Positions 1 to 64,000 of a stretch of 64,000 nucleotides of DNA are shown here, in pieces. Every line of letters begins with the position of its first letter. Within the stretch, counting starts at the first letter, position 1. The stretch is from a virus, in IMG/VR virus record IMGVR_UViG_3300027985_000918, positions 310,001-374,000 of that record. One strand, written 5' to 3'. The notes beneath the pieces are model-generated. The model did no database searches. It was not told the DNA's origin and saw only the letters and a list, made by a program, of their open reading frames with translations. The translations under genes were made by a program, and so were the position numbers.

Positions 1-291
1 GAGTTGTCTCTTGATGCCCTCCAGGTCACCGTTCATCCTGGTGACCCGCTTGCTCGACCTCTTGATCACCTTCCGCTGAACCCTCAGCTCGTCCAAAGGA
101 ACCCCTTGAAGCTGCAAGGAGGAAGCGGGCTCGGAAGACTCCACTTCCACCACAACGATGGGATCTGCGGGGGCTGGCACTGGGGCAGATGCCGCTTCTT
201 CGTTGGGGTTCCCTGGGGGGGAAGAAGAGCTTGGGGTATCTGCCGCCACGCACCCCCCAAGGAACAGGAGAGCCAGGAGGCTACTGGCCAC
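1..291 (-). CDS. Lipoprotein, probable outer-membrane spanin (o-spanin), C-terminus outside window
   Basis: Seen: a GTG start at 289-291 opens a frame that stays open to the window edge (97 codons visible). Residues 1-14 form a hydrophobic signal ending in the lipobox LFLGGC (Cys14), followed by a Pro/Ser/Ala/Glu-rich linker and a basic, probably helical stretch. The start lies inside the last codons of the upstream membrane-protein gene (11-base overlap), the arrangement typical of Rz/Rz1-type spanin pairs. Family knowledge: o-spanins are short Pro-rich outer-membrane lipoproteins that bridge the periplasm with an inner-membrane partner. Inference: lysis of a Gram-negative host. It is longer than a minimal Rz1, so a different lipoprotein role is possible. 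Confidence 0.6.
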   Translation of the reverse strand, partial: MASSLLALLFLGGCVAADTPSSSSPPGNPNEEAASAPVPAPADPIVVVEVESSEPASSLQLQGVPLDELRVQRKVIKRSSKRVTRMNGDLEGIKRQL

Positions 292-541
292 CTCTCTCCC
301 GAAGAAGCTCTTTGATTTCCCGGATGTTGGCCTCGACGCCATTGAACTTTTCCTCCATGCGGAACAGCGTTTTTGAGTTCTGGCGAACCTCGGTGACCAC
401 GTCAGCCGCCTCCGCCTGATCATCTTCCAGAACTGCCAACCTTACCTCCAGGCTCACTGCCCAGATCATAAGGGGGACGACAAGGGCCGAGAGGATCTTG
501 AAGACCCACTCCCAGGTATTGCTGGTGGATTCGTCTGCCAT
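281..541 (-). CDS. Small membrane protein with coiled coil, probable inner-membrane spanin or holin-like protein
   Basis: 86 residues. A short polar N-terminus is followed by one hydrophobic segment (about residues 12-32), then a charged, heptad-like helix to the C-terminus. AAGGAGG stands just before the ATG. One transmembrane helix plus a coiled coil directly overlapping a lipoprotein gene fits an i-spanin; XhlA-like hemolysin/holin accessory proteins have the same shape, so the two cannot be told apart by eye. No enzymatic motif. Confidence 0.55.
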   Translation of the reverse strand: MADESTSNTWEWVFKILSALVVPLMIWAVSLEVRLAVLEDDQAEAADVVTEVRQNSKTLFRMEEKFNGVEANIREIKELLRERGGQ

Positions 542-585
542 TCCGTCCTCCTTTCACGGCGGGGGCTCTTTTATCTGAAGTCGGA

Positions 586-593
586 GTATAGTC
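586..593 (+). promoter_or_regulatory. Candidate TATA-type promoter motif upstream of thyX
   Basis: GTATAGTC lies 30 bases before the thyX ATG in a short non-coding gap and matches the GYYTATR-like motif found upstream of other operons here. No clear -35 box. Inferred from recurrence only. Confidence 0.35.
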
Positions 594-622
594 AGAAGAA
601 CGCAACCGCTAGGATAAGACCA

Positions 623-1591
623 ATGGCACTGCCACCCCACCTCCAAAAGTTCATGGACACCCCCATCCCCGTGCTCGATGACGGCCACGTTCAGCTTGTG
701 GACGTGATGGGGGACGACATGACCATCGTGAATGCTGCCCGGGTCAGCTACGGCGCCGGGACCAAACGGGTCTCTCAGGACCGGCACCTCATCCGGTACC
801 TCATGCGGCACCGGCATACCACCCCCTTAGAAATGTGCTCGATCACCTTCCGTGTTAGAGTCCCGATGGACACCTGGCGGCAGTGGATCCGGCATCGCAC
901 GGCGTCCGTGAACGAGTACAGCACCCGCTACTCCGAGGCCATCGGCAGTGCCCAGCATGTCACCGAGTGGCGTGCTCAGGCTACCAACAACAAACAAGGG
1001 TCCTCGGGGGTCATCACCGAATGGCCTACCGACGACGTGGGCGTCGGAACCTCCTGGCACGAGCAGTTCCCAGGCACAGACAACTACGAGAACCCCGGCC
1101 AGTACCTCTCCGAACGGGAGGCCGCCCTGCACAAGCTGGCCCGTGAGGTATACGAAGAGCGCCTGGCTTTCGGCGTCTCCCGGGAGGTGGCCCGCAAAGA
1201 CCTGCCGCTGAGCACCTACACTGAAGCGTGGTGGAAGATGGACCTCCACAACCTCTTCCACTTCCTCCGCCTCCGTTTGGACCCCCATGCCCAGCAGGAG
1301 ATCCGGGAGTACGCCAGTGCCATCGCCCAGATTGTGCAGTCGTGGGTGCCTTGGGCTTGGGAGGCATTCGAGGACTACCAGCTCAACGGCCTGTACCTCA
1401 CCCGCTTCGAGGTGGCAGGTCTGAAGGCCCTGCTTTCCGAGCTGGGCAACCTGTCGGGCGGTGATACCGAGGCTGCCACCCTCATGGCGCTCAAAGGTTC
1501 GGGTCTGCCCAAGGGCCGGGAGAAGCAGGAGTTCCAGGATAAACTGGTCAAACTCCTGCCCTGTGTCAGACGTGTTTCAACGAGTACCTGA
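623..1591 (+). CDS. thyX: Flavin-dependent thymidylate synthase ThyX
   Basis: 322 residues. The family signature RHRxxSxNxxSxR is complete at residues 90-102 (RHRTASVNEYSTR), preceded by the conserved HTTPLE stretch (65-70). ThyX converts dUMP to dTMP using methylene-tetrahydrofolate, FAD and NADPH, independently of ThyA. Length is somewhat above the usual 210-280 because of a C-terminal extension after about residue 265. AGGAT precedes the ATG. The last codons run into a damaged HNH-type frame, so the true C-terminal few residues (after KLVKLLP) may be altered. Together with dCMP deaminase and MazG-like genes it forms a phage dNTP-supply set. Confidence 0.93.
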   Translation: MALPPHLQKFMDTPIPVLDDGHVQLVDVMGDDMTIVNAARVSYGAGTKRVSQDRHLIRYLMRHRHTTPLEMCSITFRVRVPMDTWRQWIRHRTASVNEYSTRYSEAIGSAQHVTEWRAQATNNKQGSSGVITEWPTDDVGVGTSWHEQFPGTDNYENPGQYLSEREAALHKLAREVYEERLAFGVSREVARKDLPLSTYTEAWWKMDLHNLFHFLRLRLDPHAQQEIREYASAIAQIVQSWVPWAWEAFEDYQLNGLYLTRFEVAGLKALLSELGNLSGGDTEAATLMALKGSGLPKGREKQEFQDKLVKLLPCVRRVSTST

Positions 1592-1917
1592 ACAACCGCC
1601 TCACTTCCTGCCCCCACCTCAAAATCACTTCCCTGCGGGACACCGCCCGAAGCAACGCCAAATCCCGTAAGGTCCCTTTCGACATCCCCCAAGGATCATC
1701 TGCACTGCTTGTGGGATTCCCAGGAAGGGCGGATACCTCCGTCAGCCTTGATCGCAAGATCCCCGAGCTTGGGTATGTTGAGGGGAATGTGGTGCTGGCC
1801 TGCTGGGCCTTCAACCGCATGAGGCAAGATTTCAAACTTGATGTTCTGGTGAACTGCCGCCGGTTCCTCGATCGGCATGAGGCGGAGCAGTGCAAGGCGG
1901 ACTACACCTTTACGTGA
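1543..1917 (+). pseudogene. Remnant of an HNH/EndoVII-like endonuclease, frame-disrupted and without start
   Basis: The frame open from 1543 to the TGA at 1915 has no ATG, GTG or TTG in its first 160 bases. It encodes a Cys-containing stretch (CQTCFNEYL), then a basic stretch, then SLDRKIPELGYVEGNV and an FNRMRQDF block, which matches the C-terminal half of phage HNH endonucleases (SLDRxxPxxGYxxGNV...NRxK). Between them (about 1685-1735) the homologous-looking zinc-knuckle segment ICTACGIPRKGG lies in a different frame, so two compensating shifts would be needed. A C5 run at 1686-1690 sits at the first break. Either a decayed homing-type nuclease or sequence errors. Another frame there also reads plausibly, so the exact break points are uncertain. 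Confidence 0.5.
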
Positions 1918-2276
1918 TCCAAAGCGCCACCACGGGTGCCATCAAAATAGGACGGTCCTCTGACCCGGAACGTCGCCTCCGAGACCTCCAAACCGGCTCC
2001 CCCTTCCGACTAAAGATCATCCTGGTCATTGAGGGCGGGGGATGGCGGGAGTCCGAACTCCACCAACGGCTTCGGCGCTATCGCTCCCAGGGCACTTACA
2101 AAGGGGAATGGTTCATCGAGCCCGCACTGGGAGAACTCCCCAACGACATCTACGAGCGCCTGGACCTCGATGATGTGAACACCTGGTGGGTGACCGATGC
2201 GGGGGCCGTTCACTTTCCGGGGCCCCCCCAGAATCAGGGATGGGCGCCCGGTTCGGGATGCCACCACCCCCGATAA
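1890..2276 (+). CDS. GIY-YIG superfamily protein, T5orf172/MUG113 type
   Basis: 128 residues from a GTG that overlaps the preceding remnant; GAGGCGGAG lies upstream. The N-terminus shows LYVIQS, then AIKIGRSSDPERRLRDLQTG and a later Gly/Glu-rich block with GEWF, the pattern of the T5orf172/MUG113 branch of GIY-YIG nucleases. Catalysis is likely DNA nicking, but the substrate is unknown. It follows thyX and an HNH remnant, a common place for selfish endonucleases. The last 25 residues are Gly/Pro-rich and look like a tail without domain structure. Confidence 0.7.
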   Translation: MQGGLHLYVIQSATTGAIKIGRSSDPERRLRDLQTGSPFRLKIILVIEGGGWRESELHQRLRRYRSQGTYKGEWFIEPALGELPNDIYERLDLDDVNTWWVTDAGAVHFPGPPQNQGWAPGSGCHHPR

Positions 2277-2279
2277 TCA

Positions 2280-2287
2280 GCCTATGG
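2280..2287 (+). promoter_or_regulatory. Candidate TATA-type promoter motif
   Basis: GCCTATGG is 45 bases before the ATG at 2332 in a non-coding gap; same core as the minus-strand motif set (GYYTATR). No -35 element recognised. Confidence 0.35.
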
Positions 2288-2331
2288 ATCCCTCCCCAGT
2301 AGGCTCTTCAGAAATAAAACGGAGATGAGGC

Positions 2332-2652
2332 ATGAGCACAAACATCAAGGAAATGCGGGCCACCTGGGCTCGGGCGAAGCAGGCTGGCCCGAGGCTCGAT
2401 CCGCAGACCATCGACACCATCCGCCAGTACACTAACCGCAATCTCCACACCGAAAGCCTCATTCTGGTAGCTGAGATCTTCGGGATGGATAGACTGGCAG
2501 AGCAGTACCGGCTCATCCAGAAGTTGGCAGGCACCTTCGGCCACACGCCCTCCGAGTTGATGGACCTCCGCTACCGCATCTCCAAGCCGCTGTACGACAG
2601 GGCCCGGAAGACCCCGTTGCCTACTGGAGAAACCCTCGTAGATCTGCTCTGA
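2332..2652 (+). CDS. Hypothetical protein
   Basis: 106 residues, GGAGATG upstream of the ATG. Predominantly charged and helical in appearance, no Cys, no membrane segment, no motif recognised. It precedes the radical SAM gene by about 90 bases on the same strand and could be co-transcribed from the motif at 2280. Function not assigned. Confidence 0.65.
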   Translation: MSTNIKEMRATWARAKQAGPRLDPQTIDTIRQYTNRNLHTESLILVAEIFGMDRLAEQYRLIQKLAGTFGHTPSELMDLRYRISKPLYDRARKTPLPTGETLVDLL

Positions 2653-2741
2653 GCTTTACCTTCCTCGGAAGTTCCCCTAAACCCGCCAGCAGGTAACCGA
2701 CCCTCTTCGGCAAGTAGTGCTCCAGCAACATGGAGGAACAT

Positions 2742-3698
2742 ATGCGCCTGGAGAAGATTGGTTTCTACACACTAAGCGACAGCCGAGCCCACTCGGCCTC
2801 GGAAACCTCCCCCTTGATGCGCTGTGAGCTACTGCTCACGGATGCCTGCAATTTCCGATGCCCCTATTGCCGGGGCCTTAAGCCGGACCAGAAGGGCACC
2901 CTCCCTCTGAATCAGGCGATGTACACGGTGCAACTCTGGTGTGACCAGGGGCTCCAGAACGTCCGCTTCTCGGGAGGAGAGCCAACCCTGTACAAGGGTC
3001 TCCCGGAATTGGTCTCCTACTGCAAGACCCGAGGGGTCAATCGAATCGCCGTCTCCACGAACGGCTCCATGCCCCTCCAGCTCTACAAGGGGCTGATCCG
3101 GGCTGGAGTCAACGACTTCTCCATCTCCCTGGATGGGGGCTGCTGCGCTGTGGGCGACGAGATGTCCGGTGGTGTCACCGGCTCCTGGAGCCGAGTGGTT
3201 GAGAACATCCGGCAGATCTCCAAGCTCACCTATGTGACGGTAGGCATGGTCTTCACCGAGGCCAACGTAGAGCAGTGCGTCGAAGCGGTCATGTTCGCAC
3301 GCAGTCTAGGGGTGTCCGATGTGCGAGTCATCCCCTCAGCCCAGTTCAACCAGGCCCTGACGAAACTGGCAGATCTGCCGTCCGAAACCCTGGACACCTT
3401 GCCCATTCTAAAGTACCGCATCCAAAACCTACGGGAGGGACGCCACGTCCGGGGGTTTGACGACCACCCGAAGTGCTGGCTGGCCCTCGACGACATGGCG
3501 GTAGTCCAGGACAAGCACTACCCCTGCATCATTCACCTTCGTGAGGGCGGAGCCCCCATCGGGACAGTCGGCCCTAACATGAGGACGGAGAGAGCCCTCT
3601 GGGTCAGGAACCACGATCCCCACTCCGACCCTATCTGCCGGGCGAACTGCTTGGACGTGTGCCTCGACTACAACCGCAAAGCGGGGGAGGGGCGATGA
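2742..3698 (+). CDS. Radical SAM enzyme with C-terminal Cys cluster
   Basis: 318 residues from the ATG at 2742, chosen because GGAGGA ends 4 bases before it; an in-frame ATG at 2730 would place that SD inside the gene. CNFRCPYC at residues 36-43 is the CxxxCxxC site that binds the 4Fe-4S cluster and SAM; SGGEP further on is the SAM-binding GGE motif. The C-terminus has several Cys (CW, PCI, CRANC, C), suggesting an auxiliary cluster as in SPASM/twitch proteins. Substrate unknown: neighbours are two small unknown proteins (2332-2652, 3788-4147), which could be substrates or unrelated. No queuosine or cofactor genes lie nearby. Confidence 0.88.
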   Translation: MRLEKIGFYTLSDSRAHSASETSPLMRCELLLTDACNFRCPYCRGLKPDQKGTLPLNQAMYTVQLWCDQGLQNVRFSGGEPTLYKGLPELVSYCKTRGVNRIAVSTNGSMPLQLYKGLIRAGVNDFSISLDGGCCAVGDEMSGGVTGSWSRVVENIRQISKLTYVTVGMVFTEANVEQCVEAVMFARSLGVSDVRVIPSAQFNQALTKLADLPSETLDTLPILKYRIQNLREGRHVRGFDDHPKCWLALDDMAVVQDKHYPCIIHLREGGAPIGTVGPNMRTERALWVRNHDPHSDPICRANCLDVCLDYNRKAGEGR

Positions 3699-3787
3699 TC
3701 TCGGCAGAAAAACTAGGCTGGTCTCCCTTTGCTCGAAAAGGCGGGGAGCAGCAAAACCCATTGGAGAATGGCTGAGCCGGAGACGAC

Positions 3788-4147
3788 ATGAAAAGTGCTG
3801 ATTCGGACATCCTCTACTACGGAAACGGAAGAGGCGGGGCTGCGGTTTCCCTTGATGATGGGATCACCGTCATCGTGGCTACCGGAAGAACCCTCGACCG
3901 GACTGGGGTCCCCATGTGGGAGGAGACCGACTTGGAGGACATCGAGGCCCTTCTCACCGAGCCTCAGAAGAAGGCCATCCAGGACTATCGGAATCGTCCC
4001 CCGCTGACCCCTCTTCAGGAAATGGCTGAGCGCCTGCGAAGGAAAACGGCTCTCCGACTGCGGAGAGAGAATGCTCAGCCCAACTCGCACACCTACCTGG
4101 GGCAGCTCGGGGAGGAAGCCTTGGTAGTGATGTCCGAGGAAGACTGA
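3788..4147 (+). CDS. Hypothetical protein
   Basis: 119 residues, acidic centre and basic, helical C-terminal half (RLRRKTALRLRRE). No motif recognised. Its last 55 bases overlap the convergent GIY-YIG gene on the other strand. It lies 90 bases after the radical SAM gene in the same direction. Confidence 0.6.
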   Translation: MKSADSDILYYGNGRGGAAVSLDDGITVIVATGRTLDRTGVPMWEETDLEDIEALLTEPQKKAIQDYRNRPPLTPLQEMAERLRRKTALRLRRENAQPNSHTYLGQLGEEALVVMSEED

Positions 4148-4506
4148 GTCCACTTCGGGTCCCGCACCCACGGGTGAGAGGGACCTTCTCCCCTACACCA
4201 CTTCGAGTCGTCTGTGGACCACCTTGTCCTGGCTGTACCCCTTTTCCCCCTCTTCAGAGCCATCTCCGCCTTGAGCGCCTCCGAGCGGTTGGCATAGGGG
4301 CCGTACAGCGCCCTAGGCTCCCAGGGCCTGTGCTTGGACGTATACTTCCCGCCCCCCTGGATTTCTCCGTTGTGCTGACGAATTCTCCGAGAGGGATCCG
4401 TTGTGGACCCCACGTAATGGAACCCTGGGAGAGGCTTACCCCTCCGATCCACACGGAGTTCCTGACTTTGAATCACGTAAACCCACCAGTTTTTTTCGCT
4501 ATCCAT
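4093..4506 (-). CDS. GIY-YIG endonuclease
   Basis: 137 residues. VYVIQS (residues 9-14) and HYVGSTTDPSRRIRQHNG (about 30-47) are the GIY-YIG core with the catalytic Arg, followed by YTSKHRPWEP and an E-rich helix (SEALKAEMALKRGKR), as in the SLX1/UvrC-type single-domain nucleases. The last 30 residues are unlike the family and overlap a convergent gene. Probably nicks DNA; it could be a homing enzyme or a repair-type nuclease. It is the second GIY-YIG relative within 3 kb. Confidence 0.85.
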   Translation of the reverse strand: MDSEKNWWVYVIQSQELRVDRRGKPLPGFHYVGSTTDPSRRIRQHNGEIQGGGKYTSKHRPWEPRALYGPYANRSEALKAEMALKRGKRGTARTRWSTDDSKWCRGEGPSHPWVRDPKWTQSSSDITTKASSPSCPR

Positions 4507-4537
4507 GTGGTAACTCGGAGATGTCTGCCAGTAGGTA

Positions 4538-4550
4538 GGGTGAACTAGAG
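4538..4550 (+). promoter_or_regulatory. 13-base motif shared with the phoH upstream region
   Basis: GGGTGAACTAGAG, 23 bases upstream of the lipoprotein ATG. The identical 13-mer occurs on the minus strand at 6960-6972 upstream of phoH. Probably a promoter or operator; role inferred only from identity and position. Confidence 0.4.
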
Positions 4551-4573
4551 GACCCTATCACAGGAGAAGTCCC

Positions 4574-5989
4574 ATGAGAAGCATGAACCTGATCACCATC
4601 ACCATCTCCCTCATCCTGGCCTCTTTCCTCGGGGGCTGCCTCGAACCGGAACTGTCCCCCGAGTCCTACAGAACCTTCTCGGAAGGTCCTGCAGACACTA
4701 CCCCCCCGACCCCTGAGGAGGAGGATCTCGACAACCCAGTGGATGAGCCGGACAGCACGGTTCCCGAAGATCCCTTCAAGTACCCCGACCTTGGGGTATG
4801 GCAGCGCCAGCGAGTGCTGTCCTGGGAACCGGGAACCATGGAAGGTTGGAGCCCCGACCTGACAATCCCGGACTGGGCACTCCCGGACCCTGAGGACCCT
4901 GAGGACCCTGAGGACCCCGTTCCCAACCCGGTCCTTCCCCCAGCAGTGGATAGCGGGGACAACAACCCCTGCACCTGGGACTCCGGTGACGAACCCCCCG
5001 TCCCCCGCAGCGGGTTCGTGAGCGACCAGCCGGGCTCCCTGAGAGACCTGGTGGAGATGGCCGATGGATCCTTCATGTTCACGGGATCGAGTGGATTCGC
5101 CGCTGCTACCTACGGGTTCGGCTACCTGAGGGAGTGGGTCTCCGAGTACGAAGGCGACTACGGCGGGGCTATCCTGTCGGAGGGCACAAACCTCGTCAGT
5201 CTCGGACGGACCGATGGCGGAGATCTCCAAATCGTCCGGCAGGGTGGATCCGGGGAACTGCTCTCCTCCACAGTGGTGAATGGAGAGAACCTGCACGTCT
5301 ATGACTCGGTTCCCCACCCCAACGGTTACGTGGTGCTCTACTACCAGGCGGGGACCCAGATGCACTCGGTATCCCTCCTGACCCCGGAGGGAGAGACCAT
5401 GTGGGAACTTCCCCTGCGGAACGCCCACCAGCTCGTCCAGACAGAGAGGGGGTTCGCCGTGGTAGGGGCCTCCGAGGACTGGCTGTCCACATGGGTTCGG
5501 GAATACGACCTCGACGGAACTCTCGTATGGGAAGCCAGCATCGAGATGGGTGGGGTACGCCACCGCCGACTGGCCGTGACAGAGGGTGGGGAGTTCGTGG
5601 TGACGACGGCTTCCTACGAAGAAGCCTACGTATCTTTGCTGAGCCATGAGGGCGGTGTCCTCTGGACCTCGGTCCTCCAGTCCCCGTCGGACCAGTCCTA
5701 CGAGTTCAACGCAGTGGCCGTGGCAGTAGAAGGCATTTACGTGGGGGGACGTCGCTACAACGGGGACAACACCCAGACGGGGGTCCTGTTCCTTCTGGAT
5801 GCCGAGGGATCCCCCTTGGGTTCCTGGGATCTGGCTTCCCCCAACCCCTACAACGACACATCGGTGCTCGGGATTCACCCTCTCCCGGAAGGTGGGGCAG
5901 TAGCCCACGGGGTGTTCGACCACAAGGGGTTCTGGCAAATCGTCAGCCCCCTCGGGTTCTGCACTGAACCCGAGGGTGCCTCCGAATAG
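4574..5989 (+). CDS. Large secreted lipoprotein with beta-propeller-like domain
   Basis: 471 residues. Signal peptide residues 1-22 end in the lipobox ASFLGGC; AGGAGAAG precedes the ATG. Residues 25-130 are a Pro/Asp/Glu-rich linker including a DPE tandem repeat. From about 150 on, short strands rich in Gly/Trp/Asp and WT/WE pairs recur, as in PQQ- or Kelch-like propellers; no catalytic motif. A phage-encoded lipoprotein of this size would sit at the host envelope. Possible roles are superinfection exclusion or host-surface change (inference). Ends one base before the convergent phoH stop. The acidic linker style resembles lipoproteins of Myxococcota-like bacteria, a weak hint at host. Confidence 0.8.
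   Translation: MRSMNLITITISLILASFLGGCLEPELSPESYRTFSEGPADTTPPTPEEEDLDNPVDEPDSTVPEDPFKYPDLGVWQRQRVLSWEPGTMEGWSPDLTIPDWALPDPEDPEDPEDPVPNPVLPPAVDSGDNNPCTWDSGDEPPVPRSGFVSDQPGSLRDLVEMADGSFMFTGSSGFAAATYGFGYLREWVSEYEGDYGGAILSEGTNLVSLGRTDGGDLQIVRQGGSGELLSSTVVNGENLHVYDSVPHPNGYVVLYYQAGTQMHSVSLLTPEGETMWELPLRNAHQLVQTERGFAVVGASEDWLSTWVREYDLDGTLVWEASIEMGGVRHRRLAVTEGGEFVVTTASYEEAYVSLLSHEGGVLWTSVLQSPSDQSYEFNAVAVAVEGIYVGGRRYNGDNTQTGVLFLLDAEGSPLGSWDLASPNPYNDTSVLGIHPLPEGGAVAHGVFDHKGFWQIVSPLGFCTEPEGASE
4886..4918 (+). repeat. Tandem 9-base repeat (Asp-Pro-Glu codons)
   Basis: Three perfect copies of GACCCTGAG (4886-4912) and a partial fourth inside the lipoprotein linker, encoding (DPE)n. Length change by slippage would stay in frame. 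Confidence 0.85.
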
Positions 5990-6946
5990 CTACCGGGGAA
6001 TCGAGACAACCCTGCCTGAAGTCTTCCTGGCCTGATACTCTTCGATGGCCTCCACGATGGCTGCTACCAGAGGATGCCGAACCACGTCCCGGGTTCCAAA
6101 CTCATGCACCCCGATTCCGGGGATATGGGACAGAACGCTCACCATCTCGGACAGCCCCGAAGACTTCCTTTCCAAATCGACCTGGGTCACATCCCCCGTC
6201 ACGATGCACCGGCTATCCTCCCCCAGGCGGGTCAGAAGCATAGTGAGCTGCTGCCAGGTGCAGTTCTGAGCCTCATCTAGCAGAACGAACGCATTGGAGA
6301 GGGTGCGTCCCCGCATGTAAGCCAGAGGAGCGATCTCGATTTTGCCTTCCTTCTTCAGGCGATCTACCCGGGCTTTGCCCATGAGGGTGTTGAGAGCATC
6401 GAACAGCGGCTGAAGGTACGGGTTCACCTTCTCATCAAATGTCCCCGGCAGGAAGCCCAGACTCTCGCCGGCCTCAACTGCCGGGCGGGTAAGGATGATC
6501 CTCTCCACCTCACCAGTGAGGAACGCATGAATGGCGGCGGCCACCGCCAAGTACGTCTTTCCGGTACCCGCAGGACCGATGCCGAAAACGATGTCATGGT
6601 CCCCGATCTTCTCCAGATACTCGGACTGTCCCTCCGTCTTCGGTTCGACGTTGCTGTAGGTGATGGGCTTCCGGCTGCTACGCTTCTTCATGTAGGCATC
6701 CATCATTGCGGAGCTAGTCGAGTGGCCCTGGTGTGCCTTCAGACTAATGAAGTTCACCAGATCCGTGACGTACTCCAGGTCATGCTCGGAGCGAGCGTTC
6801 AGCACGAGCTTCTTGGACTGAACCCGTATGCGGGTGCCAAGCCGCTGGAGAAAACGAATCGTGGCCCAGTCTGTCCCACAGAACAGGGCCAGTACGGACT
6901 CGTCCTGGAATTTGAATACACGCTTGAAGGGGAAAGGTTCGTTCAT
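5990..6946 (-). CDS. phoH: PhoH family ATPase
   Basis: 318 residues. Walker A GPAGTGKT at 124-131 and Walker B VLLDEAQN at about 219-226, with the PhoH-typical [10 protein letters not shown] and the late TGDxxQ motif (TGDVTQVDL). The N-terminal 100 residues form an additional domain like the KH-like N-terminus of bacterial PhoH. PhoH proteins are ATPases, with RNA-processing or helicase roles proposed; the phage role is unsettled. Tail-to-tail with the lipoprotein gene. The upstream region holds an 8-base hairpin and a shared 13-mer. Confidence 0.93.
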
Positions 6947-6956
6947 GGACAGGCCC

Positions 6957-6984
6957 CCACTCTAGTTCACCCACCTTAGAGTGG
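6957..6984 (-). promoter_or_regulatory. Inverted repeat and shared motif upstream of phoH
   Basis: CCACTCTA (6957-6964) pairs perfectly with TAGAGTGG (6977-6984) around a 12-base loop, 11 bases before the phoH start. On the minus strand the right half contains GGGTGAACTAGAG, identical to 4538-4550, and TAGAGTGGGGG, also present upstream of the gene at 28389-28802. Likely promoter/operator. Confidence 0.45.
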
Positions 6985-7062
6985 ATGATAGCGGCCCTAC
7001 CGAACAGAGAGAAGCCCCGAGAGGACGGAGGGAGTTGCAGGTGGGCGGGAGGTGTCAGCCTG

Positions 7063-9552
7063 TCATGCCGCTTTGCGATCCACCGTGAAGTGTTCCCCCG
7101 TGACGTACACGGTCAGCAGCAGCCCGTTGCCCAGGGGGAAGAAGGTACCCTCCTCCTTCTCCGCCTTGGCGAGCTTGATGTCCGGGAAATCCTGGGAGAT
7201 CTGCTCCGCCGTCCGGGCCGATGTGGTGAAGCTCTCCGGGAGGAGGCCGGTGGCCCCAACGTAGAACACCAAGGGGCAAACCTTCTGCTGGTAGATGTCC
7301 GAGATCGCCCGGTCCACCCTCTTCAGCGTCTCCGCCAGCACCTCAACCTGCTGATCCCGATCGGCCACCGGCTCCCGGATGGCGAACATGAACGCCTTCC
7401 GGTCGTCGTAGTCGAGCCCAGCCTCCTGGAGCACGTCGAGGATGTGGCCGTTGTCCTCCAGGCCGAGGAAATCGGCGTAGATGGGGTAAGCCAGGGCGTC
7501 CACGGCATCGAGCTTCGTGCGAGACGAGAGCTGCTTGATTCCCCAGATGTTGTTCTTCCCCAGCCACATGTCGAGAGTGGGCTTTTCCACCTTCTCCCGC
7601 TTGTCATCCTGGAGGCTCCCGTCTCCGCCTCGAACCAGAGTGAATCTCCTCTGGAGGTAGGCGTTGCCAGAGGCGAGCTTACCGAGGTTCGTGATCTCGG
7701 CCGTACCCACCTCGACCCTGTAGGACAGGCGAGTGTCCACCTCTCCCTTGGCGATGGCCTCTTGGAGGTCAGTGTAGGGCACCGTCGAGGGCGGGGAGAA
7801 GTACAGGGAAGGGGTCAGATGGTACTGCCCCAGCTCTGCGATCTGGTCCCCCGTCAAGCTGGTGGAGCTGGACTTGAGGACCCCCGACAGGATCTTGCTC
7901 AGGACCGTGAACTTCGCCAGCTTGTCGAAGGTGCTGGGCTGGATGTCGAACTCCTGGCTGAAGTCCACCAGCGGCAGGTTCGCCATGTCAATCACCAGCA
8001 TGGCCGCCGGGTCGAACTCCCCGTCCACCACCCCCAAGGCCTTCAGTGCCCGGAAGGCCCTCTTGTCGGAGGTCTGGATCGGGAGCTTGGTCGTAGTGAC
8101 CTCCCCGTCCCCGATGAGGGTGTAGTTGCGGAAGTCTTTGAGATCTAGAGGGATGCCGGCCACCTTCTCGATGATGGTGCCGGTCTTCTTCTCCACCAGG
8201 TTCACATCCCGGACGAGGCGGATGTTGGCCGTGGCCGTGTTCCGGTTGATCTCCACCGCCGACACCTGGACGAACCCGTCCTTGCCGTTCTTCGGGTGAA
8301 CATCGTACTTCGGCTCCGTGACCGTACCATCCTCGTTGCGGACCCCGGCGACACGCTTGATGCCCCGGCGCTTGTAGTTCTCCATCATCGTCGGGACGTG
8401 AACCCGGATATGGCTGCGGTACTCGTCAATGGTCTGGAGGACCGACAGTGCTGTCGGTCCTTCGAGAGAGAGGCCGTAATTGCCATCCCATCTCCGGGAC
8501 GTGCCCGGGAGACGATTGAAGAGGGACTGCTCCACCCCCTCGGCCATGGAAGCCACTGCGGTGGCCGTGAGAGCCCTGTAGTGAGCCTTCAGGAGGTCGT
8601 CGTCCCTGGCGGAGACCAGGGCGTACTTGGCGACGTTGAAGTTGCCCTCGGAGATGGCAGCACGGGCGTAGGCCAAAGCCAGATCTTCTGGGGCATCCTT
8701 CTCGATGGCCTCGTACTGTTCCTGGGTGATCCCGAACAGCCGGTAGACGGTGGCGTCATCGCTCGCCGAAAGCCCACAGACGTTGATGGTTTCGGTCGTC
8801 CCGAGGACCTTCCTGCCGCTCTTGCTGACGAAGATGCCGTAGTCTGCGTCCCCCAAGTCCAGCTCAATCGTCGGGCTCATGCTGCCCGTCAGAAGCTGCT
8901 GAGTGTCGTAGAACGCCTGGTAGACCTGCTTGATGCTCTTGGCCTGGATGCAGGTACCCGAGAGCTGGTTGGCGATGCCTGCCAGGAGGTTGAAGTCGGA
9001 CCAGTCTCGGTAGGCGACCGTGTTGACGAACACGTTGGGGTGAGCCTTGAGCTGGCCCACGGCCTCCTGAATGGCCTTGTTCTCTCGGCTGGGAGAGCGG
9101 TCGTTGGCGTACCCGTCCGAGTGCAGGGAGATACATGTGATCTCCCCATCGCTGATCAGCTTCTCCGCCGCCGAGAGTCCCTGGCTGATACAGGTGAGCC
9201 CACGGACCTGAAGGTTGCGGATCTCTCGGATCTGGGGAGAGTCCACGCCCATCACATCCTCGATGGGGGTCCGCTCGAAGTGAACCCGCACGTCCCCCAT
9301 CGAACTGTACGTGATGAGGCTAACCTTCAACCCTGGGTTGTTGAACTCGTCGAGAGTCAGCACCTTCTCTACGGTAGCCTTGAGATCCCTGAGATCATGG
9401 TACATGGATCCGGACACATCGAAGACGAAAATGTGGTGGCTGGGGGATGATGCCGGAGCCGACTTCGACGTGTCTTTGACCTCGGTCTCGACACGGTAGA
9501 ATTCGACAGGCTCTCCCTTGAAGTTCCGAAGGGCGAATCGGGTCTGACTCAT
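7063..9552 (-). CDS. Large von Willebrand factor A (vWA) domain protein
   Basis: 829 residues. A vWA fold spans about residues 38-230: IFVFDVSGSM (D45, S47, S49 of the MIDAS), a central TCISQG Thr and SLHSDGYAN Asp complete the metal site. The remaining 600 residues show no motif I recognise and no signal peptide, so it is probably cytosolic. GGAGAAG precedes the ATG. vWA proteins usually act as metal-dependent adaptors, often with MoxR-type AAA ATPases; none is next to it here. Monocistronic between two short regulatory gaps. Role unknown. Confidence 0.85.
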   Translation of the reverse strand: MSQTRFALRNFKGEPVEFYRVETEVKDTSKSAPASSPSHHIFVFDVSGSMYHDLRDLKATVEKVLTLDEFNNPGLKVSLITYSSMGDVRVHFERTPIEDVMGVDSPQIREIRNLQVRGLTCISQGLSAAEKLISDGEITCISLHSDGYANDRSPSRENKAIQEAVGQLKAHPNVFVNTVAYRDWSDFNLLAGIANQLSGTCIQAKSIKQVYQAFYDTQQLLTGSMSPTIELDLGDADYGIFVSKSGRKVLGTTETINVCGLSASDDATVYRLFGITQEQYEAIEKDAPEDLALAYARAAISEGNFNVAKYALVSARDDDLLKAHYRALTATAVASMAEGVEQSLFNRLPGTSRRWDGNYGLSLEGPTALSVLQTIDEYRSHIRVHVPTMMENYKRRGIKRVAGVRNEDGTVTEPKYDVHPKNGKDGFVQVSAVEINRNTATANIRLVRDVNLVEKKTGTIIEKVAGIPLDLKDFRNYTLIGDGEVTTTKLPIQTSDKRAFRALKALGVVDGEFDPAAMLVIDMANLPLVDFSQEFDIQPSTFDKLAKFTVLSKILSGVLKSSSTSLTGDQIAELGQYHLTPSLYFSPPSTVPYTDLQEAIAKGEVDTRLSYRVEVGTAEITNLGKLASGNAYLQRRFTLVRGGDGSLQDDKREKVEKPTLDMWLGKNNIWGIKQLSSRTKLDAVDALAYPIYADFLGLEDNGHILDVLQEAGLDYDDRKAFMFAIREPVADRDQQVEVLAETLKRVDRAISDIYQQKVCPLVFYVGATGLLPESFTTSARTAEQISQDFPDIKLAKAEKEEGTFFPLGNGLLLTVYVTGEHFTVDRKAA

Positions 9553-9606
9553 GGGTACTTCTCCGTTGGGTGTGGTTCCTGGGAGCTTACCCTTTTTTCA
9601 AATTTG

Positions 9607-9623
9607 GTTACCCCCTAGGTAAC
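9607..9623. promoter_or_regulatory. Inverted repeat in divergent promoter region
   Basis: GTTACC-CCCTA-GGTAAC is a perfect 6-base inverted repeat between the divergent vWA gene and the gene at 9674. Its left part GTTACCCCCTAGG recurs at 26547-26559, also between divergent genes. A protein-binding operator is likely; the binding protein is unknown. Confidence 0.45.
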
Positions 9624-9673
9624 AACTCTCACATTGAGGGGTAGGGGAACCGCACCCCTAAGGAGGAAAAGAG

Positions 9674-10033
9674 ATGATCAACTTGACTATGCACAAGGCC
9701 ACCCCAGATCAGAGTGAAGCAGGAGTGACCGACCTTCCAGCCGAAAAGGTCGAGAAGGTCAAGTGCCTCCTCAACTTCCAGAATCTCCCCACATCGGAAG
9801 ATGTGGAAGAGAGAGCCGCTCGGCTGGCGGAGCTGGCAGCAGAAGAAGGGGCAACCTCTGCCATGATCGGGGGGGCTCCCTTCCTCATGGCACCCCTCGC
9901 ACAGCATCTGAAGCAGAGCCACATCACGCCCTTCTTCGCCTTCTCCCGACGGGAGGTCGTCGAAGGTGAGGGGGTGAACGGTGAGGTCGTGAAAACCAGC
10001 GTGTTCCGGCACGCCGGTTTTGTGGCAGCCTAG
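9674..10033 (+). CDS. Small conserved-type protein with INLTMHKAT...AMIGGAP motif
   Basis: 119 residues, AAGGAGG upstream. Starts with a strand-like INLTMHKATPDQ, has an acidic helix, then SAMIGGAPFLMAPLA and FFAFSRRE, and ends with VFRHAGFV. I recognise this pattern from small unannotated proteins of phages and bacteria (N-terminal INLTxHxAT, conserved GGAP and AFSxRE), but know no experimentally proven function. The alternating strand/helix pattern and Gly-rich turn suggest a Rossmann-like nucleotide-binding fold. Adjacent to the CCA-enzyme-like gene on the same strand. Confidence 0.75.
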   Translation: MINLTMHKATPDQSEAGVTDLPAEKVEKVKCLLNFQNLPTSEDVEERAARLAELAAEEGATSAMIGGAPFLMAPLAQHLKQSHITPFFAFSRREVVEGEGVNGEVVKTSVFRHAGFVAA

Positions 10034-10066
10034 TCCCCCCTGTCCCCCCGCCTGAGGAAACTCACC

Positions 10067-11203
10067 TTGGACAAAAACACCACCCTAATGCGCCTGCTCT
10101 CCCGTTTCTGTGTGGATCACGAGGTTGGAGATCACACCTACGTTGTCGGCGGAGCCGTCCGGGACTTCTTGCTGGGGCGCCCTATCAAAGACGTGGACGT
10201 GGTCACGGACACCGTCAACGGAGGGCTGACCAGCGAGCTGCTGGCCCAGAGTCTGGCCCAGCAGTTCCAGGGATCTACCATCGTGACCAACAACTACGGG
10301 GTCGCCATCCTCACCCTGAGAGGCTGCGTCTACGAGGGGGTATGCCTAGACGGGATGGTCGTCGAAATTGCCAACGCCCGGAAAGAGTCCTATGGGGGGA
10401 AGACCGGAAAAGGCTACAAGCCTCACATGGTCGAACCGGCCTCCATTCAGGAGGATGTGGTCCGACGGGAGTTCCGGTTCAACACCCTCCTATGGAGGAT
10501 GGCCGACATCCAAGAAGGGCCGGTGGCGGCAAGAGTTCTTGACCTGACCGGCATGGGCCTGACGGACATCCGAGAGGGACAGATGGTGTGCCCGACGGAC
10601 CCCAACAAGGTGTTCACCGACGACCCCACTCGGATGCTCAGGGCGGTCAAGTTCGGCCTACGGCTCGGGTTCAACCTGGGGAGCCTGGAACTGGCCTGCA
10701 TCCAAACCCACGCCAGGGCGCTGCTGAACGTCCCCCCGAATGCGGTGGCAGTCATCCTGCTGAACGACATCTTCGGGGTGGACGTCCGGGAAGGTCTGAG
10801 GATGCTGGAACACATGGAGCTGCTTCCCGTGGTGAGAGAGATGGCGGATACCAACCCAGCCTTTCGCACCACCCTGACCCACTGGGCACGGCCCCGGGTC
10901 CATGCCATGCTGGATCTGGTCGAGGTGGGCCGCCTCCCCGTATCCGGGGGTCTGGAGATCATGCTGGGGGAGGAAGGAATGGGGAAGCTACGGCTCGCCG
11001 TTCATGAAATGGACGACCCGATGGCTCTGAGATTCGTCGAGGCGCTTCGCCAGCCGGGAAAGGTGATGGACACCCAAAAGGTGGCCATGCAGAGAGGCCT
11101 CACGGGGGCTCGGATGGGGGAGATCACGGTGGAAGCCCGGAACCTCCTACTGGAATCACCCAGCCTGTTCCGAGAGGGTCTCACGCAGGCGATGCTCCGG
11201 TGA
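10067..11203 (+). CDS. tRNA nucleotidyltransferase / poly(A) polymerase family (class II)
   Basis: 378 residues from a TTG at 10067, chosen because GAGGAA ends 7 bases upstream; the next in-frame ATG is 21 bases later. The N-terminus has the family signature VVGGAVRDFLLG (residues 26-37) and the catalytic DVD at 42-44, followed by RREFRFNTL and DDPTRMLRA, the conserved B and later motifs. Known members add CCA to tRNA 3' ends or poly(A) to RNA. In phage it may repair tRNAs cleaved by host defences (inference). The 3' end overlaps the convergent dCMP deaminase gene by 23 bases. Confidence 0.9.
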   Translation: MDKNTTLMRLLSRFCVDHEVGDHTYVVGGAVRDFLLGRPIKDVDVVTDTVNGGLTSELLAQSLAQQFQGSTIVTNNYGVAILTLRGCVYEGVCLDGMVVEIANARKESYGGKTGKGYKPHMVEPASIQEDVVRREFRFNTLLWRMADIQEGPVAARVLDLTGMGLTDIREGQMVCPTDPNKVFTDDPTRMLRAVKFGLRLGFNLGSLELACIQTHARALLNVPPNAVAVILLNDIFGVDVREGLRMLEHMELLPVVREMADTNPAFRTTLTHWARPRVHAMLDLVEVGRLPVSGGLEIMLGEEGMGKLRLAVHEMDDPMALRFVEALRQPGKVMDTQKVAMQRGLTGARMGEITVEARNLLLESPSLFREGLTQAMLR

Positions 11204-11849
11204 GTCGAGGGTCTTCCGGACCCTCGACTCGCTGGACAACCACCCCATGCTTTTCCAAGTACGACACCCCGTTCTCCCCAGCGTAGCCCCCCTCCACGAT
11301 GTACACACCCTTGATCCCAGCATGGTGGATCAGCTTCGAGCACATCATGCAGGGCTCTCCCGTCACAATGAGCCAAGCCCCCGCCGTTGCCACCCCTGCG
11401 GCTGCGGCGTTGCAAATGACATTCATCTCAGCGTGGTGGCAACCGATCTCCACCCGGGTCCCCGATTTGACACCGGGGTACTTGAAGGCCAGCTCTTGCC
11501 GGAACTCTTCCGCAGCTTCGGAGTTGCCGAAACTGAACTCCTGGTCCATCCCCCCGGGGGCCCATCCCCTAAGACGGCCCGTCGGGATGTGCTCAACGAG
11601 CCATTCCATAGGAGGATTCGAGACCGGGACCACCCTGGTATCCTTCAGAGGATAGCCGTCCCTCTCGCAGAAATGACCCCCACACAAGGGGCCGTCGGCC
11701 CCCCGAGGACCACCGTTGTAGCCGTCCATGAGGATGACGTTCCGCTTGATGTCGAGCAGAAAAGCGCCGAACTTCCTCCGGGGACAGTTACTGGCCTTGG
11801 CCAGAGAAAGGCACTGCTCAATGCGGATGGCAAGGTGCTTGGGGTTCAT
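11181..11849 (-). CDS. dCMP deaminase family protein
   Basis: 222 residues. The zinc site is complete: HAE at 139-141 and PCMMC at 166-170. Asn45-Gly (GYNGGPRGADG) and the Cys/His group CGGHFC (56-61) fit T4-type dCMP deaminases, which bind a second zinc. A roughly 60-residue insertion (70-130) separates the N-terminal region from HAE. Converts dCMP to dUMP, feeding ThyX. GGGAGAT precedes the start. Preceded by the MazG-like gene with a 30-base gap. Confidence 0.92.
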   Translation of the reverse strand: MNPKHLAIRIEQCLSLAKASNCPRRKFGAFLLDIKRNVILMDGYNGGPRGADGPLCGGHFCERDGYPLKDTRVVPVSNPPMEWLVEHIPTGRLRGWAPGGMDQEFSFGNSEAAEEFRQELAFKYPGVKSGTRVEIGCHHAEMNVICNAAAAGVATAGAWLIVTGEPCMMCSKLIHHAGIKGVYIVEGGYAGENGVSYLEKHGVVVQRVEGPEDPRLTGASPA

Positions 11850-11878
11850 GAGGATATCTCCCGGAGGTCTTGGGGGGT

Positions 11879-12229
11879 CTACCGACGGCCCTCAGTGGCT
11901 TCTACCACCTGCCAAGGCTCGGCCCCTGACAACGAACAGAGGGGCTCCCTTTGAAGGGAAGGGGTCTCCAGCAGGCCATCACACCGCTCGTTCAGGATGA
12001 ACAGAACCTCTTGGATGTCGATGTTGTGGGCTTTGAGCATTGAGAGCAGGACGAACAGTACGTCCCCCGCCTCTGCAGCAGGAGACGAGTCTCCCTTTCC
12101 CCGCAAAGATTCAATGAACTCAGAGACTTCGAGGTGGAGATAGCAACCCCCGTTGCTCCAGTTACGCTCCCACCGATGGTGGATGCAGACGGAGATACAC
12201 TTCTCGGCCACTTCCTCAACAGTTAGCAT
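11879..12229 (-). CDS. MazG-like nucleotide pyrophosphohydrolase
   Basis: 116 residues. The all-alpha NTP-PPase pattern is present: EVSEFIES (ExxE-type metal ligands) followed about 20 residues later by EAGDVLFVLL (ExxD). Such enzymes hydrolyse non-canonical or excess NTPs to NMP and pyrophosphate; phage members may also lower ppGpp. Next to dCMP deaminase, so a role in dNTP pool control is likely. Start overlaps the end of an unlikely small frame upstream. Confidence 0.82.
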   Translation of the reverse strand: MLTVEEVAEKCISVCIHHRWERNWSNGGCYLHLEVSEFIESLRGKGDSSPAAEAGDVLFVLLSMLKAHNIDIQEVLFILNERCDGLLETPSLQREPLCSLSGAEPWQVVEATEGRR

Positions 12230-12262
12230 AGGTCCTCCAGATGTTCCTGAGGGACATTACTC

Positions 12263-12358
12263 TCACTGGGGGAAGAGCCGAACCCCCCTGTGGGGCTTGT
12301 GGGCGTACTTGTTGGGCTCCTTGTGCATCGGGTGGCCTTGGGGGCCATTCCCCGGCAA
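12263..12358 (-). CDS. Possible 31-residue ORF
   Basis: TTG start with GGAGG five bases upstream; encodes a Pro/His/Lys-rich peptide (internal MHKEPNKYAHKPHRG). Composition looks like translated sequence, whereas the other frames do not. No homologue known to me. The 218-base gap 12230-12447 otherwise holds only this and the next small frame. Confidence 0.25.
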   Translation of the reverse strand: MPGNGPQGHPMHKEPNKYAHKPHRGVRLFPQ

Positions 12359-12376
12359 AGGGGCCTCCAGCGCCTC

Positions 12377-12451
12377 CTATGAGGCTGTCCGATGGTTGTC
12401 CACCTGGGGATCGTTCGGAACCAGATCCCAGATGCTGCTCACAACCTTCAT
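12377..12451 (-). CDS. Possible 24-residue ORF overlapping upstream stop
   Basis: ATG overlaps the TGA of the gene at 12448-12807 (ATGA), the coupling style used throughout this genome, and encodes MKVVSSIWDLVPNDPQ... ending at TAG 12377. Only a weak SD. Too short to classify. Confidence 0.25.
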   Translation of the reverse strand: MKVVSSIWDLVPNDPQVDNHRTAS

Positions 12452-12807
12452 CCCGCCAGCCCCAAGGCTTCCCGCATCGACGGAGCCCTACGGCCCATCA
12501 ACTCGGACATCGAGCTGACCACCTTACGGGCGGCACTCTTCACCGGATTGTCCTTAGCCAAGATGGTCTGGAAGACTCCGCTGTTGATCTCATCCACATC
12601 GTGGATGGTCAGACCCTCGGGGTCCTCGAACCCCAACGCCGTCCTGGTCACGACCTGAGGAGACTGCGGCTGCGGCTGGGGATAGGGCTCCACCTGGCGG
12701 TAACCCTGCCCCTTGGCAGCATCGGCAGCAACGAGTTTTGCACGGTAGTCGGCCACACTGCCGACCCTGTAGGTATCCACTTCCGGGACCGGAATGCGCT
12801 TCTCCAT
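12448..12807 (-). CDS. Hypothetical protein, possible virion-associated
   Basis: 119 residues from the ATG at 12807, where AAGGAGG lies 9 bases upstream; an earlier in-frame ATG at 12861 lacks one. N-terminal half has a Pro/Gln-rich linker (PYPQPQPQ), C-terminal half is helical (VKSAARKVVSSMSELMGRR). No known domain. A candidate TATA-type promoter lies 44 bases upstream. Confidence 0.65.
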   Translation of the reverse strand: MEKRIPVPEVDTYRVGSVADYRAKLVAADAAKGQGYRQVEPYPQPQPQSPQVVTRTALGFEDPEGLTIHDVDEINSGVFQTILAKDNPVKSAARKVVSSMSELMGRRAPSMREALGLAG

Positions 12808-12850
12808 TGGGGGATGCCTCCTTGTAAGCACACGCACACCAATGGATTTT

Positions 12851-12858
12851 CTATAGGC
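12851..12858 (-). promoter_or_regulatory. Candidate TATA-type promoter motif
   Basis: Minus strand GCCTATAG in an AT-rich gap, 44 bases upstream of the ATG at 12807; part of the recurrent GYYTATR set. Confidence 0.45.
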
Positions 12859-12970
12859 CAATTATTGGCTGGTGTTCCGAACCCCCCGGGATCACAAAAC
12901 AAAACCGTCGGTCCCGCACCTCAAGGAGAGGCGTATCGGACTTAGGCCTCTTGGGGGAACCCGTCAAGGA

Positions 12971-14359
12971 TCACAGGAAGTTGCGGGGACTGAGAACCCC
13001 ACGCCCGACATGGGGGCCGAAGGCGGAGCGGATGCCGAGTCCGTACTTAGGCTGCTGAAGCCCTCGGATGTACTTGACTGTCCGAGCCTTAGCCTCGGTA
13101 GCCTTGTCGAACTGGGACTCGGCATTCTGCTTCAGAGACTCGTACTTGCTAGACTTTTCAAGAGAGAGGCTCACCCCTCCGATGCTGTAATCGAACTCAT
13201 CGGCCACCCAATTCAGGGCCACAGCAAACAGGGCATGGACGATGGCCCCCCAAAGAACAGCGGTCTTCCACCCTGCGGTGGCGTTGGTGTTCACCAAGAG
13301 GTTGATGTTGCCGACGCTGAACGTGGACGGAGGGAACATGTTCCACCAGTCCAGAGCTGCGTCCAGGTACACCTTCAACTCGGCATCCTCCCAAATCTGA
13401 CCGAACACCCGGTCGTAGTTCCCCACCCTCCCCGAATGCTCTGGGGGCCGGAAATGGTAAAACTTGTCGGGGCTATTACTGACCACCACCCGACTCCGGT
13501 GGAGCACAAAATTGTGCCATTCCTCGGCAGTCATGTCGTACATGAACTGCCTTTTAGGAAGTTCACGCCTTGTTTGGACCGTGGGGGAAATAATACCCCC
13601 CATCTCACTCACACCCAGCAGGCATCCACCCGTGGAAAGATTCTGCGCCTCTTCTTTCCGGGTTGGCGTCATAAATACCCGGTGTCCTGCGGTGAGGACG
13701 AAAGGACCGAAATCCGTAGTGCCCTCGATGATAGTCTCCCAGGGGACCTCTGCCCGCTGCACATGGACCACCCGCCTCCACTCCACCACCCCCTCCGGGG
13801 ATACGGACTGGACCCGGAGGGTGCCCTTGAGAAAAGCGGCCCTGAGTTTCTCGCATCCGCCGGTGGACCCGAATTGCAGGATCTCCCACAAATCATCCAT
13901 GCGGACGACCATATACTCCCCGTCTACGTCCAGCTCTACGGTCTCCTCGCCTCCAACACACTGGTCCCTTAGCAAAACCCGGAGCTTGTCAATCATCTCC
14001 TGCTCGGCTGCCGAGTAGTACACCGTAGTCGCTTCTTCATTGGCAGCCACGGAGAACTCCTGGGTCACCGTCTGCTGGGCACTACTGGCATACTGGCGGA
14101 AAGTCCATCTGATCCGGTAAGTCCCGCTCTGAGCCGAAGGAGGGACCATGAGAGCTGCCCAGTATTCTCCAACCTGAGGGTTCACCGGAACCCTCTCGGC
14201 ACTGCCGATCAGAACCTCCACCTCAGGAGGTCCGGGGTCCACATAATACAGGGCGTAGCTGATCTCGTAAGCGTTCACCGGGTTCTCGTTGGAGTCCGCC
14301 AGAAACAGGGCAAGGTCCTTACGAGATGTGGTGTAGCCTGGGAAGAACTGGGTTGCCAT
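12971..14359 (-). CDS. Virion structural protein interrupted by a mini-intein
   Basis: 462 residues as translated. Exteins: residues 1-133 begin with a beta-sandwich-like domain (tail-fibre/neck type) and end in a helix DKLRVLLRDQ; residues 296-462 start SPDKFYHFRPPE and continue with a WEDAELKVYLDAALDWW helix, then a conserved virion-type C-terminus. Joined, they read smoothly (RDQ|SPDKFYHF), giving a 300-residue product. The inserted 162 residues carry Hint-domain motifs (separate entry). CAGGAG precedes the ATG. Follows a small gene (14363-14578) with a 3-base gap. Probably a neck, connector or baseplate protein; I could not name it further. Confidence 0.85.
   Translation of the reverse strand: MATQFFPGYTTSRKDLALFLADSNENPVNAYEISYALYYVDPGPPEVEVLIGSAERVPVNPQVGEYWAALMVPPSAQSGTYRIRWTFRQYASSAQQTVTQEFSVAANEEATTVYYSAAEQEMIDKLRVLLRDQCVGGEETVELDVDGEYMVVRMDDLWEILQFGSTGGCEKLRAAFLKGTLRVQSVSPEGVVEWRRVVHVQRAEVPWETIIEGTTDFGPFVLTAGHRVFMTPTRKEEAQNLSTGGCLLGVSEMGGIISPTVQTRRELPKRQFMYDMTAEEWHNFVLHRSRVVVSNSPDKFYHFRPPEHSGRVGNYDRVFGQIWEDAELKVYLDAALDWWNMFPPSTFSVGNINLLVNTNATAGWKTAVLWGAIVHALFAVALNWVADEFDYSIGGVSLSLEKSSKYESLKQNAESQFDKATEAKARTVKYIRGLQQPKYGLGIRSAFGPHVGRGVLSPRNFL
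13475..13960 (-). other. Mini-intein (Hint domain), residues 134-295 of the host protein
   Basis: N-terminal nucleophile Cys134 (CVGGEETVELD), block B FVLTAGHRVF with the TxxH pattern (T223, H226), block F FMYDMTAEEWHNFVLH and block G VVVSN ending in Asn295, followed by the +1 nucleophile Ser296. No room for a homing endonuclease domain. The residue before the terminal Asn is Ser rather than the usual His, which could slow or alter splicing. Known mechanism: N-S acyl shift, transesterification, Asn cyclisation. Confidence 0.82.
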
Positions 14360-14362
14360 TGG

Positions 14363-14578
14363 TCAAGCTCCTGCAGCTTGGCAGCGATCGATAATCGAGG
14401 TCACGAAACCCCGGACGACACGAAGGCGGGATAGCACCTCAGCCTTCTCATCGTCAGCCTGGATAAAGTCCAGCAGAAAGTCAGGTCCGTCGGGGAATGC
14501 CCGGAAAGAGTTGACATCGACGGTCGGGATCCCCTCTCCGCCGACTACGTTAACCTCTACGTCGATTCGACCTGGCAT
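14363..14578 (-). CDS. Small hypothetical protein of the virion operon
   Basis: 71 residues, acidic, with a beta-rich N-terminus and a helical C-terminus (EVLSRLRVVRGFVTSIIDRC). Ends 3 bases before the intein-bearing gene starts, so translation is likely coupled. No motif recognised. Confidence 0.65.
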   Translation of the reverse strand: MPGRIDVEVNVVGGEGIPTVDVNSFRAFPDGPDFLLDFIQADDEKAEVLSRLRVVRGFVTSIIDRCQAAGA

Positions 14579-14586
14579 CCCCTACC

Positions 14587-14838
14587 TCACATGTGGGTCA
14601 GTGCCTTTAGAGTTTGAACTTCCCTGGCGTACAACAAGGGGGAAATTTTCACCTTCTCGGCACGGAACCAGACCCCCTTCAGTTCCTTGACCTCTGGTGT
14701 GTTCTCGAAGAGGAACACCTTCCGTCCCCCGAAACCTTCAGGGACGCAGTCCACAAACGGAACATCTGCGACCTTGAGAAAAGCGGCGAAGTACAGGTCT
14801 GTCGTCCTGAAACACAGGCTAGGGTCAATCTCAGGCAT
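14587..14838 (-). CDS. Small hypothetical protein
   Basis: 83 residues from the ATG at 14838 (GGAG six bases upstream); the frame extends further upstream, but only through the terminator and a promoter. Contains three Cys and hydrophobic strands around DLYFAAFLKVADVPFVDC, ending in a helical region. First gene after a terminator and a TATA-type motif, so probably operon head for the three downstream minus-strand genes. Confidence 0.65.
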   Translation of the reverse strand: MPEIDPSLCFRTTDLYFAAFLKVADVPFVDCVPEGFGGRKVFLFENTPEVKELKGVWFRAEKVKISPLLYAREVQTLKALTHM

Positions 14839-14884
14839 GATGTTCTCCACCAGCCCATTGGGGGCGGCTTTACCACAAGGAGGC

Positions 14885-14892
14885 CTATAGTC
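14885..14892 (-). promoter_or_regulatory. Candidate TATA-type promoter motif
   Basis: Minus strand GACTATAG, 46 bases upstream of the ATG at 14838 and just after a terminator; restarts transcription between two virion operons. Confidence 0.45.
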
Positions 14893-14910
14893 AGAACACC
14901 ATACCGACGA

Positions 14911-14945
14911 CAAAGCCCCGAGAACCTGGGGTTCTCGGGGCTTTG
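14911..14945 (-). terminator. Strong hairpin terminator, possibly bidirectional
   Basis: A 16-base perfect inverted repeat (CAAAGCCCCGAGAACC / its complement) with a 3-base loop follows the stop of the gene at 14966. No long T-run, but the stem is flanked by CTTTG/CAAAG. Confidence 0.8.
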
Positions 14946-14965
14946 AGAGGTGGGGGGAGTCGGGA

Positions 14966-15901
14966 TCAGGGGATGCTGTTGCCCGCCGTGTCGTACACGA
15001 CGCAGATGGCGGCGTCCCCATCGGCCGGGAGGGTGGCCTTGGTGAAGGGGTTCACCGCTGCGGGGCGGAGGGCCGTGGGGGTCGTCCCGGTGTAAGACCG
15101 ATTCCTGTTCAGAACCGGAACACCCGTGATGAACCCCGCCAAAACCCCACCTGCGGCCGAGAGGCGCAATGCCTCGGTAACCACGAGCTGGGGCATAGGG
15201 CGGTACCCAGCGTCGTCCGAAGTCAGGAAGCCTCCGGAGGCATACACCTGGCTAGCGTAGGTGGAGTTTGCCACCCGACTGGCCCGGGTGGCGGCCGACA
15301 TGAAGGCGCCCGCCTGGTCGGCCAGGATGGTGTTCGTCCGAAGACGGTACACCTCTCCCGACAGAATCCGCATGATGTCATCCACCGCCCCAAACGACTG
15401 GGAGAGAGCCCCCGAACCGTCCAAATCGGTGTTGGCACCTGCCCGGGTCACCAGAAGGGCGTTGATGACAGCAAGGGTCAGATCCGAACCCGCCGCCACC
15501 AGAGCCACGATGTCGTCGTACAGGTTGTTGAGCTGAGCCTGATCCAGGGTATCCCCCGCACCACCCGGGTTGACGTGAACTCGGTCACGGAGGTACGCCT
15601 TGAGGCCAAACTCAGTGGCCTGGGTGAGGGACGAGTCATTGCCAGCCGGGGCCACCACGTCAGCCGCAGCCAGAGCGGTGATGGTATCGGTGGTGGCAGA
15701 CCCACTGAGCAAGCCCTCGGCCACGTCCACGGTCTGGTCATCGGCCTCAGCGTCGAAACTGAACTTCAGGTAGCTCGACTGCCCGTTCCCTTCCAGGACG
15801 TTGTTCTTCTGGGAGTTGTTGGGGCGAAGGTCGTAGACATACAGCCCCATCCCATTCAGGTCATTCCGCAAAGGAACGATGTAGGCACGATTCACAGCCA
15901 T
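14966..15901 (-). CDS. Virion-type protein, tandem paralogue A
   Basis: 311 residues. Shares with the next two genes an N-terminal block (AYIVPLRNDL, then L.VYDLRPN.SQ, then GQ..Y) and a central block (LDGSGALSQSFGAVDDIMRILSGE). Small-residue- and Thr-rich composition with repeated short strands fits a capsid-decoration or tail-surface protein. Last gene of its operon, directly before the terminator. No known domain name. Confidence 0.78.
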   Translation of the reverse strand: MAVNRAYIVPLRNDLNGMGLYVYDLRPNNSQKNNVLEGNGQSSYLKFSFDAEADDQTVDVAEGLLSGSATTDTITALAAADVVAPAGNDSSLTQATEFGLKAYLRDRVHVNPGGAGDTLDQAQLNNLYDDIVALVAAGSDLTLAVINALLVTRAGANTDLDGSGALSQSFGAVDDIMRILSGEVYRLRTNTILADQAGAFMSAATRASRVANSTYASQVYASGGFLTSDDAGYRPMPQLVVTEALRLSAAGGVLAGFITGVPVLNRNRSYTGTTPTALRPAAVNPFTKATLPADGDAAICVVYDTAGNSIP

Positions 15902-15913
15902 CGGACTCTCCTA

Positions 15914-16813
15914 TCAGGCGATGACAGTACCGTCAGCAGCATACACGGTGACAGCCCGGCCCACACCCGTTACCGGAATAGCCGTGCCCCCGATATCAGT
16001 GGCCGTCCCACCTGCACCGTAGGTGAACGCCGGGTTCAACCAAGTGTAGGTGGCCGAGGCCAACTCGCTCAGGACCCCATCGAGAGCCGAAAGCTGGAGG
16101 GCTCCCGTGTCCACGATGGGGAGAACGAAGTTGTGGTTCACATCCTGGGTACCCGTCTGCACGGGAGCCGTCGAGGAAAGCACACTCCCGACAAAGGGAT
16201 TGCGTCCACGAACTGGAGCACCGTTAGCAGCGTAAACCGACTCGGGCCGGAGGACATTGGGGGCCGAAGTGAAAAACCCCCGCTGGGTAGCATCGAACGT
16301 ACCGGCCGCTGCTCGAACCTGAGAGTTGTCCGGCAACTTGAACCGCTCCCCTGCCAAAATGCGGAGGACTTCCCCCACCGTGCCCGTCGAGTTGCCAAGG
16401 GTCCCATCGAGATCGGAACCCGCCACACCTGCGGGTGTGTTGATGTGGATGTTGATACGGGCAAGAGTCAATGCCGTACCCGCTGCCACATCTGCCTCGA
16501 TAAGAGCGGCAATGGCGATAGCTTCTGCCGCCGTCAGGCTCTCATTGCCGCCCGTGTCCTCGACACGGTCGAGCAGATATGCTGACAGCCCGTAGGTGTC
16601 CCCGTCCACGTCCAGGGAGGCGCCGCCGCCGGCACCCGCCTGTGTGGCGACGTTACCGTTGACCCCATCCAGGAGGAAGTAGGTCTGGTAGTGGGTCTGT
16701 CCAGTGCCATCGTAGATGGCGCTCTTCTGCGATGTGTTGGGCTGGAGATCCAGGACCTGGAGAAGGCTGTCGTCCAGATCGTTTCGGGCCAGCACGATGT
16801 ATGCACGAGCCAT
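15914..16813 (-). CDS. Virion-type protein, tandem paralogue B
   Basis: 299 residues, with 12- and 15-base gaps to its paralogues. Same N-terminal block (ARAYIVLARNDLDDSLLQV, DLQPNTSQK, GQTHYQTYFL) and central block (SDLDGTLGNSTGTVGEVLRILAGE). C-terminus ends in a strand motif GVGRAVTVYAADGTV, matching the C-terminal RIVTVYNNDGTLA of paralogue C. Structural role inferred. Confidence 0.78.
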   Translation of the reverse strand: MARAYIVLARNDLDDSLLQVLDLQPNTSQKSAIYDGTGQTHYQTYFLLDGVNGNVATQAGAGGGASLDVDGDTYGLSAYLLDRVEDTGGNESLTAAEAIAIAALIEADVAAGTALTLARINIHINTPAGVAGSDLDGTLGNSTGTVGEVLRILAGERFKLPDNSQVRAAAGTFDATQRGFFTSAPNVLRPESVYAANGAPVRGRNPFVGSVLSSTAPVQTGTQDVNHNFVLPIVDTGALQLSALDGVLSELASATYTWLNPAFTYGAGGTATDIGGTAIPVTGVGRAVTVYAADGTVIA

Positions 16814-16828
16814 GTTGCAGTCTCCTTC

Positions 16829-18802
16829 TCAGGCCAGGGTGCCGTCGTTGTTGTAGACGGTTACGATTCGAGTGGGGGTGACTTCCGCTGTGACCGGACC
16901 CGGCTGATACCAGGTAGCCTGGAACGGCAAGAGGTCGGAATCCGGGAACAGGGTGACCGAGCCATCCTGAAGAGCAGACAGGTGTCCGTCCAGAAGGCTC
17001 TGCTGGAAACTGGAGCCGTCTACGGTGGCCCGGATGGGCTTGTTCTCCACGTTCTCAGTGTCACCCCCACGGGTGATACCCAGACCGGGATGTCGCTTCC
17101 AGGGGATGCTTGCCGTGATGACTCCACCGATCATCACGGAGTCGAACACCGTGTTGGCAGAAGTGAAAGCTCCCGCAGCCGTGGTATCCCAATCGAACCC
17201 GGACGGGTTCTTGGACGTGCCGGCTGGCACCACGTACCCACGCCCCGCCAGGATCTCCAGAATGTCCAGGACACTGGACGTGCCTGCTCCGGCGACCGAG
17301 ATACCAGACACACCGACAATGGCATTCATTGCGGCATTCATGTTGGCTGCCGCCAAAGCAGCACCAGCATCCACACGAGCGATGAGGGCTGCCGCCGCTG
17401 CGGACAGAAGAGCCGTCGTCCAAGTCTCCATCGTCCGAGCCAGGTGGTCATCGGACAGAATCTCCCGGGCAGCGTCCGTAGAGGTCAGCGTCATGGAACC
17501 CGGGGATCCCGTGGTGTCCGCAGTGATGGTAACAGTGTCCGTACCACCATTGGCTGCAGTCACCGTCGAGCCAACCGCTGCCAACAGAACATCCGAGGCG
17601 GCATTGTTCAGCGTGGTCGCCAGAGAGCCGGCAGCCAGGACATTGGTCCCCATCTGGATCAGGGATCCCCACTCCTGAGAGGCAGCAACCGGAGCGGCCA
17701 ACGTCAAAGTGGCGGCGCTCAGGACCAGCTCGGCAGCTTCCGTAGTGGCCATATCGAGCTGGCCCGAGAACCCCGGCAATGTCGCCGTCAGAGTCACCGT
17801 GTCCGTGGCAGCCACAGCAGTCATGCTGCCATCCAAGGCACCCGGGGCAGGGCCGGCATAGGCAGCACCGATCAGAGCCTGAGTGGCAACATCGTTCACC
17901 GTAGCGGCGATGGACGCAGCAACCTGAACCGAGGGATCCGTCTGGCCCTCGTAATGAGCAGCCGAACCGAACTCCTGAGCGGCAGGGTTCGGATCGGTGT
18001 GGGTCATTGCTGCGCCGGAAAGAACAACACGGAGGCCGCCGGTGCTCTCTGCCAAGGTGGCGTCGCCCCAAGCACCCAACACACTGGGGGTCAGGGTGAC
18101 AGTATCCGTACCACCGCTTGCCCCAGTCAGGGTACCACCAGTGGCGGCGGGGACCAGTGCGTCCAGGGCTGCCGTCAACAGAGCCTGCGTGGCGGCGTCG
18201 TTGATGGCCTGCGCCAAGAAACCGGCAGATGCAATGTCACTACCCGCTGTAGCCGAATCCTGGAACACCTGGTTGGGGAAATCGTTTGCGCCGTTGGTCG
18301 CCGTGAACAACACCCCAGCGATAGTGATGGTATCTCCGTTCTGGATACCAGCAACCTGGATGGTCCCTGTGGCCGCACCCTCGACGCAGTCAAAAGCGAC
18401 GAGACCCAGGGTGAGCCGGCCCACCGCAGCAGTCGGATCATTGACGGTGACCGTGCCCTCTGCCGTGTTCTCCACAGCAGTGAAAGCCACCCCCCCAAGA
18501 GTGACCAGGTCACCAACAAGAGGTCCGACCATCTGGACGGTCCCCACGGCGGCTTCCGAACCCCCTGGGTCCACCCGATCCGCCAGGTAAGCCGACAGGC
18601 CTCGCAGGGAAGCATTCGGGTCGTTCTGGCGCAGAAGGGCTCCGCTGGCGGTCACGATCACAGGATCGTTTTGCACCCGGTTGACGTAGCGGGTCTGTCC
18701 CGGCGGGTCCAGGTTGCTGCGTAGACTGGTGTTGGGCACCAGATCTAGAACCTGAAGGGTGCCGTCGGGGATGTCTGTCCTTGCAAGGCAAATGTACGGC
18801 AT
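16829..18802 (-). CDS. Virion-type protein, tandem paralogue C, with inserted Ig-like repeats
   Basis: 657 residues. N-terminal (YICLARTDIPDGTLQVLDL, PNTSLRSN) and C-terminal (VLDILEILAGRGYVVPAG, TVYNNDGT) blocks match paralogues A and B. Between them about 350 residues are inserted, made of repeated beta modules: GDTITIAGVLFTA ... DTVTLTPSVLGAWGDATLAE ... VVLSGA, repeated about three times with variation. The same module occurs once in the gene at 18904-20094. Such modules are common on phage surfaces. First gene of this operon, GGAGAG upstream. Confidence 0.8.
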   Translation of the reverse strand: MPYICLARTDIPDGTLQVLDLVPNTSLRSNLDPPGQTRYVNRVQNDPVIVTASGALLRQNDPNASLRGLSAYLADRVDPGGSEAAVGTVQMVGPLVGDLVTLGGVAFTAVENTAEGTVTVNDPTAAVGRLTLGLVAFDCVEGAATGTIQVAGIQNGDTITIAGVLFTATNGANDFPNQVFQDSATAGSDIASAGFLAQAINDAATQALLTAALDALVPAATGGTLTGASGGTDTVTLTPSVLGAWGDATLAESTGGLRVVLSGAAMTHTDPNPAAQEFGSAAHYEGQTDPSVQVAASIAATVNDVATQALIGAAYAGPAPGALDGSMTAVAATDTVTLTATLPGFSGQLDMATTEAAELVLSAATLTLAAPVAASQEWGSLIQMGTNVLAAGSLATTLNNAASDVLLAAVGSTVTAANGGTDTVTITADTTGSPGSMTLTSTDAAREILSDDHLARTMETWTTALLSAAAAALIARVDAGAALAAANMNAAMNAIVGVSGISVAGAGTSSVLDILEILAGRGYVVPAGTSKNPSGFDWDTTAAGAFTSANTVFDSVMIGGVITASIPWKRHPGLGITRGGDTENVENKPIRATVDGSSFQQSLLDGHLSALQDGSVTLFPDSDLLPFQATWYQPGPVTAEVTPTRIVTVYNNDGTLA

Positions 18803-18827
18803 GGTTGATTGCTCTCCGTTTCCGCTT

Positions 18828-18890
18828 CGGGCGAGCCTCTACTCGCCTATCAGGTCCGGGCGAGCCTCTACTCGCCTATCAGGTCCGGGC
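18828..18890 (-). repeat. Tandem 29-base repeat in an intergenic gap
   Basis: Two perfect 29-base copies (18828-18856, 18857-18885) plus the first five bases of a third. Each unit contains GCGAG...CTCGC, able to form a small hairpin, and CGCCTATC. It lies between the genes at 18802 and 18904, next to a TATA-type motif. Could be a regulatory array or a slippage duplication. Confidence 0.85.
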
Positions 18891-18897
18891 TATAGGC
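18890..18897 (-). promoter_or_regulatory. Candidate TATA-type promoter motif
   Basis: Minus strand GCCTATAG, 88 bases upstream of the ATG at 18802, with the tandem repeat in the leader. Confidence 0.4.
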
Positions 18898-18903
18898 TCT
18901 CTA

Positions 18904-20094
18904 TCAAACCCCGCCCTTAGCCCCCAGGCCCAGGTTGGCGAGGATGGCGAACGCTGGGTTCCCCCCACCCGTACCACTGGACACGAAAATCTCCTTCACC
19001 GAGCCGAAGGTAGTGATCTCTCCCCCTGCGGGGATTTCCACATAGGGCTGGGACCACCCAAAGCTCGCTGCCAGCACAACTCCCCCCGCATCCAAGTTAC
19101 GAACCGTGATCGAAGTGGTAGGCCGGGGGAGTACCACCACATAGGGGGGGCCGTTCGGGTCCGTCAGCGCCCGGTTGAACTGGTCGGGGGTATCCCCCGA
19201 AACCACGCCGAAATCGGGAGATGTCCCCGAGATCACTACAGTCCCCTCTGGCATCCACATGACAGGAAGGTTCGGAATCACCAAAGTGGGGCCCAGTACG
19301 GGAAGCCCTACGTTGGCGGGGAGAGCCAAAGCTGCTCCCGAGAGAGTAACTCGGGCACCTGCCGTGTTCTCCGCCAACGTGACCAGCTCCCCGTCCGTGC
19401 CGAGCACCGAGGCAGTAATGGTCACCGTGTCCGAAGTCCCTCCTGCGTTATCAGCAGCCACAGTCACCCCAACGGGTACGGCTGCCAGCAACAGAGCCTG
19501 GGAAGCGGGATCGTTGATTGCAGCCACCAAACTGGTGGCGGTGGCGGTAGCAGACCCCGAAGCAGCCACATCGTCGAACTGCTGGAGGGCCGGGTTGGCC
19601 GGTCCGGGATTCACTGCTGTGAAAGGAACGCCTGCGATAGTGATGATGTCGCCTGCGGCACAACCGCCCAGGATCTGAGCAGTCCCGTCAGCGTACCCCT
19701 GAATCACCAGGGGTACCCCGTTCCGGACCTGCTGAACAGCCACGTACATCTGACCATTGGGGGCGGCGATGCCGTACTCCGCCAGGTCAAACAGGGCTCG
19801 GGTCGTCCCCCGCATAGACTCGTCGATGACCCCAAAACCCTTACGGCGAAGTCCCGGGCTAATGAACTTCTGTCCCTTGGTGACCTGGAACATCATCTGC
19901 CGGTTAGCAATCGTCCCACCTACACCAGAGCCCGCCGGGTTGCCGTACAGGTCGTCGGGGTTGGGGGAGCCCCATACCCGATAAGCCGTGACCTCGGGGT
20001 CATTCCAAATCTGGATGTCAATCCGGCGATCCGTTCGCAGGACCAACCCCGCAAATTGGCCCCAAGGACCGATATCGGAGTGGTACAGGCTCAT
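18904..20094 (-). CDS. Virion-type protein with one Ig-like surface module
   Basis: 396 residues. The N-terminal 140 residues contain a domain with DIGPWGQFAGLVLRTD and a QVTKGQKFISPGLRRKG stretch. Residues about 145-260 carry the module GDIITIAGVPFTA ... TVTITASVLGTDGELVTLAE ... VTLSGAAL, homologous to the repeats in the gene at 16829. The C-terminus is beta-rich. AGGAGAAG before the ATG, overlapping the stop of the upstream FmdB-like gene by 4 bases. Tail or decoration protein by context. Confidence 0.75.
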   Translation of the reverse strand: MSLYHSDIGPWGQFAGLVLRTDRRIDIQIWNDPEVTAYRVWGSPNPDDLYGNPAGSGVGGTIANRQMMFQVTKGQKFISPGLRRKGFGVIDESMRGTTRALFDLAEYGIAAPNGQMYVAVQQVRNGVPLVIQGYADGTAQILGGCAAGDIITIAGVPFTAVNPGPANPALQQFDDVAASGSATATATSLVAAINDPASQALLLAAVPVGVTVAADNAGGTSDTVTITASVLGTDGELVTLAENTAGARVTLSGAALALPANVGLPVLGPTLVIPNLPVMWMPEGTVVISGTSPDFGVVSGDTPDQFNRALTDPNGPPYVVVLPRPTTSITVRNLDAGGVVLAASFGWSQPYVEIPAGGEITTFGSVKEIFVSSGTGGGNPAFAILANLGLGAKGGV

Positions 20095-20465
20095 GCGCTC
20101 TTCTCCTGCTGGATCTTGCTGTCGTAGGCGCTTGTGTCGTGGCCCTTGGAAGCAGCCAGCCTCTTGGCCTCATCCCAAGAGTCCACCCGCTCCCCCCCGA
20201 CATTGGGGACCAGGGTCACACCTGGAGCTTCCTTGAGCTTCGCCCGGCCCTTTTCAGACAGGCGACGGTTTTTTTCCGCCATCTGCCCCTTAATCTTCAT
20301 GTTCTTCCCAATCCAGTTGTCTCCCTTTTGGAGGAAGGCAACCTGCCCCACAACCCGCCTGGCGAGCAAACCGCAGGTGCAAGGCTGGGGGGCAGTGCAG
20401 GCGGACCGTTCGACGTTCACTCCGAACGTCTCGCCGCAGGAGCATTTGTACGAGTAGGTCGGCAT
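20091..20465 (-). CDS. FmdB-like zinc-ribbon protein
   Basis: 124 residues. Begins PTYSYKCSCGETF, later CTCG, the CxC...CxC form of the FmdB/CxxC regulatory zinc ribbon. The remainder is a basic, helical tail with many Lys/Arg. FmdB-like ribbons in phage genomes usually sit next to structural genes; role unknown, perhaps assembly or nucleic-acid binding. Overlaps the downstream virion gene (ATGA-like coupling). Confidence 0.78.
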   Translation of the reverse strand: MPTYSYKCSCGETFGVNVERSACTAPQPCTCGLLARRVVGQVAFLQKGDNWIGKNMKIKGQMAEKNRRLSEKGRAKLKEAPGVTLVPNVGGERVDSWDEAKRLAASKGHDTSAYDSKIQQEKSA

Positions 20466-20602
20466 TCAATTCTCCCCTCGGGTGAAAACCCACCCGCACC
20501 GGGTCCTCTTTGCCCGCCCGCTCAAGATGTTGCCCACAGACCTATGCCCCAGACGAGAGGCCTCCTCTCTTACCGAGGCGAACACGTAGATCTCGCACAA
20601 CC

Positions 20603-22516
20603 TCACCATCCCGCTCTCCTTCCCTTCAGCTCCATATACCGAGAAACCACCGCCCGAATCGAAACCTCAGGGATGATGTGGATGGCCCACATCTCACCGT
20701 TCTGGAGAATATCGGAGAGATACCGAAGACCCCCTTCCTCCACGGACCCTCGGCGTCCCTTCGAGTCTTTCCCAGGCACGTTCCAATCCATTCCGAGGGC
20801 GTGGTTCAGTACGGCGAGGGCATGCTGGCACACCCCGTGACGGTGCTCCGGGTCCTTGACCACCGGAACGCTGGCGGTCCCCACCGGCTTCCCATACAGG
20901 TACCCAAGGTTCCTTGCCCAATGCTCAGGACCTTGCCACCTCCAATAAGGGCAAGAGCAAGACAGAAACACGTCAGCCTTGGACAGCCTGCGGGCAGTTC
21001 CCCTCACCTTCCCCTGAACCTTCACCTGGTGTACCCCGGATTTCCCTGTCACGTTGAACACCCACATCCCGTTTTTGGTGTCCACCCTCTTGAGCTTGAC
21101 AGGAAGACCCTGGGACTTGCTCCGAATAGTATCGTCCACATTCGCCATGATGTCCGAGATACGGTAGGCCACCTTGGCGAACCTCTTCTCGTCCCTGTTC
21201 TGGAAAGAATGGCCCTCGGGAATGACCTTGGCAGAACCTGGGTTGTCTGTGACAGGGGTCAGATTATCGAGGGTCCTCTCACCACGATCCCTCTTCTCCT
21301 TCCGGTCCTTCCGGTCCACAGCCCGGTCGAATTTCTGACCCGAGTCATCCTTGCGGTCCTGCTTCTCGTACAGCATCTCGGCCTTGCGGGCGAGTCTTTC
21401 GGGCAGGCTGACGGCCACCAGGATGTCCTCGGTATCCTCCAACTCGGGGATGGTCTCGTCAACGTCCTCCTCTTCGTCGTACCCCAGAACCTGATCCAGG
21501 TACTCGAAGAAATAGTCATCATCCACTGCCGCCTCATTGAAGAAGTCCTCCAAAGAACGGCTCATGTACATGCTGCCAACGTGGAACGTCACAGACCCGG
21601 TGAGGGGAGAAACATCCGTGATGAACCCCCACTGCTGGGTGGGAATGTGGTAGAACTCAACAGGATTGATCAGGGCCTGAGCCTTCTTATCCGGGCTCTT
21701 GCTCACCTCTTTCCGGTAGTCTTTGCTCCGTTGTTTGATGCTGCGGGCCCCCCCCGGCCACCTGGTGAACTTGGCGGGTTGATCTCTGCGACGCCGCTGA
21801 TCCCTCTTGTACTTTCCCCGATTCTTGAAGCGGGTGTACCACTTCCTCATCCGAGTGCGGACCTTTCCCCGGTTCCGCCGGTACCACTTCTGGTAGTACC
21901 TCTTGGCCTGCCCACGCTGGTTCCGCTGCCGGTTGGCACCCGGGTACGGGGGGCCGTTGATAGCGGCAGACTTCATCCCCAGCAGCTCCCCGATCTCATC
22001 AAACTGCTGCTCTTCCTCGGTGGGCTGCTGGAACACATCGTGAATGCCCACCCCGTCGGAGCCTCGGCAGTAACCCCCCGCCTTCCTGGGGGTGGCGTTG
22101 TACTTCCGAAGGACCGCCAAGATCTCTTCCTGCGTCGGCATGATGGAGTCATAGCTCTGACCCTCATCGTCGGCGTAGACTCCCGGACGGCGAGTGTTCA
22201 TCCCTGGGCCAGTCTGGGCCGGTTGGGGGTCCTGACCTGGGTGTTTGTCCCCAGGCTTTCCCTGAGTCCGGGCCTTGTCCTTGTGGACAGACTTGCCATC
22301 CTGCCCCGTGCCACTAGGGCCGGGGGTGTTGAAGTTATGCGGCCCCGTCTTCGTGGTGTTGGTCCACTGGGGGCTGGGGAGGGCCTGGGGCTTCCGCTCA
22401 TGTTCCCCCGGGGTACTGGACCCAGGAGAGGGATTCGTATCCTTGACGACGGTCTTGACCCCCCCAAGGTCCTGCGTGCGGTATGCCTGTACGACGTTCA
22501 GGACTCCGTTGCTCAT
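20603..22516 (-). CDS. Virion-associated protein with SWIM-type zinc finger
   Basis: 637 residues from the ATG at 22516 (coupled to the upstream TGA). Order: Pro/Gln/Lys-rich disordered N-terminus (1-115), helical 120-180, a very basic Arg/Tyr-rich region about 195-260 (KRYYQKWYRRNRGKVRTR), an SH3-like beta segment (FYHIPTQQWGFITDVSPLTG), an acidic stretch, and a C-terminal SWIM pattern: VFLSCSCPYWRWQG ... HGVCQHALAVLNHAL, i.e. CxC...CxH. SWIM fingers bind nucleic acid or protein. The basic region also suggests DNA contact. Probably a capsid-internal or packaged protein (inference). Confidence 0.75.
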   Translation of the reverse strand: MSNGVLNVVQAYRTQDLGGVKTVVKDTNPSPGSSTPGEHERKPQALPSPQWTNTTKTGPHNFNTPGPSGTGQDGKSVHKDKARTQGKPGDKHPGQDPQPAQTGPGMNTRRPGVYADDEGQSYDSIMPTQEEILAVLRKYNATPRKAGGYCRGSDGVGIHDVFQQPTEEEQQFDEIGELLGMKSAAINGPPYPGANRQRNQRGQAKRYYQKWYRRNRGKVRTRMRKWYTRFKNRGKYKRDQRRRRDQPAKFTRWPGGARSIKQRSKDYRKEVSKSPDKKAQALINPVEFYHIPTQQWGFITDVSPLTGSVTFHVGSMYMSRSLEDFFNEAAVDDDYFFEYLDQVLGYDEEEDVDETIPELEDTEDILVAVSLPERLARKAEMLYEKQDRKDDSGQKFDRAVDRKDRKEKRDRGERTLDNLTPVTDNPGSAKVIPEGHSFQNRDEKRFAKVAYRISDIMANVDDTIRSKSQGLPVKLKRVDTKNGMWVFNVTGKSGVHQVKVQGKVRGTARRLSKADVFLSCSCPYWRWQGPEHWARNLGYLYGKPVGTASVPVVKDPEHRHGVCQHALAVLNHALGMDWNVPGKDSKGRRGSVEEGGLRYLSDILQNGEMWAIHIIPEVSIRAVVSRYMELKGRRAGW

Positions 22517-22923
22517 CACTCGTCCCCCTGCCGCTCCATCCAGGCAGAGGCCACCCGGAACACTGCCTCCGGGTCCGAGCTGCGATTCATGCCCCCGCCA
22601 AACGCAGGAGACAGAGCCTCATCCACGAGCTGCTTTTGGGAGAATGGGAGGCGAGCTTCGAGGAAGGTTTCCCCCATTCGGGAAAGGACCAAGGCCGTGC
22701 GATCTAGCACTTCCTCCAGAGCGGCCATTCGGGAGGGGGCATCTACGATCATGTCCCCAGCCACCTGGTACAAGTGCTCCTTCTGGTCGGAGTGCTCCAC
22801 CAGATCCTGTGCCCGGTTGATCAGGTGCCGGAGGCGGTGAGCCTCCAGGCGTGCCTGGGTCACCCCCTCGGTGATCAGTGCCCAGGCAGCCTGAGAACTG
22901 GCGGTTTTTGCGATCTTGCTCAC
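22516..22923 (-). CDS. Hypothetical helical protein with RVAxAW motif
   Basis: 135 residues, almost entirely helical in appearance. Near the C-terminus EAVFRVASAWMERQ matches the RVA-motif family found across virion genes of this window. First gene of a two-gene unit; a TATA-type motif lies 41 bases upstream. No catalytic motif. Confidence 0.7.
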   Translation of the reverse strand: MSKIAKTASSQAAWALITEGVTQARLEAHRLRHLINRAQDLVEHSDQKEHLYQVAGDMIVDAPSRMAALEEVLDRTALVLSRMGETFLEARLPFSQKQLVDEALSPAFGGGMNRSSDPEAVFRVASAWMERQGDE

Positions 22924-22963
22924 GTTGCAGCCCTCCAGTGGCAGACTTCACTCAGGGGCCGCC

Positions 22964-22970
22964 GATAGGC
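22964..22970 (-). promoter_or_regulatory. Candidate TATA-type promoter motif
   Basis: Minus strand GCCTATC, 41 bases upstream of the ATG at 22923, in the 58-base gap after the gene at 22982. Confidence 0.35.
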
Positions 22971-22981
22971 GAGCAACCGAA

Positions 22982-24304
22982 TTAGCCCTGGAGCTTGGAG
23001 ACCTCGGAGCGAATACGCTTGACGATACCCGGGGACTCGATAGCGTAGATAGCCTCAAGAATATCCGGAGAGTCGGCGTAGAAATCCACCGCTTCGGACA
23101 CCCGATTCCGCCAATGCTGCGACTTGTCCCAGGTGCTCACGATCTCCTGGATCGCTGCCTGACGGTCCAGCCTCTGGGGGGCGTTGCCAATCACGACTCC
23201 CGGGATGAGAGCCGGAGTAGACACCGCTTGGCTCCCCATCGCCTCACCGATGGAAGTGTCGATGGTGACCTCCAGGTCATCCCCACTCTGGACCGGGAAC
23301 CGCCTCGCCTGGTTCATGTGGGAAGGGTTCACCCCGTCGTCGATGACCGGAGCCTGAGGAGCCGACCCGACGATAACCTGGGGGGTCTCCCACTGCGGCG
23401 TAGCCCCAACCTCCGCCTGAAGGTTGCGGATAGCCCCATCATCCCGGATGAGAGTTCCGGCGGGCTCCCCGTGCATGGGATCGATGCTGATCGGACGATC
23501 CGTTCGGCCCGTCCACTCCCGGAGCTGAGGGTCCCCCTCGGCACCGACGGCCGCTGCCTTGCTGCTGGTCCGCACATGACCGATAACGTCACCCTGCTGT
23601 CCATCCATCATATGAACGGCGTACTTGCCCCCCCCGACCTTCCGAACCCCCCCCTCATCATCCGCCGAATTGTGCCGCTGCCCACCGAAGCTGTCCGGCT
23701 TCACGAGCTGCTGGTTGTAAGCGATCTGCTGGATGACGGCATTGTTGTATTCGTCCGTGGCGAAACTGAACTCCTTTTCGCTCGGGTAGTCCCTACGATT
23801 CGGCCAGGGCGGAAGGGCGCTCTCGTCCACCCAGGCCGGGACGATCTGCCCGCTGGGTAGCTGCTTCCGTCCCCGGACCACCTGAGCAGACGCCTGGTGC
23901 TGAGCGGCAGCCTGGGTCTGCGGACTGCGGGTCGGAGTCGGCTGCGGAGCCTGGGGTTGGCGACGAACACCCACCTGGCCTACCACCTGCTCTTCATGGG
24001 ACACCACCGCAGTGTGTACGGCCTGACGATCCCGGTTACCAGAGTCGGCTGCATGAACCTGCACCCCGGCGGGCTGAGGCCGGTAGATGGACTGGGTGTC
24101 GGCCACGGGAACAAGCCACCCGCCGAGGATGCCGCCTTTGAGGGTGGGCATCGAGAACGTCTCCCCGCCCATTTTGAGGGTGACACCATCAAACTCGACC
24201 TCCACGTCCTTGACGAGGTCTCGTTCGATGGGACCAAGGTGGACGGTGGTGGTTGCACGGAACTTGAGAAATGTGCCGGGTTTGAACTGGATCTGGCTCA
24301 TCGT
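22982..24304 (-). CDS. Hypothetical virion-type protein
   Basis: 440 residues from the ATG at 24304, which has GGAGG 9 bases upstream; an in-frame start at 24349 lacks an SD. The N-terminal 65 residues form a compact beta region (FRATTTVHLGPIERDLVKDVEVEFDG); the middle is Gln/Pro/Ala-rich and disordered; the C-terminal 80 residues are helical with tryptophans (WDKSQHWRNRVSEAVDFY). No named domain. Composition and operon position suggest a virion component. Confidence 0.7.
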   Translation of the reverse strand, partial: TMSQIQFKPGTFLKFRATTTVHLGPIERDLVKDVEVEFDGVTLKMGGETFSMPTLKGGILGGWLVPVADTQSIYRPQPAGVQVHAADSGNRDRQAVHTAVVSHEEQVVGQVGVRRQPQAPQPTPTRSPQTQAAAQHQASAQVVRGRKQLPSGQIVPAWVDESALPPWPNRRDYPSEKEFSFATDEYNNAVIQQIAYNQQLVKPDSFGGQRHNSADDEGGVRKVGGGKYAVHMMDGQQGDVIGHVRTSSKAAAVGAEGDPQLREWTGRTDRPISIDPMHGEPAGTLIRDDGAIRNLQAEVGATPQWETPQVIVGSAPQAPVIDDGVNPSHMNQARRFPVQSGDDLEVTIDTSIGEAMGSQAVSTPALIPGVVIGNAPQRLDRQAAIQEIVSTWDKSQHWRNRVSEAVDFYADSPDILEAIYAIESPGIVKRIRSEVSKLQG

Positions 24305-24368
24305 ATGTATCCTCCATGAGATGTGGGCCCACAGCCCATACCGCCACAATACCCTTCGGTTCTCGGGA

Positions 24369-24632
24369 TCAGTTCAAAGGGAGAGAACCGGGAGGCATAT
24401 TGAGCAAAGACAGGGTCGCCTGAAGGTGGGTGACCATAATGGGGAGAAGTTTCCGGGGAGCCCGCACTCTCGATACCACCGTTGCTCGGTTGACAGTTGG
24501 GCTGTACAGCAGAAACTCCAGGAACACCTTTGCGGGGATATCACTGTCCAGGACTCGGAAAGCATTAGCATACATTCCGAGTTCCAAACGGGGGTCGATA
24601 CTCACCTGGGCCATATTCCGGCTGCCGGTCAT
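24369..24632 (-). CDS. Small hypothetical protein
   Basis: 87 residues; AGGAGG lies 12 bases before the ATG. Mixed alpha/beta with a central LEFLLYSPTVNRATVVSRV and a basic patch. Divergent from the Nudix gene, sharing a 67-base promoter region with an operator-like inverted repeat. No function recognised. Confidence 0.65.
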   Translation of the reverse strand: MTGSRNMAQVSIDPRLELGMYANAFRVLDSDIPAKVFLEFLLYSPTVNRATVVSRVRAPRKLLPIMVTHLQATLSLLNMPPGSLPLN

Positions 24633-24657
24633 TCAGGACGCCTCCTGGAGTCACACC

Positions 24658-24685
24658 TTGACAGTACCAGGGTACTCTTGTCAGA
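24658..24685 (+). promoter_or_regulatory. Promoter/operator-like site with nested inverted repeats
   Basis: TTGACA (24658-24663, consensus -35) is followed by GTACC-AG-GGTAC (perfect 5-base inverted repeat) and TGTCA, which pairs with TGACA. It lies between divergent genes at 24632 (minus) and 24700 (plus). A host sigma70-type promoter with a repressor site is plausible; the -10 is weak. Confidence 0.45.
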
Positions 24686-24699
24686 TGCTGGAGGTTCTA

Positions 24700-25122
24700 A
24701 TGCAGAGATACGTGGCCGGCTTCATGTTCAACCCTTCGATGGACCATCTCGCCCTGGTGCGGAAGAAGCGCCCCCCGTGGCAAGAAGGACGCCTGAACGC
24801 CATTGGGGGGGAAATCGCTGAGGGAGAGGAGCCTCTGGAAGCAATGGTAAGAGAGTTCCAGGAAGAGACGGGGGTCTTCCATACGGAGTGGGAACCCACG
24901 GTCATCCTACACAAGGAAAATGTGTTCGAGGTCCACTTCTTCCGAGCGTTCTCCAAAAGAGTCTACGAAGTTAGGACGATTGAAGATGAGGCCATCGAAC
25001 TGCACCCTCTGACCCACCTGAATGCGGGACCCTCCTTCAGGACCATCCCGAATCTAAGCTGGCTCGTACCTATGCAGCTCGACCTCCACTTGGACTTCCC
25101 AGTCACCCTCTCCGAGAGATAA
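24700..25122 (+). CDS. Nudix hydrolase
   Basis: 140 residues from the ATG at 24700 (GGAGG 5 bases upstream); the longer in-frame extension back to 24430 is antisense to a better-supported gene. The Nudix box is complete: GGEIAEGEEPLEA followed by REFQEETGV, i.e. Gx5Ex7REUxEExGU. Hydrolyses a nucleoside diphosphate linked to some moiety; phage Nudix enzymes variously act on mutagenic dNTPs, ADP-ribose/NAD derivatives or RNA caps. Substrate not deducible. Ends before a convergent terminator. Confidence 0.9.
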   Translation: MQRYVAGFMFNPSMDHLALVRKKRPPWQEGRLNAIGGEIAEGEEPLEAMVREFQEETGVFHTEWEPTVILHKENVFEVHFFRAFSKRVYEVRTIEDEAIELHPLTHLNAGPSFRTIPNLSWLVPMQLDLHLDFPVTLSER

Positions 25123-25142
25123 ACCGAAACTACCCAAGAAGA

Positions 25143-25174
25143 GAGCCCCCCCCACAGCAGTGTGGAAGGGGCTC
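25143..25174. terminator. Convergent hairpin terminator
   Basis: GAGCCCC (25143-25149) pairs with GGGGCTC (25168-25174), extended internally by CCACA/TGTGG. It lies between the Nudix gene and the convergent gene ending at 25204; no strong T-run. Confidence 0.65.
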
Positions 25175-25203
25175 ACGAAAGTAGCGGAGCCCTTCTGTCG
25201 GGT

Positions 25204-26469
25204 CTACTCCGGAATCACGTTCTCCCGGCGCATTTCCTGCCTGGCCTTGACGAGAGGAGGGACATCCCCCGAAACGAGAGGAGGGAGGTTGTCGATGGAG
25301 GCCCTCAACTCGGCCTCCAGTGCCACCAGTCGGGCCTTGGCTTCCCTCTCCTGGGCTTCATGGAGGCTGCGGGCGGTCTCCAGCTCCGCCTGGGCCTTTT
25401 GAATTCTCTCCCCGGTCTCATCGAGATCAGAAAGGGCGGCCTCCAGCTCTTCCCTACGACGGGCGAACTTATGACGGATCATCGCCTGTCGCTGCTCTTC
25501 CCGTCTGTTCTGGGTAGCCTCCAGACCTGGCCCCCACTCCTTGTTCAGGTAGTAGGACAGAACCTCGCCCTGGCCTCGAAGTCCCAGGTACTGAGCCTCC
25601 TTATCCAGGATGGGGAGGAACTTCTCATCAAGGAAGAACAGCCGGGCCGAGCCGGAGGGCATCACTTCATCGGGGACTGTTTCCGAGTCGAGCGCATGCC
25701 GGGGAGGCTTCCGAACCGGACGTCTGTCATCGAGCAGGGTGTCCAGATCCAGCTCTGTGACATCATCGTGACGTCCGATCCCCAAAGAATCCAGGGGTAC
25801 CCCGTCCACCACCACCACAGGAGGACTAGGGTCGGCTGTCGCCACGAGGGGCTTCTCCGTAGTGACCCCACTCCTTTCTTGGAGGGGAAGGGAGAGCTGA
25901 CGGTTCCGCACCCAAGACCTGCCGAAGCGCCTAACGGTGTTGGTTGCCACCACAAGCTGGGCCCCCGTCTTCGGGCAGCGGACCGAAAAACCATTGCGGA
26001 GATCCCGCAAAACATACTGAGCCTGGCTCTCACTGAAAGGCAGGGTGTACAGTTTGATAGGCTCCAACTCCCCGTAGTCCTCCACGTTGATGGCCGCCAG
26101 AGTGATCAGGGCATACCCCCTCCTCTTGGACTCCGGAGACATGAGGTACGGGAGCCAGCCATTCTCCCGGAGCCACCGGCCGAGCTTGAACGCTCTGTCC
26201 CCCAAAGAAAACAGGGGCTCCGCCCCGGAAGCGTCCACCCGCACCAAGCCGAACTCAACCAGACGCATGAGGTGCGCAAACACCCGGTTGTAATTTCCCG
26301 ACGCCCGGAACGACTTGCCCGTGACCTCCGAAACCCGCTGGCCTACCTTCGGCATGTCGATGACGTCGTCGGGGCCGTACTCGAAGCAGGCCCCCAAGGT
26401 CAGAATGGTGCTCCATGTTGTACTCTCGACATTTTTCTCAATCCCAAATTTTCTGAAGATGTCCACCAT
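25204..26469 (-). CDS. Hypothetical protein with winged-helix-like N-terminus and long coiled coil
   Basis: 421 residues. Residues 15-100 look like a helix-turn-helix/winged-helix unit (VSEVTGKSFRASGNYNRVFAHLMRLVEFGLVRVD), the centre is mixed, and residues about 320-400 are a continuous charged coiled coil (RREELEAALSDLDETGERIQ and onward). GGGGGAG precedes the ATG. Shares a divergent regulatory gap with the metallophosphoesterase gene. Could be a DNA-binding regulator or a structural/partition protein. Confidence 0.7.
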   Translation of the reverse strand: MVDIFRKFGIEKNVESTTWSTILTLGACFEYGPDDVIDMPKVGQRVSEVTGKSFRASGNYNRVFAHLMRLVEFGLVRVDASGAEPLFSLGDRAFKLGRWLRENGWLPYLMSPESKRRGYALITLAAINVEDYGELEPIKLYTLPFSESQAQYVLRDLRNGFSVRCPKTGAQLVVATNTVRRFGRSWVRNRQLSLPLQERSGVTTEKPLVATADPSPPVVVVDGVPLDSLGIGRHDDVTELDLDTLLDDRRPVRKPPRHALDSETVPDEVMPSGSARLFFLDEKFLPILDKEAQYLGLRGQGEVLSYYLNKEWGPGLEATQNRREEQRQAMIRHKFARRREELEAALSDLDETGERIQKAQAELETARSLHEAQEREAKARLVALEAELRASIDNLPPLVSGDVPPLVKARQEMRRENVIPE

Positions 26470-26546
26470 GTTGCTCCCCCTGCTGGTATTCCTGGAGGGT
26501 CTACCCTTTCAGCTCTCCTACGGGGGCTACCGGAAGCCGAAAGTTC

Positions 26547-26578
26547 GTTACCCCCTAGGCCCCTCACCGCCTATAGGC
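26547..26578. promoter_or_regulatory. Divergent control region: shared operator-like motif plus palindromic TATA motif
   Basis: GTTACCCCCTAGG (26547-26559) is identical to 9607-9619. GCCTATAGGC (26569-26578) is a perfect palindrome and fits the GYYTATR promoter core on both strands, serving genes at 26469 (minus) and 26702 (plus). The rest of the 232-base gap shows no gene. Confidence 0.45.
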
Positions 26579-26701
26579 TGATCCTGATACTCCGGCTATC
26601 CGTTGCGGGTAGAGGGAACGCCGGGGTCATCGGTTTCGATGTCAGGCAGCACCCCGCTTCTGGTGCTCACTGGCCTGCAAAACGACTTCCAGGGAGTCAC
26701 G

Positions 26702-28222
26702 ATGAAGAACTGGTGGGAAGAGTACGCTGACATGTACTCCGACAAAATCGTTCGGGGAAAAATGTCCAACCCCCGCATCGCCACAATGTCTGGGCTTCCC
26801 CTAACCCATGCTGTATCCTTGGCCAAATACTGCCGGAAGGGGACGATCCCCAATCTCGACCTGGATGATCCTCGGGGAGACCACGACTCCTTCGAGGATC
26901 GGCTCCCCCCCGGAAACGACAGCCCCCTCAACCCGGAAATGGATGTCGATATCTCCGAAAAAGAGGCGTCCCAGTACCTCCTAGATGCGGACTACGTCTA
27001 CAACAAGGAAGACGACAGCTACGTCACATTCCTCCCCGGCATCCCCCGCCCGCTGAATCTTCCGGGTGAGGTTCATCGGGAGATCGTCCGGGCCTACAGC
27101 AACTATGACGACCAGCCAGCGAGCATCAACCAGATTGCCCGGACTGTGGGCATCCCCCGGAGCTGGCTGGTCAAGTACCTAAGGGTCCACGGGATCACCC
27201 ACGACTCTGAACCCTTCACCCCCGAAGAGTTGATGGTCCGCTCAGACGATGAGTTGGTCGAAGACGCACTCCAGCTCCGCCGCATGGCGATCTACAAGAA
27301 GCTGGAGAAGGCCAAATGGGCCGACATCCGGCGGGACGCCCTCAAGTGGAGGGACTTGGAAGCCCACTTCATCCTCCCCCTCCAGGCAGCTCTCACCGGA
27401 CGGAAAAACCCTGAGCCTAAACCCCTCAGCCTGAAACAGCCAACCTCCCCCTTTGCGGGGGTCGTTGGTCTCACCGACTTCCACTGGGGCAAATACAGCG
27501 ATCCTGAAGAGAACTTCGAGGCGTTCGACAAGGTCATCGCCCGGGAGAGGCTGTTCGCCGCCACTGAGGACCTGATCTCCAGGCTCCAGGTATTCGGCAG
27601 GCCCGAGAGGCTGTTCATCCCCATCGGCTCCGACTTCCTCCACATTGACAACCTCAAAGGCACCACCACAGACGGAACCGCCCAGGACATGGATGGAACC
27701 CCCGCTGAGATGCTGGTGTCGGGTTGCCAACTCTTGGAGGAGTGGGTGCTCACCCTCACCCAGGTGGCTCCCGTGGAACTAGTCCTCATGAGCGGGAACC
27801 ACGACCGGCTCACAGGGCTCGCCATCCTCTTGTACCTGGAAGGGGCTCTCCGCAACAACCCCCTTGTCACCGTAAAGCTCGACAGGACACCCAGAGTCTA
27901 TCGGTCCTATGGCAAGAACCTTCTGGGATTCGTCCACGGGGACGGAGTCAAGAAAACCACTGACATGGCGGGGCACATGGCCCGGGAGGCATCCCGCTGG
28001 TGGCACTCGGCCCCACACAAGACGGTGTACTCAGGTCACCTACACCATGAGAGAACTGAGACAGACGTGGCTTTTGGTGTGACCCGGAGGCAGGCCCCCT
28101 CCCTAGCAGGGGGGGACCGCTGGCACGCCCTTAACGGCTACGTAGGGGCCCCCAAAGCCATGCCCCTGTACCTCCACGACAAGGAGAAAGGGTTGGTCAC
28201 CGTGCTCTACAGCCCCGCCTGA
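26702..28222 (+). CDS. Metallophosphoesterase with N-terminal helix-turn-helix region
   Basis: 506 residues from the ATG at 26702 (GGGAG six bases upstream). An HTH-like segment near residue 140 (SINQIARTVGIPRSWLVKYLRVHG) is followed by a calcineurin-like domain: GLTDFHWGK (DxH), IPIGSDFLHIDN (GD-type), MSGNHDRL (GNHD) and YSGHLHHERT (GHxH). The set of metal ligands is complete. Such enzymes are nucleases or phosphodiesterases (Mre11/SbcD, MPE families). The HTH fusion suggests site-directed DNA binding. It is one of the few plus-strand genes in a minus-strand region. Confidence 0.88.
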   Translation: MKNWWEEYADMYSDKIVRGKMSNPRIATMSGLPLTHAVSLAKYCRKGTIPNLDLDDPRGDHDSFEDRLPPGNDSPLNPEMDVDISEKEASQYLLDADYVYNKEDDSYVTFLPGIPRPLNLPGEVHREIVRAYSNYDDQPASINQIARTVGIPRSWLVKYLRVHGITHDSEPFTPEELMVRSDDELVEDALQLRRMAIYKKLEKAKWADIRRDALKWRDLEAHFILPLQAALTGRKNPEPKPLSLKQPTSPFAGVVGLTDFHWGKYSDPEENFEAFDKVIARERLFAATEDLISRLQVFGRPERLFIPIGSDFLHIDNLKGTTTDGTAQDMDGTPAEMLVSGCQLLEEWVLTLTQVAPVELVLMSGNHDRLTGLAILLYLEGALRNNPLVTVKLDRTPRVYRSYGKNLLGFVHGDGVKKTTDMAGHMAREASRWWHSAPHKTVYSGHLHHERTETDVAFGVTRRQAPSLAGGDRWHALNGYVGAPKAMPLYLHDKEKGLVTVLYSPA

Positions 28223-28388
28223 TTAGTCGAGAACGACCAACTTCGGATCCGGCCTGAACCCCACCGTGATCTCCCACATCTCCCTGCGACCTCCATGCCC
28301 TTCGGGGAGCAGACTTTCGGAGGAACCCTCAGCTCATCCTCAGCATCCTTGTGGGCTGCATAGGCGGCCTGGATGGCCCCAAGCTCCT
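28223..28388 (-). other. Short, apparently frameshifted coding remnant
   Basis: Directly after the stop at 28389 one frame encodes ELGAIQAAYAAHKDAEDEL and KVCSPKGME, then a second frame encodes REMWEITVGFRPDPKLVVLD and stops (28223-28225). Both parts have protein-like composition, and joining them at about 28280-28290 gives one roughly 55-residue peptide. No normal start at its head; the second part has its own ATG at 28279 with GGAGG upstream (18 residues). A broken or shifted small gene. Confidence 0.3.
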
Positions 28389-28802
28389 TCAGTAAGCCAC
28401 AACCCCTTTCTCTCGGGGACGTTTTTCGATGTCGGAGATCCAGAAGACATGCTCGTCGCCCCCAACCTCATCCAAAGGCAAGCAGATGATCTTCTCGTAG
28501 TACGGGAAAGGCGGGGCGTTTACGCCCCCGCACTCCCGATCCCACCACTCCTGGAAGTTGCTGCCGCTGCTGTGAACTTGTGCCGATTTGACTTCTTCAC
28601 AGTCCAAAAAGGCCTTCGCCTTCTCATACCCGGCGAGGGACTTGAACAGGAAATATGCGTTGTACCACCCCGGAGAGGGATACGGGCCATTGTCGCCGCC
28701 GCCACACGCATTGGAGTGGTACTGGGTGATTACCTGAACCTCCACCCCCTGATCCCGTATCCTTTGCGCCCAGCCCACGATCTTTTTCTTCGAGTAATTC
28801 AT
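28389..28802 (-). CDS. Hypothetical protein
   Basis: 137 residues, N-terminal helix (KKKIVGWAQRIRDQGVEVQV), then YHSNACGGGDNGPYPSPGWYNAYFLF and ECGGVN with aromatic clusters. Five His/Cys in the middle might bind metal but no spacing matches a known finger. Own operator-like upstream region at 28851-28878. Confidence 0.65.
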   Translation of the reverse strand: MNYSKKKIVGWAQRIRDQGVEVQVITQYHSNACGGGDNGPYPSPGWYNAYFLFKSLAGYEKAKAFLDCEEVKSAQVHSSGSNFQEWWDRECGGVNAPPFPYYEKIICLPLDEVGGDEHVFWISDIEKRPREKGVVAY

Positions 28803-28850
28803 GCTAGACTTCCTTAGACGGGAAGGCCGTCGTTGATGATCAATCCCCCC

Positions 28851-28878
28851 ACTCTATTGTTTTCACAGGAGATCCTGT
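28851..28878 (-). promoter_or_regulatory. Candidate promoter/operator upstream of gene 28389-28802
   Basis: On the minus strand CAATAGAGTGGGGGG shares TAGAGTGGGGG with the phoH upstream site; just upstream lies ACAGGA-GA-TCCTGT (28865-28878), an inverted repeat with a 2-base centre. Position about 50 bases before the ATG. Confidence 0.35.
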
Positions 28879-28970
28879 ATCAGGGAATGCCCCAGAAGGC
28901 AACATCTTTTTTGACCCTTCCGAGCAAGCCTTTCAATCGGAAAAGGACGGGGGGCGGGTCTTGAAAACAC

Positions 28971-29005
28971 AAAAAAGCCTCCCCAGCCATGAGGCCGGGG
29001 AGGCT
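28971..29005 (-). terminator. Rho-independent terminator after the capsid gene
   Basis: AGCCTCCCC / GGGGAGGCT stem (28976-28984 with 28997-29005); on the minus strand the hairpin is followed by TTTTTTGTGTTTTC. Placed 44 bases after the stop of the gene at 29049. Confidence 0.9.
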
Positions 29006-29048
29006 CCTTGCAGGCCCCCTTTTCAGGGAACCTTAGTCAGGCCGCCGA

Positions 29049-29921
29049 TCAGCGGGTGACGGTCAGGCGGGCCAGGCCACGGGGGTTGTAGGCCCCGATG
29101 CCGAGGTTCTCAAACACAGAGAACCCGATGGTGCGGGCCTTGGGGTCGTCCGCCGAGAGGACGGTCAGCTCGGTACGGACCGGAATGCGACCGAAGTGCT
29201 CGGCTTCGCAGCACAGGTACACGGTCCCGACCGGAACGAGGCGGCTGACGACGATCTGGGCGCCGTAGATGACACCCATGAGACCCGTCTTCAGCAGGAC
29301 CGCCTGGGTTTCGATGTCCAGAATGTCCCGACCGAACTTACGGATGTCGGCATAGTCACGGGCATTCATGTACACCCGGGCCACACGGAGGTCCCAGCGT
29401 TCGATCAGGGCAAAGGCATCGGCCAGCACCGCACCGGAGATCGGAGCGATGACGGGGATGTCCGGGTTAAGCTGACCCGGCAGGCTGTCGAACCCGGCGG
29501 TGGCGATGGAGTCCATGATGGCGAAGACACGCTCGTCCTCGGCAGCCTGGACCTGCGCCCGAGCCAGATCCTGAGCACGCTCGATGAGATCGAAACGGCG
29601 CTCCTTGATCTGGGTGAGCGGGATCTCCGGGTTCGAGGCGATCTCGAACAGGGGGAAGATCACACGCCTGGGCTTCGTGATCGCCAGGATGTTCTGACCC
29701 TCTTCCCCTAGGACAAAGGCGGTGACATCCGGGTCCTTGTCGTAGATGGGGAGGGCCCCATCCGGAAGCTGTTCCACAAGGAACGTCTTGCGCCCGACGG
29801 CAGCGTAGTCACGCCGGGTGCGGAGGGGCGACGTCATGCTGGCGGCCAACTTCGCCCGTCCCATCGGGGTCTGGATCAGCTCGCCAATCAGACGCTGCTT
29901 AACTGCGTTGGTGATGGCCAT
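29049..29921 (-). CDS. Probable major capsid protein (HK97-type)
   Basis: 290 residues. Layout fits HK97-like major head proteins: N-terminal helix region, E-loop-like beta segment about residues 45-75 (FLVEQLPDGALPIYDKDPD), long helix 105-135 (ERRFDLIERAQDLARAQVQAAEDERV), then a beta-rich domain with VYMNARDYADIRKF and GAQIVVSRLVPVGTVYL, the peptide seen in many T4-like and giant-phage capsids. Strong terminator directly after, small decoration-type gene before, scaffold-like and protease genes upstream in the same direction. GGAGAG before the ATG. Confidence 0.85.
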   Translation of the reverse strand: MAITNAVKQRLIGELIQTPMGRAKLAASMTSPLRTRRDYAAVGRKTFLVEQLPDGALPIYDKDPDVTAFVLGEEGQNILAITKPRRVIFPLFEIASNPEIPLTQIKERRFDLIERAQDLARAQVQAAEDERVFAIMDSIATAGFDSLPGQLNPDIPVIAPISGAVLADAFALIERWDLRVARVYMNARDYADIRKFGRDILDIETQAVLLKTGLMGVIYGAQIVVSRLVPVGTVYLCCEAEHFGRIPVRTELTVLSADDPKARTIGFSVFENLGIGAYNPRGLARLTVTR

Positions 29922-29947
29922 GGTAGTTCTCTCCTTCTCCCGTCGGG

Positions 29948-30643
29948 TCAGATACGCTGGTCATAGACCAGTTCGTTCTGGGTGGCGTCCGGGGCCATCT
30001 TCAGCAGGCCCACGAGAGTGGCGCTGGCGTTGGCGTTATGGACGAACGACTCGGCGGACATGGCGATCACGTCTGCGTTGTCACGGCCCCCATCCGTACC
30101 GATCACCTCGGTCGGCATGAGGAAACCGTTGCGGCTGCTCATGAGCCTCATCCCGGCGATGTAGGTGATAGCCGCACCGGCCGGGCTATTGACAGCGTCG
30201 GCAGAGTTGGCGATCAGAGCCGTCTCGAACAGACCGTTCCCGTGTGTTCCGTTGCTGGACACGTAGGTGTTCTTGCCGGAGGCGGTCCCGGGGGTGTTCT
30301 CGAAGGCGTTCCCGTTGGCCGAGTTGATGAACACGCCGAGCGCCCGGAAACCGATGGCCTGGGCGTTGGCGGCTGCAAGGGCGACCTGGACGGCGTTAGA
30401 GCCGGGGCCACCGATGAAGTTGGAGCCGCCGTCCGGACGGACGAAGGCGACGGAACCGGAGAGGACTCCGGTGAGGGTGGTGTCCACCTGATCCGAGACG
30501 TTGGTCGCCACGGCGGTGGGATTGGCCTGGGTGAACGCATCGGCCGTCAGGACGCCAATTGCGTTCCGCACACCAATGTGCAGGGGACGCAGCGCCGAAG
30601 ACGACTCGGTCCAACCACCGCTGGCCTGTCCGAGAAGGGGCAT
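29948..30643 (-). CDS. Probable capsid-associated (decoration-type) protein
   Basis: 231 residues, Ala/Gly/Asn/Thr-rich, predicted mostly beta; no Cys. Ends 27 bases before the capsid gene, so both are likely expressed together. GGAGG 4 bases upstream of the ATG. Composition resembles head-decoration or tail-tube-like proteins, but no family recognised. Confidence 0.7.
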   Translation of the reverse strand: MPLLGQASGGWTESSSALRPLHIGVRNAIGVLTADAFTQANPTAVATNVSDQVDTTLTGVLSGSVAFVRPDGGSNFIGGPGSNAVQVALAAANAQAIGFRALGVFINSANGNAFENTPGTASGKNTYVSSNGTHGNGLFETALIANSADAVNSPAGAAITYIAGMRLMSSRNGFLMPTEVIGTDGGRDNADVIAMSAESFVHNANASATLVGLLKMAPDATQNELVYDQRI

Positions 30644-30732
30644 GATTTCCTCCGTTCTCCTTGTTTACAGGAGTTGGGTGATACAGAGCCGCCACCCACC
30701 TCGGATGGCAGCGCCTACTGATATGTGGGGTG

Positions 30733-30739
30733 CATAGGC
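30733..30739 (-). promoter_or_regulatory. Candidate TATA-type promoter motif upstream of the capsid operon
   Basis: Minus strand GCCTATG, 90 bases before the ATG at 30643, preceded by CAATAGAGTG, which resembles the sites at 6977 and 28851. Confidence 0.4.
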
Positions 30740-30760
30740 ACTCTATTGAGCAACCCCCCA

Positions 30761-30797
30761 GAAAAAAGAAGGCCCGGCCGAGAAACGGCCGGGCCTT
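30761..30797 (-). terminator. Rho-independent terminator
   Basis: AAGGCCCGGCCG / CGGCCGGGCCTT 12-base stem with an AGAAA loop (30769-30797); the minus strand continues with CTTTTTTC. Terminates the operon ending with the gene at 30835. Confidence 0.92.
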
Positions 30798-30834
30798 CGA
30801 GGATTCCAAAAGGAGGTTGGAACCCCTTGGGAGA

Positions 30835-32361
30835 TCAGTCCTCGATCCCAAACGCCTTGTTCACGTTGGGGGCGGACTTCCACAAATCGGACAGGTTATC
30901 CACCCTGCTGGAGGCAGTACGAGTCTGGTGACCCAGGCTCGTCACCCCCGTGCTAGCACGGCGGGGCTGCGGGAGCAGATCCAGATCCTCGCTCGCCTGG
31001 TGGCCGGGAAGGCCAGACGAGAAAATCTCGTCCAACAGGGCTTCGTCTGCGGCGGAGAGATGGATGCCCTGACCTTTGCTCAGACCCATCGGGTCGTGGC
31101 CGGAAACGTCGAAGAGGCTGGCGGTCTTGCCGTCTTCGCCCTCGTCTTCGCCTTCGCCCTCGCCCTCGCCCTCGTCTTCGCCTTCGCCCTCGCCCTCGTC
31201 TTCGCCCTCGTCTTCATCCTCCATGGACTTCTTACCGGCCTTCTTGTCCTTCTCCCAGGGCTTCTCGTCCTTATCGTCGTCGTCCTTGTCGTCGTCCTTT
31301 TTCCAGTTCTTCTTGAAGGCCTCGGGAACCTCGCCCGCCAGGACCATCTCCCCGCAAGCGTTCAGCATCCCGACTTCACCCTCAGTGAAGTCTTCCGCCA
31401 TCGCCAACAGGTCCTCCGACGGATCGAACATGGAACCCATCATCTCGTCGCAGGCCACGATGCCGTCACGATCGGTGTCCAGAGCAGCGAACAGAGCCTT
31501 CGAGCCGGTCCAGTCGGCGCCGAGAACGAACCCATCCTCGCCACCGCCGTGCTGGGCGAAGTAGGTGGCGATGCGGTTCTTGAGACTGGCAAATTTCCGG
31601 GAACCCGACTTGGGCTCACCCTTGCCAGGGGCGTCCGCCTCGTCACGCTCCTCCTTCTCCTCCTCCTCGGACTCCGCCGGAGGGTCGTTCTGGTCGGCGC
31701 CCTTGAGCTGAGCCTTCAGGCTGCGAAGCTCCGCCGCCATGTGCTGCAGCATGCCCATGACGTCGTCTCCGGGACCCTCGAAATCGTCGGCATACATGCC
31801 ATCATCAATGTCCATCACACCCAGGTCGTCATCCATCATGCCCATGTCGTCGTCGAACATGTCGTCGTCGTCGTCGAACCCGCCGAGGAACATGTCATCA
31901 TCCATCGCCATGAACCCGCCGCCGAGGCGCTTGAGGCTCGACTCGATGAACTTGTCCGGCAAATCCATCATGTCGAGGGCCTGGGACTCTACCTTGTCCT
32001 GGGAGGCCGCCTTGCCGAGCTGGTGCCGGGCGAGGACGAGACACTTAGCCGCCTTACTCGTGATCTGAGCGGACAGAGCAGCATCCTTCGGGACCCGGGG
32101 GTTCCGCTTGTGGGCGGGATGATCCTGGTCCTCGGAGTCATAGCCCGGAACCGCCGGGGGGTTGCCCTCAGGGTAAGGAGGCCGGCGAACGTCCTCATTC
32201 CAGGATGACGTGTCCCCGTTCTCGTACTGGTGGACGCCCGGATCATCCTGCGAGTGTGCAGGGTGGTCCTGGTCTTCCTTGCCGTAGCCGGGGACTGCGG
32301 GAGGGGCAGACGCCTTGCGGCTCGCCTGACCCCACGTAGTGCGATTGCGCTTGAAGCTCAT
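30835..32361 (-). CDS. Acidic scaffold-like virion protein with duplicated motif and EF-hand
   Basis: 508 residues. Two copies of PPAVPGY..EDQDHPAH (residues about 20-35 and 68-83), an extremely acidic Met/Asp stretch (150-200), a helix, an EF-hand loop DTDRDGIVACDE (about 300) and a long Glu/Asp/Gly low-complexity stretch (about 385-410), ending in a C-terminal segment. This composition and the place between protease and capsid suggest a scaffold or internal core protein that the prohead protease degrades. AGGAGAA before the ATG. Confidence 0.75.
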   Translation of the reverse strand: MSFKRNRTTWGQASRKASAPPAVPGYGKEDQDHPAHSQDDPGVHQYENGDTSSWNEDVRRPPYPEGNPPAVPGYDSEDQDHPAHKRNPRVPKDAALSAQITSKAAKCLVLARHQLGKAASQDKVESQALDMMDLPDKFIESSLKRLGGGFMAMDDDMFLGGFDDDDDMFDDDMGMMDDDLGVMDIDDGMYADDFEGPGDDVMGMLQHMAAELRSLKAQLKGADQNDPPAESEEEEKEERDEADAPGKGEPKSGSRKFASLKNRIATYFAQHGGGEDGFVLGADWTGSKALFAALDTDRDGIVACDEMMGSMFDPSEDLLAMAEDFTEGEVGMLNACGEMVLAGEVPEAFKKNWKKDDDKDDDDKDEKPWEKDKKAGKKSMEDEDEGEDEGEGEGEDEGEGEGEGEDEGEDGKTASLFDVSGHDPMGLSKGQGIHLSAADEALLDEIFSSGLPGHQASEDLDLLPQPRRASTGVTSLGHQTRTASSRVDNLSDLWKSAPNVNKAFGIED

Positions 32362-32393
32362 CGTGGTTCTCCTGTGGCGTACTGCCAGGGTTC

Positions 32394-33944
32394 TCAGTGC
32401 TGTCCCCGGAGGGCCTGGCCCCTCCGAGACATGATGTTGCCGAGCCGCAGGAACACCCTGGCCTCAGCGGTACTGGGCTTGCGCCCAAGGGCGGAGGCAC
32501 AAGCCCCCAGGTAATCACGACCCGTACTGTACCCACTGGGGGCTCCCGCCCTCAGAACGGCCCGGTACAAGTTCCTATCGATCTCGATGCCAGCAGCCTT
32601 GTCCAGCGTTGCCACCCCCTCAATGAGAGCGATGTCCGAGCTGGCCGTCCTGGCCAATACCCGGATAGCAGCTTCGTGCTGGACGGTATCGTTGGGTGCC
32701 GTGGAGTCGTTGACCGCACGGGATGTGTCTTCCTCCCGCATCTGGTCCTTGATCTTCCGCTTCACCCGATCCTGCATGTACTGGGTGAGCTCTTCCTCGG
32801 TCTCCTGGAGGGGAGACCCAGACTGAGCCGGGGCAACAGCGCCACCCTCACCTTCGTCCTCACCCACCTCGTCGCCCTCATCCTCCCATCCGGCAATGAA
32901 ACTGTCTCTCCCCACCGCAAGAACATCCGAGTCCGTCAGAGGACCAGATGTGACCCTTCCCACCACACGAGCGTCCTGGTGGAAACGATCCTCCAAGATG
33001 CTAATGTCCGTGGCGGAACGCCCCATTGTGGCAGCACGCTGCATCTGGTTGGCATCCCACTCCGGGGGCGGGGAGTTGAGAACCTTGGCAGCCCTGTCGA
33101 GCATAACCTGGGTAGGTTCCAACACGTTCCGCAGGACTGCTCCCGTGAACGCTGGAGTTTCCACCCAACTTGCCTCGATGAACCGCACACCGCCAGTGGG
33201 ATCGATGCTATCGTGCCCACACAACTCCGCCACACGGTGCTGGCGGCCCAACTCGTCATAGAACACGGTGCCCTTGGCATACTTGATATGGGCACACATC
33301 TCAGTTTCGTCGGCAGCCCAGTGTCCACACTTGGTACAAATCGTGCCATCCACCGTACAGCCCATGGACATAGTGCCCATCTTTCCGGACTCAATGGCCT
33401 TAACCAGCTCAGTGTGCTTGCGGTCCGTGGCAACGAGGATGTCAATGTAAATGCTATCCCCGATATCACGGGCCACGGCGTCGATGATCCGACCCCGGGA
33501 CTGTGATTCGATCTGAACGTGCTCAACGAAGTTGTGCCCGCCCACAAACGTCTCGAACGCCTTGAGCAAAACCGGGCGGCTCCAGGCATCGAGGTTGTTG
33601 TTGATGAACTTGTCGCAGACCGGCTTTACCCGGTAATCCCCATACCTGCGGTTCACTCGGAACCCATCCTCCATCTGGTGGCCGAGCTTAACCCCCTGGG
33701 GGGACTCGACATCGACCGACGCCACAATGGTGGCATGGGTCAGGAGGAAATTCTTGGGGTTGAACGGCTTACCCAAGAGTTGAGTGGCCCGTTCCACCAG
33801 GTTGCTGGCCATGGCGACCTTGGTGGGCCTGAAATCCTTGGCGATCTTCCCGCTCTGCCTTGCAGCAGCTCGGACATTGCCCCACTGCTTCCGCCCAATT
33901 GACGGATTGGCGATTGTGGCATAGGCGTACTTCATCATCGGCAT
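32394..33944 (-). CDS. Prohead protease with zinc-finger insertion and C-terminal extension
   Basis: 516 residues. The region HNFVEHVQ ... GRIIDAVARD ... YIDILVATDR ... GKMGTMSMGC (Ser193) follows the herpes/T4-type assemblin protease pattern (His and Ser of the active site). Right after the Ser, CTKCGHW ... CAHI (about 203-219) forms a zinc-like knuckle seen in some large-phage relatives, then CGHDSIDPTGGVRFIEASWVETPAF. The last 200 residues are acidic then helical, possibly a fused scaffold part. Upstream of the scaffold-like and capsid genes. Matures the head by cleaving scaffold and capsid proteins. Confidence 0.82.
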   Translation of the reverse strand: MPMMKYAYATIANPSIGRKQWGNVRAAARQSGKIAKDFRPTKVAMASNLVERATQLLGKPFNPKNFLLTHATIVASVDVESPQGVKLGHQMEDGFRVNRRYGDYRVKPVCDKFINNNLDAWSRPVLLKAFETFVGGHNFVEHVQIESQSRGRIIDAVARDIGDSIYIDILVATDRKHTELVKAIESGKMGTMSMGCTVDGTICTKCGHWAADETEMCAHIKYAKGTVFYDELGRQHRVAELCGHDSIDPTGGVRFIEASWVETPAFTGAVLRNVLEPTQVMLDRAAKVLNSPPPEWDANQMQRAATMGRSATDISILEDRFHQDARVVGRVTSGPLTDSDVLAVGRDSFIAGWEDEGDEVGEDEGEGGAVAPAQSGSPLQETEEELTQYMQDRVKRKIKDQMREEDTSRAVNDSTAPNDTVQHEAAIRVLARTASSDIALIEGVATLDKAAGIEIDRNLYRAVLRAGAPSGYSTGRDYLGACASALGRKPSTAEARVFLRLGNIMSRRGQALRGQH

Positions 33945-33947
33945 GGA

Positions 33948-34583
33948 TCAGCCCTCCATCATGCGCTGGCGGGCCAACCGGATACTGGCGAACGGCTTAG
34001 AGGCTGCCTCTGCCTCAGCCACATCGTCGATGTACTCCGGGTGACCGATGATGTCACACTCCTTGACCAAGAACAGGCACTCCGGGCACCCAAGCAGCCG
34101 CTCGCTCACCCCCCCCTGCCTCTTGTAGGAGGCGGGGCGGAGGATGGCTTCCTTGCACTTTGGGCAGTTGAAATTGCCTGCATCAATCTCCGTCTGGGTT
34201 GCCTTGTAGTGGCGATCCTTGGCGGCCCAGTAGAGGGACTTCTTGACGAACGCCTGGGCAACCCGGGCGGCGCTCTCAGGGGTGAGACTGGCGGCCTTGG
34301 GGCCGCCGGGGACGCTGACCGTCCCGGCACCCCCGGGCACGTTATCATGCTCGGGGTCTGCGGGGATCACGTCCTTCTGCTCATACCGCTGAAGCTCTTC
34401 GACTGGTTTGCGCTCGGACCCGTGAGGCCACTCCACATCCACCATGCCAATGGCGGGATAGACCGTCGTGACACGGCCGATTAGGTCATGGTTGCCGCTC
34501 AGGAATGGGTATACCCGGTCACCAACCTCAAACTCCAAAGCCCGCTGTTGGTAATCCACATATGCAGAGCGGTCGTTACTCAC
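33948..34583 (-). CDS. Virion-type protein with SH3-like and zinc-ribbon parts
   Basis: 211 residues from a GTG (GAGAGG upstream). N-terminal KOW/SH3-like segment (FEVGDRVYPFLSG ... VTTVYPAIGMVDVEWPHG), then the motif AARVAQAFVKKSL, then CPKC ... CPEC (four-Cys ribbon), then a helical end. No enzyme motif. Stops 4 bases before the protease gene. Likely a capsid or DNA-associated virion protein. Confidence 0.7.
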   Translation of the reverse strand: MSNDRSAYVDYQQRALEFEVGDRVYPFLSGNHDLIGRVTTVYPAIGMVDVEWPHGSERKPVEELQRYEQKDVIPADPEHDNVPGGAGTVSVPGGPKAASLTPESAARVAQAFVKKSLYWAAKDRHYKATQTEIDAGNFNCPKCKEAILRPASYKRQGGVSERLLGCPECLFLVKECDIIGHPEYIDDVAEAEAASKPFASIRLARQRMMEG

Positions 34584-34607
34584 GATGACCTCTCCCGGAT
34601 TCTCTGA

Positions 34608-35264
34608 TCAGGAGAACAGGTTGAACCCGTGGCTGGCCTTCTTGCCGGCGTCCTTCTCGTCGTCCTCGTCCTCGCCGTCAGAAGCCCAACGGCTACCGGC
34701 CTTCTTGCCAGCGTCCTTCTCGTCGTCCTCGTCCTCGTCGTCTGAAGAAGACTTGATGACGCCCGTGGCGAGTTCGAGAGCCTTGGCAGCCTTGGCAGCC
34801 CCTGCGGGGGTCAACTTGGCGCTCTTCAGAGCGGCCAACAGAGCCTTGAAGTTGGCCTGGACACCAGGGTTGGCGGGCTGAGGATCGAGGTCCGGTGCGG
34901 CGATGTTGCCACTCTCGACCTCCTCTCGAAGCTCCCGGCGCTCCTGCTGGGAAAACTCACCCCTCATGTAGGACTCATCCGAGTCACCCTCCAGGGGGCC
35001 GGCCTTCTCGACACCAATCTCGGAGGGATTGAAATCGGCGTTCTTGAGATTGCCCTTCTGATCTCGCACCAGCCCGGCGGTCCGCTCGATGCGGTCGGCC
35101 AAAAGGTCGCACCGATGAGCGAAATCGGAAGCCACCTTCTCGGGGATGCCGAGAGAAGTGTGCTCCATCTGGATGAGGGTGGCAATGCGATCCAGAGCGG
35201 CGCTAGCCTGGAATGCGCCCTTCTTTGTGATGCTCTTGGGCATGTCTTCGTGCTCCTGTTCCAT
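34608..35264 (-). CDS. Hypothetical protein with duplicated acidic-basic tail
   Basis: 218 residues from the ATG at 35264 (GAGG 5 bases upstream); an ATG at 35243 with AGGAG is an alternative. Helical N-terminal and central regions; the C-terminus holds two copies of DEDDEKDAGKKA separated by a short linker. The repeat is also visible at DNA level (two near-identical stretches at 34640-34730). First gene after the promoter motif at 35324. Possibly a scaffold or head-core component. Confidence 0.68.
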   Translation of the reverse strand: MEQEHEDMPKSITKKGAFQASAALDRIATLIQMEHTSLGIPEKVASDFAHRCDLLADRIERTAGLVRDQKGNLKNADFNPSEIGVEKAGPLEGDSDESYMRGEFSQQERRELREEVESGNIAAPDLDPQPANPGVQANFKALLAALKSAKLTPAGAAKAAKALELATGVIKSSSDDEDEDDEKDAGKKAGSRWASDGEDEDDEKDAGKKASHGFNLFS

Positions 35265-35323
35265 CAAGACCTCAACCAAGTATCAGCTCGGGCATTCCAA
35301 GCCCTCCGCTGATATGGTCAAGG

Positions 35324-35330
35324 TATAGAC
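35324..35330 (-). promoter_or_regulatory. Candidate TATA-type promoter motif
   Basis: Minus strand GTCTATA in the 100-base gap between the large gene ending at 35363 and the gene starting at 35264, 60 bases upstream of that ATG. Confidence 0.4.
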
Positions 35331-35362
35331 GAAAGATTGAGAATCAGTGGTTCAAAACCCGT

Positions 35363-38300
35363 TCAACTGGGTAGTTCCTTGTCCTCTGTTACGGCCCTCA
35401 TATACGCCCGGAACGCATCCGGTCTCATCTCCCGGATGCGCTTCCTCTCCTTGGGGTCGGTGACGTTTTTGAGCCATTCCTGCTTCTTCTGTTCCGGGGT
35501 CTTCTCAGGATTCTGCTTGTCTTCCCGGACCTTCCGACCGTCATCCTTCGGCTCGACCTTCTGATCGAGAACCGAGAGGTCTCCAGTCTCACTCACATGG
35601 CGGACCCGAGCTACGTTCGGATTCATCTTGTCGGGCACCGTTCCCGACAGCTTCTCTGCGGTAGACATCGTCAAACGCAGATCCTGAACCTGGACTCCCT
35701 CCCCTGCCTTTAGGCAGCTCTCCAGATCCTCCTGGGTCACAGCCTTGGCGATGCAGTGTGCCAGCTCATCGGCGGCCCCCTTGAGGGCCTTGTCGTCTGT
35801 CTTGGCCTGGCGTACCCTTTCGGCCAGACTCTCAGGGTCTGTGGTAGGCTTAGAAGTGGGCTTGGTTTTACCCTTCCCCTTCTCATCGGTCTCCTTCCCC
35901 TTGTGGAAAGCGTTCAGGAACCCTTGGGTTACAGTCATGTCGTTTAGGGCCAGCATCTTGAGCACATCTCGGGCGAACGCTCTCCCCTCTGCCGTGATGT
36001 GGTTGTCCTCATCATCATCCGTAAGAACCCTACCGATGGCCTCATAGGGGCTATTATCCCCTGCCACAGTTTCCACCAATTCATCGTCCGACATGATGTC
36101 CAGAGCATCCCTGACCTTGACCCTCCCCTCAGGGCTGTACAAATCAGAAGCCCCCTTCAACAGTACGTCTTCGTCCCCAAGGACAGCCAGAGACTGAGCC
36201 ATCCTCTGGAAGCTCTTAGACATCTCCTCCGTGCCGGAGAGCTGGCGACCTTGTACAGCAGCGGCCAACATCATCCCCGACTTGATAGCATCCAGCTCGA
36301 TGTACTCGTCTGATTCGGGGTCGGCCTTATCCAATTCCTGCTTGAGCTGGTCGGCAGCAGCATCCAGAAGCCCCGGCCCCGCCTTACGGAACTGGTGGTA
36401 AGCCTCAAGAGACCGCCCATGCAGCTCCTCCGCCGTTTTGTTGTTGTTGTTGACCGCCCGGCCACCAACAAGACGAGGGTTAGCCACCACCTTCGTGGCG
36501 AACACATACTCAGCCAGGCGCTTCGCTCGCACCTGGGGGGCAGCCTCCGCCAACCCCTTGGTCCCCCTCTTGAGAGCAGACTGAGCCCTCTTCAAGACAT
36601 CCACAGTCAACCCCCCATCCTCCGCACGAGCGCTCAGAAGCTGTCCCATGTGAGAAGCATAAGCCTCTGCCAGCTCCTGCTTAGCGGAGGCCACATTCTT
36701 CTCGTACTCTGCCTTAAGCCTCTGGATATGATCCCGAACCCCCTGAGCACTCTCCTGATCTTCCGGAACCTCTGGGTACTCCGGCTCTTCCGGCCACAAA
36801 TCACCCAGGTCCATTCCCTGGACGGCCTTGTCGAAATCAGCAAGCTGTCTCTGCTGCTTGGCCCTCTGCTGTTCCCGTTCCTTAACCTTTCGCTCTTCCG
36901 CTTGCTGGGCAGCGACCTCTGGATCTTCTTCCTCCTCACCTTCCCCGCCCCCTTCAGCCCTCCTCTTAGCGGATTCTTCATCGGGAGCCGACGTGGGCTG
37001 CTTGGACTTGGGAGGCCAAACACCCCAGCCGTTCTCCGTCTGCCAGTAGTCTCCCTCTTTGTGTTCAGCATCCTGTGGGACCTTCCCAGCAATGCGAATA
37101 GGAGGACCTGACAAGACCATCAACATCCGGTCACCGGCATCCGTGATAGCGGCAACCTTCTTGTAGTTCAGGGAGAGATCGGGATCCTTCTCAGCCTTCC
37201 CCGTGTCGTCCACGTCCGGGTCATACTCGTCCATCCGATTGCGACGAAGGTCCTGCCGGGGAGGCTTCTTCGATGGCTTCGGACGATTCATCCGCTCTAC
37301 TTCCTCGTTCTCCTTCTCCCCCTCATCTTTGGTCGCCTGCCGGTACAGGTAAGCCGAAGCCACTCTCCCGGCTGCCTTCCTGATCCACTCTGCAGCCAGG
37401 CGGAGGGACGTACTTGCCCCCTTGCCCAGCCGGACCGGATCTTCGTCAGAGCCCTTCTTGTCAAGACGTTTCATGACCTCGCCGGAGGCGAGGTACTTGT
37501 CGGCCAAACCGGGGACCAGGTACTGGCTCTTAAGGGTCGAGGGTTCATGGCCCACCGCCTTGGCGGTCTCTTTTAGAGCCTGCTCAAATTCCTTCTTGAG
37601 CAGCTTCCCCCGCTCCTTCTTATCCTCGGGCAGCTCCCCACCCTTGGAGCGGATATCCTTGAGACGGCTCTGCATCTCGGCATTGGCGTGGTACCCCCGC
37701 ATGTCCTTAGCGGTGATGCCGAAAGGCTCCAGGTACTCGTTCACGTCTTCGGCAGAGATATCCCCCGTTAGGCTGTCATTCTCCCCCTTTCCCTCTTTGG
37801 CGGCCTTGAGAGCCGACACCAAAGCCGGATCACTGACAACCTTCTCGTGACTCACGCCGGACTTGCCGACGTACTTGACGGTGACTTTGTTGCCGGAAAA
37901 GGTCAGATGCTTGACCTTCCAACCTGTGACCCCATAGTGCCCATCCTCAGCAGACTCCTCATTGCCGACCCGCTCGTATGTCTCGTCCATGAGGCCAACA
38001 ATCAGGGCCTTTAGCCGGGTGTCCTCGTCCTTGGACTTCAAATCCTTCGACACCTGCGCCCTCAGCTTGGTGATGGATCCACGTAGCTTCTCTACCTGCT
38101 TAGCCTTCTCTCGGTTCCGGAGTTCAATCTGGCCCTCGCTGTACTCGTAGACGGTCGTGGTCCCTTTGCCATCGGCCTTGGGGACCTCCTTCTTCTTCTG
38201 ATACTTGGCGGACACCCGAAGAACGGCCTCCTTAGAAAGCCCCCCCGCTGTTGCGGCGGCCTCATCGTAGCGGAGCTTGAACAGTTTGATCTCCATGTCC

Positions 38301-40483
38301 TGCTTGCGCCCCTTGGGCACTGGCTCCACGATCACCACAGGTTCCCCAGACTTCTCGTCAGTCTTGAACTCTTTGATAACCCCCTTCTTATTCTTGTACT
38401 TGCCGTACAAGACGGGGTCACCGACATTCAGGGTGAAGGTTTTGGCGATCCGCAGAGCTGCCTCCTTCATCCACTCGTTATCCTCCGGGGGGTACAGCTC
38501 CTGGAGGTGTGGCATCTCATCCTGGAGGCCCGTGTAGACCCCCTTGAGCAAAGTCTTCTTCGCCTGGGTGTTCAGGGCCCTATGGACCCTGTTCCATGTG
38601 GTGGAATTCTCCAGGGCACGGTCCAGGAGGGACATCGAGGCTCCCGCCCAGAGGTTTCCGGCCCCCCCCTGCTCATGGACGTAATCAATCACTTCGTCCA
38701 CGATCTGCTGCATGAACGCCCGGATCTCAGTCGCTTCGTTGTGGTAGGTGTCCTCGTCAAGGTGACTGATTCCCCCTGGGGCAAGAAGGTCCCGGAGGTG
38801 GGTGATTTCATGAATCAGAACCGAGTACACCTCCTTGGCGACCCGGGCCTCATTGTCCAGAAACGCCTTGGGGGACTTGGCAGCATCGAGAGTGACCGTC
38901 ATCTGGTACTTGAACGCATGGCTCCCCTGAACCCTCTGCGTAACTGCCCCCCCTACCACATACTGCCGGGGACCGCTGAAACCCAAGGCCTTGTTTCTGG
39001 ACTCAACCTTGACATCCACAGCCACAAGGGCGCCCTTCACATCCTGGACGACGTACTTAGCGACGACAAAACCCCATGTGTCCGGCCGGAACCCCCGCTG
39101 GGAGTACAGAGAGTCAGAAGGGTCATCTCGAAACCGTAGGTGCTGGGGCAGCACCTGCATGATCTTGTCCGTCAGCCCCTTGGCCTCGACCTTGTTGATC
39201 GGAATAGGACGAGCAGCCCTCTTCTTGGTGTACGCCTGTGCCACTCGGAACACTGCCCCAGCGGTACGCTGCCAGCTTTCTGAGGTCATCCCCATCCGCT
39301 TAGCCGGCACCTGTCCTTTGCCCACCGTCCCCTGTCCCCGGGCAAGCCTCATAAGGGGCTTGCCATACAAACCGGACATGCTCAGCGCCCTCTGCATCCT
39401 GAACTTGCCCACATCGGACAGCTTCTCGGGGGCCGACATGAAGGCAACGAAAGACTCTGCAAAGTCCTCCCTCTCGTTGGTCTTGGCGTACTCAGTGGGC
39501 ACATGTAGGGCTTCGATAGCCTGGGCCACCGCAGAGTCACCCTGGGCATACTCTGCCACCTGCTCTTCGGTGAGAACAGGGTGGTGGTAGCTAGAGTACG
39601 AGTCCAGCACTCCCATCTTGTCCTGCTTCTGGCGCCATGCCCGGGAAAGAACCTGGTCGAACCTCTCAGTCCCAGGAGTCACCCCCTGGTTCTCCTCGAC
39701 GTGCTTCTGGAACCAGGACCGCAGAGCCTTATTCCGGCTGAGCCGCTTAGCGATCTGCTTCAGATGGTAGACGTTAGCATTCCCCATCCAGAAGGTCAGA
39801 TCTTCTATGAGCCCCCGAAAATCCTGCTGGGCCTCGGAGCCCATCTCCAGAAAGGGGTCGGAGCTGCTGTACTTCTCCATGCCTGCACGGAGCTTGTGAA
39901 CCTGAGGCATCCCCCAGACCTCAATCTCGTCGAAGGACCAGGAACCAGTCGGGATCGGACCCTCCCACTCAGTGTCGAGACCGTCGAGGTATTCAAGGGT
40001 GGTGTGGGGGCGGTAAACCGTCCAGCTATCCGTTACCTCGACCCCAATGTCCTGGATAGCCGACTTGAGACGGTCCCGAAGCTCTGCCATGCGGTGACTG
40101 AATCGAATGGGGAGAATAGCAACCCGCCGCTGCTGGGATTCATGGGTGAAGTAGTCCAACCCCTCCAGTTTGGCCTGTACGGGCCCCCTCAGTTCTTCGG
40201 ACACCACCCGCTGGCAGGTCTCGATGAACTCGTCCTCATGACCCTTGACGTTGCCAACGTAGAGCAGAGTGACGTGGGGCGGACTCTTGTCGTTACCCGA
40301 CTTTTTCACCGGAAACTGGCTGGAAATCCCCCGGGGTAGAGGAATGAACAGCCCTGTCCACTCCGTGCTGTCGCCGGTCTTTTTGCCGTCATCGGGACCG
40401 GCGTGCCTTTTAGCCCAATCAGCCTTGACCTGCTGCCGGACGGCCAATCTGCGAGCCTGTGCTTGAAGAATAGGGTGCTCCAC
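35363..40483 (-). CDS. Giant 1706-residue multidomain virion-type protein (2H phosphoesterase, zincin, coiled coils)
   Basis: GTG start with GGAGG 8 bases upstream. Domains: residues 40-200 a 2H phosphoesterase with PHVTLL (H70, T72) and PHTTLEY (H160, T162); 325-350 a segment YAKTNEREDFAESF like that following HExxH in phage minor-head zincins, here without HExxH; 405-425 the motif VFRVAQAYTKKRA; 550-590 a zincin site HEITH (558-562) with YHNEATEIRAF (probable third ligand E586); about 680-730 a KOW-like NVGDPVLYGKYKNKKGVIKE; then long charged helices, another RVASAYLYRQA, and Glu/Lys-rich C-terminal half. No portal- or tape-measure-type pattern. Sits between portal and head genes: likely an internal or ejected protein (inference). 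Confidence 0.72.
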   Translation of the reverse strand: MEHPILQAQARRLAVRQQVKADWAKRHAGPDDGKKTGDSTEWTGLFIPLPRGISSQFPVKKSGNDKSPPHVTLLYVGNVKGHEDEFIETCQRVVSEELRGPVQAKLEGLDYFTHESQQRRVAILPIRFSHRMAELRDRLKSAIQDIGVEVTDSWTVYRPHTTLEYLDGLDTEWEGPIPTGSWSFDEIEVWGMPQVHKLRAGMEKYSSSDPFLEMGSEAQQDFRGLIEDLTFWMGNANVYHLKQIAKRLSRNKALRSWFQKHVEENQGVTPGTERFDQVLSRAWRQKQDKMGVLDSYSSYHHPVLTEEQVAEYAQGDSAVAQAIEALHVPTEYAKTNEREDFAESFVAFMSAPEKLSDVGKFRMQRALSMSGLYGKPLMRLARGQGTVGKGQVPAKRMGMTSESWQRTAGAVFRVAQAYTKKRAARPIPINKVEAKGLTDKIMQVLPQHLRFRDDPSDSLYSQRGFRPDTWGFVVAKYVVQDVKGALVAVDVKVESRNKALGFSGPRQYVVGGAVTQRVQGSHAFKYQMTVTLDAAKSPKAFLDNEARVAKEVYSVLIHEITHLRDLLAPGGISHLDEDTYHNEATEIRAFMQQIVDEVIDYVHEQGGAGNLWAGASMSLLDRALENSTTWNRVHRALNTQAKKTLLKGVYTGLQDEMPHLQELYPPEDNEWMKEAALRIAKTFTLNVGDPVLYGKYKNKKGVIKEFKTDEKSGEPVVIVEPVPKGRKQDMEIKLFKLRYDEAAATAGGLSKEAVLRVSAKYQKKKEVPKADGKGTTTVYEYSEGQIELRNREKAKQVEKLRGSITKLRAQVSKDLKSKDEDTRLKALIVGLMDETYERVGNEESAEDGHYGVTGWKVKHLTFSGNKVTVKYVGKSGVSHEKVVSDPALVSALKAAKEGKGENDSLTGDISAEDVNEYLEPFGITAKDMRGYHANAEMQSRLKDIRSKGGELPEDKKERGKLLKKEFEQALKETAKAVGHEPSTLKSQYLVPGLADKYLASGEVMKRLDKKGSDEDPVRLGKGASTSLRLAAEWIRKAAGRVASAYLYRQATKDEGEKENEEVERMNRPKPSKKPPRQDLRRNRMDEYDPDVDDTGKAEKDPDLSLNYKKVAAITDAGDRMLMVLSGPPIRIAGKVPQDAEHKEGDYWQTENGWGVWPPKSKQPTSAPDEESAKRRAEGGGEGEEEEDPEVAAQQAEERKVKEREQQRAKQQRQLADFDKAVQGMDLGDLWPEEPEYPEVPEDQESAQGVRDHIQRLKAEYEKNVASAKQELAEAYASHMGQLLSARAEDGGLTVDVLKRAQSALKRGTKGLAEAAPQVRAKRLAEYVFATKVVANPRLVGGRAVNNNNKTAEELHGRSLEAYHQFRKAGPGLLDAAADQLKQELDKADPESDEYIELDAIKSGMMLAAAVQGRQLSGTEEMSKSFQRMAQSLAVLGDEDVLLKGASDLYSPEGRVKVRDALDIMSDDELVETVAGDNSPYEAIGRVLTDDDEDNHITAEGRAFARDVLKMLALNDMTVTQGFLNAFHKGKETDEKGKGKTKPTSKPTTDPESLAERVRQAKTDDKALKGAADELAHCIAKAVTQEDLESCLKAGEGVQVQDLRLTMSTAEKLSGTVPDKMNPNVARVRHVSETGDLSVLDQKVEPKDDGRKVREDKQNPEKTPEQKKQEWLKNVTDPKERKRIREMRPDAFRAYMRAVTEDKELPS

Positions 40484-40516
40484 CGGGTGTTCCTCCAGTC
40501 TCTACCTTCGGCAGAG

Positions 40517-40524
40517 CTATAAAC
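40517..40524 (-). promoter_or_regulatory. Candidate TATA-type promoter motif
   Basis: Minus strand GTTTATAG, 34 bases upstream of the GTG of the 1706-residue gene, in a 44-base gap. Confidence 0.45.
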
Positions 40525-40527
40525 AAA

Positions 40528-42435
40528 TCACAGCGCCGGTGATGGCCTGTGCCCCTTGAAGCGGGCCTCCTTCCCGGACACTGGCTTAGTCAGGCCACTC
40601 TCCAGCTCACCCTGAAGCTCGGGATCAATGTGGGTGTCGCTCGCCAGAGCTTCCTCAGCGGCCTCTCGGATAGCTCTCTTGATGGCTTCCTGGAAAGTAT
40701 CCTTGAGGAAACGGTGAATCTCGTTCTGCTGTACTGAGCCAAACCGGGACATGCCCTCTTCCTTCGGTTTGGTATACTTCAGACCCAGGACATCGGCCAC
40801 TCGCTGGACAGCGTCGGAGGACTCCGCCAAGGCGTCCCCGACACGGCTGTAGACCGCCCGCAAGACTTCATTGAACGTAGCGTCCTGGAGTGTAAAAGTG
40901 TCCCTCTCCAGCTTCTCTCGGACGGTGTCGGCATCAAGGTTCAGCAAATCCAGAATGGTCTCGATGTCCAAACTCCCCTTCTGGTAGAGATTGAACAATG
41001 TGTCGAATGTCTCCTGGTTATCCCGCAAAGCCAAACGGGTGAACGACAGCCTCGGATGGATGACCACCTCTTCGCCGTCTTCGTCGTACTCGATGAACCC
41101 CATGCGGCGGCACATCGGCTCCAAAAGTTGCCGGTCTACGAAATCCTGAAGCAGCTCACGCAGCAACAGATAGCGGACGTTGATCACCTCCAAGTGGATG
41201 CGGTCCCCACTGTAGCTCGACTCACCGGACAGCAAAGATTCAGTGACCCCGAGACCGGCATAAAGCTGCCGGTCAGTGAGGTCGTACTCGGAGGACAGGT
41301 CCAGCAAGCGGGAGTCCGCCCCCCCGCCCCGCTCTTCCCAGTTGACCTGGAAGTTCGTGATGACACTATAGTCCGGGTCCTGAAGAGCCAGATCCACCTG
41401 GTCCCGCAGCTCTTCCGTCTGCTCGGCGTTCATGTCCTCCGCCCAGATGATGCGGTAGGGGGTCATGTGCCGGGAGGCGATGGATGTCTGGGCCTGGCGG
41501 AGTTTATCCCGGAACACCAGGACTCGGAGACACCGCTGAAGGATAGACTTCCCCCGAGCCTCGTACTGACTCTTCTTGCGGGCCAGGTAGTGGCAGAAGC
41601 TGCCCGCCTCAGGGGTGGTGTTCAAGGGGATGTTCTCACCCCGGAGGACGTAGTCCACAACCTCGGTAGGCATGGACTCGACCACCTCTCGGGCTCGGAG
41701 ATCTCCCTGAGTAGCCCTCTCGATGATGGCCTTGGTCTTGCTATCGGGAATCAGCTCAATGAGGCGCTTGTCCGTGAAGGGGAACGCCTCCATCTGAATC
41801 TGCTCGGGGGGAAGAACTCGGAGAGCCGACCAGCCCTTGTAATTCTTCTTCACCCACTGGACCATCCTCTTTCGGGCATCCGGGTAAGGCCGCTCTTCCT
41901 CTACCAGGGACCCGTCAGCAGCAATCTCACGATATGTCTCATGAGTCACCTCCCGGGGCATATCTGGACTCGTGTCCTCTGCGAACACGAATACCTCCCC
42001 GACGAGGTAATATTCGTGGACCACCTCCAAAAGACGGTGCAGCAGACCAATATAGCGAACCCACCGCTCACAGAACCTCATGGACGCCTCAGCCAGCTTC
42101 TTGTTCTTGGCCTTAGGCTTGCGGAGGCGTAGCTTGGAAAGGGGGAGTTCCCCGTGCAGATCGATGGCCTGACCCACAAAGGGGTCGTTGTCGTAAAAGA
42201 AGCGGAAATAGTTCCGCATCTCATCTACGGACTGAGGCAGCTCCAGGAAATCTGGGCTCAGCTCGGGACTGTAGAAGTTGCCCCCCGAGCCAACCATGGC
42301 CCCACCCGTAGCAGGGTAGGCCATCTTGAGGCGGGCTGTTCCGGTAACGAGCTTGCCGGGTTTGCCTACCTTGACCTTGTCCCGCTCGGGAAGGGTAGCC
42401 ACCTTGACTGTATGCTTGGGATCGTTCTTCTTCAT
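40528..42435 (-). CDS. Portal protein
   Basis: 635 residues. Matches the pattern of large-phage portal proteins: YFRFFYDNDPFVGQAIDLHGEL, then a beta-rich wing, PPEQIQMEAFP, FCHYLARKKSQYEARGKSI and the stem-like LTDRQLYAGLGVTESLLSGE followed by a long helix. Forms the dodecameric DNA channel at the capsid vertex. Lies just downstream of the terminase in the same direction, as usual. Start overlaps the TGA of the preceding gene (ATGA). Confidence 0.88.
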   Translation of the reverse strand: MKKNDPKHTVKVATLPERDKVKVGKPGKLVTGTARLKMAYPATGGAMVGSGGNFYSPELSPDFLELPQSVDEMRNYFRFFYDNDPFVGQAIDLHGELPLSKLRLRKPKAKNKKLAEASMRFCERWVRYIGLLHRLLEVVHEYYLVGEVFVFAEDTSPDMPREVTHETYREIAADGSLVEEERPYPDARKRMVQWVKKNYKGWSALRVLPPEQIQMEAFPFTDKRLIELIPDSKTKAIIERATQGDLRAREVVESMPTEVVDYVLRGENIPLNTTPEAGSFCHYLARKKSQYEARGKSILQRCLRVLVFRDKLRQAQTSIASRHMTPYRIIWAEDMNAEQTEELRDQVDLALQDPDYSVITNFQVNWEERGGGADSRLLDLSSEYDLTDRQLYAGLGVTESLLSGESSYSGDRIHLEVINVRYLLLRELLQDFVDRQLLEPMCRRMGFIEYDEDGEEVVIHPRLSFTRLALRDNQETFDTLFNLYQKGSLDIETILDLLNLDADTVREKLERDTFTLQDATFNEVLRAVYSRVGDALAESSDAVQRVADVLGLKYTKPKEEGMSRFGSVQQNEIHRFLKDTFQEAIKRAIREAAEEALASDTHIDPELQGELESGLTKPVSGKEARFKGHRPSPAL

Positions 42436-42803
42436 TCAGCCCACCCCAAACGCTCCATCACCTTCTGATCCTCCCTACGCTGCTCCCGACGTTTCTGCTC
42501 AGCAGCTTCACGGCGTGCTCGGGCAGGAGGAACCTTACTGGACTCGGGGGTCAGATCGGGATCTGAGGAAACACCAGAGTCGAGATAACCCAAAGAGTTG
42601 ATCTGGGAGAGGACCGCCCGAAGAGAAACCTCCTGAGCCTTAGCCCGGAGTCTGAGCGGGGCGAGTTCAGGATCACGACTGCGGGCGACACGGCGGCAGA
42701 CGTCCATTGCCCGATCTAGGCTCTTCCTGGCAGCCGCCAGATGCCCCTGAAGCTCATGGTCGGAGGCGTTCCTCGCCAATGCTGCTTTTGTCCCACTGGC
42801 CAT
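42432..42803 (-). CDS. Small basic coiled-coil protein
   Basis: 123 residues from the ATG at 42803 (TGATG overlap with the upstream stop; AAGGA upstream). Long helices with Arg/Glu pairs (RREAAEQKRREQRREDQKV). No motif. Located between terminase and portal, translationally coupled on both sides. Confidence 0.65.
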   Translation of the reverse strand: MASGTKAALARNASDHELQGHLAAARKSLDRAMDVCRRVARSRDPELAPLRLRAKAQEVSLRAVLSQINSLGYLDSGVSSDPDLTPESSKVPPARARREAAEQKRREQRREDQKVMERLGWAE

Positions 42804-43057
42804 CAAATCCAGTCCTTCTCCCTCTTGGTCAAAAAGCCGTGCTTTGCTGCCGCCTTGATGATCCTCTTCAGGAGTGCAACGTCCAGGGGAGAGCCTTTGA
42901 AGACCCTCTCCCAAGATCCACCCAGTAGAGAGAATACCCGGGAAATCCGAGCGAGTTCCGACCCACGCACCTCCACCTTGTTTCCGACTGTCACGTCGAT
43001 CAGCTTCGTTAGGAACCGCTGGTCAGCTCGGACAGGATGAATGGGTCCAGGAGTCAT
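42803..43057 (-). CDS. Small hypothetical protein
   Basis: 84 residues from the ATG at 43057 (GGAAGG upstream, overlapping the terminase TGA). Alpha/beta with a basic C-terminus (LLKRIIKAAAKHGFLTKREKDW). No known domain; part of the terminase-portal operon. Confidence 0.65.
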   Translation of the reverse strand: MTPGPIHPVRADQRFLTKLIDVTVGNKVEVRGSELARISRVFSLLGGSWERVFKGSPLDVALLKRIIKAAAKHGFLTKREKDWI

Positions 43058-43058
43058 A

Positions 43059-45056
43059 TCACCTTCCTCGGATACTTCCCCGGTTGGACCGGGAGGGTTG
43101 GCGATCCGGGCTCGATCCGCCCCCCTGCATGGCACGGATGCGAGCCTTGCGGGCCTGCTTAGCGGTCAAAGCCCTCTGGGGGAGCATCCCCGGCGGCAAG
43201 TTGTTGTTCCGGCCAGCAATGTGCTTGGGCTTGATGATGTGCTGGCTGGCACACCAGACCATGCGAACAAGTGCATCCGACATGTCGTCGTGCTTACCTT
43301 TGATGTTTGGAGCCTCCACAGTCACCAGATACTTGGTTTGGTACTCTGCCTGGAGTTCCAGCAGCTCTTCGATGTACGGGCAATGCTCAGCGGCTTCGGG
43401 GTCCCCCGTCTTTGACGGCTTGGGCCAGTCGTACAACCTCAGCCTCTTGTCCCACATGAAGTCCTTGAAGTTACGGAACATCTGGGAGCTGAGCTGCTTG
43501 GTGAAATGCTCAGACTGGAGCATCTTCAAACCCCGGTTATGGAGGGCCTGCTCAAACACGATCCCCGCCCACTGATCGAAAATCCCCTCTGCGAACATGA
43601 ACCGCTTGGAAAAGCCGGTAACCCAGTCGGCCACATCGTCGAACTCCAGCCTCTCCAAATGGGCGTACTCACCCTCCCCAGCCCGAATCTGTTCAACGAC
43701 ATCCAGCTCGATCGTACCGTCGTCCCCCAGATGCCCGATGGCAATGGCGCTGCCATCCCCCGCAAGAGCGAAGTCGAGACCAATGTAATGGGGCTGGCGA
43801 GACCGCCCCCGGAGCTTCGGGCGAAGCTCAGTGTCCACACAGGCCAGGAGGTCGTCCTCGTCCTCAATCCACCCCCGGGTGCGATCCGTGAAGTGCCCAC
43901 CGTATTCGGTGAAAAACACAACGGGGTCGGCCCGGTATGCCTGCTCCAACTCATCCCCATCCACGAAAGGGTTGACCTCCCAAGTTGGAGCCTGGATGGC
44001 GATCATGTTGGGGGCGCCACTCATAGCAAGTTGGAATTGCTTGTAGAACTCCCCCTGCCTTCCCAGAGGAGAGCTGATCCCGATCATGCGGCCTTCGACC
44101 GGACCGCCCGCAGCGGGAGAAAAAGCAGACATGGACGGTTTTACAGCGTTCCACACCTCGGTGGCCGAGGACTGGCCCGCATCCGTAAAGTGGGCCATCT
44201 CATCAAGGATAATCACAATGTTACCGGCACCCCGGAGACCTTTGGCTCGGCAGGGACGGAACGTCACACGGATGGTAGCATTGGCCTTTTCATCATCCAC
44301 ATACCGGCCATACCTCTCGATGTCCTTCGGGGTCTGGAACCTGGCATAGGACATGGTATTGTTGGCGGTATACGGGGCAAAGAAAGCACAGTCTTTGTAA
44401 TACCCTGCCACCTTGCTATAAAGGATGCCAGCCTGTTCCTTATCGGTCGCTACCGAAATTAGCTGGATGGGTTCACCTGCGGGCAGTCCATAGTATTCCT
44501 GGGGATCGCCTTTGGAAATCAGCTTATATGTCTCGTAAGCACCGATGATTGAAGCCAACTGGGTTTTGCCCGAACGACGGCCCACCGACAAGATCATGAC
44601 CCGCAGCTCCGTTCCCGGAGCCGTCCTTACACTGCATTGTCCCTTCTCAAACAGGTAATTTAGGTACTCAACCTCCGACATGAACTTCCACTTGCGGCGC
44701 TTCCAGTCAGAGACCATCACCACGTTCTCGTACAGACCCCCCCAATCATCCTGGCTCATGACGTGAGGGAACGTGTTCGCCAGACTGAGGGCCTGCCTCG
44801 GGCGACGGTTCTTGAGGGTGATCTCATCGTACTGGGGGTGACTCCGGGGAACGGGCTTGGAAAGATCCAGACCGTAGGGGTTGTCGTCCAGGGGCATCCC
44901 ATAGTGCAACTTGAGGATGATCCTCTGCACTGGGTACAGCTCCATCCCCAGACCCCATCGGGACTCAGCAAACGTGAGGATGTCTGCTACAGAGGTAGAC
45001 CCGGTGCCCTTCTGGGCGGCACCAATGTCAAGGGCTAGGCTGGCGAGATTCGGCAT
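43059..45056 (-). CDS. terL: Terminase large subunit
   Basis: 665 residues. ATPase: VGRRSGKT (Walker A, about 160) and IVIILDEMAHF (Walker B, about 280), with coupling motif ISSPLG. Nuclease (RNase H fold): GLDFALAGDG (first Asp), FDQWAG and the C-terminal KHDDMSDALVRM. Both activities are therefore intact; it packages DNA into the prohead and cuts concatemers. C-terminal tail is basic and probably disordered. GAGGAT before the ATG. No intein insert. Confidence 0.95.
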   Translation of the reverse strand: MPNLASLALDIGAAQKGTGSTSVADILTFAESRWGLGMELYPVQRIILKLHYGMPLDDNPYGLDLSKPVPRSHPQYDEITLKNRRPRQALSLANTFPHVMSQDDWGGLYENVVMVSDWKRRKWKFMSEVEYLNYLFEKGQCSVRTAPGTELRVMILSVGRRSGKTQLASIIGAYETYKLISKGDPQEYYGLPAGEPIQLISVATDKEQAGILYSKVAGYYKDCAFFAPYTANNTMSYARFQTPKDIERYGRYVDDEKANATIRVTFRPCRAKGLRGAGNIVIILDEMAHFTDAGQSSATEVWNAVKPSMSAFSPAAGGPVEGRMIGISSPLGRQGEFYKQFQLAMSGAPNMIAIQAPTWEVNPFVDGDELEQAYRADPVVFFTEYGGHFTDRTRGWIEDEDDLLACVDTELRPKLRGRSRQPHYIGLDFALAGDGSAIAIGHLGDDGTIELDVVEQIRAGEGEYAHLERLEFDDVADWVTGFSKRFMFAEGIFDQWAGIVFEQALHNRGLKMLQSEHFTKQLSSQMFRNFKDFMWDKRLRLYDWPKPSKTGDPEAAEHCPYIEELLELQAEYQTKYLVTVEAPNIKGKHDDMSDALVRMVWCASQHIIKPKHIAGRNNNLPPGMLPQRALTAKQARKARIRAMQGGGSSPDRQPSRSNRGSIRGR

Positions 45057-45063
45057 GGAATCC

Positions 45064-45747
45064 TCACACGGCGCTTCGGATTCGAGCCTTGGCCTCGGCT
45101 TCCCATGTGGGGTCGCTCGTCAGAGCGGCGAACTTGGCGAACACCGTCTCGATCATCTCGGGGCGGGAACCCACTGCCGACATAGCCTCTTTGAAAGTGC
45201 TCATGACGTGGGAGAAATACGCCTGAACAGCGGGGCTCTCTGGGTTGAACGACCTCTCCCGATTACGGTCAATGCGCCTCTGAAGGGTGTCTGCCAGAGC
45301 CTTTAGACCCTGGACCCTTCGGGTAGAGATGTTGGCCGTCTCAGCAATCTTCCCAGACCGCTCCAGCTCTTTCCGGGCAAAGGCCAAAGAAGCCTGCTCT
45401 TCACCGAGGGCGAGGATGATGGCAGTCATCAAATCTTCCTCGGTGTCCTGACGGGCTGCCCGAAGAACGTTGTCCTCCGAGAGAGCCTGATCCTTCTTGC
45501 TGAGGATGGCGGCTACAGTATCGTTGGCCGGCTCGACCTCAATCTTCTTCTTGCGGCCAGGCCTCCCCATCATGCAAATGGGAGACCCGTCCGATTTGGT
45601 CTGGATCTCATCCGAGGTTGCCAGATCTTCGATGGCCTTGTACTTCAGCTCACCCAGTTCAGTACGGACCTGCACCCGACGGGCACCCTCGGGAGCCTTA
45701 GAAAGCACAACCTCATGGTCTTGACCCTGGTGCGTCTTCCGTGCCAT
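45064..45747 (-). CDS. Possible terminase small subunit or DNA-binding protein
   Basis: 227 residues. The position directly upstream of TerL is typical of TerS. Contains MMGRPGRKKKIEVEPAN (AT-hook-like GRPGRKKK) and helical regions. No classical HTH motif is obvious. Start overlaps the TAA of the preceding gene (TAATG). Assigned by context, so uncertain. Confidence 0.5.
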   Translation of the reverse strand: MARKTHQGQDHEVVLSKAPEGARRVQVRTELGELKYKAIEDLATSDEIQTKSDGSPICMMGRPGRKKKIEVEPANDTVAAILSKKDQALSEDNVLRAARQDTEEDLMTAIILALGEEQASLAFARKELERSGKIAETANISTRRVQGLKALADTLQRRIDRNRERSFNPESPAVQAYFSHVMSTFKEAMSAVGSRPEMIETVFAKFAALTSDPTWEAEAKARIRSAV

Positions 45748-46316
45748 TAGGTCAACTCCGGTGCTCCGAATGTGGGAACCCCATCGGCCATGAACCCGTT
45801 ACTGGGGGTGATCGTTCCGAAATTCACCACCGAGCTGGACCCCAGGAACTCGAAACCCACCTGCATCATTGGGTTGCCGTAGGAGATAGACACTGTAGTC
45901 GACGTACCCGAAGAGTTGTCCGCTGTGAACCCCCCTCCTAGGGCATTGATGGCAGCCACCAGGTAATTCGCTGTGACCTGTGCTGTGGGGCCCGGGAGCC
46001 AGTCCACACCCTGGCGTAGGGCATAGTCCCCCAGAACGAGCCTCCAGTCGGCGGCCGAGAAGTCGTTGTTAGCCACTACGAATGAGGCCGTAAGATCTGC
46101 ACGGAGGGTGGTATCCAGGAGGACATTCCCCTTGGGGTCATTGCCCACAAACCCAACATGGCTGCGGACAGTGTCCGTGTACCGATTGGTTGGGGGTCCT
46201 CCCACCTGTGCGGGATCCTCCCCGTGAGTGAGGGTGCCCGCTAGAGTCGTGAACCCCTTCCCCAAGACGAACCGAGGGGTGATACCAGTATTCGGCTGGT
46301 ACACGGGTTTTGCCAT
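45747..46316 (-). CDS. Virion-type beta-rich protein
   Basis: 189 residues from the ATG at 46316 (coupled to the upstream TGA). Beta-rich with Gly/Thr/Asn and VLLDTTLRADLTASFVVANN; the segment ANYLVAAINALGGGFTADNSSGTSTTVSISYG resembles the small surface modules seen in the genes at 16829 and 18904. No catalytic motif. Probably a minor structural protein. Confidence 0.6.
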   Translation of the reverse strand: MAKPVYQPNTGITPRFVLGKGFTTLAGTLTHGEDPAQVGGPPTNRYTDTVRSHVGFVGNDPKGNVLLDTTLRADLTASFVVANNDFSAADWRLVLGDYALRQGVDWLPGPTAQVTANYLVAAINALGGGFTADNSSGTSTTVSISYGNPMMQVGFEFLGSSSVVNFGTITPSNGFMADGVPTFGAPELT

Positions 46317-48298
46317 CACTTGCCCTCCCCGACATTCAACAAAATGCCATCGAACAGTAGCTCTCCCAGCTTTTCGATGTCGGGGGTGTTGTCCAGCGTA
46401 ACGTCCATGTTGGCCACCAACCCGAACTCCGAAACGATACTGGTGTGCTGATTGGTGAACAGAGAGGCGGTGGCCTCAGCATCCGAAGCGTTGGCCCCCT
46501 TGATGGCCTCTTCCTGAAGAGCCCTGAGATCGACCCCCTCCAAAGCGGCGGCCTCGATGAGCGGCTTATTGTAGACGGAGCAGTGACCACTCCCATCCAA
46601 CATGGCTTTCTTGTGGACACAGGACCCGCAGCGCCCCATCGCCAACACCCGCTTGACCTGGTTGGTCCGATGCTTGCTGGCAGCTTCCTTGCAGCCCGTG
46701 TACCCCGTCGGAGAGGCATAGGCTGCAGCGTCCACGTAGACGTGTCCCGCCAACCCCTCATGCTGGGCACGAAGCTCTCGGATATCCTGGGCAGCCTTCC
46801 GCAAAAGGTCAGTGTTCCAACGGGCCTGGATTAGCTGGTCGAGATCCTTCCCCATCCATCCCTCATTCATCGCCCTCCGAGTCCAAAGAGCCAGCCGCTC
46901 AAACTCCGCCGTCTTCGTGGTCCCGCTGCCCTCCTTCCGGCTCAGCTCAGCACCCTTTTTGACGGCCAGGCCGGCACCCTCATAGGTTCCCGTCTTTGGG
47001 GCGGAAACCCACTCGGAGGCCCTCTTGAGCATATCGTCGGTACCGAGCTTCCGCAGCTCATACACCTGGCGAGAGGTCAGATCTCCAGATGCCAGCCACT
47101 GAGAGACCTTCGCCAGAGCCTTGGCCCGACGGGCCTGGGACCCATCGTTGACCCGGATCTCCTCCATCACCTCGGGGGTAGACGCCTGAAACTGGCGTAC
47201 CGCCTCGGCCAGGGTGACAGTGTCAGCAGGTCGGACCTCGACCGGCTTGGGCCTCTCGACATGGAAAGCATAGGCGGCCGTGGGGCCCTTCTTGAACGCC
47301 CCCCGCAGAGCCTCCTGAGGACCCTTGGACAAATCCAGCTCGTAGCCCGCTGCCTTGAGGAGAGGGCCATAGTGCCGGAGAGCCTGCTCCCACGGGACAG
47401 CGGGAACGGCCTGCATCCCTAGCTTGGTCCCGATGGAGGGGTCATCGGTGATGACGTACCGGGCTCCCCGAGCCCGCCTCTTGATCTCCTGAACCCACTT
47501 GCCGTTCTTGATTCCGGGGAAAGCGTTGGCCCGGATGAACACGTTGCCGGCGAGGCCGATGTCCCTGCTCAGGTGAGCCACGACACCTCTGGTGTTGGAT
47601 GCGTCATCACCCAGAGCAGCCACCAAATCCCGCTTGATCTCGTCAAGCGGCTTACCAAAGTGAGCGTCCCGGACAGCCTTCATGGCAGCAGCCCGGACCA
47701 GGTGCTCATCGGAATCCTGCTTGGGGCCGGGAGTTGCCGGATGTGGACTGTTGTTCATCTGCTGGTGGTAGCGCTCCGCCTCCAGGTCCTTAGCCGGGAT
47801 ACGAGAAACGCCATCCGTCCTTCGGTTTACCCCCCAGGCTTCCTCCAGCTCTGCGATACCCTTGTCAACGGGGTTATCGGGGAGTCTGTTCGGGTCCTGA
47901 CCCTGAGTCGGGTCAAGCCAAAGCAGATCCATGATAGCGGCGTTCTTGTCGTGCCCTTCCTCGACAGTGAACATGGTCCCCAGGTGGAGGCCTCCCTCGT
48001 TGTCCTGCATAAGGGCGGCCTCGTCCAAAGGAGCCTCGACGGAAGCACCCATGATGGAAGCCACCATGTCCTGTGGGCGCTTGTAGCTACCCCGATGGGC
48101 ACCACTCCCCGGTGCGGGTCCTGGAGAGGCCCCAGGCAGACCAGGCCGCTCCTTAACTCCCTCACCCATCGTTTGGTCGAAATGGTATCCGTCCAAGCCG
48201 TAGTTCGAGCCCAGACTCCACTGGAAATCTTCGCTAGGCATGTTGGATTCGGCCAGGATCTCGGCCGCCCAATCGAGGGCCTTCTTCTTGTTGCTCAT
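46316..48298 (-). CDS. Large virion-type protein with four-Cys region
   Basis: 660 residues. N-terminal half disordered and acidic, central conserved-looking segments with FHVERPKPVEVRPADTVTLAEA and a helix SQWLASGDLTSRQVYELR; C-terminal CGSCVHKK plus SGHCSVY, a CxxC...C cluster within GCKEAASKHRTNQVKRVLAMG. I recall related sequences from other large-phage structural regions, but no assigned function. Stop of the upstream gene overlaps its ATG by 4 bases. Confidence 0.7.
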   Translation of the reverse strand: MSNKKKALDWAAEILAESNMPSEDFQWSLGSNYGLDGYHFDQTMGEGVKERPGLPGASPGPAPGSGAHRGSYKRPQDMVASIMGASVEAPLDEAALMQDNEGGLHLGTMFTVEEGHDKNAAIMDLLWLDPTQGQDPNRLPDNPVDKGIAELEEAWGVNRRTDGVSRIPAKDLEAERYHQQMNNSPHPATPGPKQDSDEHLVRAAAMKAVRDAHFGKPLDEIKRDLVAALGDDASNTRGVVAHLSRDIGLAGNVFIRANAFPGIKNGKWVQEIKRRARGARYVITDDPSIGTKLGMQAVPAVPWEQALRHYGPLLKAAGYELDLSKGPQEALRGAFKKGPTAAYAFHVERPKPVEVRPADTVTLAEAVRQFQASTPEVMEEIRVNDGSQARRAKALAKVSQWLASGDLTSRQVYELRKLGTDDMLKRASEWVSAPKTGTYEGAGLAVKKGAELSRKEGSGTTKTAEFERLALWTRRAMNEGWMGKDLDQLIQARWNTDLLRKAAQDIRELRAQHEGLAGHVYVDAAAYASPTGYTGCKEAASKHRTNQVKRVLAMGRCGSCVHKKAMLDGSGHCSVYNKPLIEAAALEGVDLRALQEEAIKGANASDAEATASLFTNQHTSIVSEFGLVANMDVTLDNTPDIEKLGELLFDGILLNVGEGK

Positions 48299-48978
48299 GC
48301 CGTCCTCCTTGCCGAGTACCGAGCTGCAAGGCGAGATGCCTGCACATGGATATTACCGTCGGCAGAGGCCAGTCTGGGCTTTCCGTCGGTCACCTTATCA
48401 TCGTCCCGATCCGCCTCGGACTCTTCCTGCTCCGCCCACTCCTCCGGGTCCTCCCGAATTTCCTCCACTTCGTCCATGATCTGCTTGACCTCATCCCGAT
48501 CACGGGGGTCTCCACCAGAGTCATCGACCCGAGGATTCCAATGGACGGCCTGCATCTCGTCGTACATCGAGTCGGAAACAGCGCTCAACGCCTCCAGGAC
48601 GTTCGTGTAGAGCTTACGGATGTCCTTAATTGTCAGAATATAACCCTTCCCACCAATGGACCCGTCGGGGCTGATCCGCTGACTCTTGATCTTGTTGAAA
48701 ATGGTGTAGGCACTCTGGGCATGCCCCAGTGCCATCAAAGTAGCTCTCAGGGACTTGGCCAGGGGCTCCAGGTTCTTGGGGTTGAACTCGTAATCGGGGT
48801 CAATCATCCGCTCAGATGCCCCGGCGGGATTCCACGCCCATTCCTTGGAGTCCCCCCCACGATCCTTGATGAAGCGGACTTCACCGGCCGTGCGGTCCAT
48901 GGCGGCACGTTTCATATGTGCCGAAGCCACCCGGCGGATGGCTTCGGCGTCAAGCTGTGGAGTCCTCGTCGTGGACAT
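48295..48978 (-). CDS. Virion-type protein starting with RVA motif
   Basis: 227 residues. Begins with AIRRVASAHMKRAA (RVA motif), then a compact helical region, a DDSGGDPRDRDEV-like acidic stretch and a basic C-terminus (VQASRLAARYSARR, a second RVA-like element). GGAGG upstream of the ATG. No known domain. Confidence 0.68.
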   Translation of the reverse strand: MSTTRTPQLDAEAIRRVASAHMKRAAMDRTAGEVRFIKDRGGDSKEWAWNPAGASERMIDPDYEFNPKNLEPLAKSLRATLMALGHAQSAYTIFNKIKSQRISPDGSIGGKGYILTIKDIRKLYTNVLEALSAVSDSMYDEMQAVHWNPRVDDSGGDPRDRDEVKQIMDEVEEIREDPEEWAEQEESEADRDDDKVTDGKPRLASADGNIHVQASRLAARYSARRTA

Positions 48979-49010
48979 ACTGTGGAACCTCCAACCCTAC
49001 TGAGCGAAAC

Positions 49011-49018
49011 CTATAAAC
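49011..49018 (-). promoter_or_regulatory. Candidate TATA-type promoter motif
   Basis: Minus strand GTTTATAG, 33 bases before the ATG at 48978. Identical octamer to 40517-40524. Confidence 0.45.
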
Positions 49019-49034
49019 CAAATACCCGCCGGAA

Positions 49035-49454
49035 TCAGTGGGGCATCTGCTTGAACGGAATACGACTACGCAGGCTAAACCCCTCCATCGCCTGATCTAC
49101 TTCATCCGACCCGATAGACCGGGTGTTCACCCCGACACGAAAACCGTAGTTAGCCACCATGACTCTCGGATTCGACTTCGGGCAGAAAAACGTCGTCCCC
49201 AGGCCAGTCCCGCCCGCCCAGGCGTCTCCCGACTCCAGATCCTTCTGAAGCTCCATAAACAGGCCGAAGAGTTTCTTGTCCCATGTCTGGATGGGTTGGA
49301 TCAGATGGTTGGCAGTGCCGTAGCCGGAGAAGCTCGTCCACAGCCAGTAGTCCCCCCCACCGGATTGGTGGAGGTACACCTTAGGGGCTTCTCCTTCTGC
49401 TGCCTGCTTACGAGTATGGGCCTCTGCGACCCTTTTGATTGCTGCACGGTTCAT
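49035..49454 (-). CDS. Virion-type protein with N-terminal RVA motif
   Basis: 139 residues. MNRAAIKRVAEAHTRKQAA opens the protein, followed by a beta-rich domain with several aromatic residues (YWLWTSFSGYG) and GTGLGTTFFCPKS. Four bases after the preceding gene. Structural by context. Confidence 0.65.
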   Translation of the reverse strand: MNRAAIKRVAEAHTRKQAAEGEAPKVYLHQSGGGDYWLWTSFSGYGTANHLIQPIQTWDKKLFGLFMELQKDLESGDAWAGGTGLGTTFFCPKSNPRVMVANYGFRVGVNTRSIGSDEVDQAMEGFSLRSRIPFKQMPH

Positions 49455-49457
49455 CGC

Positions 49458-50051
49458 TCAGATCTCCTTCAGGGGATTCCCGTCATAGTCGAAAAGGCGC
49501 TCGATGACAAAGCCGGCCGAGTCCTGACGAAAAGACCAGAGGTCCTTAGTCGCCATGTGGACCAGCTCATCATCGGCATTGACAGCGCCGGCCTGAGCGA
49601 AAAATCCCGCCAGGCTGTTCAAATCGGCCGTTCGGATAACCACGTTGTAGGCCATCCTGCGGTTCGACTTTGCCGGTGCCAGGTGGGAAGCCAAGATGGG
49701 ACGGAAAACCCCATCGTCCCACTTGACGAAAACCATCCCATCCTCAGAGGCCGTGACCTTGCCCTCAGCCGCCTTGACCTTGATCACCGTCCCTTCAATG
49801 CCGGGATCGGGAAGGGAGTCGTAGGTCAGCACAGATCCCGTATTGTACTTGAACGACACTCGGGTCCCTGCCTCGACGGGCAGCCCGATTCCGCCAGCCT
49901 GACGACCCCGGTCGGTCAGGCCGACCATGACAGACATCTCGGGGCCCTCCATGTTCTTCGCCTGAAGCAGACGGTCGATGGCCGAGGGAACACTCGGGTT
50001 GGCGTTCAGGTGGCCATTAGCATCGGCCCATTTGTCCCAGAAATCACTCAT
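49458..50051 (-). CDS. Hypothetical virion-type protein with KOW/SH3-like region
   Basis: 197 residues. Contains VEAGTRVSFKYNTGSVLTYDSLPDPGIEGTVIKV, a likely SH3/KOW barrel, followed by an alpha/beta C-terminus. No catalytic motif. Ends 3 bases before the next gene starts. Confidence 0.62.
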   Translation of the reverse strand: MSDFWDKWADANGHLNANPSVPSAIDRLLQAKNMEGPEMSVMVGLTDRGRQAGGIGLPVEAGTRVSFKYNTGSVLTYDSLPDPGIEGTVIKVKAAEGKVTASEDGMVFVKWDDGVFRPILASHLAPAKSNRRMAYNVVIRTADLNSLAGFFAQAGAVNADDELVHMATKDLWSFRQDSAGFVIERLFDYDGNPLKEI

Positions 50052-50054
50052 GAT

Positions 50055-50456
50055 TCACCACCTGCTCTGCTTCACAGAGTCGAGCCAATACACCATATCC
50101 TTCTCCAGGTTGGCGCTCGGCCCAAACTCCTTGTCCTGGTTGTACAGAGAAACCTTGAACTTCCTCGGGGTGCCCTTCACAGTGATCGTGAAAGGCTCCT
50201 TGGTGTCGTGGATCGTGATGATGAGCTGGTAGGGGCCCCGCTTGACAGTATTCTTGCTGAAGCTCCACCACTCCGTGATGACCTTCTCCACGTCCACCCA
50301 CCAGTCTCGAACCACCGCCTGCATCCGGGTCTCGAACGGGGTCGTGTTGACCCCAGCGAAATTCGTCCCCCGGGCCTCACGCAGGAAGGGGACCAGAAGG
50401 GAGCGAGTCTCCGGACGCTCCGCAGCCAGCTTCTTCAGATCGTTGTACAAACTCAT
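50055..50456 (-). CDS. Small virion-type protein with KLA motif
   Basis: 133 residues from the ATG at 50456 (GGAGGAT upstream, ATGA overlap with the beta-helix gene stop). The N-terminus LYNDLKKLAAERPETR..LVPFLR is the motif shared with two other genes (51718, 53056). The rest is alpha/beta with several Trp. No named domain. Confidence 0.65.
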   Translation of the reverse strand: MSLYNDLKKLAAERPETRSLLVPFLREARGTNFAGVNTTPFETRMQAVVRDWWVDVEKVITEWWSFSKNTVKRGPYQLIITIHDTKEPFTITVKGTPRKFKVSLYNQDKEFGPSANLEKDMVYWLDSVKQSRW

Positions 50457-51709
50457 CGTCGGATCCTCCACCTCACGTTCAAAGTCTGAGCGGTGTTGAA
50501 CTCGATGTCGAAACCGCTGGCGCCCTTGTTCGTGACCCAGGGGGGCTCATCATTAGCTGGGTGGGAATCCAGCTCCAAGGCCACGTCATAGCTGTCGTCC
50601 GGCTGGGGGATGCCGAATGTTACCGTCTCGGTAGCAGAGGCGGCGAACCCCTGAGTCCCACCCAGAGAGCCGTTGAACTCGGCGTTCAGGTTCCCCGCCA
50701 GCAGCGAAGAGTAGGTGCTGTTGAGCAGAGCCAATGTGGAAGTCTCCAGCAGGGAGACCACCCCCAGTACCGAGTTGGTAGCCTGCCCAGACTGGTCCCC
50801 GCTGAGCTGGAGCCGCTTGGCAGAACCCATACTCATGCCCAGAAGCAGTAGGCTCCCACCCCCATCCAGGTCCACCGAGACCGCCGGGGACAATCCCGTC
50901 TCCGAAGCCACCTGGTGACTGTTCTCGATGATGTACGCCTCATGGGCCTGAGAGGGGAGATCCTGGGCGGTATCCCACCGGAGAGACACGGCGGCCTCGC
51001 AGACCGCAGAGCGCAAACACAGCCGGGCCGCTTCTTCCCCAACCACCAGGGAGCCAAGGCCCCCTCCGAATCGGCAGAGGTCCGTCTCGACGAAGTTGCA
51101 TGCCGTAACCCACAGGGGGCGTCCGCCCCCCAGAGAATCGTCCCAGAGGGTGCAGCTCTTGATGTAGATCCCCACCTCCCCCACCGTCGAGGCAGCCCCG
51201 CCGACGATGCGGAGAGCGGCCTTGTTGTCGTGGGCGTTGTGGATCTCGAACCCCTCAATGAGACAAAACTCCGGGGTGGTCCCAAGCTGGGAGGACAGGA
51301 TGACCGTATGGTCATTCCCCGGGGCATTCGGGGTGGCGTTCAGAGGGTCCTTGAGGGTGGGTCGTCCGAGACCCACCAGACTCACCCCGTTCCGCACAAT
51401 GTTGATCGTCTCTTCGTACACCCCAGGCATCACCAGGATGATGTACGGGTTGGTCGGGCTGGCGAGACTTGGGACTGCGTCGATAGCCGACTGGATAGTC
51501 GTGTACGCAGCCCCCGTCCCCGACTTACCAACAACCAGCACATTTCCGATAGACCGAAGACCAGCGAGCTGATTCAGCAAAATGCCCCCCGTCACGACAG
51601 CGTCGGTGAACTTGAGGGCACCCGTGACAGCGTCCCGCTCGATGAGCAGGGTGTCGCCGGAGCCGGGCTCCACCTGTAGGGAATCTGCCTTGAAGGGAGG
51701 CTGTGCCAT
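50453..51709 (-). CDS. Parallel beta-helix (pectin-lyase-like) tail protein
   Basis: 418 residues. YTTIQSAIDAVPSL followed by ILVMPGVYEETINI is the N-terminal capping pattern of pectin-lyase-type beta-helices; short V/I/L repeats with Gly and Asn follow for about 200 residues, and the C-terminus (LNVRWRIRR) closes with a beta sandwich. Such proteins are receptor-binding tail spikes or fibres. No obvious catalytic residue set, so cleavage of polysaccharide is not implied. Confidence 0.72.
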   Translation of the reverse strand: MAQPPFKADSLQVEPGSGDTLLIERDAVTGALKFTDAVVTGGILLNQLAGLRSIGNVLVVGKSGTGAAYTTIQSAIDAVPSLASPTNPYIILVMPGVYEETINIVRNGVSLVGLGRPTLKDPLNATPNAPGNDHTVILSSQLGTTPEFCLIEGFEIHNAHDNKAALRIVGGAASTVGEVGIYIKSCTLWDDSLGGGRPLWVTACNFVETDLCRFGGGLGSLVVGEEAARLCLRSAVCEAAVSLRWDTAQDLPSQAHEAYIIENSHQVASETGLSPAVSVDLDGGGSLLLLGMSMGSAKRLQLSGDQSGQATNSVLGVVSLLETSTLALLNSTYSSLLAGNLNAEFNGSLGGTQGFAASATETVTFGIPQPDDSYDVALELDSHPANDEPPWVTNKGASGFDIEFNTAQTLNVRWRIRR

Positions 51710-51717
51710 CGTCTACC

Positions 51718-52356
51718 TCACTCCCCATCCCGCAGGAGTGGGGCCAGGTGCTGCCGGAGTTCGGGAACCTCGGCTGCGAGCTTCTTTAGGTCGGCCTCCA
51801 AAGAAGCTCGGTGCCCGCTCCGATGTGCCGCATTGACGATGTCGTCAATCTGGTCCACCACCTGCTGGGCACGGTCAGCCAGGGCCACCGCCACGGGGCG
51901 GATCTTCTTTTCAAGCAGGGTAGGGGCCTCGATGTAGTGGCTCCCGAACCTCTCCAGACCCTTGAGCTGGCTCTGAACACTCTTGATGGCGTCCACTACG
52001 GACTTCACGTCAATGAACTGGGAGAAGCTCTTGTCGTTCTGGATCAGCTCGTATGCCTGGACGTAGGGGTCATCCCCAATATTTGCCGCCTTGTCCCTCA
52101 TTGCGAATCTCCGCTCGTTCAGCTTAACCTTGGCCCAAACCGCACCTGCGTGTCGGATGAACTTCTCTGCCGTGGATTTGTCCGGAAACCTCAGAGGGTC
52201 CCTCTGATTGTTGGTCGGAGACAACCAGGCCCCTTGGGCATCCCGGATGTACCAGCTCCGGGGGGTACTGATACCAACGGGAACCGCCTCGTAAGGTCCC
52301 GGGAAAGTGTACTTTTTGATCAGGTCGTAAACCCGCTGGATCTCAGGAGTAGCCAT
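51718..52356 (-). CDS. Virion-type protein with C-terminal KLA motif
   Basis: 212 residues from the ATG at 52356 (TGATATG overlap with upstream stop). The C-terminus DLKKLAAEVPELRQHLAPLLR matches the motif at 50456 and 54141, here at the opposite end. The central part is helical. No enzymatic motif. Confidence 0.65.
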   Translation of the reverse strand: MATPEIQRVYDLIKKYTFPGPYEAVPVGISTPRSWYIRDAQGAWLSPTNNQRDPLRFPDKSTAEKFIRHAGAVWAKVKLNERRFAMRDKAANIGDDPYVQAYELIQNDKSFSQFIDVKSVVDAIKSVQSQLKGLERFGSHYIEAPTLLEKKIRPVAVALADRAQQVVDQIDDIVNAAHRSGHRASLEADLKKLAAEVPELRQHLAPLLRDGE

Positions 52357-52357
52357 A

Positions 52358-53041
52358 TCACACCACCACGTCGTAGCCAACATCAACGGTTTCGGCTGGC
52401 TGCAGCTCGATGCCGAGGGCAACCGTGAACCCGGTCTTGGTCTTACTGGTGACCCTAACGGGAAAAAACCCTGAAGGCTCCAGAAGAACCCGGTAAGTCG
52501 CCGTCGGGAGAGCCGACGTGAATGTCACCGTTTTTGAGCTATTGTCCGCCTGAGCGAACGTCAGAGTTCCCCCCAGAGCGCTCGCTGCAGATGTCGAGAC
52601 CAGAATCGCCCAGTCCACATCCTTCTCATCCCCGACAGCCCCGTAAGTTGAAGGGGCCACCAAGAGGAAGGACGTGATGGTCTTGTTCTCGACCCGCATG
52701 GGGGTTCCGTCGGGGGTTGTTACCTGAACCCGGTAATCGGTGTTGTTCAGAAGCCCGGGGGCCACCGCTACCGTGCGGGAGGCCTGCCCGTTGAACGTCT
52801 CAGTGCCGCTGGTCACGGACGACTCGGTGGTCAGGAGCTGGGCCAGATCCACCGAGTCGTACATGTCCTGGAGGACCTCTTCGGGCACCCCCGTCATCGA
52901 GTCTGTAATCAGCCCCCGAGGCCCACGAATATTGCGAACCGACGATGCGGACTGCTCATTGATGACGATGTCCCACACGTACTCCTGTCCCCCTCGGGAG
53001 GACTTGTATGTGAGGACTGTCTGGACTCGGGAGAGGGCCAC
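52358..53041 (-). CDS. Beta-rich tail protein
   Basis: 227 residues from a GTG with the canonical GGAGGTGATCT upstream. Beta-rich, with repeated short strands (TVTFTSALPTATYRVLLEP) and the C-terminal AETVDVGYDVVV, an end I know from phage tail-fibre-like proteins. No motif for catalysis. Part of the operon with the beta-helix gene. Confidence 0.68.
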   Translation of the reverse strand: MALSRVQTVLTYKSSRGGQEYVWDIVINEQSASSVRNIRGPRGLITDSMTGVPEEVLQDMYDSVDLAQLLTTESSVTSGTETFNGQASRTVAVAPGLLNNTDYRVQVTTPDGTPMRVENKTITSFLLVAPSTYGAVGDEKDVDWAILVSTSAASALGGTLTFAQADNSSKTVTFTSALPTATYRVLLEPSGFFPVRVTSKTKTGFTVALGIELQPAETVDVGYDVVV

Positions 53042-53055
53042 AGATCACCTCCGGC

Positions 53056-54141
53056 TCAGCTCCAGACCGAGAACTGGTACTTGTACTTGATGCCGCCCTG
53101 GTCCATCTTCGCCTGGAGCTGCTTCCCCGTCATGCGCTTGATGTCGTCCTGGTTGGCCTTGGCCCACAGGAACATCTTGCGGGCGCCCGCAGGACTGGTA
53201 CTCACCAACTTGGTGTAGTGGGGGTCTCCACCGAAGGCGTACTCATCAAGCTGCTTGTCGGTGTAGCCATTGTTGAGGGTGACGTCGAACGAGGTCCACT
53301 CAGCCTTGATATAGAACTCATCCTTCGCCTTGATCTCGACGGGGGCATAGTCCACCGGCTCAACCTGGAGGTAGTTGACATCCTCTTCTTTAGGCATCCA
53401 ACGACCCGTGAGGGACTGGGAAACCCAATCGGGGTACTCCAAACCCTCTTTATCCAGATCCTTGAACGCCTTCTCGATGGCCTTCTTGAGGCCAGCAGCA
53501 GAGGCTTCGGCGGTCTGGGAGGCGTTGGGCTTCCAGTCCCGCTCCAGGTTCTCGATCATGAAGTAGTCGTAGATCTTCCCCAACGGTCCCGTCCCGTTGA
53601 GACTCTGGATCTGACCACCAATGCCAAACGTGAACCGCTTGAGGCTCCGCTTACCCTTCTGGGGCAGTTCCTCGATGACGACGTAGTGCCGGGGGTGCCC
53701 GGAGATACGGATACGGGTCTTGTCGCCGACGAGAATCTTGTCCCACTTCTCACGGGCGATTCGAGCAGCGGCCCACCGCCCCATGAAGTCCTCATCGGCC
53801 CTGGCTCCCTCAAACTCCCGCCATGCCTGCTCGGCAGCCTTGCCGGTCAGAATGCTCTTGGTCTGGGGGTAGTAGAGGACCCGGTCACCCGCCCGGAAAG
53901 GGATTCCCTTCTCATCCACGCCGGGGCGCCGGGCGTTGATCCAGCGGGGGTCTCCCCCCTGACCACGGCTCCGGCCGGACCAGCCGGCCGACTTATCGTC
54001 GTTGCCCTCAACATACCCGAGCCCCGGGTCCTCCGCTGACTCCACGTTGAGGTGGGCGTGCTTCCGAAGGAGAGGAACCAGGTGCTTGCGGATGGACGGC
54101 ACGTCCACTGCCAACTTGCTCAGCTTGCTGTAGAGATTCAT
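53056..54141 (-). CDS. Virion-type protein with N-terminal KLA motif
   Basis: 361 residues. Starts LYSKLSKLAVDVPSIRKHLVPLLRK, the KLA motif. Residues 55-75 are Gly/Asp-rich and disordered; then alpha/beta with aromatic clusters (RHYVVIEELPQKGKRSLKRFTFG, IYDYFMIENLERDW). Function not assigned. Preceded by a 31-base gap. Confidence 0.65.
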   Translation of the reverse strand: MNLYSKLSKLAVDVPSIRKHLVPLLRKHAHLNVESAEDPGLGYVEGNDDKSAGWSGRSRGQGGDPRWINARRPGVDEKGIPFRAGDRVLYYPQTKSILTGKAAEQAWREFEGARADEDFMGRWAAARIAREKWDKILVGDKTRIRISGHPRHYVVIEELPQKGKRSLKRFTFGIGGQIQSLNGTGPLGKIYDYFMIENLERDWKPNASQTAEASAAGLKKAIEKAFKDLDKEGLEYPDWVSQSLTGRWMPKEEDVNYLQVEPVDYAPVEIKAKDEFYIKAEWTSFDVTLNNGYTDKQLDEYAFGGDPHYTKLVSTSPAGARKMFLWAKANQDDIKRMTGKQLQAKMDQGGIKYKYQFSVWS

Positions 54142-54172
54142 GTTGTTACCTGCCTGGAACTACTGGGTTAGG

Positions 54173-54481
54173 TTACCAAACCCCTGTTGTCTCAAAACCC
54201 CGCCTCTCGAACCAGCTCTGAAGAGACAGCATAGCTTCCCGATTCGAGGACCACAGAGTCACACAGTCGAAACTCTCTCGGATGCCGAGGTCTGGGATGG
54301 TAGGCACCCCCGCCATCGCCACCTTGCCATCTCTCTGGGATCGGAGCAGCCCGGGGATGTAGCGGTAATCCTTCGCCCCGTACAAGACCGAGAATCGAAA
54401 CTCAGCGGTGGCGATGCGGCTGACCCACCTCCGGGCCACTCGCCTTGCCATGACGATCCTCTTCTCGTTATCCTGGGACAT
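54173..54481 (-). CDS. Small protein with RVA motif
   Basis: 102 residues. ARRVARRWVSRIATAEFRF near the N-terminus is a strong RVA-family element. The C-terminal part is alpha/beta with Trp and Arg. First gene of the tail operon, after a TATA-type motif. Confidence 0.65.
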   Translation of the reverse strand: MSQDNEKRIVMARRVARRWVSRIATAEFRFSVLYGAKDYRYIPGLLRSQRDGKVAMAGVPTIPDLGIRESFDCVTLWSSNREAMLSLQSWFERRGFETTGVW

Positions 54482-54527
54482 GCTGCTCCTACGGTAAAAC
54501 CGGGGCTTTGCTCTACCGATAGCCTCA

Positions 54528-54534
54528 CATAGGC
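54528..54534 (-). promoter_or_regulatory. Candidate TATA-type promoter motif
   Basis: Minus strand GCCTATG, 47 bases upstream of the ATG at 54481, in a 72-base gap after the sigma-like gene. Confidence 0.4.
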
Positions 54535-54553
54535 GATCTACCGGGGAGCCGCT

Positions 54554-55180
54554 TCAGTCCAGAATAAGCGGAAGGGGAAACAGCCGCTCGCCGGATCGGC
54601 GGACTTCTCGGAGGATGTTCAGGTTGGCGGCGATGAACTCAAACAACCGGATGTACAGGTCGTAAGTGTCGGTCTTGGGACCACCCAGCTTGACGGCCTC
54701 CTGAAGGTGCTTGATGGTCCGCAGGAACCGATGTCGGACCAAACCCTGGGTAACCCCAAGCTGTTTGGCGACTTCCGACTGGCAGGTGGTCTTCCACATG
54801 CCAAGCATAATCTGGACATCCAGATCATTGCCCAGGAACCCCTGGAGATCTGCCAGAAGGGTTTCCTCTTCGACACGGGGGAGCTGGAATAGAAACTGGA
54901 TGCGGGCGGTCGCCCTCTGGAGACGATAGTGAACTGTGGGCTGGGAGCACTCAAACAGCCCGGCGATCTCCGTTTGCTTGAGCTTTTTGAAGAAGTACAG
55001 ATCCACGAAGTCTGCTTCCAATGGAGGCAGGAACTCCATGTACTCCTTGACCACCTCAATCTGAGCCAGATCCTCGTCGGAGGGTTCGGTGAAGATGGAG
55101 TCCAGGAACCCCATCCCATCTTCGATAGAGAACCTGGTCTCGATGTCGCTAGGATCGATCATGTGTCCTGTCCAAGCCAT
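54554..55180 (-). CDS. Sigma-factor-like transcription protein with two helix-turn-helix units
   Basis: 208 residues from the ATG at 55180 (GGGAG 5 bases upstream); an upstream extension to 55270 lacks an SD. Residues about 50-95 (LPPLEADFVDLYFFKKLKQT ... PTVHYRLQRATARI) match sigma70 region 4: LxxxExxxxxLYFFxxLxxxEIA...S.ptv..RlqRA. A second HTH (SEVAKQLGVTQGLVRHRFLR) follows. No region 2 aromatic/basic set is visible, so it may be a compact phage sigma or a regulator using the region 4 fold. Upstream of a NusG-like gene. Confidence 0.72.
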   Translation of the reverse strand: MAWTGHMIDPSDIETRFSIEDGMGFLDSIFTEPSDEDLAQIEVVKEYMEFLPPLEADFVDLYFFKKLKQTEIAGLFECSQPTVHYRLQRATARIQFLFQLPRVEEETLLADLQGFLGNDLDVQIMLGMWKTTCQSEVAKQLGVTQGLVRHRFLRTIKHLQEAVKLGGPKTDTYDLYIRLFEFIAANLNILREVRRSGERLFPLPLILD

Positions 55181-55275
55181 GCGTGCTCCCCGGCTAAACC
55201 CCCAAGAAGGGCTTTCTGCACAGCTCAAACAGACCAACCGACCTTCCAACCATACCCGACAACCGGGCACTGGCC

Positions 55276-55821
55276 CTATGCCGGGGCGGGCTCCAGTTGC
55301 TCCAGGAAGATTCGAGGGATGGAGGCAATACGTCGCCAGGACCTCAGCTCAAACTCAATGTACGCATTGTCTCCGTCGAGACCGATGACTTTCCCACTCA
55401 TACTGCGGAACTTCCCCTCCATGACCGTCACCACCGAACCGATCTCCACCTCTGCGGCGATCATCTGTTGGAGCTGACGTCGTAGGGATTCGATTTCCGA
55501 ATCGGGGAGGACGGAGAGGGTTCTCATACGGTGAGGGCCGGATGTGGTAGACATCACGGAGGAGACATAGGGACGTCTCTCCAGGGCAAAGTACGTGGCC
55601 TCAGGGAGCCCCGAGGCCACGAACACATAGCCCTCCATCAAGTGGATGGTGATGACCTTGGACTGCTTCCGGTAGATAGCCGTGGGGATGAAGATGGGGA
55701 AGTCCGCATCGACGCCGAGGTCCATCCTCAAACAGGTACTGAGGATTCCTTCCTCAACCTTCTGCTCACCAAGCCGACTCAGCTCAATGGCGATCCAAGT
55801 TGTCCCATCCCGTGTGTCCAC
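55276..55821 (-). CDS. NusG/RfaH-like transcription elongation factor
   Basis: 181 residues from a GTG inside the end of the clamp loader gene (38-base overlap). N-terminal NGN pattern: TWIAIELSRLGEQKVEEG ... FIPTAIYRKQ ... HLMEGYVFVAS; C-terminal KOW pattern: EIGSVVTVMEGKFRSMSGKVIGLDGDNAYIEF. NusG-type proteins bind RNA polymerase and promote processivity or antitermination. No SD is clear at the GTG. Neighbouring sigma-like gene suggests a phage transcription module. Confidence 0.82.
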   Translation of the reverse strand: MDTRDGTTWIAIELSRLGEQKVEEGILSTCLRMDLGVDADFPIFIPTAIYRKQSKVITIHLMEGYVFVASGLPEATYFALERRPYVSSVMSTTSGPHRMRTLSVLPDSEIESLRRQLQQMIAAEVEIGSVVTVMEGKFRSMSGKVIGLDGDNAYIEFELRSWRRIASIPRIFLEQLEPAPA

Positions 55822-57256
55822 CTGCGGCTACCCCGTCAAGTTCGACGATTCGCAGTGCAAGAAGCCGGGCGAACAGCATTGCATCAAAGGACGAAAGTTT
55901 CCCCGATGGCGAAGTTTGGCCTTGGGTTCCCTTGCTCTTCTTTGCGACAGCACGGTAGTCTACGTGAACTCCGTTCCCGGTCAACTCCGAAAGTTTACCG
56001 GGCCGTTCAGAACTTTTAGCAGATTTGTGGTGAGTTTGGGAAGTTTCTTCTTCCCGCACAGGAGCCGGGGCTTGGGCTGAAGGCTGCGGAACCCCAGTAA
56101 TCATGGCCTGGGGGATTCCCACGGGAACCTGCTGGACGATCACCGTAGGAACCCCAGAACCAACCACCCCGTGATGCAATGAAGCCAGATCGCACTTGAG
56201 CATCGCCCCCGAAGGTCTCCCGGGTCGGGAAGCCAGTCGGCTGGCATACCCCATGAGGACCTCGCCCCTCTTCGCCACCTCAGCGATCTTCTCAGGCTTC
56301 CAGTACACCACCGGACGGGGACCTCCCAGGTACACCTGATAGGCCAGCATGCTGGCCTCGGCCAGACGCTGGTAGATGGTGGAAGGGCTGACCCTCTCCA
56401 GCAGAAGGTCTACCGCTTGGTAGGCCATCGAGAGCCCCCAGTTGGGAGAGGGTTCCCCCTGGGGGTTCACCTTGATCCCCAGAGAGTTGATGACCGTCAG
56501 ATACAACCCAATCTGGTCCAAGCGGAGGTACTGGCTGACGTTATCCTCGTTGATGACCCCCAGCATCGAGACCCCCTCGACAGCCTTGAGGGCATCTCGG
56601 ATGTGGCACTCGGTGACAGTGGCGATAGTCGTGAGGGCGTCAAAATCTGCCTCGATCCCCTCCTGCTCGCAGATCTCCTGGAGACGCCTGGAGATCACAT
56701 CGGGGGTCAGAGCCTCTATGACAAAGGCCGGGGCGCACCGGGACAGCACCGTGTCCCGCATCTTCTCCGGCTCAGTGGTGCAGAAGATGCAAACAAGCTG
56801 TTTGTCGTCGCTCCCCGAGACCTTGTCCTCCAACGGCTTCAGGAGGGCATCCAGAGCCTCCTTGCTGAGCTGGTGGGCCTCATCAAACAGGTACACCCTT
56901 CTCTTGCCCGAGAAAGTATCGTACTTGATCTCTTCCTTCAGCCGGTTGATGTCGTCCTTGCCGCTGTTCGTAGCGGCGTCGACCTCGGAGAAGCAGTCCG
57001 AAGAGCCATTATCCAGGATGGACCGGCAGGAGGGGCACTCGTTGCAGGGCCCCCCTTCCTGAGGGTTGTCACACAGCAGAGCCCGAGCCAGGATACGCCC
57101 CAAGGTGGTCTTCCCGGAGCCGAAACCCCCAGCAAAAAGGTACGACTGCTGGAACCCCCTACCAGACGCCACGAAGCGGCGGAGGATGGTCTTGGTCGCC
57201 TCTTGACCCAGAACTTCGTCATAGGATGTGGGGCGGTATTTGAGGTCGAGGCTCAC
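55784..57256 (-). CDS. dnaX: DNA polymerase III gamma/tau-like clamp loader subunit
   Basis: 490 residues. LKYRP start motif, Walker A GGFGSGKT (about 43-50), zinc module C...CNECPSC (four Cys), Walker B VYLFDEAHQ, sensor SRC (LSRCAPAF). The C-terminal 120 residues are Pro/Ser/Lys-rich and variable. ATP-driven loader of the sliding clamp encoded at 60581. GTG start after AGGAG. Only one loader subunit is visible, so the complex may be simplified or use host parts. Confidence 0.92.
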   Translation of the reverse strand: MSLDLKYRPTSYDEVLGQEATKTILRRFVASGRGFQQSYLFAGGFGSGKTTLGRILARALLCDNPQEGGPCNECPSCRSILDNGSSDCFSEVDAATNSGKDDINRLKEEIKYDTFSGKRRVYLFDEAHQLSKEALDALLKPLEDKVSGSDDKQLVCIFCTTEPEKMRDTVLSRCAPAFVIEALTPDVISRRLQEICEQEGIEADFDALTTIATVTECHIRDALKAVEGVSMLGVINEDNVSQYLRLDQIGLYLTVINSLGIKVNPQGEPSPNWGLSMAYQAVDLLLERVSPSTIYQRLAEASMLAYQVYLGGPRPVVYWKPEKIAEVAKRGEVLMGYASRLASRPGRPSGAMLKCDLASLHHGVVGSGVPTVIVQQVPVGIPQAMITGVPQPSAQAPAPVREEETSQTHHKSAKSSERPGKLSELTGNGVHVDYRAVAKKSKGTQGQTSPSGKLSSFDAMLFARLLALRIVELDGVAAGGHTGWDNLDRH

Positions 57257-57263
57257 GGTGCTC

Positions 57264-57542
57264 CTACCTGCGGATCTCCCAGAGGATCAAGGTACCGTCG
57301 TCTTCCCGAGCAGCCAGGAAAGGGCCGTTCTCCCGGAAGAACACCTTCAAGGTCTCCGGAGTCCACTCCTTCAGGGTTGCCAACCTCTTGTGGCTCTGGT
57401 CGACCTTGCCAGGTCCCTCAGACAGATAGGGGACCGGAGCACAATCCTCCCCGTTGCTGTAGGCATACGGCAAATCCCGGGTCAGGGACTTACGGATCTG
57501 CTCTTCCGAGTTCAGATGGTGGATGACTTCCAAAGGCCACAT
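57264..57542 (-). CDS. Small hypothetical protein
   Basis: 92 residues, alpha/beta. No motif recognised. Four bases before the next gene in the replication operon. Confidence 0.6.
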   Translation of the reverse strand: MWPLEVIHHLNSEEQIRKSLTRDLPYAYSNGEDCAPVPYLSEGPGKVDQSHKRLATLKEWTPETLKVFFRENGPFLAAREDDGTLILWEIRR

Positions 57543-57545
57543 GGC

Positions 57546-58028
57546 TCAGTCCCCTTCGGGATCGTCGTCCCCGAACAGCTCCGTGATGATGTCATCATCG
57601 GGCTTGGCCCCGGAGGTACGCCAGAACCCGTGGCGCTCGACCTCGTCCTTGTAGAAGGCCACGTCGGGAGGTTGAACAAAGAACCTGCACTCACCGCCGG
57701 GCTCCTTCTCCACAGCCCGGCACCCGCAGAGATGATGATCCAGGAGGGCGATCTGCTGCTCTGTGCTGTACTCCTGCCACACGTCGTGACCGAGGGTGAT
57801 GATGAACTTGTAGTCCACCTCTCCCAGAATGCCGAACAGCTTGTTGGCCTTGGAAGTCTTGCCGCTGATCACGGCATCTCCGCTCTTGCTGGCCTTCTCC
57901 TTGAAGATCACGGCGATCTCATCCACGCACACAATCAGGTCAGGGTGGTAGTTTGCCACCAGGTCCTTCAGGGTCTGGTAGACCTCAGGCGGGGCATTCC
58001 AGGTGGTCTGGGTGTTCTCTTCGGACAT
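57546..58028 (-). CDS. Phage metallopeptidase-like protein with degenerate active site
   Basis: 160 residues from the ATG at 58028 (GAGAGGGA upstream). The pattern IAVIFKEKASKSG ... SGKTSKANKLFGILG ... FIITLGHDVWQEYSTEQQIALLDHHLCGC follows the phage metallopeptidase family (PF18894-like), whose usual motif is LLDHELCH. Here it is DHHLCG: the Glu and the second His are replaced. It may have lost protease activity. Embedded in replication genes. Confidence 0.72.
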   Translation of the reverse strand: MSEENTQTTWNAPPEVYQTLKDLVANYHPDLIVCVDEIAVIFKEKASKSGDAVISGKTSKANKLFGILGEVDYKFIITLGHDVWQEYSTEQQIALLDHHLCGCRAVEKEPGGECRFFVQPPDVAFYKDEVERHGFWRTSGAKPDDDIITELFGDDDPEGD

Positions 58029-58042
58029 AGCAATCCCTCTCG

Positions 58043-58822
58043 TCAGTAGGTGATCTCGAAGGCTCTCCTGAGCCCTTCCGGTCCTTGTCGGTCCCACAAC
58101 TCCCCCGGGTCTTTCACCCCGTGGTATGGGACCTGGCGGTTATCAATACCCGCATATGTCAGTTTTCGGAGCGCCCCCCAGCGCTCCTTCCCCGTCTTCT
58201 CGTCCAGGTACCCAAACGTACCCTTCTTCCCATCCTCATCATTGTCGTAGACAACGTGGACGGTAGCCCCCACCCCCATCTGGGTGAGGCGTGCCCCCTG
58301 ACGAGACTTCGTGACAGCGCAGAACCTCTTGAGGAACGCCAGATGGCGGGGGCCCAGGAAGCTCCTTCCGGTCGCCAGGGACACGTCCGAAGAGGGGATG
58401 GCCCACTCCAGAGGGGACGAATCGAAGAACCCCTTGGAGACCCAGACGTCCCCACCGGCCCAGATCTTCTCCATCACCGATGGCCGCATCCCCAACCAGA
58501 TGGGGTTCCAGGCGGCCTCGGGCAAATAGAACTGGCTGGACTTGTACTCCTTGCTCGGGTTGGGGTTCCGGGCCTCGAACCCAATCAAATGACCCCGGGG
58601 GCTATAGAGGGGGATGACGGCCCAGCCGTCAATCCACTCGCCTCGGCCCTCAGGGCCATAGCGGTGCTTCCACGCTGGATCGTCGTGGGGAGTCTTGAGG
58701 GGGCTCCAGGTTTTGATGCCCAGCTCTGCGATGGTGGTTTCCCGAGCCCCCCGCCCAAGGAGATAGCCCTCGATGTCCTCGGACAGCTCTAGCCTACTTA
58801 GGGCGGTCTCCAGAAACGACAC
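58043..58822 (-). CDS. DnaG-like primase (TOPRIM domain)
   Basis: 259 residues from a GTG at 58822 with GGGAGG 5 bases upstream; a longer frame to 58936 would run through the upstream gene. The middle shows WAVIPLYSPRGHLIGFEARN and the TOPRIM part VWVSKGFFDSSPLEW and VVYDNDEDGKKG (the DxDxxG metal motif). The usual Glu of the first TOPRIM motif reads Lys. Primes DNA synthesis with the helicase presumably encoded outside. Zinc finger not seen. Confidence 0.75.
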   Translation of the reverse strand: MSFLETALSRLELSEDIEGYLLGRGARETTIAELGIKTWSPLKTPHDDPAWKHRYGPEGRGEWIDGWAVIPLYSPRGHLIGFEARNPNPSKEYKSSQFYLPEAAWNPIWLGMRPSVMEKIWAGGDVWVSKGFFDSSPLEWAIPSSDVSLATGRSFLGPRHLAFLKRFCAVTKSRQGARLTQMGVGATVHVVYDNDEDGKKGTFGYLDEKTGKERWGALRKLTYAGIDNRQVPYHGVKDPGELWDRQGPEGLRRAFEITY

Positions 58823-59360
58823 TTGGTCCTCCCGTGGCGATGGCAATTCCTCGGGCGGGGTTGTGGACCACCGCCACCAGGTCCCCTCGGGATACCCTTC
58901 CCCAGCCTCCGACGAACTCCCTATCCCGGGGAACAACCACTACGGTCCCCTGGGGGACCCAAGGGGCCTTGGAGACGGGGGTACCATCACTGAGAGTGAT
59001 GTCCAGCTCCATGGACGTGATCGCTTCAACCTCCCCCAGCTCATACAGGCGGACGTGCTGAAGAGCAGCCTTGATGCCCTCACTGGACAAGGGGTGGATG
59101 TTCCCCCAGTCGTACTCCCTACCCGCCCCCACAACAGCCAGCACCACCTCATGGAAAAGCTGATCTGCCGATGTGTCCAGGCGGAAGGCGGCATTCACCG
59201 TGTTGTCCTGGGAGCACTGAGGAATCCAAACCAGGCTCCGGCTGGCGGTTACCAGGTAGGGTCCAGTCTCCGGGTTGACATGAAAAGTCAAGATCCCCAC
59301 CCGCCCCTCAGGCGGGAGGTCCTTCTTGGCGAATCGAATGCGGTGTAGAAGGTTGCTCAT
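58794..59360 (-). CDS. Hypothetical protein of the replication operon
   Basis: 188 residues from the ATG at 59360 (ATGA overlap with the upstream stop). Alpha/beta with FHEVVLAVVGAGREYDWG and a C-terminal GTVVVVPRD. Overlaps the primase start by 29 bases. No known motif. Confidence 0.62.
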   Translation of the reverse strand: MSNLLHRIRFAKKDLPPEGRVGILTFHVNPETGPYLVTASRSLVWIPQCSQDNTVNAAFRLDTSADQLFHEVVLAVVGAGREYDWGNIHPLSSEGIKAALQHVRLYELGEVEAITSMELDITLSDGTPVSKAPWVPQGTVVVVPRDREFVGGWGRVSRGDLVAVVHNPARGIAIATGGPSVVSGDRPK

Positions 59361-59911
59361 CGAAACCAGTTCCATGGCCAGGCGGGGTGATCCCAGGAAG
59401 ACCTCACAATCGGGTCTGCTGGAGGTTCCCCTTCCTCGTCATCCTCATCCCCAGTGCTGCTCTTAGAACCCCCTTCAGAGGGGGTCTCCGACTCCATTGG
59501 AGGAGGCTCAGGGAGGTCATCCCCCAGAACCCACATCAATGCCGAAGCCACTGGGAACTCGGGGTGTTTTTCTCCCCTCCGAGACCCGATCACCAGATCT
59601 CGGTAGTCCTCTGCGAACTGAGCCCTGATCTCGTCCTTGGTCTGGCGGGAAATCCAGAAAGGGCATTCCCTTGCCAAATCGACACCCCCGTGCATCTCGT
59701 CACAAATCCACCCACCTCGGTCATGGTGAATACACACCGCTGGCGACGCTGCGGGCCTGCTCCGTCCCGGGTCGTCGGGCTCGATGTGGTAGGGCTTCCG
59801 GTTGAAACCACAGGTATCCGGCTTCTGCTTGAAGTTGTCCTTCATCCGCCGCTGGAGCTTACGGTAGAGGACCTGCTTGAGCTTCTGACGGATCTGTCCT
59901 TCGGTCTTCAT
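59357..59911 (-). CDS. Hypothetical protein with Cys/His residues
   Basis: 184 residues from the ATG at 59911 (GGGGAGG upstream). Basic helical start (RQKLKQVLYRKLQRRMKD), then CGFNRKPYHIEPDDPG, AVCIHHDRGGWICDEMHGG, ECPFW, a possible zinc site (C..H..C..H..C), and an acidic tail (TGDEDDEEGEP). Could bind nucleic acid. Between SMC-half gene and primase. Confidence 0.6.
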   Translation of the reverse strand: MKTEGQIRQKLKQVLYRKLQRRMKDNFKQKPDTCGFNRKPYHIEPDDPGRSRPAASPAVCIHHDRGGWICDEMHGGVDLARECPFWISRQTKDEIRAQFAEDYRDLVIGSRRGEKHPEFPVASALMWVLGDDLPEPPPMESETPSEGGSKSSTGDEDDEEGEPPADPIVRSSWDHPAWPWNWFR

Positions 59912-59942
59912 AGGTGTCCTCCCCGGCTCTCGGGCCGTCTTG

Positions 59943-60581
59943 TCACCGTACCCGCTGGAAAGTGGCTTCTCCACCCTTCTTGACGATCCGATAGGAGCGG
60001 TCCGCCGCCTCGAACAGTGCCGGGTTGTGGGTCACCATGAGGATGTCGATGTCGAGCCTCTTGCACAGCTCAGACAGGAAAGACCCCATGTTGGAGATGT
60101 AGTTGGAGTCAAACGCAGGGAGTGCTTCGTCCAGCAGGATGAACCGCCGAAGATCCCGCCGCATCATCACGATGATGCGTAGGAGAATGCTCTGGACGGT
60201 AAGCACGGATCCCCCAAAGGCATCCGTGGGGAGCCCTTCAATGGTGGTCCCGTCGGGGAGCTTCTGGACAGTCAGAAGGTCCACCGACACCTTCCCCCGC
60301 TGGATGTCGATGCTGGCTTTGACGGAAAGATCCTGGTCATCGAACACGGCCTGGAGGCCTTCGGTCTGAAGATCTTCGACAGCCTTGACCCCCGCCTCCA
60401 CCTCCTTGTCGATGAGGGTGCGGAGAAGGGAGCTGGTCATCTCCAGCAGCTCTTCCTCATCCTCCAGAGCACGGATCTTGCCCTGGAGCAACTGGAGGGC
60501 TCGCCGCAGGCCGTCCCTCAGTCCCTTGGCCTCAGAGGCTTGGGACTGAAGACGACTCAAATCTGGGAGAGGTTGCAACAT
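59943..60581 (-). CDS. SMC/Rad50-type ATPase C-terminal half-like protein
   Basis: 212 residues from the ATG at 60581 (GTG one codon earlier possible). N-terminal coiled coil (LRDGLRRALQLLQGKIRALEDEEELLE), then AFGGSVLTVQSILL (ABC signature-like), RRFILLDEALPAFD (Walker B) and ILMVTHNPALFEAA (H-loop). There is no Walker A half in this gene. Rad50/SbcC-like proteins process DNA ends with an Mre11/SbcD-type nuclease. The missing half may be in another gene or the protein works as a partner. Confidence 0.75.
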   Translation of the reverse strand: MLQPLPDLSRLQSQASEAKGLRDGLRRALQLLQGKIRALEDEEELLEMTSSLLRTLIDKEVEAGVKAVEDLQTEGLQAVFDDQDLSVKASIDIQRGKVSVDLLTVQKLPDGTTIEGLPTDAFGGSVLTVQSILLRIIVMMRRDLRRFILLDEALPAFDSNYISNMGSFLSELCKRLDIDILMVTHNPALFEAADRSYRIVKKGGEATFQRVR

Positions 60582-61747
60582 CACTTCCGCAGCCAGGCCA
60601 TGACCACCAGGTACTTATCATCTCCCCGGTCCTCACGGAAACGAACGAACCCACTGGTCTTCCGAGTGTTGACACCGAATCGGAGAGTCGCACCGCTCGA
60701 ACCGGAAAGGACCTTCTGGAGACAAGTCACCGAGAGCTGGAACTCAGGGATGACAGCGTCGGGCTTGGTCTTAGACCCCCGCCCCTCTTCGGCCGGGGTG
60801 ATGTCGAGGGTCTTGAGATTTCCCGTCGTGGCAATCATCCCGAGTTGGATCGGGCTGTCGTTGTCCACCCGAGAGAAGAACAGCCGGTTGTCATCCTTGT
60901 CCGACCCGGACTCCAGGAACATGATGGCCGACTTCAGCTCGTCTCGGGGCAGCTCCCACCACCACTCGTCGTCCCAGTGCATCGGGAGAGACATCGTGGG
61001 GAACTGAGCCTGGTACTTGCTCTCCCCGAACACGGCACCATCCTTGCGCCGCAACAGGAACCCCCTGGGATGCTCCAAAATCTCCACCACTTCATCCGAA
61101 GGGAAAGACGCCAGGAACTTCAGAATGGGGCCAATGTCCTTGACGAACACCCGCAGGGTGCAGTTCTCCAACCCCTTGACAGAAATCTCACACCCCGCCT
61201 TCTTGTCGTTGGCGAGAAAAGACCCCTGGCGAATCTCCGTCACGCAGTGCTGGGGGCTGGAAGATTCCATCTTCAGGTCTCCCACGAACTGCCGGGAGAA
61301 GCTCAGGGCGTCTGCCAGGCGGCCCGCCTCGATGGTTGACGTAACCGTGACTTCCTCCATGAGGCCATCCCAGTAAGGAAACGCCTTGGGGTCCAAGGAG
61401 CGGAACTCCTGAGACCCCCTGGGAGCCTTGGCGGTGACCACCTTCTCATCGGAGTCGTAGATGAACTCCAATGTGGCATCCGACACCGACCTGAGCCACT
61501 GCTTCAGCCGCTCCCCCTCGATAGTGAACGCCTTGTCGGAGTCATCATCCAAATCCCCAACGGTGGCGACAAACGGGCAAGAGCTGGACAAGCGCCCCGA
61601 GAAGGTCAACACTTCGGCCTTCCCGTCCGTCCCCGCCAGAGGGCGGAAGACAAACTGAGAGGACAGCTCAGTGTCTGTCCCGGACATAGAGCTGGACACC
61701 ACAGTGAGGGCAGCATCCAGGTCCCTCTTGGCTACGCTGATCTTCAT
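60581..61747 (-). CDS. DNA polymerase sliding clamp (DnaN-like)
   Basis: 388 residues from the ATG at 61747 (GGGAGG upstream), starting MKISVAKRDLDAALTVVSSS, a clamp-like opening. Three repeated beta-alpha domains fit by length (about 380), with FTIEGERLKQWLRS, LRVFVKDIGPILKFLAS and the C-terminal KYLVVMAWLR, equivalent to the DnaN end. It encircles DNA and tethers the polymerase; the clamp loader is encoded 3 kb away. Overlaps the next gene by a few bases. Confidence 0.82.
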   Translation of the reverse strand: MKISVAKRDLDAALTVVSSSMSGTDTELSSQFVFRPLAGTDGKAEVLTFSGRLSSSCPFVATVGDLDDDSDKAFTIEGERLKQWLRSVSDATLEFIYDSDEKVVTAKAPRGSQEFRSLDPKAFPYWDGLMEEVTVTSTIEAGRLADALSFSRQFVGDLKMESSSPQHCVTEIRQGSFLANDKKAGCEISVKGLENCTLRVFVKDIGPILKFLASFPSDEVVEILEHPRGFLLRRKDGAVFGESKYQAQFPTMSLPMHWDDEWWWELPRDELKSAIMFLESGSDKDDNRLFFSRVDNDSPIQLGMIATTGNLKTLDITPAEEGRGSKTKPDAVIPEFQLSVTCLQKVLSGSSGATLRFGVNTRKTSGFVRFREDRGDDKYLVVMAWLRK

Positions 61748-62022
61748 CACCCATCCTCCCGAAGGAATGGCGCCAGGTCCTTCTCTGCCTGAGACACCTT
61801 GTTTTCCAACTCTTCTACAGCGGTGTCGTATCGCTTCTGGAGCTTCGTAATGCTGTCGTCCAGATTGTCGGGCTCCAGGCCCTTGGAGCGGCACTCCTCC
61901 TCGATACGGGCCACTTCCTCCCGAGCTGCTTCAAGGCGGCCCTGGAGACGCTGGGTTTCCTTTGCCACGGCATCCCGCCTGGCAATTGCCTGGCTTAGAC
62001 GCTTCTTCCGGTCGTCACTCAT
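61747..62022 (-). CDS. Small coiled-coil protein
   Basis: 91 residues from the ATG at 62022 (coupled to the TGA of the preceding gene). Nearly all heptad-like charged helix (RDAVAKETQRLQGRLEAAREE ... KVSQAEKDLAPFLRE). Directly upstream of the sliding clamp and one gene before the SMC-half. Could be the coiled-coil partner of that protein (inference). Confidence 0.65.
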   Translation of the reverse strand: MSDDRKKRLSQAIARRDAVAKETQRLQGRLEAAREEVARIEEECRSKGLEPDNLDDSITKLQKRYDTAVEELENKVSQAEKDLAPFLREDG

Positions 62023-62243
62023 TCCGCCCCCTGAAACCTTGGCACCCCGTACTTGTCGCACAGGGCGTCATCTTCTTCCTGGTTGAATGGGACCCCCATC
62101 GCAGAACGAATCTTCCTCATCTCGGACACCTTGTGACACCCCAGGCCGCAGAACTCTCCCCCATAGGGAGTGCTCGGGGCCGGAGTCACTAGCTGAGGCT
62201 TGCCGCACGCCATGCAGAATCTAGGTTGCCTACCCCACATGGT
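62019..62243 (-). CDS. Small zinc-ribbon protein
   Basis: 74 residues from the ATG at 62243 (GAGGG 3 bases upstream). FCMACGK ... FCGLGCH shows a CxxC...CxxxC/H zinc site; the rest is charged. Sits between nuclease and coiled-coil gene with overlapping stops. Possibly nucleic-acid binding. Confidence 0.68.
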   Translation of the reverse strand, partial: TMWGRQPRFCMACGKPQLVTPAPSTPYGGEFCGLGCHKVSEMRKIRSAMGVPFNQEEDDALCDKYGVPRFQGAE

Positions 62244-62247
62244 CCCT

Positions 62248-63354
62248 CTACCCCTCGACCGCCTTGGTACGACCCCCCGAACCGAAGGTGAAACGCTTGA
62301 CCCCATCCTTGGAAGGAAGGCTATCCAGGAGACCCGGGGCCTTGACCCTACGGTTGTCCTCCTTCTGGGCCTGACGAGCGGGACAGACTGACTCATAGTC
62401 ACACAGGTGGCAGTTGTCCGGCGACGGGCGGGCCTCAAACAGTTCCTTGTCCATACTCGTCCGAGCCTCCTTGGCTCGGTGGGCCAAACCCTTGAGGTCT
62501 TCCTTCGTGAAGGGAACCCAGATGACCCCCGGAGCGGGGTCCCGGCCCTCGTAATGGGCCAAGGCAATCCGCTTGCTCTTTCGGGTGTCCTCGGTGACGG
62601 TCATGTCCCCCGCCTCAGCCTTGTAGCGCTCGATCTCTTCCGCCCAGTCGTACCCCTCAGGGTAACGGAAATAGATGAACCCTAGCTTGTCGGGCATGAC
62701 CTTGTGGAACAGGTAGAAGCATAGGGCATACCAACGGAGCTGGTCGGGGTTCGTGTATGTGATGGGGACCTTCTTAGTGCGGTCCCAGTATTCCCGTCCG
62801 TTCTTGCCGTCGAGGATGATGATCCCCTTGTTCGGTTCGGAGTCTCGCCGGATGAGGAAGTCCATGCGCCCACCGACAGGGATAGAGTAGGGATTCCCCG
62901 CCTTATTCCTGGTCTTAAGTGTCCCCAGGTAGTTGACCTCGGACTGAGCGTAGGGTCCGATCAGCTTGTGGGCCTTGAACGTCCGCAGAAACCCCTTCAC
63001 CCCGTCGTTCACGATACGGAACATCTCCTCCCGGGTCATGTTGGCAACCCGCCAATCTACAAACCTCTGGGAGAGAGCCAGCTTGAACTGCTTCTCGATC
63101 TCCAGGTCCAGCCAATTCTTCAACTCAGCGGGGTACTGCCACCTCTTCTCGTTGTAGAACAGCTCCAGCACACCCTGGATAGCATCCCCCATCAAAGCGT
63201 GGTGTTCCGATTTCTTGACAGGGACCGGCTTCTTACGGCCCGGACCCCCACCCACGTCGATGTTGCCCCAGCCACGTCCCCAGAGGAAGCTCTGGGGGCA
63301 CTTCTCGTAGGTGTCGAGGCTGGACCAGTACAGAGTGAAAGGGCGCCGATCCAT
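62248..63354 (-). CDS. PD-(D/E)XK nuclease, RecB/Cas4 family, with Fe-S-type Cys set
   Basis: 368 residues from the ATG at 63354 (coupled to the TGA upstream, GGAGG). WSSLDTYEKCPQSF start with one Cys, then GGRMDFLIR (Asp) and IIILDGKN (DxxK-type active site), then QLRWYALCFYLF helix; the C-terminus CHLCDYESVC gives the remaining three Cys. This is the Cas4/AddB-like 4Fe-4S arrangement. It would trim DNA ends in recombination or packaging-linked repair. Neighbours are clamp, SMC-half and primase genes. Confidence 0.88.
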   Translation of the reverse strand: MDRRPFTLYWSSLDTYEKCPQSFLWGRGWGNIDVGGGPGRKKPVPVKKSEHHALMGDAIQGVLELFYNEKRWQYPAELKNWLDLEIEKQFKLALSQRFVDWRVANMTREEMFRIVNDGVKGFLRTFKAHKLIGPYAQSEVNYLGTLKTRNKAGNPYSIPVGGRMDFLIRRDSEPNKGIIILDGKNGREYWDRTKKVPITYTNPDQLRWYALCFYLFHKVMPDKLGFIYFRYPEGYDWAEEIERYKAEAGDMTVTEDTRKSKRIALAHYEGRDPAPGVIWVPFTKEDLKGLAHRAKEARTSMDKELFEARPSPDNCHLCDYESVCPARQAQKEDNRRVKAPGLLDSLPSKDGVKRFTFGSGGRTKAVEG

Positions 63355-64000
63355 CACTTATCCTCCGACACGTCCAGGAGGACTGGGCCGGTCCTTCTGG
63401 TCTTAGCCACCGGGATGACATGCCTTCCCTGATCATCACGGAAAGGGTTGTGCAGCTTGATCTCGGAGGCTTCCTTCATGAGGGTCATAAGAACCATGCG
63501 GTTGGGGATCTCGGTGGGGTACTCCCCTCTCTCCGAGACCACCTCGTACCCGTCAATGTCCCTGGCCGTAAGGGTACCCAGACGAGTTACCTGCCGGAAC
63601 TCCATCGACACCTGGAAGCCGGCACGCCCGCTTGGGAGCGGCTCTGCCATGAGCTTCCGGTATACGTAGGTGATGAGGGATGTGTCCTGACCGGCAGCGT
63701 GGGCCTGGTTGTCTGAGAGAGACCGGAACTCCTTTTGGAGGGAGTCACAGGTGTCCATGAACGCCTGCTCGGCGTCCTCCACAGACTGGCCCTCCTGCCA
63801 GGAGGAACGGCGGACCAAGACCCGGGGGGTCGAAGGGGCCTTCCCCAACACAAGATGGTCCTTGAACTCATCTGCATCGAAAGCGGGGCGGACTCGCCCG
63901 ACAATGACGGCATCGGGGATCAGCATGTCCTCGGGGAGGGCGATCTCCCCAGACTCCATCTGCTTGACCATGCTGTCCCCGTACACCGAGCGCAGGGTCT
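63354..64000 (-). CDS. Hypothetical protein of the replication operon, N-terminus outside window
   Basis: The frame stays open through the window edge (215 codons visible); the first in-frame GTG/ATG (63986, 63971) need not be the start. Contains DMLIPDAVIVGRVRPAFDADEF and VVSERGEYPTEIPNRMVLMTLMKEA. Ends in the TGA that overlaps the nuclease ATG. No motif recognised in the visible part. Confidence 0.65.
   Translation of the reverse strand, partial: TLRSVYGDSMVKQMESGEIALPEDMLIPDAVIVGRVRPAFDADEFKDHLVLGKAPSTPRVLVRRSSWQEGQSVEDAEQAFMDTCDSLQKEFRSLSDNQAHAAGQDTSLITYVYRKLMAEPLPSGRAGFQVSMEFRQVTRLGTLTARDIDGYEVVSERGEYPTEIPNRMVLMTLMKEASEIKLHNPFRDDQGRHVIPVAKTRRTGPVLLDVSEDK

What the first reader, a model, noticed from the sequence alone, without database searches (positions are those of the whole stretch)
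13475..13960. Mini-intein inside a virion structural gene, with Ser instead of His before the terminal Asn
Phage inteins are mostly reported in DNA-metabolism genes and terminases; one in a structural protein is unusual. The Hint blocks (Cys134, TAGH, YDMTAEEWHNFV, VVVSN|S) are clear, and the joined exteins read naturally. The penultimate Ser is non-canonical, so splicing may be slow, conditional or reliant on other residues, and could delay assembly of that protein.
Basis: partly seen in the sequence, partly recalled or inferred. Interest (0 to 1): 0.82.

Follow-up and report, generated by a model that had tools for sequence, protein, structure and literature searches.

The report
Self-splicing insert in phage connector gene
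A huge bacterial virus carries a small self-removing protein (an intein) inside the gene for a probable head-tail connector of its particle; in relatives the same insert is usually cut into two genes around a DNA-cutting enzyme gene, and this copy looks like one that lost the enzyme and was joined back together.

Summary
Residues 134-295 of the 462-aa protein (12971-14359, minus strand) are a class 1 mini-intein: C134, TAGH, D275, H282, N295, then S296. The predicted structure (pLDDT 96.8) matches inteins. Intein-free homologues read RDQ-N-PDKF across the site; in the nearest one the junction codon is AAC (Asn) where the window has AGC (Ser), the change that supplies the +1 nucleophile.

The host protein is probably a head-tail connector (weak profile match; morphogenetic module).

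The penultimate Ser is not decay: 18 of 24 related inteins have it, and penultimate Ser, Lys and Gly are reported in phage inteins. Slow splicing is unproven.

The same gene has two further intein sites. Only the window copy and one other are contiguous at this site. The tree and a graded series of nuclease decay favour secondary fusion of a split intein, but the test is not decisive (AU p=0.15). Splicing itself was not tested.

The parts
12971..14359 (-). Whole precursor gene, 462 aa, probable head-tail connector with intein; single copy in the 402 kb record
13961..14359 (-). N-extein, residues 1-133 (ends LLRDQ)
   Evidence: alignment with intein-free homologues
13475..13960 (-). Mini-intein, residues 134-295 (C134 to N295), 162 aa, no endonuclease
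13874..13960 (-). Part equivalent to the separate N-intein of split relatives (CVGGEETVELDVDGEYMVVRMDDLWEILQ)
   Evidence: alignments A2, A8; split table
13853..13873 (-). Junction FGSTGGC, at the place where split relatives have a stop, a nuclease gene and a new start codon; low-confidence loop between two helices in the model
13475..13852 (-). Part equivalent to the separate C-intein of split relatives
13682..13693 (-). Block B TAGH (T223, H226)
   Evidence: Thr and His invariant in alignment A6
13514..13537 (-). Block F D275 to H282 (DMTAEEWH)
   Evidence: Asp invariant in alignment A6
13475..13480 (-). Penultimate Ser294 and terminal Asn295
   Evidence: SN in 18 of 24 loci
13472..13474 (-). 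+1 residue Ser296 (AGC); AAC (Asn) in the nearest intein-free homologue
12974..13474 (-). C-extein, residues 296-462; contains the empty site b (DEF|DYSIGG) and empty site c (GPH|VGRGVL) used by inteins in relatives

Best explanation
The insert is a class 1 cis-splicing mini-intein in the phage's only copy of a virion connector gene. Cys134 should start the acyl shift at the N-junction, assisted by block B Thr/His; Ser296 then takes over the N-extein; Asn295 cyclises, helped by block F Asp275/His282 since the penultimate residue is Ser; and a 300-aa connector is released with Ser in place of the conserved Asn. Historically it is most likely a re-fused split intein: an atypically split, nuclease-bearing intein invaded this site together with a +1 Ser, lost its nuclease gene, and its halves were joined in frame by a short loop (FGSTGGC). 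Shown here: homology, boundaries, conserved residues, fold, split relatives, nuclease series, and the +1 association. Inferred: splicing activity and its steps, presence in the virion, and the direction from split to contiguous (about 0.7 likely on its own).
For: Empty-site homologues; intein profiles, fold and PDB matches; all class 1 residues present. +1 is Ser or Cys in 24 of 24 intein loci and Asn in 135 of 142 empty-site motifs, and in 13-14 of 14 independent pairs with none opposed, p about 2e-4. Low dN/dS in relatives' inteins, 0.12-0.22. Single copy in the record. Fusion: 22 of 24 loci split, with nucleases intact, broken, reduced to 28-33 codon mini-ORFs, or absent; window intein groups with split L117 at 93/84 inside split rows, while its extein groups with intein-free L048.
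Against: No protein-level data. The window sequence alone is under the Pfam cutoff. A tree with 19 split rows kept as one clade apart from the window is not rejected (AU p=0.153). No nuclease remnant was found in the window junction. dS is near saturation in the dN/dS pairs, and no close relative of the window intein was available.
Confidence: 0.9

Rival explanations
1. A contiguous mini-intein was ancestral at this site; the window and L135 keep the old form, and the split, nuclease-bearing forms arose later when nuclease genes invaded the loop.
For: AU test does not reject 19 split rows as one clade without the window (p=0.153); no nuclease remnant in the window junction; contiguous forms also occur at sites b and c.
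Against: Best tree nests the window among split rows with L117 (93/84); all split site-a rows as one clade is rejected (p=0.0006); graded nuclease decay in relatives supplies intermediates.
Confidence: 0.28
2. The penultimate Ser makes splicing slow or conditional, so the intein is a brake on connector assembly.
For: Ser goes with a Trp before the block F His (WHNF with SN; NHNL with HN), which suggests a tuned active site.
Against: No direct evidence. In a mycobacteriophage intein with penultimate Gly, putting His back slowed splicing (PMC5050341). Intein-free close relatives make the same connector without any brake.
Confidence: 0.12
3. The insert is a decayed, non-splicing remnant, or a Hint domain that only cleaves (as in bacterial intein-like or pretoxin HINT domains), and the connector works uncut or as fragments.
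For: Some Hint relatives are cleavage-only (general knowledge); L131 matches PT-HINT weakly (L003 C-half); splicing not tested.
Against: Every nucleophile and assisting residue is kept; +1 Ser/Cys tracks intein presence; both exteins stay conserved across the site; single gene copy.
Confidence: 0.06

Closest known systems
Atypically split inteins AceL-TerL and GOS-TerL
   Same: Short N-intein (25 and 37 aa) and large C-intein, phage-type host genes (PMC11766414); the window's relatives split at 29-37 aa.
   Different: Those are in the terminase gene and split; the window copy is contiguous and in a connector gene. Sequences of AceL/GOS-TerL were not compared here.
Fractured genes with split inteins and free-standing nucleases (Dassa et al. 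2009, as cited in PMC6892783)
   Same: Gene cut in an intein with a free-standing nuclease gene between the halves; site b nucleases match DUF559, with a weak Vsr match. The Vsr-like nature of the published nuclease family is from memory; the paper was not held.
   Different: Site a nucleases are TnsA-like (PF08722), one HNH; split site is N-terminal; window copy has no nuclease and is fused.
Mycobacteriophage class 1 inteins lacking penultimate His (PMC5050341)
   Same: Class 1, penultimate Ser/Lys/Gly in place of His.
   Different: Mostly in terminase and DNA genes, many with endonucleases; not this family.
Intein in a minor head protein of a cryoconite phage (PMC7468147)
   Same: Precedent for an intein in a phage structural gene.
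   Different: Brief mention with a 0.8 kb endonuclease; no sequence compared here.
Split PolB intein with HNH gene in jumbo phage MIJ3 (PMC6892783)
   Same: Split intein plus nuclease gene in a jumbo phage, related to a contiguous mini-intein in another phage.
   Different: In DNA polymerase; N-half carries blocks A to N4, a canonical split.

Membership tests
Class 1 intein | Insertion absent from homologues, flanks contiguous without it | tested here: met
Class 1 intein | Cys/Ser at position 1, Asn at the C-end, Cys/Ser/Thr at +1 | tested here: met
   C134, N295, S296
Class 1 intein | Block B TxxH and block F Asp/His | tested here: met
   TAGH, D275, H282
Class 1 intein | Penultimate His (usual, not obligatory) | tested here: not met
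   Ser294; exceptions documented in PMC5050341, so not a bar to membership
Class 1 intein | Hint fold | tested here: met
   model pLDDT 96.8, PDB inteins E 1.7e-9
Class 1 intein | Protein splicing | not testable with these tools
   needs expression or proteomics
Atypical split intein | Two separate ORFs with a short N-intein | tested here: not met
   window is one ORF; 22 of 24 relatives are split with 29-37 aa N-inteins
Homing (endonuclease-bearing) intein | Endonuclease domain or linked nuclease gene | tested here: not met
   no nuclease hit in or beside the window intein; present in most relatives
Head-tail connector (phrog_17327) | Profile match of the extein | tested here: inconclusive
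   10 of 14 homologues match, best 5.8e-6; window precursor no match; homologue model only pLDDT 73; Tunturi_5 gp319 so annotated

The most novel reading that the evidence does not exclude
The window intein is a natural reversal: an atypically split, nuclease-bearing intein that lost its nuclease and was re-fused into a cis-splicing mini-intein. Its family is a homing system of TnsA-like nucleases (matching the phage head-closure nuclease family phrog_218) that targets a virion connector gene, which carries inteins at three sites and is often encoded in three pieces.
Probability: 0.5. Interest if true: 0.72.

Novelty: new variant of a known kind. Interest (0 to 1): 0.6.

Why it matters
In the papers read, phage inteins sit mostly in terminases and DNA-metabolism genes. 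Here one virion gene carries inteins at three conserved sites, split or contiguous, with several nuclease types, across many large phages. Intact, broken, stub and fused states side by side make the question whether split inteins can become contiguous again directly testable. The family also offers new short-N split inteins and genes that seem to need two trans-splicing events.

Tried and rejected
Whole-protein Pfam, PHROG and PDB sequence searches gave nothing useful. A full-precursor MAFFT alignment misplaced the split halves and was not used for folding. A nuclease remnant in the window junction was sought and not found. The apparent insertion in L093 was two neighbouring homologues, not an intein. 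A cleavage-only Hint reading was judged unlikely because flanks are contiguous in intein-free homologues and all splicing residues are kept. More copies were sought with an N-half profile; only known contigs came back. The genome collection gave one more split copy, in a contig binned as Verrucomicrobiota, and one empty site. The raw Fisher p (2e-26) ignores kinship and repeated contigs and is not relied on. PDB fold matches of the connector model are weak (best 1.8e-3) and were not used.

Full report
What is there. The window is bases 310001-374000 of a 402,383-base virus record (contig IMGVR_UViG_3300028422_000919). The ORF 12971-14359 (-) encodes 462 aa. Residues 134-295 lie exactly at 13475-13960.

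It is an insertion. Homologues from IMG/VR of about 297 aa align over both flanks and read LRD[QN]-N-PD[KR] across the site. The nearest homologue on the extein tree, L048, is 78% identical and has no insert. Its DNA after the junction codon matches the window over CCCGACAAGTTTTACCATTTCCG, and the junction codon is AAC (Asn) where the window has AGC (Ser). Removing residues 134-295 restores the spacing with one changed residue.

It is an intein. TIGR01443 rings above its cutoff. A profile of three site-a inteins finds solved inteins (1.9e-7), and with site-b relatives 8.9e-12. The predicted structure is confident (pLDDT 96.8, pTM 0.91), and the top 44 PDB fold hits are inteins or intein-like domains (best 1.7e-9); hedgehog domains follow. 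The single sequence is below the Pfam cutoff.

The host protein. Ten of 14 homologues match phrog_17327 head-tail connector, best 5.8e-6, and Tunturiibacter phage Tunturi_5 gp319 carries that annotation. The same strand of the window encodes TerL (43059-45056), portal (40528-42435), head protease (32394-33944) and major head protein (29049-29921). The fold model of an intein-free homologue is of low confidence (pLDDT 73). I call it a probable connector; its presence in the virion is inferred.

The penultimate serine. In 24 site-a intein loci of IMG/VR, some near-identical, the residue before the terminal Asn is Ser in 18, His in five (L132-L136) and Lys in one (L131). Ser goes with WHNF in block F, His with NHNL. 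So Ser is a conserved lineage feature. Penultimate Gly, Lys and Ser occur in mycobacteriophage class 1 inteins, and in one with Gly a change to His raised precursor levels, meaning slower splicing (PMC5050341). Slow or conditional splicing in this phage is a guess.

The +1 residue. Intein loci have Ser or Cys at +1 in 24 of 24. Empty sites read Asn in 135 of 142 motif occurrences, Ala in 3, Lys in 3, Ser in 1 (some contigs were fetched twice). On the extein tree 14 independent pairs differ in intein presence; +1 goes with it in 13-14 and against it in none, p about 2e-4. This is what splicing requires and is the best computed sign that the family splices. It also means the invading element brings, or selects, its own +1 residue, so the mature connector would carry a one-residue change. 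L174, empty but with Ser, may be a relic of loss or unrelated.

Split relatives. Twenty-two of the 24 loci are split: the first ORF ends 29-37 codons after Cys1, and the second carries about 120-134 aa of intein plus the C-extein. This resembles the atypical split of AceL-TerL and GOS-TerL (N-inteins of 25 and 37 aa, PMC11766414). Between the halves there is usually a free-standing nuclease ORF with a TnsA-like domain (PF08722, 1.2e-9 in L004; phrog_218 head closure, about 1e-6 to 1e-11). L116 has an HNH nuclease there instead. L121 has a broken nuclease, L126 lacks its first part, L118 keeps a stub, and L124 and L136 keep mini-ORFs of 28 and 33 codons that look like nuclease remnants by eye. 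The window and L135 have none and are contiguous.

More sites. Site b (DEF|DYSIGG) holds split inteins with Ser1 and DUF559-type nucleases in L021-L023, split N-halves in L115, L119, L121, L124, L129 and L136, and a contiguous mini-intein in L130. Site c (GPx|xGRGVL) holds a contiguous mini-intein in L110/L134. At least six loci have the gene cut at both site a and site b.

History. The window intein groups with split L117 (93/84) among split rows. Its extein groups with intein-free L048, far from the L117 extein, so the intein moved horizontally. All split site-a rows as one clade is rejected (AU p=0.0006), because split L136 pairs with contiguous L135; without L136 it is not rejected (p=0.15). 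So at least one change between split and contiguous has occurred at site a. Split to fused is the better reading for the window, given the decay series, but it is not proven.

Selection. Pairwise dN/dS in relatives' inteins is 0.14-0.22 (L115/L124, the latter without an intact nuclease) and 0.12 (L116/L118). dS is near saturation, so these are rough.

Context. The same phage has at least five more inteins by profile hits and my reading of the sequences: two in a ribonucleotide reductase and one each in an SNF2-like helicase, a DNA polymerase I and a DNA methyltransferase. In the literature read, inteins in terminases and non-structural genes are the norm, with one brief mention of a minor head protein (PMC7468147). 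No held paper joins inteins with TnsA-like homing nucleases; the founding paper on fractured genes was not held.

Verdict. Observation confirmed. Interpretation right on identity, unproven on slow splicing. As a lone mini-intein it is a new member of a known kind; as the contiguous end of a split, nuclease-bearing intein family in a virion gene it is a new variant.

Noticed in passing
window 35363-40483 (-): 1706-aa ORF between portal and head protease with a type IB topoisomerase core (PF01028, 3.1e-30) and a 2'-5' RNA ligase domain (PF13563, 9.3e-11), an odd content for a virion module.
   Followed up: no
L033 (G000:C1:384500-402383) and L034 (G000:C1:189000-207000): At least five further inteins in the same phage: ribonucleotide reductase (two; the second seems to end in Gln, LTYQ|C), SNF2-like helicase, DNA polymerase I and DNA methyltransferase (penultimate Gly, ITGN|S).
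   Followed up: partly
L003 5219-5980, L004 5027-6067, L104 4109-4996, L111 4240-4974, L194 4151-5014: The site-a nucleases match phrog_218 'head closure' (TnsA-like nuclease family) although they look like homing nucleases; a head-completion nuclease and a nuclease sitting in a connector gene share a domain.
   Followed up: partly
L116 4148-4984: HNH nuclease at the split where relatives have a TnsA-like one: nuclease replacement at one split site.
   Followed up: partly
window 14966-18802 (-): Three adjacent ORFs (14966-15901, 15914-16813, 16829-18802) begin alike (YI.LARxDxxxxxLQVLDLxPNTS), apparently tandem paralogues with no PHROG match.
   Followed up: no
L174 513-1403: Intein-free connector with Ser at the site-a +1 position (RDNSPDRNYHF), a possible scar of intein loss.
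   Followed up: no
L115, L119, L121, L124, L129, L136: Connector gene cut at two sites by two related split inteins (Cys1 at site a, Ser1 at site b); correct assembly would need the pairs not to cross-react.
   Followed up: no

Follow-up and report, generated by a model that had tools for sequence, protein, structure and literature searches.

A predicted polyvalent-class protein joining a type IB topoisomerase, a 2H phosphoesterase and a candidate zincin among the head genes of a huge phage

Genomic location

The DNA considered here, hereafter the window, is a stretch of 64,000 nucleotides from a bacterial virus, namely a huge tailed phage with a record of 402,383 bases (402 kb). A first-pass annotation, made from the letters of the window alone, had pointed out a 1706-residue protein encoded among head genes, and on both counts it was right (Table 1). 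A single open frame, designated P0001, is read on the minus strand from position 40483 to position 35363, with a GTG start and a GGAGG Shine-Dalgarno sequence directly 5' of it, and lies between the portal gene and the gene of the head maturation protease. The N-terminus of P0001 is kept in a sister phage (L006) and in L049. With the whole protein as query, PHROGs gave no match; Rfam, searched with the window and a related locus (L011), returned neither an RNA element nor an intron for the slot, and membership of a defence system was dropped, PADLOC returning none. Of the two conserved genes that follow, g33948 carries a Zn-ribbon-like stretch (weak NCBIfam match) and a motif RVAQAF. Short-period direct repeats, acidic/lysine-rich on the minus strand, are found at 31131-31221 and 34635-34747, inside two head-region ORFs.

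Table 1. Features of P0001 and of its surroundings in the window
Feature	Residues of P0001	Position in window	Strand	Basis
Whole ORF P0001, candidate polyvalent virion-slot protein		35363..40483	-	1706 aa, GTG, Shine-Dalgarno
2H phosphoesterase domain	21-204	39872..40423	-	PF13563 9e-11; drCPDase/LigT fold match; alignment A3
First HxT motif	H70-T72	40268..40276	-	invariant in A3
Second HxT motif	H160-T162	39998..40006	-	invariant in A3
Second half of zincin-like domain, HExxH half absent	262-382	39338..39700	-	L006 comparison
Candidate zincin metallopeptidase domain	405-660	38504..39271	-	alignment A4, n=15; model pLDDT 84
Tag-like RVAQAY, just before zincin	413-418	39230..39247	-	motif scan, A4
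HEITH motif	558-562	38798..38812	-	A4
Glu586, candidate third zinc ligand	586	38726..38728	-	invariant in A4
SH3-like module	669-748	38240..38479	-	fold type from sequence only
Tag-like RIAKTF, start of SH3-like module	678-683	38435..38452	-	motif scan
Type IB topoisomerase domain	750-1015	37439..38236	-	PF01028 3e-30
Tag-like RVASAY, after topoisomerase IB	1040-1045	37349..37366	-	motif scan
Conserved C-terminal region	1278-1648	35540..36652	-	52% identical in L006
Terminase large subunit		43059..45056	-	phrog_2 5e-28
Portal protein, immediately upstream of P0001		40528..42435	-	phrog_16240 1e-25
g34608, conserved head-region gene after P0001		34608..35279	-	in 42/60 loci
g33948, conserved head-region gene		33948..34583	-	in 39/60 loci
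Head maturation protease		32394..33944	-	phrog_18299 6e-13
Major head protein		29049..29921	-	phrog_2522 4e-48
Separate CCA/PAP-type nucleotidyltransferase		10067..11203	+	PF01743 1.6e-17; same family as fused domain

Domain organisation

Three parts of P0001 had been overlooked at first, namely the type IB topoisomerase (topo IB) domain, the SH3-like module and the half zincin-like domain. The topo IB domain is the strongest of the protein (105.7 bits against PF01028, cut-off 23.7), finds its best PDB sequence match in the poxvirus topo IB (8e-14) and possesses the complete catalytic pentad, i.e., R838, K874, R929, H979 and Y988, invariant in 16 of 16 sequences. Enzymes of this type require neither ATP nor metal. 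Like the poxvirus and bacterial enzymes, it combines the PF01028 domain with the full R-K-R-H-Y set and aligns to the poxvirus structure; unlike them, it forms one part of a longer chain with several enzymes, encoded in a head-gene slot of a phage. In the related locus L011 (4416-11186), one protein carries two topo IB-like domains, of which the copy at residues 655-929 is about 25% identical to that of the window.

The 2H phosphoesterase domain had been proposed from its two histidine-threonine pairs, and this assignment was confirmed by the family profile (PF13563, 42.4 bits against a cut-off of 27), the fold and the conserved motifs, all of which agree. Both H70/T72 and H160/T162 are HxT motifs, invariant in nine of nine aligned sequences, and P0001 as such shows the two HxT/S motifs in a 2H fold by which the superfamily is recognised. 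When an AlphaFold2 model of the domain (pLDDT 84, pTM 0.80) was compared with the PDB, drCPDase, an RNA 2',3'-cyclic phosphodiesterase, came first (E = 6e-8) and E. coli LigT next, with Usb1, viral 2'-5' phosphodiesterases (PDEs) and penguinpox cGAMP PDE lower down. The likeness to LigT/ThpR and drCPDase thus extends to the fold and to the HxT/HxT motifs (best PDB matches from E 6e-8 to 4e-7), whereas sequence identity is about 20%, the domain is embedded in a giant phage protein and its score against the RNA 2',3'-cyclic phosphodiesterase equivalog TIGR02258 (2e-7, 31.1 bits) lies below the cut-off of 65.7, so that the substrate is not fixed by family score. It is the only 2H domain in the phage genome.

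The anti-CBASS protein Acb1, with which this domain had been compared, is a small free-standing protein. The two have in common the 2H fold class, the HxT/HxT tetrad (H44/T46/H113/T115 in Acb1; PMC9117128) and their phage origin, but the 2H domain of P0001 displays no detectable sequence relation to Acb1. Of the expected fold relationships, that with LigT-type 2H enzymes was recovered and that with Acb1 was not: Acb1 is absent from the best 50 PDB folds, headed by drCPDase and E. coli LigT, as well as from the profile matches, and membership of the Acb1 family was rejected on both rankings.

Further along the chain, the HEITH motif and downstream glutamate noted in the first-pass annotation are strongly conserved, the H, E, T and H of the motif being invariant together with N582 and E586 in 15 of 15 aligned sequences, several of which are standalone proteins. 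The fold gave no such backing, the model of this domain (pLDDT 84) having no solved match in the PDB (best E 0.2); among phage proteins, it matched unnamed proteins, and M34/SprT-like peptidases appeared only weakly (E 0.04-0.08). As the model is confident yet lacks a solved match, the zincin label rests on motif conservation, and residues 405-660 are best described as a candidate zincin. The half domain preceding it is 64% identical to residues 563-682 of the L006 protein encoded at 4102-7137, which keeps an HEVGH motif upstream. In relatives, the SH3-like module occurs beside topo IB, zincin or 2H domains, or alone. As for the long coiled coils initially ascribed to the protein, the description was overstated: residues ~1160-1300 are charged and rich in Glu, Lys and Gln, while the part from 1278 to 1648 is a conserved region common to relatives, being present in L010, L013 and L018 as well as in L006.

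Relatives in other huge phages

Relatives were gathered by topo-based and 2H-based searches followed by a wider search, which yielded 60 non-redundant huge-phage topo loci; several are contig fragments, in which the absence of a module is weak evidence. The topo IB adjoins portal/prohead-protease genes in 47 of these 60 loci, and the gene order portal, polyvalent gene(s), g34608, g33948 and protease is kept. There are also Xanthomonas/Erwinia jumbo phages in which a topo gene lies close to a head-tail connector. Within the slot, the same modules recur in varied order, sometimes in a single gene and sometimes spread over several, accompanied by others, namely (i) an ADP-ribosyltransferase (ART-PolyVal), (ii) GNAT, (iii) InPase, (iv) a nucleotidyltransferase of the CCA-adding/poly(A)-polymerase (CCA/PAP) type, (v) a HAD RNA-repair domain, and (vi) zincins. 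The ORF encoding topo IB exceeds 1000 aa in 39 of the 60 loci, the largest reaching 3125 aa, and some slots hold little beyond topo IB (508 aa in LR745208, 335-400 aa in others). That reshuffled versions occupy the same spot in dozens of huge phages suggests a toolkit in the particle, delivered at infection. The corresponding slot of LR745208.1 (L002, 11467-12990) encodes topo IB as a fusion with a HAD "Swiss Army Knife RNA repair" domain; the 2H domain of this genome is encoded elsewhere, and no CCA-type gene was found in it.

The 2H domain and the nucleotidyltransferase are joined in one polypeptide in 14 loci, in either order and often about 10 residues apart. Over the 60 loci, both are present in 15, 2H only in 7, the nucleotidyltransferase only in 12 and neither in 26 (Fisher p = 0.008, uncorrected for relatedness); the nucleotidyltransferase is accordingly absent from the available stretch in 7 of the 22 loci with 2H. 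In the window phage and its sister, it is a gene of its own, 30-35 kb from the polyvalent gene. The product of this gene in the window phage is 39-44% identical to most of the fused domains and scores below the cut-offs of both the CCA and the poly(A) polymerase families. The phage genome (G000) additionally encodes RtcB and two ATP-grasp RNA ligases (36239-37516, 81296-81760 and 11331-11879) as well as two clusters of tRNA genes, about 30 in total.

One of the tRNAs (158402-158477, minus strand of G000) has a CUA anticodon and is possibly an amber suppressor, TAG still serving as a stop in many genes; wholesale stop-codon recoding, at which this tRNA hinted, was ruled out since TAG ends 49 long ORFs. 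An insert of about 430-440 residues interrupts the nucleotidyltransferase domain in L018 (2028-10445), L097, L112 and L142. Pfam identifies that of L018 as a LAGLIDADG intein, and from the similar gaps in L097, L112 and L142 it would seem that inteins have entered this domain repeatedly. In L011 (1457-2545), the nucleotidyltransferase gene is broken by a 363-aa ORF, possibly of the homing-endonuclease type, and no Rfam intron was found.

A recurrent short motif

N-termini and inter-domain stretches of these proteins repeatedly show a short motif, A-x-RVA[AS]R[YFW], whose contexts are many and unrelated and whose frequency is some 30 times that expected by chance. In the looser form R[VIL]A.[RK][YFW], it is found 53 times in 431 ORFs of the related loci against 1.9 in shuffles, nine copies falling within the first 30 residues (0.16 expected), while order-permuted versions of the pattern have a median count of 2. 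In hold-out loci, the counts are 67 against 2.0 expected and, near N-termini, 13 against 0.19. When copies were grouped by flanking similarity, 29 separate contexts were obtained in the related loci and 23 in the hold-out. The motif opens standalone zincins, an ART-PolyVal protein and a GNAT protein, and separates domains in fused proteins. Relatives have stronger forms of it than the window phage (RVAQAY, RVASAY). A genome-wide bias towards the motif in this phage was rejected, only 14 copies being found against 4.6 expected; given this weak excess, the case for the motif rests on the related loci.

Short signals of this kind have precedents, the capsid-targeting sequence of T4 Alt/IPIII being one that brings enzymes into the head. 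To that sequence the RVAxRY-like motif is alike in idea, not in compared sequence, and it differs in being also located inside proteins, between domains. In phage P1, the giant DarB protein, encoded beside portal and protease, is packaged via an N-terminal signal, and a reporter served to show that its first 30 residues are enough to get a protein packaged (PMC9024508). From these P1 and T4 precedents and from its position, the RVAxRY-like motif may be a cargo tag, i.e., a loading or cleavage signal. No description of it occurs in the articles found on these systems.

Assignment to a known class

Polyvalent proteins of phages and conjugative elements, including P1 DarB, were surveyed by Iyer et al. 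(2017; PMC5512222). In the terms of that survey's main text, P0001 is alike in its very large size, its unrelated enzyme domains including 2H and zincin, and its head-gene context; it is unlike in its topo IB, which, as well as the CCA/PAP nucleotidyltransferase of relatives, goes unmentioned in that main text. Neither module was described as a polyvalent part in the few other, mostly open-access, articles searched. Unrelated activities (2H, topo IB and an HExxH domain) are combined in one chain, the gene lies between portal and head maturation protease as do its relatives in 47 of the 60 loci, and the repertoire is that of polyvalent proteins, with 2H and a zincin-like domain here and ART-PolyVal, InPase and GNAT in relatives. 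As judged from its sequence, P0001 is probably a member of this previously known class, with a new domain combination. Type I topoisomerases of the jumbo phages Motura, NCTB, phiRSL1, Lu11 and PaBG are presented as DNA-topology genes in PMC7824862; they share with P0001 the tyrosine-recombinase-type superfamily and the large size of the phage, whereas the passages on them mention no fusion to 2H, zincin or nucleotidyltransferase.

Possible roles

It had been suggested that the protein is packaged or ejected and acts as an effector at infection. The slot and the multi-enzyme architecture support this idea. The head-gene position points to likely co-expression, not to packaging, and packaging and ejection themselves are inferred. 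Our literature search found no virion proteomics of the window phage or of the relatives gathered here, and three jumbo-phage articles examined for virion proteomics name no relative of the topo IB. P0001 would be produced alongside the head proteins, travel in the virion and enter the cell together with the DNA. Uptake of its modules into the prohead would possibly depend on the RVAxRY-like motif, and either the prohead protease or the zincin may cut them apart. On entry, the topo IB would relax the torsion of the incoming genome; the 2H domain would open 2',3'-cyclic phosphates on RNA ends, chiefly of tRNAs cut by host defence nucleases, and the opened ends would then be rebuilt by the phage nucleotidyltransferase and RNA ligases, while the target of the zincin would be a host protein or its own polyprotein. 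Considering the intact LigT-type 2H site, the intact topo IB set, the conserved HExTH...E and the conserved slot, we give this explanation as a whole, i.e., a virion-carried polyvalent protein combining topo IB, RNA-end repair and zincin, an even chance of being right. A more specific version, in which a portable tag A-x-RVA[AS]R[YFW] loads swappable enzymes into the head, among them topo IB for the incoming genome and an RNA-repair kit (2H and CCA/PAP-type nucleotidyltransferase) for mending tRNAs cut by host defences ahead of phage gene expression, is put forward tentatively and the odds are against it. In the window phage, the nucleotidyltransferase may not be co-packaged, as its gene lies about 30 kb off, outside the slot.

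The same virion-delivered 2H domain could instead serve counter-signalling, degrading in an Acb1-like manner 2'-5' oligoadenylate or the cyclic oligonucleotides of CBASS or type III CRISPR, a role already proposed for polyvalent 2H domains in Iyer et al. (2017; PMC5512222, main text). cGAMP is a substrate of LigT-fold PDEs from T4 (Acb1) and from avian poxviruses, and since enzymes of this fold can do either (PMC11410667), signal cleavage has to be reckoned with; penguinpox cGAMP PDE, MHV ns2 and rotavirus VP3 figure among the fold matches, and in relatives 2H is also found with ART-PolyVal, InPase and a MuF-like tail where the nucleotidyltransferase is absent. On the other hand, RNA cyclic phosphodiesterases and not Acb1 lead the fold and profile rankings, and the 14 fusions to a CCA/PAP-type nucleotidyltransferase indicate RNA ends. 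These fusions, together with the separate nucleotidyltransferase, RtcB, the two RNA ligases, the tRNA genes and the lone 2H domain, make a genome context in which RNA-end repair is the likelier role and cleavage of signals in the manner of Acb1 the less likely one, and counter-signalling is held to be possible but doubtful.

A structural or assembly role, where topo IB and the rest of the protein would untangle DNA at the portal while the genome is packaged or ejected, or where the protein would be a scaffold degraded by the protease with the other enzymes as undelivered passengers, is unlikely. Topo IB is indeed common to all loci and mostly adjoins portal and protease, some slots are nearly topo only, and the variable length and charged tail resemble a scaffold; yet the 2H and topo IB active sites are kept intact, unlike what is seen in a scaffold, and we know of no assembly function for the ART, GNAT and InPase domains of relatives. 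Least probable of all is an ordinary late cytoplasmic multi-enzyme protein for DNA topology and RNA repair, placed in the head operon by chance: standalone copies exist and, in PMC7824862, topo I of this superfamily and 2H enzymes of other jumbo phages are counted as replication/RNA-repair genes, but chance would hardly account for the slot conserved in 47 of 60 loci and for a short motif on unrelated enzymes there.

Were delivery with RNA-end repair correct, some of the largest phages would travel with an enzyme for untwisting DNA and a kit for RNA repair already in their particles, by which defences that cut tRNAs or rely on signals could be blunted in the opening minutes of an infection. 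Should the RVAxRY-like motif be a loading signal, it would provide a simple sequence rule for predicting virion proteins of uncultured huge phages. Elsewhere in G000 (397042-402111, minus strand), a 1690-aa ORF has a tag-like N-terminus, MITEGAIRRVAESWSGG, and this large protein is another possible member of the cargo class.
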